Positions 1 through 64,000 of a stretch of DNA of 64,000 nucleotides are shown piece by piece. A model generated the notes under the pieces. The model searched no databases. It worked only from the letters and a program-made list of their open reading frames with translations, and was not told where the DNA came from. A program made the translations under genes and the position numbers. How positions within the stretch are numbered: the first letter of the stretch is position 1; each line of letters opens with the position of its first letter. This DNA comes from Mesostigma viride (Eukaryota; Streptophyta; Mesostigmatophyceae; Mesostigmatales; Mesostigmataceae). The stretch spans positions 1,164,501-1,228,500 of the forward strand of contig RPFO01000017.1 of the NCBI GenBank assembly GCA_009746045.1, written 5' to 3'.

Positions 1-1
1 C

Positions 2-642
2 GCGGAGGAGGCTGGCAGGCAACCAGGGGATCTTGTCCCTGGGCCGGACCGCATCCAGGAGTTGCAGCAGGAGCAGCGGGCGGCAGCGGAGATGGCGGCG
101 CGCATGAACAAGACGTCGGCGGGGTGGTGGCCGAGTGATGGCGGTACCACGCTGTCAAGGGCCGACGCGCCGCAACGGCCGGGGAGCGCGGTGGATGCGT
201 CGAGGCAGCGGGCCGCGGGCGTGGGCACGTGAGTTCCCTTGAGTTTGAGCATGCCTTTTTTTATTGTTTGGTCATCTAACGATAGCTTTCGTGTTGAAGC
301 CCTGGTTGCTCATCATCAACCTAATGGCCTGCTTCAATCTTCTATGTTTGCTCCCATTATAGTTGCATTCCAATTTGTCTGCGCACAAGGTTGTGTCCTT
401 CCACGAACACGTTTTCGTCCTGCCATGAACACAAATCACTGCTAAATTATTGGCTCCCAACTCCCTGTTTTTCCGTCACTTGTCCCCTGTGTACCGGCAG
501 GGGCCAGCGGGTGGCTGGCTTTGCGGGCATGGCAGCGCAAGCACCTGCCCATCTCAGGGACCCCCGTGTGCGGCCTGCGCCCTTGGTGAGCAACTTCCCG
601 TCGTCTTCGACCCGTCCGTCCAGCGCGAGTGGCTGGAAGTGA
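2..642 (+). CDS. Possible 3' exons of an unidentified gene entering from the left edge
   Basis: A GC-rich open stretch at 2-228 ends at a consensus donor (GTGAGT at 229). A good acceptor (CCGGCAG) precedes 501, and the joined frame stays open to a TGA ending at 642; a second donor-like GTGAGC at 586 could instead end that exon at 585. The first exon has a short polar, Gln/Glu/Ala-rich segment (IQELQQEQRAAAEMAARM) that could be a coiled coil. I recognise no domain. A LINE 3' tail begins about 30 bases after the putative stop, so the true 3' end may be displaced. It could also be non-coding GC-rich DNA. Confidence 0.3.
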
Positions 643-669
643 GCATCATGACCGTTCATCACCGATCAA

Positions 670-2060
670 TAAATTAATTAACTAATTAAGAACGTACCTC
701 CATCGGGAGTATATGTAACACATCAGTATCCCTGAGAAGGGGCATATATGGTTTCTGATACATTGTGAGCTACAACCTGCAGGTGGGGGGTGTAAACTGC
801 CACCTACTCTGGGTGCACAAGGTGCACCTACACCACCATGATGTATCATACCTAAAAAGCTAGGCCTGGCATGCCCGGGTGGAAGATGATAATGGCTAGA
901 CAAAGGGTAGGGCATGCATGGCGTCTCAGCACACAGTAACTCCCGGCATGGGCAAAGCATGGCTAACTACTTAATAATACAACATCGGGTGCCATCATAG
1001 GCATACATGCGTACACTGGCCGGGGCGTGGGCCGGCCACTGAGGCTAAGCTTAGCTATGCTATACACTATCTAGTTCCCCTAGGCTGGGGTGGCTGGGGT
1101 GCCGTGGGGGTCGCCTGCCATGGCTCGTGGTTAACACAGATGGCAGCGCCCCCCTCCTGGTAAAGTACCGGCCTCTTCCCGGCCTGCTGCTTACCGGAGC
1201 TGGAGGTATACGGGTCGGCCATGCTCGAGCTTCTGGCGCCGTTGTTGCTGCGCCATGGTCAAGTCGTCGTCCAGCATGTAGGAGGTCCCACGAAGTCGCT
1301 TGCGACGCTTGAGGGACTCCGGCCAGCTTATCCGCCACGGTGCATGTCAAAGGCAAGGAGCAGAGAGGACGGTCCAGCCTTAGCCCGCGAGCGGGGCCGG
1401 AAGGCGGATCACCCCTCCGGCGCGACCCCACCATGGAGAGCCATGGGGACAAGGATTATATGTTCTCAAACGCTGCAGCTAGCAAGGGTCTTGAGGGTCT
1501 CGTAGGACTGCGGCTGGTCGAAGTGCTTGATCCTGACGTTCAGGCTGCATGCGTTTGTCGAGCTAGCTCGGCGTCCTCGCGGAGGACGAGCGTGTGTTGC
1601 GCTGAGCTGTGCAGCGATGGCGGAGGTGGTGGAGGTGGTGCATTGGTTCACCAACATGGCAGCCCAGGGCTGGGTGGGAGGAGCTAGCATCGCCGGCTGG
1701 GCCAGCTGGGGCTGGCCTGGCGGCAATGTCCTTCATGCACTGCCTGCATGCATGCATGGGCGGTGAGGCCCGCGCGGTACGTGTTTTGCAGGCACTCTCC
1801 GAGATGGTGATGGCGTCATACGCGAACCGCTTGTCGATCTCGAGGAGCTGGCCGGTAGTGATGGCGACGGTGGTTGAGGTGGAGGCGAGGAGGTTGGCCG
1901 GAGGTAGCGGTGGCGGTGGTGGAGAGAAGGGGGAGCTCGGCAGATCACCGGCAGCGTGCCTCCCATGGCTGCCACATCTGCAGCGAGGGGGATCATGTGC
2001 TGCCGGCGCGCTCCGGGTCGAGGACCGCCTGGACGTACCTGGAGGGCCAGCGGGCCCCTA
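670..2060 (-). mobile_element. Degenerate ORF1-type LINE copy, minus strand
   Basis: On the minus strand this runs from ORF1-like sequence (about 1,996 down to 1,072) into a 3' UTR (about 1,060-690) and an AT-rich tail of TTAATTAA units at 670-691. Both parts match the better preserved plus-strand copies at 14.2-16.1 and 16.5-18.2 kb, including the block around an inverted 'actcccaacggagt' motif next to the tail. As in those copies, ORF1 leads straight into the 3' UTR with no reverse transcriptase between them. Confidence 0.75.
1072..1996 (-). pseudogene. LINE ORF1-like pseudogene
   Basis: Fragments in several minus-strand frames match the intact ORF1 at 14,357-15,703: 'PLAADVAAMGGTL' near 1,990, 'CTTSTTSAIAAQL' and 'IKHFDQ' near 1,640-1,530, and the C-terminal basic block (LDDDLT.AQQQRR) near 1,280-1,220. 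Frameshifts and stops separate the blocks, so no full-length product is possible. The intact relative is an RNA-binding, coiled-coil ORF1p-type protein. Confidence 0.7.
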
Positions 2061-2624
2061 GGTCAGCGCGGACCTGGACGTCGTACTGGCGCCAATTAAC
2101 GCCAAGCCAGTTTCGGTAGCCGGCACTTCTATGTACCCGGGCTAGGGCCAGTGATATCTTGTCAATCTTGAAACAGATTGCTTGATACCAGGGCGTGTGC
2201 ATGTTTCGAGCCTAACTGGCCGGGAGTGTCTAGCTAGTAAGTGATCGGACAACTATATGCTATAGTGGTGAGCACCAGTGCTGCGATCGCTCTAGCTCCC
2301 ACCATTTACGAGGAAATACCCGCAAATGGAAAAAAAACACTGAAAACTGAAAAGGTCTAGCTAGTCGATCAGTCATTACGTTAGCCATGCCATGTTTCCA
2401 AACGTCCAAGAACTGCACACGGTGCAATGGCAAAAATCCGGAGGACAGCACTTTCAATATTGTCCGGCCCATATGCATTGCATGGTCTCTTGCAGCCCAA
2501 TGCAACATCCATTAAGAAGGCCTACTAAAGAACTCGATTTGTATTAAACATTATACAACATTCTTCATCGATGATGCATGCATTCCATGCCCCCCGCTCG
2601 TAGCGCTAGCCGCATTAATTTTTA

Positions 2625-3010
2625 GAGATTAGGAGCATAACTCCGTTGGGAGTATATGTAGCACATAGCCCAGAGAAGGGGCATAATCATATGGCCTATC
2701 ATACATTCTAAGCTACTTCCTGCAAGGGTGGGAATGTAAAGGACCCTTGCTCTAGGTGCACCAGGGCACTTGCATCCCCATGATCTTCAAGCTATGCCCA
2801 GCGAAGGGGGAGCCTGTCATGGGGGGGAAGATCAGCATAGCTATACAAAAAGCTAGGGCATGGCTTCTCAGCAGAGAGTTACTCCCTGCATGGGCACAAC
2901 ATAACTAAATAAAGCTAGGCATCATCTGGAGGGTGGCTCATCATAGGCACACGTGTACATGATTAAATAAAGCGCGTGGCTTAGCTGGGATAGTGCCTCT
3001 AGCTAGCCGC
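2625..3010 (-). mobile_element. LINE 3' UTR fragment, minus strand
   Basis: This is a second copy of the 3' UTR of the ORF1-type LINE. It carries the inverted 'ctccgttgggagtatatg' block, then the 'agagaaggggcat' and 'cttcctgcaagggtgggaatgta' blocks seen next to ORF1 at 15.7-16.1 and 17.8-18.2 kb. No ORF1 is attached, so it is a 5'-truncated or fragmented insertion. Confidence 0.65.
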
Positions 3011-3108
3011 ATGCGGCAAGTTAGTGCCAGGAATCGCAACATGGTTCCCATTATCAATATCGCGCCATTGCAGTAGAATGCAGGGTAGAAGTCCTCAGGT
3101 GGAGGTTA

Positions 3109-3822
3109 TTGCCCCTAAGGATAGCCGCTGCATGTACGCCTAGTGCACACTTCGGTGCGCACTTCCTACAGGACCACGCCACCATGCCCTTTACATGCAG
3201 AAGGGTGTGTGGCAGGGCGCTGCGTGCTGTCCGGCCTTACCTGTTCATTATTGTGGTCGAATACGCAATGATTCACGTGCGCAAGCGATTTGCCCGCGTC
3301 GTAGGTATATCTGGTTGTCTCTTTGATATAGGGAACCAGCTAGGGGTGCAGATCGAGCATCATTTCTGGCATGGCGGGGCGGAAACGGAGATTCGGCTGG
3401 CGGACATCATCTATGCAGACGACACCACCCTCTTCGAGGACACTGAGCACGTGCAGACGTGGCTTGACTGCCTGGCAATTATCGAGGCCCGGCGCGTGCA
3501 GTAGGTCTTGAGGTCAGCAAGAAGACAGAGGCTCTGGCGATTGGGCTCACTCAGCCACCGCCCGCCCTCTTTCTCGTTGACGGCTCTCGAGTCCTGTATC
3601 GGGACCGCGTCAAGCTGCTGGGCAGCCTCCTCCCCAGCTGCGAGGCAGCCTGCATGATGTGGATCGACCACCGCATCTCCGGCCCTCGCCTGGCACGCTT
3701 TACGCCAATACCGGGCCCTGTGGCGCAAGCCCCTGGGCAAGATAGAGAAACAGGACCTGTTTAAGGTCCTCGTCCTCCCTGTTCTTACGTACGGGGCCGA
3801 GACGTGGCACATCACCTAAAAA
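3109..3822 (+). pseudogene. Non-LTR retrotransposon reverse transcriptase fragment
   Basis: The first frame (to 3,504) contains the reverse transcriptase active-site box in the form 'IIYADDTTLFEDT', preceded by 'PYLFIIVVEYAM', both typical of motif 4/5 of LINE polymerases. After a frameshift near 3,500 the sequence continues in other frames with 'GLEVSKKTEAL', 'VKLLGSLL' and finally 'LFKVLVLPVLTYGAETW', which are the thumb-side motifs in the right order. At least two frame breaks make it a pseudogene. The endonuclease and N-terminal RT are missing. It lies on the opposite strand to the LINE tails on its left, so it need not belong to the same element. Confidence 0.8.
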
Positions 3823-6800
3823 TGGCCTTTTTTGTTACATGGGGTCATATCTCCCACGCATATAGTCAGATCGGGGTGCCTTCCTGGACTTAAGGTCCCC
3901 CTAGGACCCTGTTCACATCACATAACTTGGGGGGCCAACTGACCTATTTTTAGCATCAAACCGTGACGTGGAAAAGGGCAAAAAACGATGTTTTCCAGGC
4001 ATATGGAGGCATAGCAGCCACACACAAGTAGTAAATGTAGTCCAATTCAGCTGGAAATGGTTATGCTTATTAATTTACATCCAAAGACAAAAACCGCCCT
4101 TAAGTATGCAATGTAGGACCAAACTATGTGCTATAATTCTGGCATACATGAGCCAAAACACCGTTTTGGTGCATTATTTCAAACTTATGAAGCCCTTGCC
4201 AGCACATATGTGGCCCAATCATGCCAGAATTCGTCACATTAATAGCACAATACTTGAATTTACACTAGAACACAAGTTGGACATATTAGGACCACTGCCG
4301 GCCCACTAAAAGTGACGGATGCAAGCAGAAATAGAGCGATTTTTGCCAAAATACTCCATATTCTGTGCCATTGTCTTGGAAAACTTTGCATTCTTCACTC
4401 AATTATCGTCATGGCTGTCATGGGATTCATATACATGCCACTGGGGCTGGATACATTAACCAACACAGACTAAAAAAGCGATCATCAAGGGACAAAATCA
4501 CCATCAATCACAGTACTTACTGGCATTCGGAACAAGCACCATAGTGCCTACAAGCCTCAAGAAGGGGAGCTTGGCTGACCAGTCGTGCCTGTCGGCTGAC
4601 CAGTCTCTTTTCTAAAGGGGCCCCGCTCGGCAGCACACACAATCTCCTTTGCAGTACTTGGCCCACTCTGCTGGGCACCCTTGCTGTGCGTGTCTAATAG
4701 CAGCTAATCCAAATATATATCTGCCAGGTGCCTCTCTGCTACATGGAAATACAAAGCGCAATCAAGGACAGCAGCGGCTTGGGCTGCTAGCTGCCTACCA
4801 TTCGATTGAGCTCAGCACCTAGCTGCTGTACAACATGATTCTGCATCAGTGCCTGTCCTAATTGCGCCCCCCCGCCCCCTTGCCATCATCGTCATGCTCA
4901 TCATAGTCTTTGGAACGTGCACTGAACTCCAACCCTTGGACAGTCCATAGGTCATTAAGAATCTGTGCATGTAATGCTATCTCTTCTCAGTTGAACTCAT
5001 CTACCACCCTCTCATGGTCGTGTCATCTCTCATGTAATCCACCTAGGTTTATCGTGGCCACTGATCTTTCAGCCCCTCCTGACATCAAAATCTGGGCAAA
5101 CACACTGTTGACATCACCCGTCCTTTTTAGCCTGCATGGCTCCTCATGTTTATCCTTATCTCATCCCTCAACACACCAAGAATTGTCTATTCATCCCCCT
5201 TGCATAGGCGGTGCATAACTGCGGCGTGATGGGGGATTGCCAAAAATAGGTGTAAAATGCATGGGATGGCACGGGGAGGCTCACACTCATCTGTTTACAA
5301 TCACACTCATGTGCTAACAATGTCCCTCTCTGCTTTTGACACTGCATGCACATGCATTTCCTACCGGCTATATCAAGCCTTTAGTGTGGTTTGGTGCATC
5401 AAGAGAAATGGCAGGTCAGCTGAGTGCATCAGACCACATTTGTGTTAAGTGTACGCTTGCAACGCTGTTTGCCCACCGCATGGAGCTCCCCTTTCGGACA
5501 GTGGCACAAGTAGCACTTACACCTTACTCCCAGCCGCTCTCCTGCCCATGCTAGCAACAAGAACAAATGCATGGTCCCCATCCCAACGTAAGGTGCATCA
5601 CATTGATGGCCCTGCCATCACCTAGCAGTGTGCCACCCCTCTCCACCTCAACCTACTCTGAAAGGCCAGGGCCCCAACAAACCTTTCAAGACATGGCACT
5701 CCTCAAAGAAGGCAACCCCTCAAAGAAGGCGAGGCAGTTTAGGTCTAGGGGGGCTTTGGGTAAGTTAAAAGATGATAGAGTTCACTAACACAGGCCACGG
5801 CAACGACAACCTGCTTCACCCGCTGCATCCATACATCACAAGCCATAAACTGCACAGCCTGGCATGATTGCCTAAGGGTCACGTGATCCAAGATGCCCTT
5901 CAGGCTCACCCCAGCACACCGGCCCATCCTCACCACCCCACTGGTCATAGTCATCTACAGTGGCATCAAACTCCTCTAGGACAGAGTGCAGTAAAGGCAA
6001 CATAGACGTCCTGACACAATTGAATAAGAACGTGGCTGCTACCTACTGCCCTTAAATAAAAATGTCGATTGCTTGCACACATACGCATTCAATTCTTCAA
6101 GCAAGCATGCTAACACCTTCACAGCACATCCCAAGGTTGACATCCATCGAGCTTTGTCAACAAGCATGACTTCCTGATGCAAACTTAGCTGTCAAGCTAG
6201 GAGGAGGAAAGCTAGGTAAAGAGGTGAGATAGACCCCCCCACAGCACCTTCCTGCACCAAAACCATGACAATATCATCCAGAGCTTGCTAAATACGTACA
6301 GCTAACCGGTAGCGGGCGACCTTGCAGTCCAGGTTCAGCGCGAACATCTCGTGTCAGCACCCGGCGGAGATGGCGGACGCGAACCCACAATGCTATAAAA
6401 GCGAGTCATAAGACTATTTCGGGGAGCGGTGAACGGCTTGGAACACCGAAGGTATGCCGCGACAAAAGCCTGAAGTTTTTCTCGGAAATACACGCCTGGA
6501 TGTGGATTAGGGCACCGTTGTCGTGCTTGTGCTTGCGTTGCGAGCAGGCAACCAGTGTTTCTTGCAGTGTCGAGCAGTAACAGATGGTGGCGCGAGAGCA
6601 ATATGTGACTTTTAAATCATGGCTACACAGCTTACACCTCCGCAGGCATGTTGGAACAAGCCCCGCCATGCCGTGAGCCGAAAAAAAGGAAGAAACGCAT
6701 CAAGCAAGGACGGTCGTAAACGTCACTGAAAACAGCAAAATCTGACCTGCCGGCAGGTAATGCAACAGCCTGGAAAATGTGATTCGTTTCTCGAAAAACT

Positions 6801-7110
6801 GATTAGCGCTCGTGAAAGTAGACTTGAAGCCCATTCGGATTCGACCTTTTGGGAATTGTGAGCTTCCAACAAACAAGTTTCCCCCACAATTAATAATCAT
6901 GCATTTTCGCTGCCAATTCCAGATCTGGCCGACACAAAAAAACAGCGTCTCAGTTTGCGAATTATTTTGACGCATGAACATACGCGAATAATATCTACCA
7001 TGCATCATCGCAAAGCAGGAGAGTTTACGCGTCGTTTGCATCCATCGCAGCGACTTAACATACATAATTGACTTTTGACTGATATTCCGGCGGACATAGG
7101 GTCGACAGCC
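3823..7110. other. Gene-free stretch, nothing recognised
   Basis: About 3.3 kb of mixed, moderately AT-rich sequence with only short open frames lacking codon structure or recognisable motifs. I saw no RNA gene, tandem array or terminal inverted repeats here. It ends at the target duplication of the giant hAT element. Confidence 0.5.
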
Positions 7111-7118
7111 ATGCGAGG

Positions 7119-7498
7119 CAGTGTTTTTTTTAGTGGCGATACACCGCCAAATGTGGCGGTGTGGCACTTTTTTTGGCAAAATGTGGCGTTGCCACCCACT
7201 TTGACAGGGCTCCCAAGAAGCCACAATTTGGCCGTGCTGTTCTACTTCGTAGTTTCGTTTCGCCACAGGGTGGCCGTGCCTGAAGTTTACTCTAGTACAG
7301 GACTACAGGTTACGCCACAATTGGCGGTGTCAGCCGGTCTTCCGGTCGGCGTTCCGCCACAAGCCTCCCTAGTACTAGACTACTACTATGAGTACTACTA
7401 TGACTGACTGACTGCATAGTGCATGTACAGTACGTAGAGCCCGGCCGGCGGCCAAGTGCCAAGTGGCAAGTGGCCCGCTGCCCGAGACCAGAGCACGG
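7119..7498 (+). repeat. hAT left terminal and subterminal region
   Basis: After the 14-bp terminal repeat come at least five GCCACA/TGTGGC cores, several paired as small palindromes such as CGCCACAATTGGCGG near 7,313. Related motifs (CGCCACAAGTGGCC, GCCACACATTGGCC) occur in the right subterminal region. Such clustered short motifs are where hAT transposases bind. The region stops at the left edge of the foldback-like insertion. Confidence 0.75.
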
Positions 7499-8245
7499 AG
7501 AGTGCACTGGGTATTTCTTATTCCGGGGCCCAATGGCCGGCGCCGCGCCAGACTCGCCCGCCTTTGGGCTTTGTGTCACACTTTGGGCGTCTTGGAATTT
7601 GGCTTTGGGCGTCTTGGAAGTTGGCTTTGGGCGTTTGCTCTTTTGGCAGATTTCTACACTACACTGGTACTACGTAAAAAAGCACAGACTGGTGCGGCGT
7701 AACATTTTTAAACTTGGTAAAATTACCGCCGCACAGCCAGCCAGAACTGGACAAGGTGATGGCCGCAAGTAGTCGTTGCTGGGCTATCGTATTTGTAGCA
7801 TGGGGCGTTTCACCGAGTCTACGGTTAGCATGATGGGGAGGATTCCTAACCTTCATTATGTGGGTTAAGTAGGGGTGCTCATGGTGGCCGGTTTCCCTCG
7901 CTTCCTTGTAAACCAGGCTCTGCGTCAAGATCACAGACGACTGGGTAAGTAGTTGTTCCAGTCTGTTCTAGTTTGTATGACGCCTGCTATTAGGCGTTCT
8001 TGTTATTGTCGTTCATCATCGCCGTGACCGTCGTGGCCAGCAGCGTGCTTTTTTTACATACCGGATGGTGTCGACTTGTTTATTGATAGCGCATTGGTGA
8101 ATATCGCTGCATGGAGGAATATCGGCTACAACCCGCGGGAAAGTGCTGGCTCCAATGTTCTTTTTGTATGCAGGATGACGGCACTGCCAAGCCGGAGACG
8201 AATATGACGCACGGTATAATGCCAGTCATTCAGACCGACTGCGCG

Positions 8246-9355
8246 ACTGGTTGTGGGATACACGTTCCTGGTTGTGGGATGTGTTCCTTGTTGTGGGATA
8301 CTTGTTCCTGGTTGTGGGATGCACGTTCCTGGTTGTGGGATAGTCGTTCCTGGTTGTGGGATGTGTTCCTGGTTGTGGGATGCACGTTCCTTGTTGTGGG
8401 ATACTTGTTCCTGGTTGTGGGATACACGTTCCTGGTTGTGGGATGTGTTCCTTGTTGTGGGATACTTGTTCCTGGTTGTGGGAAACACGTTCCTGGTTGT
8501 GGGAAACACGTTCCTGGTTGTGGGAAACACGTTCCTGGTTGTAGGATACACGTTCCTGGTTGTGGGAAACACGTTCCTGGTTGTGGGAAACACGTTCCTG
8601 GTTGTGGGAAACACGTTCCTGGTTGTAGGATACTTGTTCCTGGTTGTAGGATACACGTTCCTGGTTGTGGGAAACACGTTCATGGTTGTGGGAAACACGT
8701 TCCTGGTTGTGGGAAACACGTTCCTGGTTGTAGGATACTTGTTCCTGGTTGTAGGATACTTGTTCCTGGTTGTGGTATACACGTTCCTGGTTGTGGGAAA
8801 CACGTTCCTGGTTGTAGGATACTTGTTCTTGGTTGTGGGAAACACATTCCTGGTTGTGGGAAACACATTCCTGGTTGTGGGAAACACGTTGCTGGTTGTG
8901 GGAAACACGTTCCTGGTTGTGGGAAACACGTTCCTGGTTGTAGGATACACGTTCCTGGTTGTGGGAAACACGTTCTTGGTTGTGGGAAACACGTTCCTGG
9001 TTGTGGGAAACACGTTCCTGGTTGTGGGAAACACGTTCCTGGTTGTGGGAAACACGTTCCTGGTTGTGGGAAACACGTTCCTGGTTGTAGGATACTTGTT
9101 CTTGGTTGTGGGAAACACGTTCCTGGTTGTGGGAAACACGTTCCTGGTTGTGGGAAACACGTTCCTGGTTGTGGGAAACACGTTCGTGGTTGTGGGATAC
9201 ACGTTCCTGGTTGTGGGAAACACGTTCCTGGTTGTGGGAAACACGTTCCTGGTTGTGGGATACACGTTCCTGGTTGTGGGATACACGTTCCTGGTTGTGG
9301 GAAACACGTTCCTGGTTGTAGGATAGTCGAGCCTAGTTGTGGGATGTGTTCCTGG
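8246..9355 (+). repeat. 21-bp minisatellite, left foldback arm
   Basis: About 50 copies of a 21-bp unit, GTTCCTGGTTGTGGGAAACAC, with recurrent variants ending GATACAC, GATACTT or a shortened GATGT. Because 21 is a multiple of three and the unit lacks stops, long open frames exist on both strands (for example CGKHVPG repeated). I regard these as by-products of the array. Confidence 0.9.
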
Positions 9356-9403
9356 TCCAAATATAAAGGGGCACGGGAATTAGCGATAGCAGAGGGGGCT
9401 CGG

Positions 9404-9622
9404 GAATAACGTTAGCAGAGGGGCACGGGCACTAACGTTAGTGAAGGGGCACGGGCACTAACGTTAGCAGAGGGGGCTGGGCACTAACGTTAGTAAAGGG
9501 GCACGGGCACTAACGTTAGCAGAGGGGGCTGGGCACTATCGTTAGTAAAGGGGCACGGGCACTAACGATAGCAGAGGGGGCTGGGCACTAACGTTAGTAA
9601 AGGGGCACGGGCACTAACGTAA
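9404..9622 (+). repeat. 26-bp tandem array with TAACGTTA palindrome, left arm
   Basis: About eight units alternate between 'gggcacgggcactaacgtta' plus 'gcagag' and 'ggggctgggcactaacgtta' plus 'gtaaag', each centred on the palindrome TAACGTTA. The same array is longer in the right arm. It follows the 21-bp array after a 50-bp spacer that is also conserved in both arms. Confidence 0.85.
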
Positions 9623-11071
9623 AGTCTTTACCACAAGGGTTTGCTCACATGACGCTCGGGATCGCTTGGGACCTATTTATGGTAACGTGAGATAGGCCAG
9701 CTTTGAGAAAGCGAGGTAGTAAATCTATAACTTGGGGGAGAGGCCGGGTTTTGAGGAATCTACTACTGCATTAAACTAATTTACATAAAAACCTTTGAAA
9801 TAAATGTCTTTTTGTGAATGCATGCAGACCGTGACGTCATGGTGGGAGGTCAAAGCTCCTCTCTTGGTGTTCGGGAAGATGCCCGGACCTGCATTGAGGA
9901 CTTGACAGGTGAATCGTGATGTATGTTTTATACACATGAATAACAACCTAACAATGTTGTTGATTTGTTCGCATTTGATTGTAGTATCATTTAAGTTTTT
10001 GTAAGTTGTTCTCTACCTGAACTACATGCCGGATTGCTTTTTTGTACATGGCCATATATTTTTGCTCACAGGAAAACACACACAAATTGTCCAATACACA
10101 TGACCATGCACCCACACATGATGTCGATCGGTTCTCGGTTTGGTAGTCTCGGTAAGGTATACTTTTTTTTGTTAATTTACATATGTCAAGAATGGCACAC
10201 ACATACGCTTAGCAGAACGCGGGTTTATTACCAGGGGCGTGTTTGGCATGTTCCCAAGTCCGATAATATCTTCTTGTCTTCCTTTGTATGCATGCAGGCC
10301 CTGACCTAGAGGTAGAAGGAGCAGGTATACCGGGAAGACACCGCCACACCTGACGTGGGACGAACGAGCGCGACCTGTGCGACATCCTCCTGTGGCTCAA
10401 GTGCTGAAGAAGAGTTGCTCGCGGTTGTGTTAACCCATTCCCGATACCGATACAGATGTCCAGCACTAAAGGGCCTCTATGGAGCTTTTATTGAGAAACA
10501 CGTGGCAACTTGCACAGCGATGGAGTGTAGGGTAGAGGGTTGTAGACCCGCCCTGCGCACGCCTGTGAGGGTGCTCCGGTATGTAGTGTGCATCCTTTGT
10601 GTGTGTTATCATTAGTTGGCCTACTCACTACCAAGTGGGAGTGTAATTGTTCGTGGTGGGAGTCCTGCCTTGGATGCCGTCCGCCCCGGCAAGCCCTCCT
10701 CCAGGCAGTCAGGGGAACCACCATTGGGGGGAGGTGGCTCAATTGATGGAGGTGGTAAGCCCCTGCACCGATTGGCTAGTCGGTCGAATCCCACCAGATG
10801 ACGTAACTCTCACTGCGTAATGGGAAGCTAATTGGTGGTGGCATAGTCATGGGATGCGTAGGTCTACTTCATGATTACCCGCTATCTTACTTTGTTTTTA
10901 TCGTGGTCCTCTCTACTGCTGCAAGGGGCTCCCTACCTGTTGGGGGCGGGGGGGGCGGGTTATCTTTGTTAGTTACGCCGTCTCTCAGTGGCGTTACGTC
11001 CGTTCGATATGGACTTGCCTACAGAGGGTGGTACTGACGTGTTGATCGGGAGTTCCGGTTGAGCCTGTGAT
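9623..11071 (+). other. Unassigned interior of foldback-like element, possible exon remnants
   Basis: No clear gene. Two short stretches look exon-like: 9,828-9,908 (acceptor 'catgcag' before, donor GTGAAT after) and 10,299-10,324 onward (acceptor 'catgcag'), which join in frame as a short acidic peptide. No domain is recognisable and no supporting downstream exon is certain, so this may be chance or the remains of a gene once carried by the element. Confidence 0.25.
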
Positions 11072-14000
11072 TCGGGGTTCTTTGAACGGAGTTTCTTCTA
11101 TACGTGAATGCGGGAACAAGAGGCCGCTGGATGAGCGGCTTATATGTCGTAGTGTTTTCTCGTAGCTGTTTGGCTAGAGCTTTTGTGATTAGTAGATGCA
11201 GTATAGTGCATGGTTGAAAAATGAATTAAATAAAATGTGCGTTCCGCGCTTGGGTTGATTATACCCGGGCGGAACGGGGCGTGAGGTGCAGTGCCCCTGA
11301 AAAGAACAACCTACGCATTATTTAATACTAGCCGTGCAGATTCGGGATATTCTACCCCCGGTCTGTACGGTTAGCGTCTTACTAGCATCACTGAACATAA
11401 GGGTTTCATGATGTCAGTTAGCTAGGGATAAGGGAGGTTTTGCGACTAAAAGCCGCTCTGGCTGGTTTTGTCGGCCTCTTTCTTTGCTCGTTGTCGTTGC
11501 GGCGGCAGCCGCAGCTATGGGTGCTGCGGAGCAAAATCCCAAAAGCACTGGTCGCACCGGCCACTTGGCCAGTGGTGAGACTTCCAGTTGTTAACCGGCC
11601 AGGCGTAGTTCCTCGCCCGGTTAACTAAAAGAAAAGAAAATGATTACCTCCGGTCCGCACCTTTTCCCCAGCTTGGGGTCTTTGGTGGGCCGGGTGCCGT
11701 GACAGGTGCTCAACTGTCGCTTGGTCGGCCCAGTGCGCGAGCTGGTGCTCCGTACCTGGGGATGCTTGCACCCCGGGTAGGGGCCGGATGGCTGGCACTG
11801 GCGACCCGTGTCTCGGTCCGCGGCCTGAGGCTTTTTCTTCGGAAATTGCTGCTGGCCAGCAAACTTTGCAATTGCCTTCCGCCGAGGGGGGGGTGGTTGG
11901 GGCTGGGGACGGCGATGGGAAAAGCGCTTAACCCGTGTTTTTTTACAACGCGATACATCGCGTTGTAGGGTTAGAACGCGATGTATCGCGTTGTAATCTG
12001 ACACGTGGCAAACCTATTAAACATGCGATTTTTGGTCTGAAACTTTCAAGATAGGTCAGAAACATCTCATAGAATTCAAGAAAAAATCCTGGTATTTTTG
12101 GTATTTTTTTTGTGACAGCTGCAAACAAATATGTACCACTGAAATCAGGCATTTTCGCGGGACGAAGGTGAAGACGACGGCGATGGCGGCAGGTAGATCT
12201 CGCCAGTTTTCGCGCGAATTTCAGTGGCTGTTGGGTAGCACGACCATGATGATGCGTTCAAAGGTTGATAATTAGGTTTCTACGAGTTTGTTGAGGTACT
12301 GGGGCAAAGGAAACGTAGTTTTTTCCAGTTTCTCACCCAACTTTCATGCGGAAACCCTGGAAACCGGCATACATATTATTACGTCAAGACTCGGGTCTGC
12401 TGCGGCACCATGCTTGGTATTTCCATGGTGTTTCGACTTCTTAACACATGTTTATTCATTCCGAACGCCCGGACTCTCGGCTAAACCGAGATTTGTGCAG
12501 ACTTTTATCGGGTAGCTCCGGGCATGATGGTGCCTGCAAATAGCGTAAGGCGTGACCGTGGCTATTGCTACGGTATGCTATATTTTCCTGGAAATGGCCT
12601 CTGCCACCGGCTCAATAGTGCTTGCAGGCGTAAGTATATCGTGTTTCTACCTAGTTTCTGCCAGTTTTCCACTTATTTCTACCGACCTCTGCCCAGCCTC
12701 TCTAAGACCGCCATCCTACTCGACGTTGCTTGCATGTCAGCCATAGCAGGTTGCAGTTGTGCAGTATTTAGGTGCTGTATACGTCGTCAAGCCGTGCATA
12801 TATCGTGAGGATTGGATGTTGATGGTTTATACTGCGTTGATTGTGCAAGAAGATCAGCTGGGTGCCCATAATCATGGTGTATAATCATGTGTTGTTAGCA
12901 TCTTGCCACCATTTGCTAGCATGCATTCCAGCGTCATCTTTGCCTGCATGTAAGCTCATGGATCACTCAACCTATCCAAGCCTTGCATTACACGTGCCTC
13001 TTTCTTTCAGTATTGCACGCGTTATGGAATGAAAACCCAGCACCTCCATTCCCACGAGGCATGTGCTCAACACGTTGTGAGAGTGGATGATGCTTTGGCT
13101 ATGGCTGCCTGATTCAGTCATATTAGGTCATCCAGTCATGATGTTTGATGCATGTTTGATGCAGTATAACTTATACAACACCTATTTTCAACGTTTTGAC
13201 CCTCCAAGCTCACTATGGCCCCGTTTATGGGGCTCGGGTCGTTGCGTAATGTTGTCAAGGGCTCTCATGTTTCCCACTGCGTTGTACTGCGTTGTAATTG
13301 TGATGCTAATGAAAAATAGCTCCAGTGGCCCAATGGGCCTGAGTTTTGTTTCACAGAGCCTGCATATGTTGCCCATAGCTCGTGCAAGAAGCCAGATTTT
13401 TTTCATGAACCATTTGTGAATAAGCACATGACTTGTGACCTAGGGTCAAGAAATCGCGGTCATGGTCAGACCCCCCTGTATTCAAACCAGTGTATCTCTC
13501 TAATGAATAAGCATTTTGTAGGTCTGAGTAGCTCAAAAAATCCTTTGATTTATGGGCTTTCAGGAAAGTATATACATGACCATGAAAAAAAATTTTCCTT
13601 AGGTGCTATACGCGTTCTAAAAAAAGCTTACAACGCGATATATCGCGTTCTAATTAAAAAAACACGGGTTAAGCTAGAAATTTTTTCCCCACGCATAGAA
13701 ACCTCGGGGGGGAATGCGGTCTTGGCTGAACGGACTCTCGTTCAGCCAGGTGCCTGGGGCTGTGGCCTCGGGCATCCGGGCTGGCGGGGCCTGGGCTAGG
13801 TCCACGTTTTTTCTCGAAGCACCCCGGGTCTATGGGGAGACGGCCATAGCGGTACCGACTCGGGGCCCCGAGAGGGGTCATGATAGGCTCGCCGTGCGCA
13901 ATCGCAGTGCAAATGCGCTGGGCCTTTTTGGGCCTGGCCTTGCATCCACAGCCGCCGGGCACACGCCTCCCGATGTGGGGGGGCTCCCGTTTTGCGGCAG

Positions 14001-14191
14001 GGCGGTCACTTGTGACAACGAGCAAGGTGGAGTGCGGCTTCAAGGGAAAGCCAGGGCGGGGGTGATTGGGCAACGTACTTCATGAAGGGCCTTGAACGGC
14101 GTGCCTCCGGGCATGTCAATAGTGTCACATGTATGCTTCCACTTATTGTTTTAATGAAGATGCTGGTTTTTGTGGGAGCTTTGTGGGACAT
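11072..14191 (+). repeat. Repeat U, left copy (with piggyBac-type insertion)
   Basis: Begins 'tcggggttctttgaacgg' and ends at the 'gtgggacat' motif. Its first 375 bp and last 120 bp match U's second copy at 16,153-18,441. The middle differs: this copy has about 0.8 kb of extra GC-rich sequence plus the 1,737-bp piggyBac-type element, where the second copy has about 35 bp. Sequence of the second copy resumes right after the LINE inserted at this copy's end, so the two are tandem neighbours. Its nature (host tandem repeat or part of an older element) is unresolved. Confidence 0.6.
11932..13668. mobile_element. piggyBac-type non-autonomous element, copy 1
   Basis: The ends are CCCGTGTTTTTTTA and AAAAAAACACGGG, flanked on both sides by TTAA (11,928-11,931 and 13,669-13,672), the target site and duplication of piggyBac elements. 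Just inside the ends lie 18-bp palindromes of the form AACGCGATAYATCGCGTT: two at the left, one at the right. No transposase frame is present in 1,737 bp. A near-identical copy of exactly the same length sits in the opposite orientation at 31,274-33,010. Confidence 0.8.
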
Positions 14192-16141
14192 CCGCGAGTG
14201 ACCATGTAACACAAAATTCCGGCCACGAGGTAGCCATGGCTGTCGGAGCTCATAACTTTCACGTTTGAGCACCGAATTTAGCCGTGAATATCACTATCGC
14301 TTCGTCTTTCTAAGACGCACATGCTGATATAATTTTCCGAATCTAAAACGCAATATATGGCGCACAAACGCGCCTCGACGCAACGCAGCCTGGCGGCTGC
14401 GCTCGGCAATGAAAATTCTGCAGCTCAGGCTGCAGCTTCGCCTTCAGGTCCGGCAGGCGGCGATGACACTAGTCGTGCACTGGTGGTCGTCCAGCAACCC
14501 CCCGGGCTTAACGCCTCGCCATCTGCATCGCCTGACCCCAAGCGCACCCGCCCAGCCGACGACACAGGAGGGTCTTCACGCCCAGAACCGAGCTTTCGGC
14601 CCCGGCCTTTCAAGGTCGCAGATTACGACTGGGCCACCATTTCTCCGACCGATGCTCTGCGCTGCATCTTCTTCGGGGATTACGCTTCGCTTTACGACCT
14701 GTGCCTCCATTTCCACTCCATCAATCGCCTCCTCGCCCCGGACGGCAGCCGCTGGGCCAACATCTACGGGCTGTCCGGCTGCGTCCGCCCCCATCTCCAG
14801 CACGCCATCCTCAACTCCCTTCTCCAGCGCTCTGACGGCGAGATCTGGGCTCCACCCCTTTCCGTCCCCACCCTCCGCTCCATCCTCACGGAAGCCTTTC
14901 AGCAGCACGTGACCCCCCTTGCTGCCGACATAGCAGCAATCGGCGGCACGCTGACTGCTGAACTTCCTCACATTTCCACCGCCGCCGCCTCCACCTCCAC
15001 GGCCATTTCCGCCTCCACTGCCGACATCAAAGCCCAGCTCCTCGACCTCGACCAACGCCTTCAAGCCACCGCCAACGCCCTTGAGAGCTTGCATGACACC
15101 GCCGGCCTCACCGCCCAGGCGGTGAAGGACATCGCCGCCCAGCCGGCGCCTGCTGGCTCGGCCGGCGATGCTCCCTCCACCTGGGCGGACTTGCTTAAGC
15201 AGCACACCACCTCCACCACCTCCACCATCTCGGCACAACTCAAGCAACAAGCCCTCGACCTTCGCGAGGAAGCCGACATCGCCCGGCGCAGCCACAATGT
15301 CATCGTCAAGCACTTCGACCAGCAGGCAGGTGAGACCTCCACGAGCCTTCTTGAGGCATTTAAGCGCGCCATTCTTGCCCCCATGTTACTCACTGGTGAG
15401 CTGGACATGTCGGCTGTCCGCCTCCCCCGCGCGCGGGGGAAGGCTGGCCCGGCCCCCGTGCTCCTCACCTTTAAGTACATGGCGGACAAGCTGGCGTTCC
15501 TTAAATGCCGCAAGAAGCTCTCGGAGACTCGCTTCACGCTGGACGACGACTTGACCCTGGCCCAGCAACAACGGCGACGCGAGCTATGGCCGGCCTACCT
15601 TCAGCTCCGGCAGAGCGCAAGGGGGAAGCCGGTATACTGGAGGGGGGCGGTCATCCACGTTGACCACAAGCCCTGGCAGCCCCCTCCTGCCACCTCAGAC
15701 TAGGAATATATATACCAGTAGTGTAGATTAGTAAGGCTTAGCCTAGCATGTGGCCCACGCGCATGTGCGCCCATAATGGCCCCCATGGATGATGCCTTCA
15801 ACATTTAGCCATGCTTTGTCTATAATGGGACCCCCATGGATGTTGCATTAAGAACTTAGCCATGCTATGCCATGCAGAGAGATGCTCTCTGTCGAGAAGC
15901 CATGCCCTAGCCCTTGCATAGCCATGATGATCTTCCTCCCCCGTGCCAGGATCCCCTTAGCTGGGTTGAACCTGAGACAGCATGGTGGTGCCGGTGCCCT
16001 TGCGGCACCTAGAGCAAGTGTTGCTTACATTCCCACCCTTGCATGAAGTAGCCTAGGATGTATTTAAAGCCATATGCCCCTTCTCAGGGATATGTGCTAC
16101 ATTGACTCCCAACGGAGTGATGTTGATAATTAATTAATTAA
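14192..16141 (+). mobile_element. Full-length ORF1-only LINE derivative (half-LINE A)
   Basis: A complete insertion bounded by an 11-bp duplication TTGTGGGACAT (14,181-14,191 and 16,142-16,152) and ending in an AATT-unit tail, the signature of target-primed reverse transcription. It consists of a 165-bp 5' UTR, one intact ORF1 and a 440-bp 3' UTR. There is no endonuclease or reverse transcriptase, so it must be copied in trans. The arrangement recalls mammalian HAL1 'half-L1' elements. Confidence 0.85.
14357..15703 (+). CDS. LINE ORF1p-like RNA-binding protein (448 aa)
   Basis: An intact 448-codon frame starting at an ATG 165 bp inside the insertion. Residues 1-90 are low-complexity (Ala/Ser/Pro). 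About 90-185 form a compact domain of unknown type. About 190-300 are Ala/Ser/Thr/Gln-rich with heptad character, a likely coiled coil. Residues from about 308 ('NVIVKHFD') to the end resemble the RRM-like core and basic C-terminal domain of LINE ORF1 proteins ('LLTFKYMADKLAFLKCRKKL', then 'LAQQQRRRELWPAY' and 'GAVIHVDHKPW'). In such elements ORF1p coats the RNA in a ribonucleoprotein particle. The intact frame suggests recent insertion. The family call rests on motif layout and is fairly secure. Confidence 0.75.
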   Translation: MAHKRASTQRSLAAALGNENSAAQAAASPSGPAGGDDTSRALVVVQQPPGLNASPSASPDPKRTRPADDTGGSSRPEPSFRPRPFKVADYDWATISPTDALRCIFFGDYASLYDLCLHFHSINRLLAPDGSRWANIYGLSGCVRPHLQHAILNSLLQRSDGEIWAPPLSVPTLRSILTEAFQQHVTPLAADIAAIGGTLTAELPHISTAAASTSTAISASTADIKAQLLDLDQRLQATANALESLHDTAGLTAQAVKDIAAQPAPAGSAGDAPSTWADLLKQHTTSTTSTISAQLKQQALDLREEADIARRSHNVIVKHFDQQAGETSTSLLEAFKRAILAPMLLTGELDMSAVRLPRARGKAGPAPVLLTFKYMADKLAFLKCRKKLSETRFTLDDDLTLAQQQRRRELWPAYLQLRQSARGKPVYWRGAVIHVDHKPWQPPPATSD

Positions 16142-16525
16142 TTGTGGGACATGAATCGGGGTTCTTTGAACGGAGTTTCTTCTATACGTGAATGCGGGAA
16201 CAAGAGGCCGCTGGATGAGCGGCTTATATGTCGTAGTGTTTTCTCGTAGCTGTTTGGCTAGAGCTTTTGTGATTAGTAGATGCAGTATAGTGCATGGTTG
16301 AAAAATGAATTAAATAAAATGTGCGTTCCGCGCTTGGGTTGATTATACCCGGGCGGAACGGGGCGTGAGGTGCAGTGCCCCTGAAAAGAACAACCTACGC
16401 ATTATTTAATACTAGCCGTGCAGATTCGGGATATTCTACCCCCGGTCTGTACGGTTAGCGTCTTACTAGCATCACTGAACATAAGGGTTTAATGACGTCA
16501 GTTAGCTAGGGATAAGGGAGGTTTT

Positions 16526-17782
16526 CAGGTCCGGTAGACAGCGGTGACACTAGTCGTGCACTGGTGGCCACCCAGCAACCTCCCGGGCTTAATGCCTCGC
16601 CATCGGCATCGCCTGACCCGAAACGCACCCGCCCAGCCGACAAAACAGGATGGTCCCGCCCCTCGGAACCGCGCTTTCGGCCCCACCCTTTCAAGGTCGA
16701 TGATCACGACTGGAACAACCTGTCTCCTTACGATGCTATGGACTGCATCTTCTACGGGGACTACGCCTCGCTTTACGACCTGTGCCTCCATCTTTACGAC
16801 CAAGGTCGCCTCATCGGCAGCAACGGCTGCCGCTGGCAAACCCACGGCGCCCTGCTTGGCTGCCCCCGCCCCCAGCTCCAGCACACCATCCTCAACTCCC
16901 TTCTCGAGCGCTCTGACGACGAGATCTGGGCTCCATCCATCTCCGCCCCCACCCTCCGTTCCATCCTCACGGAAGCCTTTCAGCAGCACGTGACCCCCCT
17001 TGCTGCTGACGTCGCAGCAATGGGTGGCACGCTGGCTGCTGAACTTCCTCACATTTCCGCCGCTGCCGCCTCCACCTCCACTGCCATTTCCGCCTCCACT
17101 GCCGACATCAAAGCCCAGCTCCTCGACCTCGACCAACGCCTTCAAGCCACCGCCAACGCCCTTGAGAGCTTGCATGACACCGCCGGCCTCACCGCCCAGG
17201 CGGTGAAGGACATCGCCGCCCAGCCGGCGTCTGCTGGCCCGGCCGGCGATGCTCCCTCCACCTGGGCGGACTTGCTTAAGCAGCACACCACCTCCACCAC
17301 CTCCACCATCTCGGCACAACTCAAGCAACAAGCCCTCGACCTTCGCGAGGAAACCGACATCGCCCGGCGCAGCCACAATGTCATCGTCAAGCACTTCGAC
17401 CAGCCGGCAGGTGAGACCTCCACGACCCTTCTTGAGGCATTTAAGCGCGACATTCTTGCCCCCATGCTACTCACTGGTGAGCTGGACATGTCGGCTGTCC
17501 GCCTCCCCGCGCGCGGGGGAAGGCTGGCCCGGCACCCGTGCTCCTCACCTTTAAGTACATGGCGGACAAGCTGTCGTTCCTTAAATGCCGCAAGAAGCTC
17601 TCGAGGACTCGCTTCACGCTGGACGACGACTTGACCCTGGCCCAGCAACAGCGGCGACGCGAGCTATGGCCGGCCTACCTTCAGCTCCGGCACAGCGCAG
17701 GGGGAAGCCGGTATACTGGAGGGGGGCGGTCATCCACGTTGACCACAAGCCCTGGCAGCCCCCTCCTGCCACCCCAGACTAG
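16526..17782 (+). pseudogene. ORF1p-like pseudogene of half-LINE B
   Basis: Strongly similar along its length to the ORF1 at 14,357-15,703 but missing its first ~30 codons. It has two single-base losses: one in a C run near 17,507 ('cgcctcccc' against five Cs in copy A) and one near 17,700 in the 'gcgcaggggg' stretch. Each shifts frame, so the RRM-like core and the C-terminal domain are in different frames. The N-terminal half also differs by many substitutions, so A and B are separate lineages rather than duplicates. Confidence 0.8.
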
Positions 17783-18222
17783 GGAATTCATACCAGTAGT
17801 GTAGATTAGTCAGGCTTAGCCTAGCATGTGGCCCACGCGCATGTGCGCCCATAATGGCCCCCATGGATGTTGTCTACAGGATTTAGCCAAGCCCTGCCTA
17901 TAACGGGACCCCCATGGATGTTGCATTAAGAATTTCGCCATTCTATGCCATGCAGAGAGATGCTCTCTGTAGAGAAGCCATGTCCTAGCTCTTGTATAGC
18001 CATGATGATCTTCCCCACCTATGACAGGCTCCCCTTCGCTGGGTGTTGCCTGAAACTCTGGGTGGTGCAGGTGCCCTAGTGCACCTAGAGCAAGTGTTGT
18101 TTACATTCCCACCCTTGCAGGAAGTAGCTTAGAATGTATGATAGGCCATATGCCCCTTCTCTGGGCTATGTGCTACATATACTCCCAACGGAGTTATGTT
18201 ACAATTCAATTCAATTCAATTC
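16526..18222 (+). mobile_element. 5'-truncated ORF1-only LINE derivative (half-LINE B)
   Basis: Flanked by the 12-bp direct repeat AAGGGAGGTTTT (16,514-16,525 and 18,223-18,234), whose single intact copy is present in the other U repeat at about 11,434-11,445. It begins inside ORF1 (about codon 30), continues through the 3' UTR and ends in a CAATT-unit tail. This is a clean retrotransposition product of the ORF1 plus 3' UTR unit, independent of half-LINE A. Confidence 0.85.
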
Positions 18223-18441
18223 AAGGGAGGTTTTGCGACTAAAAGCCGCTCTGGCTGGTTTTGTCGGCCTCTTTCTTTGCTCCCCACCCACCCACCCTTG
18301 TCTTGGTTGCCTCTAGGGCAACGTACTTCATGAAGGGCCTTGAACGGCGTGCCTCCGGGCATGTCAATAGTGTCACATGTATGCTTCCACTTATTGTTTT
18401 AATGAAGATGCTGGTTTTTGTGGGAGCTACGTGGGACATGA

Positions 18442-19432
18442 AACATTATTTTTCAATTTGCGTTTCAATTTGCGGTGGTTGATGAAGCATGACTATATGG
18501 TTGACACGTGTGTAGTACTCCTACACACAGATCTCGAGTGATTTATCTAGTACCAAATCCGAAAGGCTTGCATCACTCCCCGGACAGGAGAACTTTTGCG
18601 GATGACTGTAGGTGTAAGTTGGCGATGCCATGGTAACCGGAGACGTCCGTCCTATAGTCAGCAAAATTGGTGCGAGAGGTCCCCAGTTCGATTCCGGTCG
18701 GATTCATTTGCAGATCGCGTTTTCCGCGTTTTCCGCGGCCTGGCACTGAACGCAAAGGTTTTCACCTTTGCGGAGTGTCTGATCAGAATATGGTTGTCTC
18801 CTTGATATGCTGTATAGTTTTCGGAAGACACCGACGCACGGCTGACACGCATGGTTGACACTATACGTACCAACTTGATTATTTGGGTGGTTATGCCCTT
18901 TCATACGGCTTCACGATGCATGGCTTTACATTTCCCTTCCTTATTTAAGTGAATGACATGGGGAGACATGCTGTAGGACTTGGCGCACTTTGCCTGAGCA
19001 AGGTGTGACAATTAATTCACCGCTATAAATGTGAATGGACCAAGTTCGTCGAAACGGGGAAATAACGTTACTTGATACTAGATTTAGGGAGGTCCTGTGT
19101 TCGTAACTTGCTGGTAGCTACTGTGGTTTCTCATTTTCGGTGTTGTCCGTGGAATCTCATATTTGGGCAGCTAGCCCCATGCACGTTGAGCGCTTACTGA
19201 CAACAATACAAGATTTAGACGCGTAGGGGGGCAAGAATCAATTGTGCGTCGGCACGGTAGCTTGCATCATTCACGATTTGTGCGTTTTAATCGAAGGGCA
19301 TCTACTTAGTTCGGCAGAGCAACGGGGGTTGTTTAGTTAGTAGTTAGTTAGTACTTACTTAGTTAAAATAGTTAGTCAGTTAGTTAGCTAGTGAGCTAGT
19401 TAGAACTTGATAGGTAGGTCAGGTAGGTAGGT
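18442..19432. other. Gene-free stretch with a hAT 3'-end remnant
   Basis: No gene seen. 19,097-19,165 resembles the hAT 3' region at 29,010-29,090 (shared 'gctagctact', 'tccgtggaatctca' and 'ttgggcagctagc' blocks), so it is a diverged remnant of a related element. 18,660-18,710 contains a B-box-like 'agttcgattcc', but no tRNA fold closes around it. Confidence 0.45.
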
Positions 19433-19785
19433 AATTAATTAATTAATTAATTAATTAATTAATTAATTAATTAATTAGACTCGTGCTCCCGTTGGGGAGT
19501 CACGGAGCCCGAACTGCCTTTCATCCCTTTGTTTGCACAACAGGAAGGAAGGTCAGAGACCCCCTTTCTCCTTCATGCTAGAGGCATGCCACAGCTGCGT
19601 GACTCCCAAACGGGAGCACGAGTCTAATTAATTAATTAATTAATTAATGCCACAGCTGCAATCGGACACGCTAAACGATCCTGCAAGATCTGTGGGTGCA
19701 ATGAGACCCATGTGAGCTTATCATAACAAGGAGCGTGGGCAAGTAATGTGAGCATAGCCAAGACGTAGCATCATTGGATGTACAA
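19433..19785 (-). mobile_element. Non-LTR 3'-end fragment with ATTA tail and internal hairpin
   Basis: An (ATTA)n run at 19,433-19,476 adjoins 'gactcgtgctcccgttgggg'. The same block follows shorter ATTA runs at 30,137 and 49,640. At 19,477-19,625 the block recurs inverted ('gggagcacgagtc'), giving about 28-bp near-perfect inverted ends around 95 bp, again followed by ATTA units. The remaining 19,640-19,785 matches 30,256-30,400. It reads best as minus-strand 3' ends of a retroelement with an AATT-type tail, one nested in or folded onto another. Confidence 0.5.
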
Positions 19786-19859
19786 GGAAATATTTAATAG
19801 CTCTATCTTGATGTGCGTGTAGGAATAACTGCATGGAGGAATAACGGCGAACATGTGAA

Positions 19860-20020
19860 GGAACAAGTATCCCACAACCAGGAACGTGCATCCCACAAGC
19901 AGGAACGAGTATCCCACAAGCAGGAACGTGTTTCCCACCACCAGGAACAAGTATCCCACAACCAGGAACGACTATCCCACAACTAGGAACGTGTATCCCA
20001 CAACCACGAACAAGTATCCT
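19860..20020 (-). repeat. Isolated block of the 21-bp minisatellite unit
   Basis: Six to seven units of the foldback 21-bp repeat in the right-arm orientation (caggaacgtgtttcccacaa type), set apart from the main right array by the 66/84-bp tandem block and the 26-bp array. Confidence 0.8.
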
Positions 20021-20410
20021 CTGCCGGCAGTGCCACCCCATGCAAGACCCCACAAGCCGTCCTTGCATAAAGGGGACATGCAGGCATCACAAGGAGTGGT
20101 AACTGCCGGCAGTGCCACCCCATGCAAGAACACACAAGCCGGGGACATGCAGTCATCACAAGGAGTGGTGACTGCCGGCAGTGCCACGCCATGCAAGACC
20201 CCACAAGCCGTCCTTGCGTCAAGGGGACATGCAGTCATCACAAGGAGTGGTAACTGCCGGCAGTGCCACCCCATGCAAGAACACACAAGCCGGGGACATG
20301 CAGTCATCACAAGGAGTGGTAACTGCCGGCAGTGCTACCCCATGCCAGAACCCACAAGCCATCCATGCAATCATCACAGGGAGTGGTAACTGCCGGCAGT
20401 GCGTGGCCCT
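20021..20410 (+). repeat. 66/84-bp tandem repeat, right foldback arm
   Basis: Five to six copies of a unit containing 'ctgccggcagtgccacccca', 'tgcaagaacacacaagcc', 'ggggacatgcagtcatcaca' and 'aggagtggtaa', alternating between forms of about 66 and 84 bp. It has no counterpart in the left arm, so it was gained by the right arm or lost by the left. Confidence 0.8.
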
Positions 20411-21118
20411 AATTCCCACAACCCCTCTGCTAACGTTAGTGCCCAGCCCCCTCTGCTAACGTTAGTGCCCCCCCCTCCTTTGCTAACATTAGTTCCCACA
20501 CCCCTCTGCTAACGTTAGTGCCCGTGCCCCTTTACTAACGTTAGTGCCCATCCCCCTCTGCTAACGTTAGTGCCCGTGCCCCTTTACTAACGTTAGTGCC
20601 CAGCCCCCTCTGCTAACGTTAGTGCCCCCCCCTCCTTTGCTAACATTAGTTCCCACACCCCTCTGCTAACGTAAGTGCCCTCCCCCCCCTGCTATCGTTA
20701 ATGCCCACCCCCCTTCACTAACTTTATTCCCACACCCCCTCTGTTAACGTTAGTGCCCGCGCCCCTTTACTAACGTTAGTGCTCGTGCCCCTCTGCTAAC
20801 GTTAGTGCCTGTGCCCCTTTACTAACGTTAGTGCCCAGCCCCCTCTGCTAACGTTAGTGCCCGTGCCCCTTTACTAACGTTAGTGCCCGTGCCCCTCTGC
20901 TAACGTTAGTGCCCGTGCCCCTTTACTAACGTTAGTGCCCAGCCCCCTCTGCTATCGTTAGTGCCCGTGCCCCTTTACTAACGATAGTGCCCAGCCCCCT
21001 CTGCTAACGTTAGTGCCCGTGCCCCTTTACTAACGTTAGTGCCCAGCCCCCTCTGCTAACGTTAGTGCCCGTGCCCCTTCACTAACGTTAGTGCCCGTGC
21101 CCCTCTGCTAACGTTATT
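20407..21118 (-). repeat. 26-bp tandem array with TAACGTTA palindrome, right arm
   Basis: About 27 units, the inverse of the array at 9,404-9,622 and three times as long. Units alternate 'cccctttactaacgttagtg' and 'cccctctgctaacgttagtg'. Length difference between arms indicates independent expansion after the arms became inverted. Confidence 0.85.
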
Positions 21119-21164
21119 CCCGAGCCCCCTCTGCTATCGCTAATTCCCGTGCCCCTTTATATTT

Positions 21165-22627
21165 GGACCAGGAACACATCCCACAACTAGGCTCGACTAT
21201 CCCACAACTAGGAACGTGCATCCCACAACCAGGAACGTGTATCCTACAACCAGGAACGTGTATCCCACAACCAGGAACGTGTTTCCCACAACCAGGAACA
21301 AGTATCCTACAACCAGGAACGTGTTTCCCACAACCAGGAACGTGTTTCCCACAACCAGGAACGTGTATCCCACAACCAGGAACGTGTTTCCCACAACCAG
21401 CAACGTGTTTCCCACAACCAGGAACGTGTTTCCCACAACCAGGAACAAGTATCCTACAAGCAAGAACGTGTTTCCCACCACCAGGAACGTGTTTCCCACA
21501 ACCAGGAACGTGTTTCCCACAACCAGGAACGTGTTTCCCACAACCAAGAACAAGTATCCCACAACCAGGAACACATCCCACAACCAGGAACGAGTATCCT
21601 ACAACCAGGAACGTGTTTCCCACAACCAGGAACGTGTATCCTACAACCAGGAACGTGTTTCCCACAACCAGGAACAAGTATCCCACAACCAGGAACGTGT
21701 ATCCTACAACCAGGAACACATCCCACAACCAGGAACGTGTTTCCCACAACCAGGAACGTGTTTCCCACCACCAGGAACGTGTTTCCCACAACCAGGAACG
21801 TGTATCCTACAACCAGGAACGTGTTTCCCACAACCAGGAACGTGTATCCCACAACCATGAACGTGTTTCCCACAACCAGGAACGTGTATCCTACAACCAG
21901 GAACAAGTATCCCACAACCAGGAACGTGTTTCCCACAACCAGGAACGTGTTTCCCACCACCAGGAACGTGTTTCCCACAACCAGGAACGTGTATCCTACA
22001 ACCAGGAACGTGTTTCCCACAACCAGGAACGTGTTTCCCACAACCAGGAACAAGTATCCTACAACCAGGAACGTGTTTCCCACAACCAGGAACGTGTTTC
22101 CCACAACCAGGAACGTGTTTCCCACAACCAGGAACGTGTTTCCCACAACCAGGAACGTGTATCCTACAACCAGGAACGTGTTTCCCACAACCAGGAACGT
22201 GTATCCTACAACTAGGAACGTGTTTCCCACCACCAGGAACAAGTATCCCACAACCAGGAACGTGTTTCCCACAACCAGGAACGTGCATCCCACAACCAGG
22301 AACACATCCCACAACCAGGAACAAGTATCCTACAACCAGGAACACATCCCACAACCAGGAACGTGCATCCCACAACCAGGAACGTGTATCTCACAACCAG
22401 GAACAAGTATCCCACAACCAGGAACACATCCCACAACCAGGAACGACTATCCCACAACCAGGAACGTGCATCCCACAACAAGGAACAAGTATCCCACAAC
22501 CAGGAACACATCCCACAACCAGGAACGACTATCCCACAACCAGGAACGTGCATCCCACAACCAGGAACAAGTATCCCACAACAAGGAACACATCCCACAA
22601 CCAGGAACGTGTATCCCACAACCAGTC
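21165..22627 (-). repeat. 21-bp minisatellite, right foldback arm
   Basis: About 69 copies of the inverse of the left-arm unit (GTGTTTCCCACAACCAGGAAC), with the same set of variants. It is about 350 bp longer than the left array. Open frames run through it in several frames on both strands because of the unit length. Confidence 0.9.
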
Positions 22628-23350
22628 GCGCAGTCGGTCTGAATGACTGGCATTATAACGAGCGTCATATTCGTCTCCGGCTTGGCAGTGCCGTCATCCT
22701 GCATACAAAAAGAACATTGGAGCCAGCACTTTCCCGCGGGTTGTAGCCGATATTCCTCCATGCAGCGATATTCACCAATGCGCTATCAATAAACAAGTCG
22801 ACACCATCCGGTATGTAAAAAAAGCACGCTGCTGGCCACGACGGTCACGGCGATGATGAACGACAATAACAAGAACGCCTAATAGCAGGCGTCATACAAA
22901 CTAGAACAGACTGGAACAACTACTTACCCGGTCGTCTGTGATCTTGACGCAGAGCCTGGTTTACAAGGAAGCGAGGGAAACCGGCCACTATGAGCACCCC
23001 TACTTAACCCACATAATGAAGGTTAGGAATCCTCCCCATCATGCTAACCGTAGACTCGGTGAAACGCCCCATGCTACAAATACGATAGCCCAGCAACGAC
23101 TACTTGCGGCCATCACCTTGTCCAGTTCTGGCTGGCTGTGCGGCGGTAATTTTACCAAGTTTAAAAATGTTACGTCGCACCAGTCTGTGCTTTTTTACGT
23201 AGTACCAGTGTAGTGTAGAAATCTGCCAAAAGAGCAAACGCCCAAAGCCAACTTCCAAGACGCCCAAAGCCAAATTCCAAGACGCCCAAAGCCCAAACGC
23301 GGGCGAGTCTGGCGCGGCGCCGGCCATTGGGCCCCGGAATAAGAAATACC
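22628..23350 (-). repeat. Outer segment of right foldback arm
   Basis: Inverse copy of 7,507-8,245 with very few differences. It ends at GGTATTTC-type terminal sequence next to AGTGCACT. No gene is evident; the few open frames are shared with the left arm and lack recognisable features. Confidence 0.8.
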
Positions 23351-23885
23351 GAGTGCACTGTGCAGACTGCAGCTTGTGTGCATTTCATTAACTGCATTTT
23401 CACGACAGCTGGCTCATATAACAGCTGGCGAGTGGCGGCCTGGCGCCTCAGTATTAAGTCACTCGCCAGCCATACTGCATTGACTAATGTGTTTCGACTT
23501 TCGGCACTAGTAATCGTTGTTGTTAATTTACCAAGTAGGAAAAATCCATGGCAGACGCTGGGCCGTTTAGGCCACCTGGGCCGCCGCAGGTAGTGAGGGG
23601 AGGAGAGAGAAGAAATAGTGTGTTTTATGGCACCGGGCTTGGCCGGAAGCCTTTGGCCCTCCCAGCCGGAATGCGATGCAAACCAATCTTTCCAGGTCCG
23701 AATGGAGCCTCCATTGTCGTTGGGAAAACCAAGGCGACGGTAGAGATCGCTCCCGAGGAGGCGAAAAGGCTTAGGTCGAAGGAGACGCGGGCTGCTGCTC
23801 GGCGGGTAGAGAGTGAGGGGGCGCCCGAACATCCCGAGGTGATAGGGGCAGACGCGAACTACATCAAGGTCAGCATTAAGGTCAT

Positions 23886-24472
23886 CACTACATTTCGCCA
23901 CCGCGGAAACCCAATTTATGCGAGAATGTGGTTCCGTCAATACGGCGGGGGTTACAAATTCAATTTCGAAGTTCGGCACCGTCGGATACCAGTAAAGCAA
24001 CACTTGTTATCTAGAATCGCGCCATTTGGCATCAATTGGCCAGTTCTGAAAATTTGATGAAATCTCTAGTCCTTGGTCGAAGATTTCCCTCCGATTCCGA
24101 TGACGAAATTTGAGTACGAATTTCTTAGTACAGTCCACCGTTTTGTTCAGTTCAGTATATTCCCACGCCGCTTGCTGACCTGACGGAGGCCGAATTCGTA
24201 CTGAACACTAGCGCAAGTGCGCTCGATACTAAAAATTGCTACTTCCGAGATGTCTGACGGAATTTCTGCTAGGTCCATGCTTTGGTACTGGACGGATGCT
24301 GATATTCACTGTGGCTCTGTCCGAACGAGGAAAATTGTCAGAAATCTACTCTCGATACGAACGTAACGAAATTTCCAAGTATCTGACGCTCGGAGACCTG
24401 CCACCGTTTTCCCCTACTTGACCGACCCACATTCCCCGCTAAAAAAGGTGTCCTAGGCGGCGAAATGTAGTG
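23886..24472. mobile_element. CACTA-type non-autonomous element 1
   Basis: A 587-bp insertion relative to the uninterrupted copy at about 26,722. The ends are CACTACATTTCGCC and its inverse GGCGAAATGTAGTG. The flank is consistent with a 2-bp (AT) duplication. CACTA termini define EnSpm/CMC-type elements. It has no transposase. Confidence 0.8.
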
Positions 24473-24666
24473 ATGGACGGGGAAGTGGGGTCCGATGTGC
24501 CTTCGAATGGATGTGATGCGCCCCTCATTTCCTTGGTGCTGCTTTCCATTTTCGTAGCGCCACCTGCCAAGAGGGATTGGAAGGGCGCGGATGCCAATAG
24601 GAAGTGGAAACCCGAATGGGGGCTGCGTTTCCCATGGTTGCGCTATGACGAAGAGAAGGACGAAGC

Positions 24667-25145
24667 CACTACAATACGCTTCCGCGGACACCTTTTTCAG
24701 CGGGGAAAGTGCCCCCGGGCTTCCGGGGCAAATTCAGCAAGCGCGGCGGAACTTAGATACTAAAATTTCGTTTTTGGTTCGTACCGTACAGCCAATCATT
24801 TTGCGCCCGGATCAAATTGTGATCTGGGCACTGAACACGAAAATTTCAGCGGAACGTACGAAACACCAACGCAACTACAGAAAATTTTCAATGACGAAAC
24901 TGTAGTACCGTGTACCAAGCAAAATGTAGTAGGACTTCGCTAAACTCACGTTCGGAATTTTTCCCCGCAAGATTCCCCCGCAAGATTCCCCCGCACGATT
25001 CCCCCCGCTAGGTTCAGGCTCCAGTCGATGCTCGCCAAATGGCGCAAAAAAAGAAACATATGTTAAAATCGACGGTGCGAATCCTCGTTACCGCTCGGGT
25101 AACATTCTCACTCATTTCGCGTCTCCTACGAACCGTATTGTAGTG
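24667..25145. mobile_element. CACTA-type non-autonomous element 2
   Basis: A 479-bp insertion in the zinc-finger coding part, precise relative to 26,917-26,918 in the uninterrupted copy. The ends are CACTACAATACG and CGTATTGTAGTG. It shares subterminal blocks such as 'cacctttttcagcgggg' with element 1 but little else, so the two are separate subfamilies. Flank homology is 1-2 bp. Confidence 0.78.
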
Positions 25146-26386
25146 CATACTGCGGCCCTTGCCGTGATGCCAAGGTCACCATCGGGCTGGGTAGGGGGAC
25201 CAAGGTTTTCAAGATCGACACTTTCAAGACACACGTTGTGGCTGACTCTCACGTGGCCGCCATTGCGAAGGAGAAGAGCGAGTGCCTGCGGGTGTATTCA
25301 GGGGAGGAGAGGAGCACGCAGAGCCGGCAGAGGCAGACGGTCATGATGGGCGAGTTTGCCCCCCCCCCTGGTCAGCTGAGCAAGTCCGACCGACTTAAGC
25401 TCAAGCAGTTCAAGGCGATGGCGTACACCCTGGCGAAGGGTAAGCCTATGACTGATTATGAGTCGCTGCCAACGCTCCTTTGCGAATACGAGGAGATGAG
25501 GGACGCGCTCCCCTCCCACCATTGGACTGACGGCTCAGGTTGGGAGATGGCGGAGGCGTTGGATGCCGTGTTGCTTGCTGACCTTAAGGCAAGGGTCGCC
25601 GCGGCTAGGTATGTCGCGGTCACCGTCGATGAGTCCAAGGCCAATGATAACGTAGAATTCATGTCGGTGGAGGTGGCTTTTGTGGAGGATGGAATAAAGC
25701 AGCAGGAGTTTGTCACGCTAAAAAAGGTGACTGCGGTGGACGCCCTCTCCCTGCACAACGAGCTGTGCATAGTAATGCGAGGCATGCTCGGAATCACGGA
25801 CGATCAGCTCGTGGTGAAGCTGGTTGGCTTCGGGTCAGATGGGGCATCGGTGATGATGGGGCAGCGGAAGGGTGTCGGGAAGAAGCTCTTGATGAGCAAT
25901 GCACCCTTCCTCGTGCCCATGCACTGCGCGCCGCACAAGCTCAGCCTGATAGCGAACGAGCTCAAGGGGAACTCCTTGTTTGCGCGGGTGGAGTCAATCC
26001 TCAAGTCAGCACACAACTGGGTGGCGCACTCAGCCATGAAGTCAGAGCAACTGAAGATGTGGCAGGGGATGCTGGGCACGGGTGGCCGGAAGCTGCAGCG
26101 CGTGTCCGACACACGCTGGCTTAGCGTGCAGGGGTGCCTCAACACGTTCCGCATTGAGTATCCTGCGATCGCCATGTGCTTGGCCACCTACCAACACTGT
26201 GCAGACTGCAGCTTGTGTGCATTTCATTAACTGCATTTTCACGACAGCTGGCTCATATAACAGCTGGCGAGTGGCGGCCTGGCGCCTCAGTATTAAGTCA
26301 CTCGCCAGCCATACTGCATTGACTAATGTGTTTCGACTTTCGGCACTAGTAATCGTTGTTGTTAATTTACCAAGTAGGAAAAATCC

Positions 26387-28989
26387 ATGGCAGACGCTGG
26401 GCCGTTTAGGCCACCTGGGCCGCCGCAGGTAGTGAGGGGAGGAGAGAGAAGAAATAGTGTGTTTTATGGCACCGGGCTTGGCCGGAAGCCTTTGGCCCTC
26501 CCAGCCGGAATGCGATGCAAACCAATCTTTCCAGGTCCGAATGGAGCCTCCATTGTCGTTGGGAAAACCAAGGCGACGGTAGAGATCGCTCCCGAGGAGG
26601 CGAAAAGGCTTAGGTCGAAGGAGACGCGGGCTGCTGCTCGGCGGGTAGAGAGTGAGGGGGCGCCCGAACATCCCGAGGTGATAGGGGCAGACGCGAACTA
26701 CATCAAGGTCAGCATTAAGGTCATGGACGGGGAAGTGGGGTCCGATGTGCCTTCGAATGGATGTGATGCGCCCCTCATTTCCTTGGTGCTGCTTTCCATT
26801 TTCGTAGCGCCACCTGCCAAGAGGGATTGGAAGGGCGCGGATGCCAATAGGAAGTGGAAACCCGAATGGGGGCTGCGTTTCCCATGGTTGCGCTATGACG
26901 AAGAGAAGGACGAAGCATACTGCGGCCCTTGCCGTGATGCCAAGGTCACCATCGGGCTGGGTAGGGGGACCAAGGTTTTCAAGATCGACACTTTCAAGAC
27001 ACACGTTGTGGCTGACTCTCACGTGGCCGCCATTGCGAAGGAGAAGAGCGAGTGCCTGCGGGTGTATTCAGGGGAGGAGAGGAGCACGCAGAGCCGGCAG
27101 AGGCAGACGGTCATGGGCGAGTTTGCCCCCCCCCTGGTCAGCTGAGCAAGTCCGACCGACTTAAGCTCAAGCAGTTCAAGGCGATGGCGTACACCCTGGC
27201 GAAGGGTAAGCCTATGACTGATTATGAGTCGCTGCCAACGCTCCTTTGCGAATACGAGGAGATGAGGGACGCGCTCCCCTCCCACCATTGGACTGACGGC
27301 TCAGGTTGGGAGATGGCGGAGGCGTTGGATGCCGTGTTGCTTGCTGACCTTAAGGCAAGGGTCGCCGCGGCTAGGTATGTCGCGGTCACCGTCGATGAGT
27401 CCAAGGCCAATGATAACGTAGAATTCATGTCGGTGGAGGTGGCTTTTGTGGAGGATGGAATAAAGCAGCAGGAGTTTGTCACGCTAAAAAAGGTGACTGC
27501 GGTGGACGCCCTCTCCCTGCACAACGAGCTGTGCATAGTAATGCGAGGCATGCTCGGAATCACGGACGATCAGCTCGTGGTGAAGCTGGTTGGCTTCGGG
27601 TCAGATGGGGCATCGGTGATGATGGGGCAGCGGAAGGGTGTCGGGAAGAAGCTCTTGATGAGCAATGCACCCTTCCTCGTGCCCATGCACTGCGCGCCGC
27701 ACAAGCTCAGCCTGATAGCGAACGAGCTCAAGGGGAACTCCTTGTTTGCGCGGGTGGAGTCAATCCTCAAGTCAGCACACAACTGGGTGGCGCACTCAGC
27801 CATGAAGTCAGAGCAACTGAAGATGTGGCAGGGGATGCTGGGCACGGGTGGCCGGAAGCTGCAGCGCGTGTCCGACACACGCTGGCTTAGCGTGCAGGGG
27901 TGCCTCAACACGTTCCGCATTGAGTATCCTGCGATCGCCATGTGCTTGGCCACCTACCAACACAAGGAAGTGGAGCAAATGGCAGCAGCACAGGACTTGC
28001 TAGCCAACATGCTGGACATTGACACCCAGCTCGGGGTGGTCGTGTTCGCGCGCATGCTGGATGCCATGAATTTCTTGGTCAAGCAGTGCCAGCAGCAGGA
28101 CCTGCAGCTCGACACCCTTGCCCATGCGATCGAGGACTGCAAGACAACAATCCGTGATGAGTATGTGGAAGGGCCCAAGGTGTTCACTGGGACCCTCTGG
28201 AAGGGGTTTATAGACTTGGATGCCGACACGTCACCCTTTCTCACCGACCGCGGCGAGGTTTTCCGCAACTGCCAGGAAATGGAACACCCGGTAACATGTC
28301 AAACGGTGCACGAGGCCTCGGGTTCTCGGGCTCGCTACGTTTCAGTGGCAAGTGTCACGGAGGAGGAGTTCAGACTCCGCGTAATTGCTGCGCAGGAGCA
28401 GGCTACCGCTGCGGCCAAGGTGGTGCTGGACGACTTCGATATCCGATTCCCACCAAACGGTCTGCTCTCCGCGATGTCCATTTTGCAGCCAGGCTGGTGG
28501 ACTGAGAAGGAGCGCGACGTGGCCGAGGTGCAGAAACAAGTTCAGGTGCTCAAGCGCAAGTTTGCTGTGGGGGTCACCATGGTGAATGGGAAGAAGGTGG
28601 GCCCACTGATTTCCCCGTCCCTCCTGGATGACCAGCTCGACTCCTTTATGCTCATGATGAAGAGCAACAGCCAGGAGTACACGTCCGCAAGGGCGTTGTG
28701 GAAGGTTTTGTTGACCAACCCGCTCATGCACGAGTTTGTGGGGGCGTATCTGCAGCTGGCAGAGTTGATGCTGCTCCTCCCTCTTACCAGCGTGGAGAAT
28801 GAGCGGAGGTTCAGCCACATGAATTTCATTAAGAGCGATATTCGCAACCGCCTTCTCGAGCGCCATCTGAACGTGGCGGTCCGCATCTTTGCATGCAGCT
28901 CTTCATACGAAGACATGCCGATCCAGGCGGCATATGCAGTGTGGTCTGCGGAGAAGGGCCGCCGCGCAACCGGCAGTGTTCTTACTTAA
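26387..28989 (+). CDS. hAT transposase, full-length copy with one frameshift
   Basis: Cuts and pastes the hAT element. The frame from ATG 26,387 is open to a nine-C run at 27,126-27,134, where one C is missing compared with the left copy. The second frame then runs to TAA at 28,989; together they span about 867 codons. Features: a TTF/BED-like zinc finger (C179, C182, H206, H212); RNase H-like core with D337 in 'VAVTVDES' and D407 in 'GFGSDGAS'; an all-alpha insertion; and the C-terminal hAT dimerisation motif 'SVENERRFSHMNFIKS' carrying E804 (numbering corrected for the lost base). The closest known layout is the zinc-finger-plus-hATC group. The single homopolymer loss could be a real inactivation or a sequencing error. 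Confidence 0.88.
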
Positions 28990-29936
28990 ATACATAATTG
29001 CTTATATGATTCCTTGCTGCTAGCTACTAAGTTTTCTTATTTTCTGTGCTTTCCGCGGAATCTCAAATTTTGGGCAGCTAGCGTTTTCAAGTTTGTTGCC
29101 CGGCCTTCTGACGACAACGTAATTGCTTACATTGTCCCCGCCATCGGCATGTAGTCAAGTGTGCAAGCTAGTCATGGCTTCGCTTTTAGAGGGGCGTAAT
29201 TATTAATGAACTTTAAATAAAATGATGAGGCCACCAATGAGCAATTGCGAATGAGCCATAATCCTTATTATTCGTTCATGACGGAATCACGGAAACTAGG
29301 AAGCCAAACATTACTAAGTCGGTCGTGAGAAGTAATACTGCGCCAATACAACAAATTAAGTAAGTTCAAAGCACACAGTGCTTTTTTTTGAATTTATTCT
29401 CGCGTGACGTAGTGATTTCATAAATTTAGTACGGCCGCTTACTGAAGCTTATGAGCTGACTAACTTTCAGTTGACTTTTGACTGAGTAACCTCACTTCAT
29501 AGTAGACTGAAACTAATTAGGTAACTATAATGCATCCTTAGTCTCATTATTTAACGCGTTAGTAAACACTACACCTTCATAGGTTTTTATACTTTTCATT
29601 TAAGTAGGAAGACACAAGTGCAATTGAAGTATGATGAGAATGGGGCTGCCCGCCAGCAGGCCGGGCAGCCGGCGGCCCGGCGCCCGGCGCCGATGCCTGA
29701 GACGGAGACGCTCGCCCGCCTTGTGTACAGCCAGTACGGCGCCGCGCCGCGCTGACCCCACTGCCGGCAGGGTCATTTGCTGCACCAAAAAGCCAGCCCG
29801 CCACACGTGGCCGTGCCAAGCCCAATTTTAATTGGCTTAAAGCCACACATTGGCCGAGTAAACTGAAGTTTTCATAGTTCGAAACGCCACAAGTGGCCTA
29901 GCGCCACTAGTAGCGAAAACCTTAAAAAAAACACTG
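28990..29936 (+). repeat. hAT 3' untranslated and right subterminal region
   Basis: No other gene. From about 29,760 it carries the subterminal GCCACA/TGTGGC motifs (CGCCACACGTGGCC, AAGCCACACATTGGCC, CGCCACAAGTGGCC) and ends in the terminal repeat AAAAAAAACACTG next to the 8-bp duplication at 29,937-29,944. Confidence 0.75.
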
Positions 29937-30136
29937 ATGCGAGGTGGAATTTTTCTGGTCCCGTCGTCCTCAACGCGACGCGTTCGCGCCAAAATTCCCA
30001 GGATCTCATGTAACCGGACGGACCGATTTTAGGTGATGTGGGACCCTCACCACCGACCTGGCCCGCAAGCTGGACGGCGCGGTAACCAACATGCCGCGAT
30101 CCATTTTCCGAGTAGGATATGCTGCTCATGTTTGCA

Positions 30137-30400
30137 GTTAATTAATTAAACACGTGCTCCCGTTGGGGAGTCACGGAGCACCGAAGTGCTTGTAATCCCT
30201 GTGTGTGCACTACAGGAGAAAGGGCAGAGACCCCCAGTCTCCTTCATGCCAAAAGCCGCATGCCACAGCTGCAATCGGGCGCGCTAGCTAAGGACAGGCT
30301 AACGATCCGGCAAACTGTGGGTGCTATAAGACCCATGTAAGCGTGGCATAACAAGTATAGTGTGGGCAAGTAATCTGAACATAGCCAGGGCGTAGCATGG
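30137..30400 (-). mobile_element. Non-LTR 3'-end fragment, second copy
   Basis: TTAATTAATTAA followed by 'cacgtgctcccgttgggga' and then blocks shared with 19,500-19,785 ('gagacccc', 'tctccttcatgc', 'ccacagctgcaatcgg', 'tgtgggtgc', 'gtgggcaagtaat'). Same orientation as the copy at 19.4 kb. Confidence 0.55.
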
Positions 30401-30559
30401 CTGTACTAGGACTAGGCTAAGGCTATGGCTGGTTGTGTACCGTGCGTTGGCGGCACGTGACTAGGTAGGTTGGCACAGCTAGGCAAACATTCAAGGCATG
30501 GCTGCCTTAGCGGCAGTGACTCCAATGGTTACAAGCTATGGCTATTGCTATTCTAGCCC

Positions 30560-30760
30560 GCTGGGGGCGTCCACATCTTGTGGTTGATCATCAGGTCCCC
30601 GCCCCTCCATTACACCTTGGGCTTCTGGGGGTCCTGCTTATGGCGGAGGTATTCCGGCCACAGGTCGCGTCGCTGCTGTTCGCTGCATGTTCGCAATGAG
30701 GACCTTTACCTCGGCATGCCATATATCACCAGCACCATTAAGCAGCTCGGCGCCTGCAGC
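30560..30760 (-). pseudogene. LINE ORF1 C-terminal remnant
   Basis: On the minus strand this encodes 'SEQQRRDLWPEYLRHKQ', a stop, then 'WRGGDLMINHKMW', clearly related to 'AQQQRRRELWPAYLQLRQ' and 'WRGAVIHVDHKPW' of the intact ORF1 at 14.4-15.7 kb but well diverged. It represents another, older subfamily. Confidence 0.6.
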
Positions 30761-30989
30761 TAGTAATATAGGGCACTTAGCTCGCACCAACCAGGTAGAC
30801 ACCTCACGTGGCCCCCCCCGCGGAGCTGCGCCCAGCTCAGCCTGGCTGGCACCTCCTTACGTGGGCCGGGCCCGGCAATGTTCGCCGCCGCAAGGCCCGC
30901 ACCTTCAAAGAACAGCTAGTCGCAGACATGGGGGGGCTAGGTCTCTCCGTGATTTGGAACATGCAAGATGATGGACAAGGCCAAGTGGG

Positions 30990-31190
30990 CCCAGGTCATA
31001 GAGGACAACGAACCTGATAGATCATGGTGGTGCAGGTGCACTTGGTACGTGCACCTAGAGCAGGTGTAGCTAACATCCTACCCTTGCAGGAAGTAGCCCA
31101 GAATGTATGATCGACCATATGCATGCCCCTTCTACTAAGGGATATACATGTGCTACATGTACTCCCAACGGCCGCTACACTACCGCCTCG
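30990..31190 (+). mobile_element. LINE 3' UTR fragment, plus strand
   Basis: Shares 'gtgcacctagagcaggtgt', 'acccttgcaggaagtagcc', 'agaatgtatgat' and 'tgctacatgtactcccaacg' with the 3' UTRs after ORF1 at 16.0-16.1 and 18.05-18.2 kb. Truncated at both ends. Confidence 0.6.
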
Positions 31191-31258
31191 TCGATCTAGC
31201 TGTCATTACAGTAGAGGACAGCTCAGATGAGGATTGTATCCCCCTCTAGTCACTACAG

Positions 31259-33300
31259 TCATTACCGCGTTAACCCGTGTTTTTTTAATTAGAACGCGAT
31301 ATATCGCGTTGTAAGCTTTTTTTAGAACGCGTATAGCACCTAAGGAAATTTTTTTTTCATGGTCATGTATATACTTTCCTGAAAGCCCATAAATCAAAGG
31401 ATTTTTTGAGCTACTCAGACCTACAAAATGCTAATTCATTAGAGAGATACACTGGTTTGAATACAGGGGGGTCTGACCATGACCGCGATTTCTTGACCCT
31501 AGGTCACAAGTCATGTGCTTATTCACAAATGGTTCATGAAAAAAATCTGGCTTCTTGCACGAGCTATGGGCAACATATGCAGGCTCTGTGAAACAAAACT
31601 CAGGCCCATTGGGCCACTGGAGCTATTTTTCATTAGCATCACAATTACAACGCAGTACAACGCAGTGGGAAAAATGAGAGCCCTTCACAACATGACGCAA
31701 CGACATGAGCCCCATAAACGGGGCCATAGTGAGCTTGGAGGGTCAAAACGTTGAAAATAGGTGTTGTATAAGTTATACAGCATCAAACATGCATCAAACA
31801 TCATGACTGGATGACCTAATATGACTGAATCAGGCATCCATAGCCAAAGCATCATCCACTCTCACAACGTGTTGAGCACATGCCTCGTGGGAACGGAGGT
31901 GCTGGGTTTTCATTCCATAACGCGTGCAATACTGAAAGAAAGAGGCACGTGTAATGCAAGGCTTGGATAGGTTGAGTGATCCATGAGCTTACATGCAGGC
32001 AAAGATGACGCTGGAATGCATGCTAGCAAATGGTGGCAAGATGCTAACAACACATGATTATACACCATGATTATGGGCACCTAGCTGGTCTTCTTGCACA
32101 ATCAACGCAGTATAAACCATCAACATCCAATCCTCACGATATATGCACGGCTTGACGACGTATACAGCACCTAAATACTGCACAACTGCAACCTGCTATG
32201 GCTGACATGCAAGCAACGTCGAGTAGGATGGCGGTCTTAGAGAGGCTGGGCAGAGGTCGGTAGAAATAAGTGGAAAACTGGCAGAAACTAGGTAGAAACA
32301 CGATATACTTACGCCTGCAAGCACTATTGAGCCGGTGGCAGAGGCCATTTCCAGGAAAATACAGCATACCGTAGCAATAGCCACGGTCACGCCTTACGCT
32401 ATTTGCAGGCACCATCATGCCCGGCGCTACCCAATAAAAGTCTGCACAATTCTCGGTTTAGCCGAGAGTCCGGACGTTCGGAATGAATAAACATGTGTTA
32501 AGAAGTCGAAACACCATGGAAATACCAAGCATGGTGCCGCAGCAGACCCGAGTCTTGACGTAATAATATGTATGCCGGTTTCCAGGGTTTCCGCATGAAA
32601 GTTGGGTGAGAAACTGGAAAAAACTACGTTTCCTTTGCCCCAGTACCTCAACAAACTCGTAGAAACCTAATTATCAACCTTTGAACGCATCATCATGGTC
32701 GTGCCACCCAACAGCCACTGAAATTCGCGCGAAAACTGGCGAGATCTACCTGCCGCCATCGCCGTCGTCTTCACCTTCGTCCCGCGAAAATGCCTGATTT
32801 CAGTGGTACATATTTGTTTGCAGCTGTCACAAAAAAAATACCAAAAATACCAGGATTTTTTCTTGAATTCTATGAGATGTTTCTGACCTATCTTGAAAGT
32901 TTCAGACCAAAAATCGCATGTTTAATAGGTTTGCCACGTGTCAGATTACAACGCGATACATCGCGTTCTAACCCTACAACGCGATGTATCGCGTTGTAAA
33001 AAAACACGGGTTAAGTTGTGTTTCTTAAGGTTGCATGCGTTACCGCGTTAAGTTGCGACGCCGGTAAGTTTGGCGCCGTATACCTCACAGCCCACATCTC
33101 GCAAAATATCTGGCCTGAAAAATGGACTTGAGGCGATTGATATTGATGCTGCAGCTGGATCGGGCTTGACGAGAGCTGTCGATTGCCGTATAGAAGTCCG
33201 TCAGAGGAGGAGGGGGTGGGCTGCTAGCCAAAGGTTAGGTACCCGTGTTAAGTTGCGACGCCAAGTTTTAGGCGGCGATCGCAACTTAAAGCGGTAATGA
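31259..33300. mobile_element. Small MITE interrupted by piggyBac-type element
   Basis: Outer ends TCATTACCGCGTTAAGTTG and CAACTTAAAGCGGTAATGA are inverted repeats of about 19 bp with one mismatch. A further 'gttaagttgcgacgcc' repeat recurs inside. The piggyBac-type element sits in the TTAA of the left end. Without it the MITE is about 300 bp. I could not fix its target duplication or superfamily. Confidence 0.55.
31274..33010. mobile_element. piggyBac-type non-autonomous element, copy 2 (inverted)
   Basis: 1,737 bp, exactly the length of copy 1 and its near-identical reverse complement, with TTAA on both sides (31,270-31,273 and 33,011-33,014). Same terminal CCCGTGT repeats and 18-bp palindromes. 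Internal open frames are shared with copy 1 but resemble no transposase. It lies outside the giant hAT element. Confidence 0.8.
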
Positions 33301-33627
33301 ATGTACACATGGTTGGGGAATGATGCAGACGATATGTGTAACTTCCGGGTAATTATTTTTCTAATGAGATTACCATAGTACTCCATGCCATGCCCATGCG
33401 CATGACACGCACATACTTACTTACTGCGCCATTTTCAATAGATACATCCGATGCAGACTTTGCTGGCTAGCACATCTATTTCACAGCCTTGCCATTGCCC
33501 ACATGTCATACCTAGCACACGTGCACTGACACACGGGCGCTAACAGTACACTGCAAACTGCCATCTCCTAATGGCCTGTGTGTCGAGGGAACCATTTTAT
33601 GCACACTAGTTGACCAAACACAGGCCG

Positions 33628-34731
33628 TTACAAGTAAGCCCCCTTGCCGTTCCCGCCCTCAAACACCATGTCGGCCAGGTGCAAGTCCCGCGACATGAGT
33701 TTCGCCCGTCGCTCCTGCTGCACCAGCCCCGGCTTTGCAAACGCGTGATCCACCTCCACCCCCACGCTCGCCAGCGCGGCACACAGCCGCTTCTTGTCCC
33801 AGAACACAAACGTCCTGTGGCCGCGGGTCCCTGCCTCCTTTGCGATCGCTCGGAACAGATCCACCCCGCCCACATCAACACCTTGCTGGTGGCAGATGCC
33901 CCTCGCCTTGGCCAGCAGCTCGGTGTATTCCGCCAGGTGGCGCGAGCTGATCGCGGGGAGCGTCCGTGTGACGGCTAGCCATCTCTCCACCTGGTCGTAC
34001 AGGGACGCGTCTGCGTGGTCGACGGCCACCAGCACGTTCAGTATGGCCAGGCACGAGCCGTCGTCCATCGAGTGCATATTGGAGGGCATGCCCAGGACCG
34101 CGTACAGGCGCAGGAATAACGGGGAAACGTCCGCAGAGTTGTTGCTGGCACCCGTGCCCGACTGCCACGGCTGCATGAAGAAGGGGGAGGAGGCGGACGC
34201 GGTGGACAGGATCTCACTCGCTTTGGGCGCCGTCCTGAACACGTCCCTGTCTCCAAACGACAGGATCTGCTCGAACGCAGTTGCCAGCACACGGGCGTCG
34301 GGCTCCATGCCGACGAGTCGGGCTGAGTGGACCAAGTTCACGACTTCAGAGGTGGACCCAGCGGAGAGGATGTCCGTCCGCAGCCGCTCCTGCTCCTGCG
34401 GGAGGTTTACTTTGCTTCTCTCGGGCGTGGCGCGTTTGACCAGCCCGCGCCGGGCTGGGGCCGCGGCCTGCTGCATGCTCCGGGACTGCATGGGGGTCCA
34501 CGGTGAGCTGTTGAACAGCGCACGCTGTGCATGGTGTGGGTAGGGATAACGGGTCCTTTCGAATGGGCTAGTGGGTGTCGCCTGGAAAACCGAGCCCGGT
34601 GTGCCATGTACAAGCGCGGCCGCTGCAGCATGTTGGACATAGGCGGCCGATTCCAATGACAAAGCTGGCACGTCCGCGGCGGAAGCAAGCCTCCGGGCCC
34701 TCAAAAGGGAGACAGCAACGCGCTTTAACAT
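33628..34731 (-). CDS. Intronless protein of unknown function, probable organelle targeting
   Basis: A 367-codon frame. The N terminus (MLKRVAVSLLRARRLASAA) is rich in Arg, Leu and Ala, has no acidic residue for the first 19 positions and fits an amphipathic mitochondrial or plastid presequence. Residues to about 115 are Pro/Ser/Gln-rich linker. From about 115 the protein is predicted mostly helical, with 'FRTAPKASEIL', 'LFLRLYAVLGM' and, near the C terminus, 'RTFVFWDKKRLCAALASVGV'. The spacing suggests an alpha-helical repeat protein of the organellar RNA-handling type, but I see no diagnostic PPR, OPR or RAP signature, so this is a guess. The ATG at 34,731 is the first in frame. It is divergent from the cysteine synthase gene. 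Confidence 0.75.
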   Translation of the reverse strand: MLKRVAVSLLRARRLASAADVPALSLESAAYVQHAAAAALVHGTPGSVFQATPTSPFERTRYPYPHHAQRALFNSSPWTPMQSRSMQQAAAPARRGLVKRATPERSKVNLPQEQERLRTDILSAGSTSEVVNLVHSARLVGMEPDARVLATAFEQILSFGDRDVFRTAPKASEILSTASASSPFFMQPWQSGTGASNNSADVSPLFLRLYAVLGMPSNMHSMDDGSCLAILNVLVAVDHADASLYDQVERWLAVTRTLPAISSRHLAEYTELLAKARGICHQQGVDVGGVDLFRAIAKEAGTRGHRTFVFWDKKRLCAALASVGVEVDHAFAKPGLVQQERRAKLMSRDLHLADMVFEGGNGKGAYL

Positions 34732-35954
34732 GGCAACGTGTTACTCGTTTGAAATGTCGTTTACCGCGAAGCTTCCTGCCGACAAATACTACAGAGAGAC
34801 GGTTTGCCTGCTCTCCGAAAGCACTTGCTTGTCCGTCCTGATAACCCGGAGAAATGTCAGACGGCCAGCTAATGCCACTCATATGAAGGCGCCATCATAA
34901 CAATGCGATCCCCAGCAGGCGCTGTCAGTGGGTATTGCACCACCACTAGATATTGCAGGCAGAATATCAAGAAATATTCTACCAGTTCGTCGAAGCGGTT
35001 ATATCGTATGCTATCCTACAAAGTCGCAGGCAGCCATACACTGAGTACGCACATGTGTCTCTGAGCTCTTGCAATGATAAACCAATCGTGAAGACAGACT
35101 GTGCTAGTCTTTAGTCGCTGCATGCCATTTGTATTGCGTTACTTATCTTAGCCGGCGCAATGGCGCAAGACTGCAAGCAGCAAAAGCTTCATCAGCCATA
35201 CCCACAAAAAAGACTTCCAGCGGTAGCACAGCAGCAGTAATTGGAGGTTGTCAGTTGTCACAACTCACAACTCACAGGTTGCCAACTAGACCGCTGCCCG
35301 CATAAATTTTGTGGCATGTGCCACAAAACTGACTGTTGTTGTGGTGTTGTTGTTGCCCACAGTGTGACTGATCATCATGAAGAGCACCGCTCGATCGTAC
35401 TAGGTAATTTCTTAGCTCTAGTGAGCTATCTATCTAATAAGCTAAAACACGTGTGCCTTGGGGTGTGCACACAAGCCAGCGAAGTACAATCTATTTATTA
35501 TCCGGAAGCAGGATACTAAGGTAAGCTCCACGGCCTGACCAGTGACCGTATAAGGCGTGTAAGGTCTGCGGCTGTGCGCTGTTTCTTAGCCCGCGAACTC
35601 GGAACTAATAATCCGCCATAGATATCCGGTAACGGGTATCCCAAGCTCCGTCTGTATGAACGTGGTGGCCTAAAGGCTAAGCCCCATACACCCGAGGCTA
35701 CGATATAAAAGGAATCCACAGAGCAGTGGGCGTGTCAGCTTCCTACCATCACGTCCACCCGAAAGAGTTTGGGTCCGAAGCTTGACTGCAGAGATACAAC
35801 GGGGCTGGCATTGAAATTGTTACTGCTCACGAATGCTAGCGTGTAAATCACAGTGTCAAAAGCCCGAGCGAGAGCCTGGTGACGCTAGGAATGCAAAGAT
35901 GAACTGACAGGCATTTGTGCTTGGTCCCGTTAAATTATATTCTGGTAAATTAAC
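34732..35954. other. Divergent intergenic region between two host genes
   Basis: 1.2 kb between the start codons of the unknown protein (leftward) and the cysteine synthase (rightward), so it should hold both promoters. A TATA-like element is present on the plus side. I saw no other confident motif or RNA gene. Confidence 0.55.
35704..35710 (+). promoter_or_regulatory. Candidate TATA box for the cysteine synthase gene
   Basis: TATAAAA in the context 'gatataaaagg', about 250 bp before the first in-frame ATG and 350 bp before the preferred one. The distance implies a leader of some 220-320 nt, which is plausible. No transcript evidence is available. Confidence 0.35.
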
Positions 35955-36059
35955 ATGGGGCCATCGTTGGTGGCTGAACTTACTTGTTGTGTACCAACCG
36001 GAAAGGTGTCCATTCAACCTGCCACTCATGAATTCGTCAGTCGAGCTGCAGTAAGACAA

Positions 36060-40280
<4,221 letters not shown>

Positions 40281-43103
40281 GGCAACCCCTCGTTCAGGAT
40301 TTTTGTGATTGCTGTGGAAAATTTTTGGGGAGTTCCCGGCATGCACGGCTGAAGGGTTGCAATTTATGGAGTGTGCTACCCGAGCTGTGATGAATGGAAG
40401 CTATCATGCATTTCGTCGTAACGACTGGTCAAACCTCTTTACAGGCTTTGAATCCCCCTAGCAAAGGACCTCTTGAGAAATGGGTGTGTAGTTCTGCTCC
40501 AAACCTAGAGTGCACCGAGTCTCTTATCACTACAAAGCTTCCTCTGTACGTGTGCTACTACTTACTGGTGCCTTTTTCACTTACAAAGTAGGTAGTCACT
40601 ATACAGCCATGCAATATTTGTGTCTGGAATCTTAGTCCGAGGATGTTAGACTGATGGTTGCCTGCCAGAGGAGGGGTGCCCCACCAGCCAAATTGGTTGT
40701 TCCGAGGCCGACACTGTCGTCCTGATTTTGGACGGGAGCGTGCACTTTGCTCCTACCAAAACAGGATCTGTCGTCCAGATTTTAGAAAAGGAGGGAGTGC
40801 CAAGGCAAAATTTACAGCTGTTGTCCAAGTGGCTGGGCCGGCGGGAAGAAGCTCCCCGTTTTCTCCGGATTTAATGTCGGCCGTCAGCCAGTTGCATGGG
40901 ATGAGGGGTCCGAGCGACCAGATCATGCAGCACTGTGCAGCTGAATGGCTCTCACATGTCGCTAAGTAGGCCATTGTCAGTATACTGTAGGATCCGACAC
41001 AGATGATAATAATGCAGGGTCGGAACCATGCACTCGCAGCCATTCAGATTGGTTGCCTGCAGGCAGTCACATTCACAAGCTGCCAGGTTACTGCATCGGC
41101 AGTCAAGGATGAGTATAACGTGGTAGAGCATATAGTATATAGATAGTAGAGTCTAGTAGAATCTAGTAGAGTGGTCACTCCATTTACTGTCTGTCGTCCT
41201 AGCTTCTAAACGGCTCGGAGGGAGTGCCCAAATTTGCTAGTGGTTAGCCTAGCTCCTGTCGTCGGCAGTCCGCGGGAAGTGTGCCAGCACCTGGGGTACC
41301 TCACAGTGAGTGGGGCACCCCTCCTCCGGCCAGTTCCCATTTGAAAATGATCAGCCCAACTAATTATATAATTGGAAGTTCTAAACAGTCGGGGTAAAAT
41401 TGGCTCCTTTTTAGCAAATTAGCGGAAGGCGGGGGCCGAGATTAATTATAAGAGGTACCTTAAAATTAAATATGAGGCATGACTCTATCCAGATATATCG
41501 AACACGCGGACAAGATAACGGCAGGCTCGAGCTACCATGGTCCGGATTCTCCCGATTTCTGGCATGCGCTGGTTGTCTCCTTGATATGTTTGGAGGCGAA
41601 TTTTGATTGGCGTGAATGTGTAGTATTGTACGAAAACATGTCTTGAAAGGGTGACGAAAAGTACTGTAAGTTGCGGTAGTGTCGCAGAGACGTTCCTAAG
41701 TGGCAAAATTAAATAAGAGGTATATCCCTGCAGCGGTATCGGTGATTTGAATGGTAGTGAATCGGTGGTACTGCACGACGGTATTGGACGGAGTTCCCGG
41801 TCTGGCAAGCGGATTTTGGATCTCACGTTCAGAAAAGGGCACGGGTATGTACACGACGCGGCGCGACGTTGTGAAATGGCTCGCAGAAAAGGAACCTGGG
41901 CGACTATTTGGCGCCGCGTCGGTCGTGACGTTGTTTGCTCCGTACGTTGGATCTGCATCTACGGCGTTTGTGGGTTGTTTCGAAACCCGGTAGATGAGAT
42001 TTTACGGAGAAGTCGGGTATATAACTGATCCTTTTTGGACCAAGCGGTGAAAATGTAGAAGTCGGAATAAATGAAACGGCCTGACACGTAGTCGTACAAT
42101 ACTACAGCTTAACGCCAATAGAAACCTGCCTCCAAAAATATATCTGGATAGAGGCATGCCTCTTATCTAATTTCAAGGCCGGTACCTCTTAATTAATCTC
42201 GGGCCCCGCCCTCCGCTAATTTGCAAAGTTGCAAATTGGAGACAACCTAGTCGGGGTAAAATGAGTTAGTCTAAACAATTAGAAATGACAATATTCTAGG
42301 GCCAATATGCTAGGGCCTAGGGCTGGAGACTATTGGGTTAATTAGTATAGTGCCCCATACTAATTAACCCAATACCCATCAATCCACGGCATGGATTGAT
42401 TGGCATACGAGCGCTGCATGTGCACGTACTAGTGCGGCCGGCCACGAGGCATAACTCCGCCCTATAAAATGCGAAGTCTGCACGGACGTCTATGTCAAAG
42501 TGGCATGTACATGCACTCATCTAGTGCAGCTATAGGGTTGAGGGATGGTGTATCAAGATCTTGATCCGTGAATCGATGCACGCGTGATCTTTGCTTTGTT
42601 ATTATTTGAGATTATAGCGTATAACATATTCCGAGATATATCATTAACTCGTACAATTACTCCCGGTTATAAAGCTATAGTAGTATCAAGTAAGACAACT
42701 ATGATACGTACAATCGTAGTGCGTACATGAATACGAGGTTCTTTCACTACCCAAGTTATACAGCTCACCTGGGTATTTTGAATCGGCAAGACTGTGCCTA
42801 GAGGACGCCAGTCAAGAAGCGCTTCATCGTGCAAACATTCTGAAACCAAACTACAGCTGCAAGGGACCAGAGAAATGCGGAGATATACTCAACTGGGCAC
42901 ACAAACATGAGGTGGCTAGTACAGGGCGGGAGTGCACACCCACATGTGCACTTGTTCTTTGTACTACCTAAAGCCATTATTCTTTGTTAGTTTCAGTCCT
43001 CGGTATGCACTGCCGGCTAGGCAATCTATCCCATATCAGACCTGACCTCAAGTTGTGAGCCACTTGGCAAATGTGGCCTGGCGTAGGACAAAGGACGGTT
43101 TGT
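40281..43103. other. Convergent intergenic region with inverted-repeat elements
   Basis: 2.8 kb between the stops of the cysteine synthase and the SnoaL-repeat gene. No gene is supported. It holds the Mutator-like candidate at 41,401-42,248. In addition the block GAGGAGGGGTGCCCCAC at about 40,669 recurs inverted at about 41,310, suggesting another small inverted-repeat element of about 650 bp, whose boundaries I could not fix. Confidence 0.5.
41401..42248. mobile_element. Inverted-repeat element with ~100-bp ends, Mutator-like candidate
   Basis: Sequence at 41,412-41,510 (agcaaattagcggaaggcgg, then 'gccgagattaatta', 'agaggtacc', 'ctatccagatata') recurs inverted at 42,140-42,235. A 14-bp direct repeat AGTCGGGGTAAAAT flanks the whole on both sides (41,387-41,400 and 42,249-42,262). 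Long inverted ends with a long target duplication suggest a MULE, whose duplications are usually about 9 bp. The interior has no transposase. Confidence 0.6.
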
Positions 43104-46100
43104 TTATGCCCTTGGGATGGGCCACTTTGGCCCCTTGGCACCCACACTCCACTTTGGCGCATAGCCATTCCTTACGCGTGACTGCGCATCAGGGTGGCGG
43201 GCAAAATGGTGCTTCATGGTCTCAGGAGGCGTGGCTGTCGTCCCATCGGCAACTGCACGGACACGCATGTGACCCACATCAAGGAAATCATCATCGTCAA
43301 TGCGTGCCAAAGTGAGACACACTGGCAGGACAGCCAAACCAAACAGCGAAGTAAAGGGAAGGGGGAGAACATTCGACCAGCCCAGGCTAAACCATTCTCA
43401 TCAATAAATAATTAGGCTAACTTGTGGCACACATGCCTGGACACTGCAAAAACAGCACCTCTATCTAAAGTTGCCATCGGCAATCAGCCGAGAGAAAAAT
43501 CCATTTCAAATGGTGGACACTCACGCAGGAAGACGGAGGAGTTCTTCCCCACGGGCAGCGCGGCGTTGAACACCGGGTTGGCGTCCATGAAGATGCGCAG
43601 CTCGCTGAACTTGCCCGTCGCGGGGTCCACGCGGAAGATGTCGGCGCAGGGCAGCGTCACGGTGGAGCCGTCCGGCCGCCAGTAGGCCACGTCCATCTCC
43701 ACAAAAACGGTGTAGCCCACCTCGTAGATGTTCTTGATCTCGTGGTACACCGCCTGCAGGTAGCTGAACACGTGCACCGCCGAGTCGTAGATCTCTTGCT
43801 TGCTGAGGCAGACCTCGCCGTTGCCAAACTGGTTGGGGTCAAGGCAGGGATAGTTTGGAGGTAACAGCAGAAGAACCGAATAAGGAAATGTCAACCATAG
43901 GGCCTCATACCAGGAATTTGTCTTACTAAAAGCACGCTATACAGGGGACCCATGTTTCAATTTATTAAACTAATATGACCTTCATCAGTTATTCTCCAGT
44001 TGAAGACGATTACGGGTTACAGAATGCTTGACTTCGCTTCTGCCTACCTGGTAGACGGGTGTGTCGGTGAAGAACTCGATGAAGCCGGCCGAGTCGCTCG
44101 CCTCGCCGCGGGAGAAGAGGCGCTTGACCATGTCTGTGTACGTGCCGGGGGCAACCGACGGGAAGGGCTCCGTCGGGTTGGCACCCAGCCCACGCGCGGG
44201 CCGGATGGGCCACTTGGGGCCGCCGTCGGCCACCGACCACCGGGGGGCCTTGCCGGACGCCACCCGCCGCTGGGGAGGGGGAGGGAGGGGGAAGAGAAGA
44301 GAAGGGCAGGAAGGCAGGGGAGTGTGGAGATGTTGGATGCTGGGTGAGCAGGAGATTACATGCATCCACACAAATATTATACTACCTCCGGGCCATTAAA
44401 ATATCTACGAGGGTGGGCCATTAAAATATCTACATATTGGACACTGTGTATGAGGCACTTCCACGGTAATTTATATGGGAATTTTTCAAAGCCCTTCCAT
44501 GTCCTCATACCAAGAGATGTATAGCAAAGACCTATGAAAAAAAATCTGGGTTTGAAATCTGAAATTAGAGGCACCACAAAAAGACACCTAGGGGGGTCAC
44601 CTGGCCCTTGGCTAAATTTGGCACACATGCCCGCGTTAAATTAGTGCAAATGAGAGATAGGGACCGCGTGTGGGATTTGACATCACATCCATGCTGGTGG
44701 CACACTTGGGTATGAGCCCACCAATTTTGGGCCCAATCGCAAAGCGTTTGGGCACATAGAACTGCCATGGTGCACATGGGTATTTTTCAGGGACATTTCA
44801 GTTATATTTTTAATTCACACTTTCAGTTACATGCAGGCTTATAACTTCCTTAAATGAACAGGTCTTTAAGAGCCCTGTTATTGTAGCATCCCCAGACTTG
44901 TGTACAAGAGAGTGGCACCTCTAAAGCCACAGTTGGGGACCATTAACCCATGACTGGCGTAAATAATGCCTACAAAATCATCACAAAAAAGGACCTTCCC
45001 ATGCCCTAAAAACTTGAAAATCTGTGAAATACATTCCTTAAATGGCAATGGGAGAAGCTGCCACACTCAAAATTGGTGCAATACAATGTAGAGAGTCTAA
45101 ATCCCAGCACCCAGCATGTGGGCCTGCAGTTTACTAGGAGAAAAGATGTTCGCATGGGCATGCCCATCTCAGGCCACCAAACATCAACCATTCCACCTGT
45201 GACAAGCGTATGGTTCAAAAAAATGGGCAAAACCACTTCAACCTTAACCCATAGTCCGTATTGCCATTTTTTGCAAACAAATACCCCTGAAAATGAAAAA
45301 AATCATAACTCCCTGACCGCTACTCCAAATACCCTCAACCAAGGTGCTAGGAATATCTACACTTCAAGGGCTTTCAGAATATGCAATAATATCTTGAGTC
45401 CCGTAAGTGGGTTGCATGATATTCTCAGTCAAAGTTGGACAAAAGACGAACATTTTCATGCATCACACCATGGACCCCCCCCCTTTTTTTCAGGGGAGGG
45501 TTGTAAACACCAATGTGAAGGTTGGATAATTTTATTAGGTAGTTCAGGCATCCCCATACCAGGGGGGGCCACTCAGAATTGAGTTTTGCACATGGCACCA
45601 CGCTCATATACGTGTGTGGGTTACGCGCGCGTAGACAGCCATCTATGACATGCAACACAGTAATGCATTATAACAAGCTACAAAAGACTGGCAAAAGTGC
45701 TGGAATGCAAACGGGTTGCCTACCTGAACTAACGGGGTGGTATACTCTAAGGAAATGCCATAAACTGAGCACTCACAGGGCTGATACCACTCTTTACAGC
45801 AGGCATGGAAGCTTGCTAAATGCTGCACCAATAAACTCGTCAACTATAATGCATGGCAGGCGTATTCCGCGGCAAACAACATGCAAACACGTTGCCGTAC
45901 CTGGCTTGATCACGACCTTTCCGGCTTCTGCTGGCCGGGACCCTCATATCTCACACTGGCTAATGCTTTCCAGGCATAGGCCGCCATAGCCGCATAATGA
46001 ATGCATCCGCCATGGTTACCAGGTTGATGTTCTGAGCAAAGATGACCTATAAACGCATCCGAATTCACAGGGACGCTGCTGCGGATGTCCCGTATCAAAA

Positions 46101-49100
46101 CTGGGTGCTCGGGCTGGCGCAGACTGCCGGGCCATAAGAAGAAAATCAAAATATGACATGCCATTACTCATATGGTACTGACGACCAAGAAAGCAGTAAT
46201 TTCCTACCTGTATTTTACCAATGCTATACATCTGGCCACCCCTGACCTACGAAAATCACGCATCATCATTCTGAGCAACATTCTGAACCGTTACAAGCCG
46301 CGAGACGCAAAATTTCCTTGATAACGGCACGCTAGCAGCCATATCTAGTTACGCGCGCGCGCGAGTGAAAATTTCCCGCCAAAGTCACGTGATACTTTCT
46401 CAATACACGTTGTAATTACCAGGCTATGGCGAATATAACACCCAAACCTATGCATCGCCTTCGTCCCTAAGTGTCCCCGGACCCACCGGACACGTGGCAT
46501 CCGCCAGAAGTGGCGCGGCGCCACTGGCGCGGCGCCGTTTTTGGCGGGGAGTCAAATGGTATGTTATAACATACCATTTACGGACTATGGGTTAAAGTGG
46601 CGGCATGTTATTACTAATGACAATTAAACCAGTGCTAAAGGCCGCAAAACCAGTGCTAAAGAAGCACGCTTGGCATGTAAATGAATGCAAACTGTCCTAT
46701 TGCGAGGGCTTTAAGTCACCTTACTACGCTAGTGCAGCTTTCTTGCACCCAATTAGAACCTTGCATCTGCATTTATAGTGGTATAAAGCAGTGGTGTTGC
46801 ACACTATAGAACTTTGCTTGTGTAAATGCTGCCTAGTCATTTGAATGCCAATCCTACTAAGAAACCCATCCAATGTTTTTACCTTCCCATGCTGAGAATT
46901 TTCCTATGGGAAAGTGGGCAGAGGCGAGAGGAAAAGAGTACTAACTTGCCTAGGCTGCCTTGCTGGCATCTTTCCAACAGCATTCTTAAAATGGGCCATC
47001 TGGTTGCTAAAATTGCACGCATTCTCTCACGAACCAGAAAATACTGACGAATTTGCTGCAGCACTCCTACAAAACACTTGCTCATTTTCTAACTTGATCC
47101 ATGACCCTGTACTTCCAGCACCTGCTCATCCATCGGAACTGCACACCTTTTCCACTTTTTGCAGTGTTGTCAAAGCTTAGTAAGATAACCGCATGTCATT
47201 CTCCCCTTTCTTGGCGCTGTCTACCATGTTTGAGAAGCGCGTACCTTTCAGCGATGTGCCGTTTAGTAGGAAGCCGGCCAGCGCCCGCAGTTTCCGCTGC
47301 CATTTTCACACGCAATATCTGCACTGTCGCATTGAAAATCGTTTTATAGTTTCGAAATAACGAGAATACAGATCCCATGCACCGGCGGCTGCGTTTCTAG
47401 CTCAACCATGGCATCGTATGCCTGTCCGCTGAGGTCCCAGCAGCTCTCGGGCTCGCAGCAGCGACCTTGCACTATCTGACCACCGACTTACTCCTCCGCA
47501 GGCGGCCATTTCCCGCCCAGTAAGTTTAAATGCATTGATAAGGAAAACCCATATCGTAGAACATCTTATTACGCAACGAAAACTGCGGAATAAAATATGA
47601 CGCCCAGCAGGCCGCTGCTGCGAAAATCAAGCAAGTACTCAGGTATAACCAACCATTAAAAAAAAGAACCGCTGCACCCCCCCAAACCAGACCAGTTTTC
47701 AGGCGCGAACATGTTTTATCATAAACAAGTATTTTACTAACTCAGCATCGCGTTTAACGCTGGCAAGCATGAACTCCATAGCCATCCCATCGCCAAATTC
47801 GCTTTTTTATGGCCAAACCGCATTCCTCGTCATTTTAGTGAATTTCCTGGTCTGACCGACCTACCCCGAGCATCCGAGATCTGGTACGACCTACTTGTAC
47901 CAACCGAATCATCTGGACGGACAAAATCCTCCGGTTTCTCATTTGCGTTAATTTACCACAGGCACCCCTAAAACGCAATTTTTTGCCACGAGTTTTCTGA
48001 GGTACTTTTCAAGGTACTCCCAATTTCTAATGCTGGCAGCCCTTGGGCCAAAAAAAGTACTTTTCCTACCCTTTAAGAATATCTAGTTTGTTGGGCCACC
48101 CATTTCCTACTTTCCCCACAGTTTCTGTTTGCCCACTACACAAAATTTGAAATTTTGGCAAAAAATGGTATTGTAGATATTTTAATGGCCCGGAGGTAGT
48201 ATAACACCAATACTATGGCGTAGGCTTATGAGACATTCCCAACAAGGGGATGCCTTTTTAACCAAACAGAGGCGCGCCACAAAGCCACCAAGGCTATGCC
48301 CCAGGCAACATGAATGGCTTCCCGATGGCCACATCAATTGTCAACGTCGTGTCAGAATCCACCAACTGCAGGGTTGGGCCATTACCAGCTTTCCCACAGC
48401 CCACCCAAACAATGATGTGAAGTAGGCAGCGGTCCTCTACAAGAACAGACCTAATTGTGTCGAGTGCAGGTGAGCTTGGCAACCCGATCGAGGTGGCACG
48501 CTCAAAGCCCAAATGGGGTGGCAAAGTTAGCCACACGCTGCCAAAAGACAACAGCTAGCCATGCCCTGACGAACGAAAACTGGAAACCGTTAGGGCACGA
48601 TTCGCGGGCATCAAACTTGAACACTGTACTTGACACCAAGGTGCCTACCTGGGCCTCTGGGTGCGTCGCGAAGTGGGTCAGCATGGTCCCTGGCTGGGGG
48701 AGCTTCACACCCCTGGCGCCGGTGAACACCGATGAGTTGGCAGGCACGGGGATGGAGGCGTCAAACACCGGGTTGCAGTCCATGAAGATGCGCAGCTCGC
48801 TGATCTTGTAGCCTGGGGGTTGCACGCATGCGGATGATGAGGAAGACGTTAGCGAAAAAAACGATGTCCTTTTTTTACCCCCCATAACAGGTGTCTCTGA
48901 GACACGGGTTCCCGCATGCGCAGCATCTGCTTGTTCTTGGCAATACATGCGGGCGAAAGTGGGCAGCGCCCCTCCCACCTTCTGGGACAGCAAACAGATG
49001 TTCATGTAGATAGCTGCGCATTTCTCGGCAAGTGCTTATTTCGCTAATAATATCAACACCCCCGCACGGCAGCTGGGCAGACCGCTCACGGTGCACGTAA

Positions 49101-52100
49101 AAACTCCTGCTTGGCTGCGGCCCCAGGAACCAATGCACGATGCCACAGATGCAAAGCTAGCAGAGGAAAAGAGCGGCTACAGGCAGAAGCCCAACCCACT
49201 CATGTGTCAGAAGCGTAACACACTATGTGGCAGAAGCACAACCCACTATGTGGCAGAAGCGTAGTGGCAGAAGCGTAACCCACTATGTGGCAGAAGCGTG
49301 ACCCACTATGTGGCAGAAAGCAGGTAATGTGCTCTCCCATTTGCCCGCGCCTAAACCCATGGGATACCGCAGCAAGTATTAGAGAGACGCCCAGTATCCT
49401 TGGCTTGCGGATAGGGTTGCAGGATGGACAGCAATCTGAGGCAGAGGTGCCCCTGCGCCCAGTTACTCCATGGAAGGAACTAGCTGTAAGGACCTGTGCA
49501 CGCATGCGTGGCGAAGGTGTGCATGGTATGGGTGTCGTGACCATCTTCTCCGCCCCCACCCCCACCCCAACACGCTCACACAAATGTCCCTCTCTTGCCC
49601 ATAGCAGCCTTGAAACACCCATACGCTGACCATTAATTAATTAATTAATTAAACTCGTGCTCCCGTTGGGTAGTCACGGACGCTGACCATGGAGCGACAC
49701 TCCTCCGGTAGCGGCCCCCCCGTAAGCTTCTCGATGCATGCAGATATCTCACGGTATGCACCCACCCTCGAATCGGAAGATATCGAAGCACGGCAGGGTC
49801 ACCAGGGAGCCATCGGGGCGCCTGCAGGAACAGGAGGCATGCATGCCGCGGGATACCCCACACATGTTAGTTTCTTGGGAGGCACACAGCCAGCCTTGTG
49901 GAGATGCACGGGCGTTCCTTGTCACAGCGAATAAACAGTGACGTTGCAGTGACGTTTGAGGGACCACGATGGGGTTGGCTCGGTGGGGCCGCCGCATAGC
50001 CGGCCGCGGCACTGGCTACCATCGCTCGGCACCCACCATGCTCCATGGCCTACGCCACGGTTTCACAATCAGGACCAGCAGGTATGGTGCTATATACTAG
50101 TACTTATAGAACTGGCATGCACCTGGCCGTATCCCACTCTACTCTTGCTCACTGCCATGACTGTACCATACACCTGCCACTGCGCGATGTTAGCTAGTCA
50201 ACGAGATCGTCATCGGTGGCTCATGCAGTGCACGCCAGGAAGGGACCCAGGCTGGGAAGACAATGTGCGAAAGCCATATATTAGCTCACTGTGGGGGGTC
50301 CCAATCGCAACTTAGGGACCGAGAGAAGGGACATCATCCCCATTCGGACAAAGCGACGGCTGGATGAATGGTACGCGGATGCCGGGTGAGCCCACTGTGG
50401 GGTACAACAAAATTCCAGATGACAGTTGACAGAAGACAGATGCCATCCCTACCACAAATGGTATGAGCATAACGCATCATATGAGGTGGCACTACCCACC
50501 AGTAGGCCACGTCCATCTCCACGAAGGCATTCTCACCACCAAGATAACCACACCAACACATGACTTGACTACTTGCACCACGCACCAGTAGGCCACGTCC
50601 ATCTCCACGAAGACATTCCCGTCCACCTCCCACATCTGCTTGATGTCGTGGTAGACCGCGTTGATGTTGGAGAAGAAGTTCTCCGCGCCCCCAAAGATGC
50701 CGTCGTGGGTCAGCGCCACCTCAAAGTTGCCAAACTGGGGGCGGACATGGGCAGCAGTGGCAGCAGTCCAAGAGAAGCCAGGGGTAACACATCAGGGGCT
50801 GTGCAGGGTGAAATCTCGGCGGTGGGAGCAAAACAGAGGGAATGCCACCAAATTAAACGGATGATCTGCCTTCAAGAAACGCCATCAATGCATGCTCGGT
50901 GGCTGGCGTCGCACATGCGGTAGCTTGTGGCCGATGGCCGTTGCTCCTCTGTGGCTGTGATGTCGTTGGCGCAGGTACTCACGTGTGCGCATGCGGGATG
51001 TGTGGATATTTGCATGCTTGACCTAAACAGCTTGGGTGGACTATCATGGATTTAGTACCAATGAAAGGGACCTAACCTGGTAGAGGGCTTGTCTACGAAG
51101 AACTTTTCCACCAACCGCTATAATGACCTTTAAATATTTACAGCGACCCCACCTGGTAGAGCGGCTTGTCGACGAAGAAGGTGATGAAGCCGGCCGAGTC
51201 GTGCGCCTCGCCGCGGGAGAAGAGGCGCCGCACCATGTCTGTGCGCCAACCGGGCTCGCCCTGCAGGGACAGCATCATGGCAGATGACGCGCATGCAGAA
51301 ACCCGCACATTCCTCTCAGGTATCAGGTCGGTGTCTCACAACAACGCTTGGCCAATGCTGCACAAAACAGGGCAGGCATTACTCACAATAACTAAAAATA
51401 ATAGTAATAATGATAATAACAAAAAACATTAGCGGGGAGATGACCCACCAGCCGAGGGATGTGGCAAAAGGGGTAGGCAAGCTCGGAGAAGTGAAGTGTG
51501 AAAGTGGGATCCCCCAACCTGAGTATTAGGCAACGTCTGCTTCGTCTTTTCACTCCTCTGCAGAGACGAAGAGAAATGAAAACCAGGGGAGAGCAACCCA
51601 CAGGAAGGGTACCCTAGGCAGCTCGACTGGGCATTCCGCATCCCCCCCAAGAGCAGGAACCACTCCTTTGGACGGGAGCAGGCAGCACAGCCAATGCTGG
51701 CAAGGCCATGACAGTCGATCGGAGTGAAGAAAATGCCACACGAGGAGCCAGGGCCGGGGGATCCCGTTGTCAAGTAAGCCCGAGGAACATCCGGAACCAA
51801 CAAGACCATGGCAGCTTCTCGAAGCAGGGCGTACACTGACAAAACGCACATGCAGCAGCCCATCTGCAAAATCATCTCAGGCGCTGGACAAACAACCATT
51901 AGAAAGCACTAGTAATACCACACACCGGCGGTGGCCCCGTGAACGAGTTCGGCACCAGGTTGCCGTTGGTCTGCGCTGCAGCAGGGGGCTGCGCCACAAC
52001 CGCAGGCTGCGGCCGCGTGCTGGGCTGAGCCACAATGTTGGGCTGCGACACCGCAGGCTGGGGCCGGACGTTGGGCTGCGACAAAATGTTCCTCGCCGCC

Positions 52101-55100
52101 GCTGCCGCAATCTCCTCCAGCGAGGATGGCACAATGGACGATGGGGCGGATGCCGGCAGGGGGGCAGACGCCTGCCTGCCCGCGGATGGAGCCGGCAGGG
52201 GCCACCTGGGTCCCTTGGCGCCCACGCTCCACTTGGGCGCGTACCCGTCCCGCACGCGCTGCTGGCCATCGGGATGCTCCGCAAAGTGACGCTTCATCGT
52301 GCCGGGGGGGACTGCGGTGCTGCCGTCCGCCACTGCAGGAGCGGTGGGGTGGGGTGGGGTGGGCGGGTGGCCATGGCATCCCATAACAACAAAAAGGGTG
52401 GACAAGTTGCCCAGGCAGAGTTTCATAAGGCTGTACGTGCGGTACAAAGAAAGACAAGGGAGCGAGCGCATCTCACCTGGAAGACCGGAGGACGTGACAC
52501 ACAGAGAGAGCTGATGCCGTACATGGGTTAGCCTTTCGGTTATCAGCGCACAGCAAGGCATGGCTCTGAGCTACCTAATTAGCAGGACACTGTAGGGACA
52601 CTGTAGGGTACTCAGAAGGTACCTTAGTTACAGGTGTGGAGAAAGTAAGTCTGTTTCCTGCCGTTTTTTTTCCCCCAAAACGACAGGACAAGTGCAAGCA
52701 TCAGGGTGAGGCGCAAGCTTGAGCCATACATCCACACGTGCTGCTGGGCTCTTGGCAGCGCCTGGCCATGTCAAGGTTCGACAGCAACAGATAACAAGTT
52801 CAATTACTGACCGTATGCCCTGATGACATAAAACATTTATCATGCCAGGGGTGGTGGTGAATGCACCCTAAGGCACTAACAATGCCCATAAACCCCCTGG
52901 GATCTTTCCGGGCCACCCGAGCATGGGGCCAATTATGCTGGAAGGATACTTGCATTCAGTCATTCAAAGAAAAAAAAAAGCCGGCAGCCACTCACGCAGG
53001 AAGACGGATAGAAATTCATTTCAAATGCTAGCCACTCACGCAGGAAGACGGAGGAGTTCTTCCCCACAGGCAGCGCGGCGTTGAACACCGGGTTGGCGTC
53101 CATGAAGATGCGCAGCTCGCTGAACTTGCCCGTCGCGGGGTCCACGCGGAAGATGTCGGCGCAGGGCAGTGTCACGGTGGAGCCGTCCGGCCGCCAGTAA
53201 GCCACGTCCATCTCCACAAACACGGTGTAGCCCACCTCGTAGATGTTCTTGATCTCATGGTACACCGCCTGCAGGTAGCTGAACACGTGCACCGCTGAGT
53301 CGAAGATCTCCTTCTTCGACAGGCACACCTCGCCGTTGCCAAACTGGGTCGAGGGGGGCGTGGCAGCGGGGTTGAGTGACCGTGGGGTATAGTGACCACG
53401 TCCCATGCACACAGGGACGAAGCAAGAGAAGGATAAAATCAGTAAGGAAAGATGGGCAAATCGAGGACATTGGAAAAAGCAACGAATGCAAATGTTAAGG
53501 AAACCTAAGCCATTGCAGAACGAAGAAATGGGATGCGAGTGAGGACATAGTAAAACTGGAGCATAAATCGGAGGCAACGGGTCAAAGGGATCGTAAGGAG
53601 AGGACGGGGGGAGAAGATCGCTGCCTAGAGGACAAGGGCAGCGGGAGGGGGGCCATTGCCTAGATGACAATGACAGGAGGACTATGAGGACAGTGGAGAT
53701 CAGACAGCGCCCTTCAGGCAGCCTTTCCCACTCAGCACAGTTGTTATGCCATCACTTGGCACGATATCCCTGCAGAAGGTTTGCAGGTGTGCCAGATGGA
53801 GGGTCCCAAGTCCCGGTCGGCCGCCCTCCTCCCTTTCCCTTCTGACTACCTGGTACACAACTCCCTTGCCATCCCCTTGATTCTGGCGTACATATCGCAG
53901 CCCCCACCCGGAATCATCCCCCACGCCACCACCTGATGGATCGGCTTGCCTGATGGATCGGCTTGCCTGATGGATCGGCTTGCCTGATGGATCGGCTTGC
54001 CTGATGGATCGGCTTGCCTGATGGATCGGCTTGCCTGGTAGACGGGGTAGACGGGCGTGTCGATGAACAGCTGGAAGGCATGTGGACCGCCGAGGCAACC
54101 TTCAATCACAAGTAGCGGCCACCCACCTGGTAGACGGGCGTGTCATTGAAGAACTCGATGAAGCCGGCCGAGTCGCTCGCCTCGCCGCGGGAGAAGAGGC
54201 GCTTGACCATGTCCGTGTACGTGCCGGGGGCAACCGAGGGGAAAGGCTCCGTCGGGTTGCCACCCAGCCCACGCGCGGCCCGGATGGGCCACTTGGGGCC
54301 GCCGTCGGCCACCGACCACCGGGGGGCCTTGCCGGACGCCACACGCCGCTGGGGGGGGGGGGGGGGACGAAGGGAGACAAAGGGGGGAAACGGGGGAGGC
54401 GGGGGAGGCGGGGAAAGCAGGGGAAGCGGGGGAAGCAGGGGAAGCGGGGGAAGCGGGGGAAGCAGGGGAAGCGGGGGAAGCGGGGGAAGCGGGGAGAAAA
54501 ACCGCGTGAGTACAGAGAGCGGTCAGGGATGCGAAAGAGCGGGGGGCGGGGGCAGTGGGAAACTGGTAAGGTTACGCACGGTGTGATGATGGTGTGGGTG
54601 ACTAGTGATAGCATTAGGTAGCAAATGGGAGGAAAGACTTCTAAAGATGACAAAACAAGGTATTGTGGGTCAATGATCGTACGAGAGGGACAGACGGGAC
54701 GTCAGCAAGCCCGCTAAGCATGTGTCGTTATAATCAATTACTTGACTGTTTCATTACAAAGCAAGCAATGGAAGGTGGCTTGTGGGCTACATAAATCAGC
54801 ATCCAAGAACGTACAAGAGCGTACAAGAGCGTAACAAAACGACCAAGGAAAATACTGCACACTCATTTAGCCTACCCAGTCCTGCAAAGGATTGCAACAA
54901 GCCCCTACCTGCCTCTACCATAACCACAACAGGCGACCTAACGACCTACCTGGGCCTCTGGGTGTGTCGCGAAATGCGTCAGCATGGTCCCCGGCTGGGG
55001 CAGACGCACACCGCGGGGTCCGGTGAACACCGATGAGTTGGCGGGCACAGGGATGGAGGCGTCAAACACCGGGTTGCAGTCCATGAAGATGCGTAGCTCG

Positions 55101-58100
55101 CTGATCTTGTAGCCTGGGGGGGTGCAGGCAAGATGCGATCCGAGATGCCAGTAATGGAAAGAGAGGTGAGTCCGACCTGCAGCAGAAAAGACCTGGAAGC
55201 AATTTGACCCATTTCTATGATTAAGAAAACTTCACTCTTAGGGAGCCAACGTGGCCTTACTTCTTCACAGAGCACCACCTCTACGAGCACTGAAACTGGA
55301 AACCGTATGCCACCAGTTTAACAGCCAGCACAGGCATGACATGGCGAGGCTGCGTATCCCATGTATCACGCCACGCCTGCCTCTGTCATAGCGCACTGTA
55401 CGTCGAATCATTCGCGGCACTCTGTAATTAACACTTCAGCAAGCTTGAGCAACAACCAGGGGTCGAGCCAAGGCCCCTGCGTCCAGGACATGCAGGACAG
55501 GAAAACACAGGTCATTGAATAGGTCGGCAGGGGACCGGCGGTGGAGACCAATCATAGACATAACCAGGAGATAGACATAGCCAGGAGATAGACATAGCCA
55601 GGAGATAGACATAGACAGGATCTGCGAGGGCAGCTTCTTTCCCGGATGTAGAGAGATAACCAGACGCACCCTCGAATCGGAAGATGTCGAAGCATGGCAG
55701 CGTCACCAGGGAGCCGTCGGGGCGCCTGCGAGGAATGCAGCGGCACAGACGCCATCGCAACAAGCAAGCACAAAGCATGTCAGCTCAAATGATGGGTATT
55801 CTCCTTGCCACGCAGTGGGCGGTTTCCTGGGCCCACACCTGACACCACCCCTTGGTGGTTGGTGGGTGGGGGGGAGGGGGGTGGGGGGTGGGGGGAGGGG
55901 GGAAGAACGTGGAAAGGGGGGCACTGCTGCATGTGTGTCTGTGTGGGTACGCATGCAAAAGTGCAGGTGTGCAAGTACAAGGGAGAGGAAATCCACTCGT
56001 GAATACGACCACAACTAGCAAACCATCACAGCAAACCATCAGAGAAAGACCAGAACTGTCACAGACCCACTTGCCATTCCGCATACATTGGAAGGGCATA
56101 ACAAGGGCAGGTTGCGGCCCTTAGCATCTTGTTGCGTTTGACCATCCCGTCCCCACCTGATGTCACAGCTATTTCTCGAACTTCAATGTACCATGCTTCG
56201 TAGGCCAATGCCTCCCCACATATACACCAGGCATTTCATCCCCCCCGTCAGCCACGGATGATCGCATCTGTGGTCCCGATGGCCGCACGCACCCCACACG
56301 TAATGCGATCTACGCTGCACGCCCACAGCTATCGCCCCACCCCCCACATGCACGTCACTAGGGCCCGCGGGAACAGCAGGGAAAGAACATCGGCACTTGC
56401 GCACACACCTGTAGGCCAGTAGGCCATCTCCACAAACTCTCTCTCATCCCCATGGTGCCACACCGACACATGATAGCTGAGTTTACTACTTGCACCACGC
56501 ACCAGTAGGCCACGTCCATCTCCACGAAGACATTTCCGTCCACCTCCCACATCTGCTTGATGTCGTGGTAGACCGCGTTGATGTTGGAGAAGAAGTTCTC
56601 CGCGCCCCCGAAGATGCCGTCATGGGTCAGCGCCACCTCAAAGTTGCCAAACTGGCATGTGCGGTAGGCAGTGGTAGTGGCGGTGAAAAAGGGAAGCCAA
56701 GGGAAAGCAGTGAGCGCCGCCCCAAGTGCCCAGACTGGGGGCCCAAGCAAAAGTGTACCGTCCAGCCGATTTGTTATACTGGCGAGCGGCACAGGCGGAG
56801 ATGGTGAACACAATGCCATGCAGATCCCGGGATAAACTGGACACTCCTGGAATCCACGCTGGAGGCATTCCATGGTGAGCCGTACCAGGCGCACACACAT
56901 GCGGCGCTTTTGAAAACAATGCACGGCCAACTTATGCCCTCATAAAAAGACAACTTACTCAGATGACGCAGCGCCGGCATGAGGAGCAGACCAATTCACA
57001 CAAACCTCTTGTGCGGACCGATACAACGACCTCTGTGTACTGATCATGTCCCCAGCTGGGAGAGCACCTTGTGTACAAAGAATTATTGTACCGACCCCTA
57101 TAATGACCTTTTCATTCACAGCAACCCCACCTGGTAAAGTGGCTTGTCGACGAAGAAGGTGATGAAGCCGGCCGAGTCGTGCGCCTCGCCGCGGGAGAAG
57201 AGGCGCCGCACCATGTCCGTGCGCCAACCGGGCTCGCCCTGCACGCGTCAGATAACATGGCAGGGCATCACAAAAGCAGCTCAGGTCAAATGCCAGCAGT
57301 CACGTCCAGAAGCACGGCATGGGTTGCATGCTGCTAGTGTGCAAGGGCTGGCCTTCCGCCGACTTGTTGTCGTGCTGTGTGAACACAACAATCATCCCCA
57401 GGGTGCGCTGGGATGTGAGCTGGGTGTAAGACACGTGCAACTCCTCTTTCTGAGTCCCTGCATCACCTCCTATAATACCACCTCCTATAACCTATAACCT
57501 ATAACCTATAACCTATAATATCACCTCCTATAATACCACCTCCTATAACCTATAATATCACCTTCTATAATACCACCTCCTATAACCTATAACCTATAAC
57601 CTATAATATCACCTCCTATAACCTATAACCTATAACCTATAATATCACCTTCTATAATACCACCTCCTATAACCTATAACCTATAACCTATAACCTATAA
57701 TATCACCTTCTATAATACCACCTCCTATAACCTATAACCTATAACCTATAATATCACCTTCTATAATACCACCTCCTATAACCTATAACCTATAACCTAT
57801 AATATCACCTTCTATAATACCACCTCCTATAACCTATAACCTATAACCTATAATATCACCTCCTATAACCTATAACATATAACCTATAATACCACCTCCT
57901 ATAACCTATAACCTATAACCTATAACCTATAACCTATAACCTATAACCTATAACCTATAACCTATAACCTATAACCTATAACCTATAACCTATAACCTAT
58001 AACCTATAACCTATAACCTATAACCTATAACCTATAACCTATAACCTATAACCTATAACCTATAACCTATAACCTATAACCTATAACCTATAACCTATAA

Positions 58101-61100
58101 CCTATAACCTATAACCTATAACCTATAACCTATAACCTATAACCTATAACCTATAACCTATAACCTATAACCTATAACCTATAACCTATAACCTATAACC
58201 TATAACCTATAACCTATAACCTATAACCTATAACCTATAACCTATAACCTATAACCTATAACCTATAACCTATAACCTATAACCTATAACCTATAACCTA
58301 TAACCTATAACCTATAACCTATAACCTATAACCTATAACCTATAACCTATAACCTATAACCTATAACCTATAACCTATAACCTATAACCTATAACCTATA
58401 ACCTATAACCTATAACCTATAACCTATAACCTATAACCTATAACCTATAACCTATAACCTATAACCTATAACCTATAACCTATAACCTATAACCTATAAC
58501 CTATAACCTATAACCTATAACCTATAACCTATAACCTATAACCTATAACCTATAACCTATAACCTATAACCTATAACCTATAACCTATAACCTATAACCT
58601 ATAACCTATAACCTATAACCTATAACCTATAACCTATAACCTATAACCTATAACCTATAACCTATAACCTATAACCTATAACCTATAACCTATAACCTAT
58701 AACCGATAACCTATAATATCACCTTCTATAACACCCTGTACGTGCAAAAATCGTCATCAGATTCCAAACACAGGTGCGCGCATCAACCGTGTATGCTTGC
58801 TGCCTCTCCCCCTTCCCACCCTCCCACGCATTCTTCAATTTCAATGCAAATGCCATACCCCTCCGGACGCCATCAAGAGTCCCCTGGCAAGCTAAAAGTG
58901 AGAGGCCGCATGGCAGTACCTACCGGTGGTGGTCCGGAGAAGACGCTGGGCGTCAAGTTGGGTTGAGAGACGATCGTCTTCGATGCCGCAGCGATCGGTG
59001 CAGAGGGAGCTGCCGACCAGCCTCCTGTGGACGTGGATGTCGCCGGCAGGGGCCACCTGGGTCCCTTGGTGGCCACGCTCCACTTGGGCGCGTAACCGTC
59101 CCGCACGCGCTGCCGGCCGTCGGGATGCTCCGCAAAGTGGCGCTTCATCGTGCTGGGGGGGACTGCAGTGCTGCCATCCGCCACTGCAGGGGGGCGGGGG
59201 GGGCCATGGCAACAAGCATGCCAGCATAAAAAAAGAAACAGAAAGCCAGAGTCAACATATTTTCTTCTGAAAGTACAGTGCATACAGAGAGAGAACAGAC
59301 TCAATACCAGTGGCAAGTACATGCTACCCAACATAACCATGACCAAAGTATCCCGGTTCGCACGGCAGCTTCCTGCTAACGTCATCGTAATCTGCTATCT
59401 TTTTCAAGGCAGCCCCTGCCCATGGTAAGTGGCAACGGAAAAGGCAAGCCACTGGCATCCGCAAAGTAGCGCAGTAAAGGGCATCAGTCGTCGCTTCAGG
59501 GGGCCACTCACGCAGGAAGACGGAGAGAAATTCATTTCAAATGGTGGACACTCACGCAGGAAGACGGAGGAGTTCTTCCCCACAGGCAGCGCGGCGTTGA
59601 ACACCGGGTTGGCGTCCATGAAGATGCGCAGCTCGCTGAACTTGCCCGTTGCGGGGTCCACGCGGAAGATGTCGGCGCAGGGCAGCGTCACGGTGGAGCC
59701 GTCTGGCCGCCAGTAGGCCACGTCCATCTCCACAAACACGGTGTAGCCCACCTCGTAGATGTTCTTGATCTCATGGTACACCGCCTGCAGGTAGCTGAAC
59801 ACGTGCACCGCCGAGTCGAAGATCTCCTTCTTCGACAGGCACACCTCGCCGTTGCCAAACTGGACAAGAATCAAACAGGAGCACGCCAGCAAGAAAAGAG
59901 GGTAGATAAAGATGCAGGCATCAGTTTAAGGGCTGATGCCCAAGGGACGCCTGGCCCAAGGGACGTGCCCGAGCGATCCAAACCGTGGTGGCTTCAAGCC
60001 TGCCTATGCATACTGGTACAACTGGCACCTGGGAAGGAGAACACTAGAGGTCATTCTTACTCCACTGCGCCTTATCCCAAGTGCCACTGAGCTCAATCAT
60101 CTGACTCACACTGCTTTACTGCGCCTCTGCAAGCACGTGCCACCACATCGACTATAAAAATAATTACCCTTAAAAATCCCATGACTACCCCTAATTAGAT
60201 GTGTAGGGGAGTGGAATCCGAGGTCTTGACCGTACCACCGGAATGTGACTGGGCAAGCACCAGACATTTGTGCCTTGGAAACACTCCCATCAACATAATG
60301 AGGTAGGTACACAGGCATACAGTTAAGGGGAAGCGAGGGCTTAGTTGTGAAAAGGGGGGGGGGGGGGGGGGGTGCACCAGCTGGCTAACAAAACTGTCTT
60401 ATGGAAGATATGGAAGGATCGCCTCAGTCCCTTCCCAACTGGCATTTGAACCATCATCGCTGCACCCCTACCTGGTAGACGGGCGTGTCATTGAAGAACT
60501 CGATGAAGCCGGCCGAGTCGCTCGCCTCGCCGCGGGAGAAGAGGCGCTTGACCATGTCTGTGTACGTGCCGGGGGCAACCGACGGGAAGGGCTCCGTCGG
60601 GTTGGCACCCAGCCCACGCGCGGGCCGGATGCGCCACTTAGGGCCGCCGTCGGCCACCGACCACCGGGGGGCCTTGCCGGACGCCACACGCCGCTGGGGT
60701 ACATGGAAAGGGGCCGGTTGCGTCCATCCGAAGGTGAGGGGGGGGGCAGCAGGAGGGGGTGTAAGGTTGGGCGAGGCAGAACGCCCATGCCATGTGCCCA
60801 GATGCGAGCGATGGCAGAGCCAGATTGGTTAGGGTGGAGGCCAGGCTCTGCCTGGAAAGGTGGCCGTGATCCTTGGGCATCGCACCATCGAGAAACGGGG
60901 GAAAGCGAGTACTCCGCCACTTCTTTACCCTACCCTATCACCCACCCTGGGGTTGTGGGTGAACACTGGGGTATGCCCCTAAAAATCCTCAGGCTCCGGG
61001 ACAGGCCTTTATATTCTCCAATCCGGCGCCTCTAAATGCGTTCCAAGCCTGTCTGTGGGCTCTGGACCATGGGGCAGCCTTAATTATTGCATCCGCCACG

Positions 61101-62912
61101 CTTTTGCTATGCCGAAGCTTTATTGCACCCACAGTTGCGCCCGCACCATGATGCGGAGAGAGCGCTCTGTGGCCTGCCCACTTGGGGCAGTGAGAAAAGC
61201 TAGGACGCCCTCCCTCCTCATCGTGTATAGGGGCTGAAGGCGCCTTTATTGGTACCCACGTGACGCAGTCTACGTGATGATTAACAAACAAATTAATCAT
61301 CCACCCACCATGCCCTTCTTTCCCCTACCCTATCACCCACCCACCCTGCCCTACTTTACCCTACAGGATCACCCACGGCCCACCCACCCACCCACCCACC
61401 CACCCACCCACCCACCCACCCACCCACCCACCCACCCACCCACCCACCCACCCACCCACCCACCCACCCACCCACCCACCTCTCCTACCCTTCTTCACCC
61501 TACCCTATCACCAAATAAATATATCATACCATCGACGTAATGAGCTTCACACTCTCTGTCATACCCACAACAGGTGGCCCTGTCACCTACCTGGGCCTCT
61601 GGGTGCGTCGCGAAGTGCGTCAGCATGGTCCCTGGCTGGGGCAGACGCACACCGCGGGGTCCGGTGAATACCGATGAGTTGGCGGGCACAGGGATGGAGG
61701 CGTCGAACACCGGGTTGCAGTCCATGAAGATGCGGAGCTCGCTGATCTTGTAGCCTGGGAGAGGCGAGTGCGAGGAAAGAAGAGAAAAACCTTAGTGAGA
61801 GTAGGAACACAGGTGGTTCCAGGTGTTACCTGATGGTGGTGATGGCACACGGTCGCATGGGCAGCTGCTGCCACTTTGGCAGGCAACCAGTTTCCAATTC
61901 TTCCGGACCCACAAGCAAGCCATGGAGAATGGAGGTTGCTTATGAATCTCACGAACGCCGCCACACCTAGTTGCATGGCGCTCCACGGAGTTGCTTCCTT
62001 TCCAACAATGTCCCAAAAATACCATTTCAGGAAGATTTTAACAATGGTCCCTTAACCTCCGCTGGCAAGGTGGCGGCGTAACCTGACGGCAGCTGGCCAA
62101 CTGAGGACTAAACCAGCTGAAGCAGCGGAAACTGGAGGTGTTCGCAGAATGTAAGATATCCGCCCCACCCACCCTCGAACCGGAAGATGTCGAAGCACGG
62201 CAGGGTCACCAGGGAGCCATCGGGGCGCCTGCGGGGACGCAGCAGCAAGCACAGACGCCATTTGGACAAAAGGGAGCCGGAGTTGAGGGAAGGTAAATGG
62301 CTAGTTTTAGTATGAAGCATGCGCATTACCAGCAGTCCTGCTCCTCCCCCCCGAAGTGCATATATAGCAATTAGACATCAAGGAACATCACATATGAACA
62401 GGAGATAGCTATTTTGGCCAATCATCACAAGGAGAGGATTGTGACAGCTCCACAAGGCAGTGCAATGTTGCTGTTGTTGCACGCAACCAGTAGGCCACGC
62501 CCATCTCCACGAACACTTTGCCACCACCTAGATGCCACACCGACACATGATAGCTGAGTTGACTACTTGCACCACGCACCAGTAGGCCACGTCCATCTCC
62601 ACGAACACTTTGCCACCACCAAGATGCCACACCGACACATGATAGCTGAGTTGACTACTTGCACCACGCCCCAGTAGGCCACGTCCATCTCCACGAACAC
62701 TTTGCCACCACCAAGATGCCACACCAACACATGATAGCCGAGTTGACTACTTGCACCACGCACCAGTAGGCCACGTCCATCTCCACGAACACGTTCCCGT
62801 CCACCTCCCACATCTGCTTGATGTCGTGGTAGACTGCGTTGATGTTGGAGAAGAAGTTCTCCGCGCCCCCGAAGATGCCGTCATGGGTCAGCGCCACCTC
62901 AAAGTTGCCAAA
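43104..62912 (-). CDS. Multi-SnoaL-domain protein, 3' part of a gene built from a repeated exon cassette
   Basis: Twenty exons with GT-AG introns join in one frame of 1,238 codons plus TAA (43,104-43,106); the 5' part lies beyond the window. Exons in order: 62,912-62,764; 62,228-62,173; 61,754-61,591; 60,693-60,472; 59,859-59,556; 59,183-58,924; 57,238-57,131; 56,651-56,503; 55,725-55,670; 55,113-54,950; 54,348-54,127; 53,343-53,040; 52,332-51,926; 51,260-51,153; 50,734-50,586; 49,821-49,766; 48,812-48,649; 44,269-44,048; 43,828-43,525; 43,252-43,104. They encode six SnoaL-like (NTF2-fold) domains in alternating alpha and beta types. Each has the alpha-helical start, 'VEMDVAYWRPDGS', 'LPC.DIFR' and 'SELRIFMD.NPVF', the usual cone-fold pattern. 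The fold occurs in cyclases, isomerases and binding proteins; no specific activity can be assigned. No signal peptide is visible because the start is missing. Confidence 0.85.
44382..48199. mobile_element. Mariner-like element (3.8 kb) in intron D1/E1
   Basis: Perfect 27-bp terminal inverted repeats beginning CTACCTCCGGGCCATTAAAA, flanked by TA (or TATA) on both sides. Without it the intron would be about 560 bp, close to the 601 bp of the same intron in cassette 2. The ends recall Tc1/mariner and Stowaway elements (CTCCCTCC...). I find no DDE transposase among its open frames, so it appears non-autonomous although large. A 26-bp perfect palindrome lies inside at 46,554-46,579. Confidence 0.78.
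49200..49325 (+). repeat. 22-bp tandem repeat in intron C1/D1
   Basis: Five units, one shortened, of a 'cactatgtggcagaagcgta' repeat. No counterpart in the same introns of cassettes 2 and 3. Confidence 0.85.
49634..49682 (-). mobile_element. Truncated non-LTR 3' end with ATTA tail in intron C1/D1
   Basis: TTAATTAATTAATTAAT followed by 'aactcgtgctcccgttgggt', the same terminal block as at 19.4 and 30.1 kb, truncated after some 30 bp. Confidence 0.55.
50498..50585 (-). repeat. Duplicated 3' end of exon B1 with splice donor
   Basis: A second copy of the last ~30 bp of exon B (minus strand, encoding 'VEMDVAYW') with its donor and following intron sequence, immediately downstream of the real exon end at 50,586. 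A more degenerate equivalent lies at 56,414-56,502 in cassette 2. Confidence 0.75.
53935..54085 (-). repeat. 17-bp array adjoining a duplicated exon E2 end
   Basis: Six to seven copies of TGATGGATCGGCTTGCC, then at 54,036-54,085 (minus strand) a second version of the exon E 3' end encoding 'LFIDTPVYPVYQ', followed by GC instead of the GT of the true donor at 54,126. The array seems to have grown from the intron start next to this copy. Confidence 0.75.
54349..54495 (+). repeat. Poly-G and 9-bp G-rich array at intron D2/E2
   Basis: Starts with a run of about 15 G directly at the exon E2 acceptor (a C-rich polypyrimidine tract on the coding strand), then degenerate GGGGGAAGC units to 54,495. 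Confidence 0.85.
57466..58731 (+). repeat. CCTATAA heptamer array in intron G3/A2
   Basis: From about 57,895 to 58,712 the heptamer CCTATAA repeats without interruption, roughly 117 copies. 57,466-57,895 is a higher-order array mixing short heptamer runs with 'tatcacctcctataatacca' segments. It makes up most of a 1,685-bp intron. It differs from known plant or algal telomere repeats. Confidence 0.92.
59505..59555 (-). repeat. Duplicated exon F3 end with splice donor
   Basis: The last 16 bp of exon F and its GTGAGTG donor recur 46 bp downstream (59,505-59,525). The same duplication exists in cassette 2 (52,990-53,008 against 53,035-53,053) but not in cassette 1, so it predates the split of cassettes 2 and 3. 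Either donor could in principle be used. Confidence 0.75.
60353..60372 (+). repeat. Poly-G tract in intron E3/F3
   Basis: A run of about 20 G, a likely slippage site, within the intron between exons E3 and F3. Confidence 0.85.
61380..61482 (+). repeat. (CCCA)n microsatellite in intron D3/E3
   Basis: About 25 uninterrupted CCCA units. On the coding strand it is (TGGG)n, which can form quadruplexes. Absent from the same introns of the other cassettes. Confidence 0.92.
62486..62763 (-). repeat. Three extra 92-bp copies of exon B3 end plus donor
   Basis: Starting at 62,486, 62,578 and 62,670, each copy carries about 35 bp of the exon B 3' end ('VEMDVAYW' with donor GTGCGTGG) followed by the same intron stretch, spaced 92 bp and running into the real exon B3 at 62,764. 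Cassettes 1 and 2 have one extra copy each. Confidence 0.85.
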
Positions 62913-62984
62913 CTGGCATGTGCGGTAGGCAGTGGTAGTGGGAGTGAAGGACAAACCACGGGCAAGAGAGTGAGCGCACGATCG

Positions 62985-63092
62985 CCACGACACAGTTGCC
63001 AAACTGGCATGTGTGATAGGCAGGTGGTGGTGATAAAGAGAGGTCAGGAGCAAGAGAGGGGGCGCCACCTCAAAGGTGCCAAACTGGGGGTG
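62985..63092 (-). repeat. Duplicated 5' ends of exon B3 with acceptors
   Basis: Two fragments upstream of exon B3 on the minus strand repeat its start: around 63,005 ('AGTTTGGCAACTG') and 63,060-63,090 ('CCCCCAGTTTGGCACC', then 'TTTGAGGTGGCGCC'). Both keep the AG acceptor. The reading frame is not maintained over a full exon. Confidence 0.65.
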
Positions 63093-63559
63093 TTAGCCAG
63101 GCGGAGGCGGTAGAGGCATTTACAGCAAACAACAACGCAGCGCACAACCCAACTGTCATCTGCTTTTCAGGAGCGCACTGATCAGGGACCTGAGAGGGAT
63201 AGGCGTCCAGGGGGGCCTAAAAGGTATTCCAGGGTGGAGCCCATCCGCTCCAGCACATGCAGGCACACATAGTCTCCTAGGGCGACTTCAATACGGCAAC
63301 TCATCTAGGGTACTACAAAATTGGGTAAGCAGGAAGCAGACAAAGGCGACACCTTCAAGGCGAATAGCGTTGGTAGTCGCATGCTAACAGGTAATTAGCA
63401 TTGGTTTAGGCTTGTATGAATACTACTATATAAATGGCAATAGCATGCGCCATGGGCCCCCAGCAGATAACACGATTTGATACCAACCGTGCTACCGCCG
63501 CAACCCACCAAGCCAGCAAAGACGGCCACGTGTTCAGATCTTTGCGCTCAGATATATAT

Positions 63560-64000
63560 CCACACGTGGTAGAGCAGCTTATGGGCGTATACCTCTTCTG
63601 CGGACCGCTATGGTGACCATTGCGTCACTATAGCGGTCACTATTGTGTCACGATTTTGACAACTGTGGCCCCACCTGGTGGGGCGGTTTATCGACGAAGA
63701 CTTGTTGTACCAGCCGCTATAATGACCTTTATTTAGTTATGGTTACCCCACCTGGTAGAGCGGCTTGTCTACGAATAACTGTTGTACCAGCCGCTATAAT
63801 GACCTTTACTGAGTTATGGTGACCCCACCTGGTAGAGCGGCTTGTCTACAAATAACTATTGTACCAACCGCTATAATGACCTTTATTGAGTTATGGTGAC
63901 CCCACCTGGTAGAGCGGCTTGTCTACAAATAACTATTGTACCAACCGCTATAATGACCTTTATTTAGTTATGGTGACCCCACCTGGTAGAGCGGCTTGTA
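63560..64000 (-). repeat. 78-bp tandem array of exon A ends with donors
   Basis: Five units from about 63,669 (starts near 63,669, 63,747, 63,825, 63,900 and 63,978), spaced 75-78 bp. On the minus strand each encodes 'VDKPLYQ' followed by a GTGGGG donor and the same intron stretch containing 'ggtcattatagcggttggta'. A degenerate unit sits near 63,560. Single older copies precede exons A1 (51,075) and A2 (57,055). The last unit runs off the window. Confidence 0.85.

Follow-up and report, generated by a model that had tools for sequence, protein, structure and literature searches.

The green alga Mesostigma viride, which stands close to the base of the land-plant lineage, carries what appears to be a single gene in which a seven-exon cassette is repeated in frame to build a chain of alternating alpha and beta SnoaL_2 modules. 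The gene lies on the minus strand (43104-62912) of the window, meaning the whole 64,000-nt stretch of DNA analysed here, and its 20 exons join into a single open frame of 3,717 nt, corresponding to 1,238 codons and a stop. Our overall account, which we hold with moderate confidence, is that of one nuclear gene for a probably plastid-targeted SnoaL_2 chain that would act as a multi-site enzyme or as a scaffold.

Exons A to F have exactly the same lengths in every cassette where they are present (108, 149, 56, 164, 222 and 304 nt) and are each bordered by AG and GT, with exons B to F found in all three cassettes and exon A in two by a minus-strand exon search (Table 1). Exon G differs in length between the cassettes. 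All 19 introns, which range from 219 to 4,379 nt, begin with GT and end with CAG, and the G+C content of the exons is 0.65. The alpha module is formed by exons A to D and the start of E; the rest of E, exon F and the start of G form the beta module. Across the 20 joined exons there is no internal stop, and the cassettes meet in phase 0: the stop codon is found in the last cassette only, while exon G of cassette 3 and that of cassette 2 each run up to a donor site and continue in frame into the next exon A. The initial annotation had described identical exon lengths and a cassette with phase-0 ends whose repetition preserves the frame, and both descriptions are exact. Its count of at least six domains in one chain stands as six modules in one frame, five of which are complete within the window; the first alpha is a cut module because its exon A, which would lie to the right, is absent from the window.

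Table 1. Exons of the SnoaL_2 chain gene and repeat features of the window (positions are those of the window)
Feature	Position	Strand	Basis or remark
Cassette 3 exon B, 149 nt	62764..62912	-	exon search
Cassette 3 exon C, 56 nt	62173..62228	-	exon search
Cassette 3 exon D, 164 nt	61591..61754	-	exon search
Cassette 3 exon E, 222 nt	60472..60693	-	exon search
Cassette 3 exon F, 304 nt	59556..59859	-	exon search
Cassette 3 exon G, 260 nt, module tail and linker	58924..59183	-	exon search, joined frame
Cassette 2 exon A, 108 nt	57131..57238	-	exon search
Cassette 2 exon B	56503..56651	-	exon search
Cassette 2 exon C	55670..55725	-	exon search
Cassette 2 exon D	54950..55113	-	exon search
Cassette 2 exon E	54127..54348	-	exon search
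Cassette 2 exon F	53040..53343	-	exon search
Cassette 2 exon G, 407 nt, with a long linker rich in Pro/Ala/Gln	51926..52332	-	linker absent from P0121
Cassette 1 exon A	51153..51260	-	exon search
Cassette 1 exon B	50586..50734	-	exon search
Cassette 1 exon C	49766..49821	-	exon search
Cassette 1 exon D	48649..48812	-	exon search
Cassette 1 exon E	44048..44269	-	exon search
Cassette 1 exon F	43525..43828	-	exon search
Cassette 1 exon G, 149 nt including TAA stop, last coding exon	43104..43252	-	C-terminus same in P0121
92-nt tandem copies of exon B 3′ end and donor, in intron after the real exon	62487..62798	-	repeat scan, donor search
Six donor-like copies of exon A end, 4 of 5 spacings 77 nt	63566..64000	-	repeat scan, donor search
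Inverted duplication, 1,746 nt	11927-13672 and 31270-33015		
Inverted duplication, 945 nt	7581-8525 and 22347-23291		
Inverted duplication, 670 nt	8951-9620 and 20903-21572		

A Pfam profile search of one window cassette finds SnoaL_2 (PF12680) in two stretches (E 2.7e-15, 57.2 bits against a cut-off of 27), in agreement with the SnoaL-type assignment first proposed; NCBIfam holds no family for the chain, and Rfam returns nothing at gathering scores. Modules are about 185 residues long, with a SnoaL_2 domain first and then a helical tail of some 50 residues that includes the conserved motif APKWSV..GPKWP. The five complete window modules carry the residues of the PKW..GPkW tail of the cyanobacterial EthD-SnoaL_2 family, and M526, G543, P546 and W548 are invariant in an alignment of 42 sequences. 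Predicted structures of two algal relatives described below (P0002 and P0122) show an NTF2 cone with tail helices. Their best PDB matches are limonene epoxide hydrolase (LEH), ketosteroid isomerase (KSI) and other NTF2-fold structures; the VIA-align rows fall mostly on residues 271-397 of P0002, with the first module barely covered and families missing there not excluded. The P0122 model has a pTM of 0.47, and the packing of modules against each other is not fixed by the models.

As a reference for conservation, we used the 67 of 185 alignment columns, many of them polar, that are invariant in a seven-module algal seed. All 67 residues are present in the five complete window modules, by construction in the alpha and beta of cassette 2, which are seed members, and also in the beta of cassette 3 and both modules of cassette 1, which are outside the seed but near-copies of it. 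Further afield, a module from Microcoleaceae keeps 66 of 67.

Public gene models extend the picture beyond the window. A search with the 1,238 residues retrieves P0121, the Mesostigma viride gene model Mv12522-RA.2 (1,342 aa), which contains six modules and in which SnoaL_2 is found in six stretches (138.1 bits), and P0122, the Chlorokybus model Chlat1/3675 (1,163 aa), which contains four modules in the order alpha-beta-alpha-beta. Neither model carries a functional name in the search output. P0121 is a model of the same gene, in which window cassette 3 (385 aa, counted from exon B) and window cassette 1 (383 aa) both occur without a single difference and side by side. It differs from the window gene in two respects: it has an upstream alpha-beta pair and an N-terminus, and it is without the 470 aa of cassette 2, including three strings specific to that cassette. 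The exact cassette 3 to cassette 1 junction in P0121 is ambiguous, as cassettes 2 and 1 share their first 136 residues. In the upstream pair, the alpha (residues 93-274) keeps 51 of the 67 seed residues and lacks 16, and the adjoining beta lacks one, keeping 66. With cassette 2 added to P0121, the full protein would have about 8 modules and about 1,812 residues. P0122 has only two alpha-beta pairs and, unlike P0121, a 370-residue N-terminal part. Mesostigma has a further protein, P0002, whose first module is full and whose second is decayed, with 31 of the 67 residues kept and the tail lost.

These models bear directly on how the cassettes are expressed. Three separate tandem genes of one cassette each, their phases matching by chance, would be in keeping with units that have phase 0 at both ends and with introns between G and A (665 and 1,685 nt) of ordinary size for this gene. 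However, only the last cassette has a stop, and the public model joins three cassettes in one protein, just as four modules are joined in one protein in Chlorokybus, so we regard three genes as very improbable. The single long chain of the initial annotation is upheld by P0121 and P0122: because of these two models, we consider a single protein much more probable than three genes, and the alternating order of modules appears older than the split of the two algae. The number of cassettes in the protein might be variable, either because a block is skipped in some transcripts or because strains differ through unequal recombination, giving 6 or 8 modules. A phase-0 block could be skipped in frame, and the exact adjacency of cassettes 3 and 1 in P0121, without the strings specific to cassette 2, is what such a process would leave. 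However, at 91-98% identity, cassettes 2 and 1 could have been collapsed by short-read assembly of either genome or transcripts, and should Mesvir1 correspond, as we infer, to the annotation of Wang et al., it drew on transcripts assembled with Bridger (PMC7027972). Full-length isoform sequencing of Mesostigma by PacBio, with cDNA fractions above 3 kb, is described by Liang et al. (2019). We consider variable cassette number a serious but doubtful alternative to one chain of fixed length.

Divergence among the copies within the chain is uneven between exons and introns. In exons B to F, codon differences between cassettes are mostly synonymous (synonymous to non-synonymous 23:3 for cassettes 3 and 2, 27:6 for 3 and 1, 31:7 for 2 and 1), with dN/dS values of 0.037, 0.107 and 0.101, respectively; selection on the cassettes is purifying. 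Together with the kept invariant residues, the low dN/dS indicates that selection guards each copy. Exon identity between cassettes is 91-98%, at a dS of 0.12-0.18, and the same range of identity is found for exons A to F of cassettes 2 and 1. Comparisons of matching introns (100 shuffles per comparison, 50 for G-A) give likeness above all shuffles in 7 of 17 cases, always within about the first 200 nt past the donor, and none in the other 10, which include all C-D and E-F introns. In blastn alignments, homology ends 4-7 nt outside the exon for exon E (cassette 3 against 2 and against 1) and exon D (3 against 1), and extends 30-90 nt beyond the exon after A, B and F and on one side of D and E. 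Because synonymous differences are in excess in the exons while the C-D and E-F introns are dissimilar, the likeness of the cassettes is not due to chance.

At a dS of only 0.12-0.18, unconstrained introns would be expected to be still alignable; either very fast intron turnover or homogenisation of the exons accounts for their unlikeness. Repeats account for 30.1% of Mesostigma intron space (PMC6947507). Concerted evolution confined to exons, through short-tract or cDNA-templated conversion, together with a changing cassette copy number, would fit the combination of like exons and unlike introns as well as the uneven identity in the first pair of P0121, where the beta is 98% identical to that of cassette 2 and the alpha 62%; module number would then be tuned by gain, loss or skipping. 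We judge this combination unlikely. Codon bias was rejected as the whole cause of the exon likeness: codon identity at identical residues is 0.62-0.70 between alpha and beta, where 0.61 is expected, and 0.79-0.93 between cassettes, above the expectation from codon usage. This excess gives no account of the lost intron likeness.

Some introns contain copies of exon ends. Four of the 19 hold copies of the donor 20-mer of their own exon with at most 4 mismatches (shuffle mean 0.000): two after exon B of cassette 3 and one each after exon F of cassettes 3 and 2 and exon B of cassette 1, at sites including 59512, 52996 and 50500. No acceptor copies are found in the 19 introns. The donor-like copies at the right end of the window presumably follow exon A of cassette 3, which would itself be outside the window. 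Such copies are a possible source of alternative donors.

Three protein searches, each scoring at most about 8,000 candidates, gave 155, 94 and 178 matches, of which 120, 94 and 120 were listed; among the matches listed, a eukaryotic (eukprot) label is found only on P0002, P0121 and P0122. When a full module is defined by a score above 120 (our choice, with fragments from short contigs included), 268 of the 287 fetched proteins have a single one and 16 have two; of the remaining three, one carries four, another six and the last none. Among these 287, more than two full modules are found only in the two algal chains, and the 16 proteins with a tandem pair of this module are cyanobacterial or come from metagenomes. 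Among the five best-scoring prokaryotic matches, module identity reaches 69% for alpha and 65% for beta, both with P0136 from Microcoleaceae, and the alpha domain without its tail reaches 72% identity to a prokaryotic match.

An unrooted tree was built from 69 modules, 17 algal and 52 prokaryotic, the latter reduced at 78% identity from 218 modules (score above 200, length at least 140); 73 proteins fetched in a later search were left out of it. All algal modules are on one side of a branch (98/91). Within them, the Mesostigma betas group with Chlorokybus modules 2 and 4 (99/93), and the Mesostigma alphas with P0002 module 1 and Chlorokybus modules 1 and 3 (93/52, weak by SH-aLRT); the branch leading to the first P0121 module is long (0.77). 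As the alpha and beta clades each span both algae, the alpha-beta pair is probably older than the split between Mesostigma and Chlorokybus. Boundary A|B (..PLYQ|FGNFEV) and boundary E|F (..PVYQ|FGNGEV) coincide in residue and phase, and this match at YQ|FGN suggests copying of alpha and beta after the gain of an intron, in a nuclear genome. Inheritance of the pair from cyanobacteria is unsupported, given that cyanobacterial tandem modules fall on the prokaryotic side and that alpha and beta share an intron position. A viral origin was likewise set aside: a scan of viral contigs gave 66 pattern matches and no relative, and among viral model structures the best match, with 9% identity, is a polyketide-cyclase-like protein of a giant virus.

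A scan of prokaryotic genomes with two short patterns, which is no census, confirmed 34 of 87 pattern matches in 27 loci, all from cyanobacteria. The open reading frame families that recur in these loci are EthD (19), short carboxymuconolactone decarboxylase (CMD; 14), DJ-1/PfpI (13), N-acylglucosamine epimerase-like (12), short-chain dehydrogenase (12), isoamylase (11), STAS (10) and DUF4432 (8), with the Pfam names tested on one member of each family. Absence from a locus counts for little, because contig ends cut many of them. Genes resembling those of the icfG operon are found near the SnoaL relatives in 10-14 of the 27 loci. In Synechocystis, slr1854 is the DJ-1 gene. An epimerase, an anti-sigma antagonist, a glycogen enzyme and IcfG are named among Synechocystis slr1852-1862 (PMC8670252), slr1853 is a carboxymuconolactone decarboxylase (PMC3479031), and the icfG operon is linked to carbon regulation (PMC12329169). 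The N-terminal part of the Chlorokybus protein has matches in 18 of the 27 loci (32-37% identity, E down to 5e-37), either at the end of a 513-539-residue EthD protein or as a stand-alone protein of 188-250 residues. Pfam has no family for the stand-alone form in the Microcystis locus L024 (L024:7760-8326), which has counterparts in 17 other loci. The Chlorokybus fusion with a domain from this neighbourhood links the algal chain to the cluster in cyanobacteria beyond the likeness of the SnoaL modules.

Several cyanobacterial proteins come close to the algal architecture. The EthD-SnoaL_2-SnoaL_2 proteins (P0123-P0135, of which the named ones are cyanobacterial, and a Microcystis protein of L024) resemble the algal chain in having two full tandem modules with the PKW..GP.W tail, and P0123 keeps 59 of 67 seed residues in both modules. 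They differ in having EthD ahead of the modules and two modules only; EthD itself has no match up to E 0.1 in P0121, P0122 or P0002. Their modules group with the prokaryotic ones in the tree, which makes this duplication a separate event from that into alpha and beta. The cyanobacterial Nif11/EthD/VOC/AtaL-SnoaL_2 fusions have one full module, that of P0136 being 69% identical to alpha with 66 of 67 seed residues, and differ from the algal chain in their fusion partners and in a second, distant SnoaL-type domain without a tail (19 of 67 in P0136). The closest solved folds are those of the polyether epoxide hydrolases Lsd19, which has two such domains in one chain, and MonBI-MonBII, and of limonene epoxide hydrolase and ketosteroid isomerase; identity is low (8-22% in the listed LEH, KSI and polyether-hydrolase rows), and the likeness is one of fold.

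On this basis, we propose that an ancestor of Mesostigma and Chlorokybus acquired a module of cyanobacterial type, the direction of transfer being our reading of the relationships. This module would then have acquired an intron between two codons, at YQ|FGN, and been duplicated into alpha and beta, after which the pair, as seven exons with phase 0 at both ends, would have been copied in tandem, each copy lengthening the protein with the frame intact. NTF2-fold domains often pair, and alpha and beta may pair within the chain. Its substrate may be the same small substrate as that of the cyanobacterial SnoaL/EthD/CMD cluster. Our best guess is a multi-site plastid enzyme, or else a binding scaffold or carrier, with alpha facing beta; the proposal draws on the five complete window copies, which keep the invariant residues of the family, and its catalytic part is tentative, falling somewhat short of an even chance. 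N-terminal composition fits a putative plastid location: acidic residues make up 1-3% of the N-terminal 70-88 residues in P0121, P0122 and P0002, against 10-12% in the rest, and Ser/Thr, Arg/Lys and Ala are enriched there, modestly so in P0121.

The modules may instead be structural spacers or pure binding domains without catalysis, repeated for avidity or for oligomer building. The NTF2-like superfamily has both catalytic and non-catalytic versions (PMC3924330), and in a diatom iota-carbonic anhydrase (iota-CA), the repeats are non-equivalent, with domains 1 and 2 forming the oligomer core (PMC8395977). However, 67 invariant columns out of 185, nearly all kept in a cyanobacterial module, exceed the needs of a spacer, and decay in P0121 is limited to its first module. 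We consider a role without catalysis possible, though on the unlikely side. An iota-type carbonic anhydrase is also conceivable from the fold, as the Bigelowiella iota-CA (7c5x) ranks fifth in Foldseek against the Chlorokybus model, and from the icfG-operon-type genes near the relatives, given the carbon link of that operon (PMC12329169). But the TM-scores of 7c5x are low (0.10/0.21 over 620 columns), iota-CA is absent among the listed sequence-search matches to solved structures, and the HHSS motif is found neither in the window protein nor in any of the 287 fetched homologues, P0121, P0122 and P0002 included. Missing this motif, the chain was rejected as an iota-CA, an identity that we regard as barely credible. 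The SnoaL_2 chain as multi-site enzyme or scaffold remains our preferred reading.

Repetition of NTF2-like domains as such has precedents. The iota-CA domains (COG4337/COG4875) are single in prokaryotes and often repeated, up to five times, in eukaryotes (PMC8132391), and one algal iota-CA has been shown in the plastid stroma (PMC8132391, PMC8395977). These proteins share with the algal chain the repeated domains, but belong to another sequence family. The suggestion that no protein of this arrangement had been described was too broad: the alternating chain is already public in the predicted gene models of two algae, tandem module pairs occur among the fetched proteins, and repeated NTF2-fold iota-CAs are described in the same papers. 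Repeated NTF2-fold plastid proteins are a known kind; what is new is to find the SnoaL family as a chain, and one built from cassettes. In the open-licence literature, we found no paper naming both Mesostigma viride and SnoaL, none combining SnoaL, EthD and cyanobacteria, and no SnoaL among the top 8 of 147 matches on streptophytes or Chlorokybus.

The seven-exon cassette is a clear case of symmetric-phase exon duplication, in which every copy adds two domains. A cyanobacterial-type module and a domain of the same cyanobacterial neighbourhood would have ended up in chains of deep-branching streptophyte algae, and the chain in turn places a so far uncharacterised cluster of cyanobacterial genes, located near icfG-type ones, in context. 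The parallel to iota-CAs raises the testable question of why algal plastids favour strings of NTF2-fold domains.

The rest of the window has features of its own. The window contains no N and has long simple-sequence arrays, which suggests a long-read assembly such as that of strain NIES-296 (PMC6947507), and a CCTATAA-type tandem repeat of about 1.2 kb (57460-58720) occupies part of the intron between cassettes 3 and 2. To the left of the SnoaL gene there are three inverted duplications, whose arms are 96-99% complementary (Table 1). Tail to tail with the SnoaL gene lies a spliced gene of the PALP family on the plus strand (about 36000-40300), with PF00291 in two exons, which by eye looks like a putative plastid cysteine synthase.
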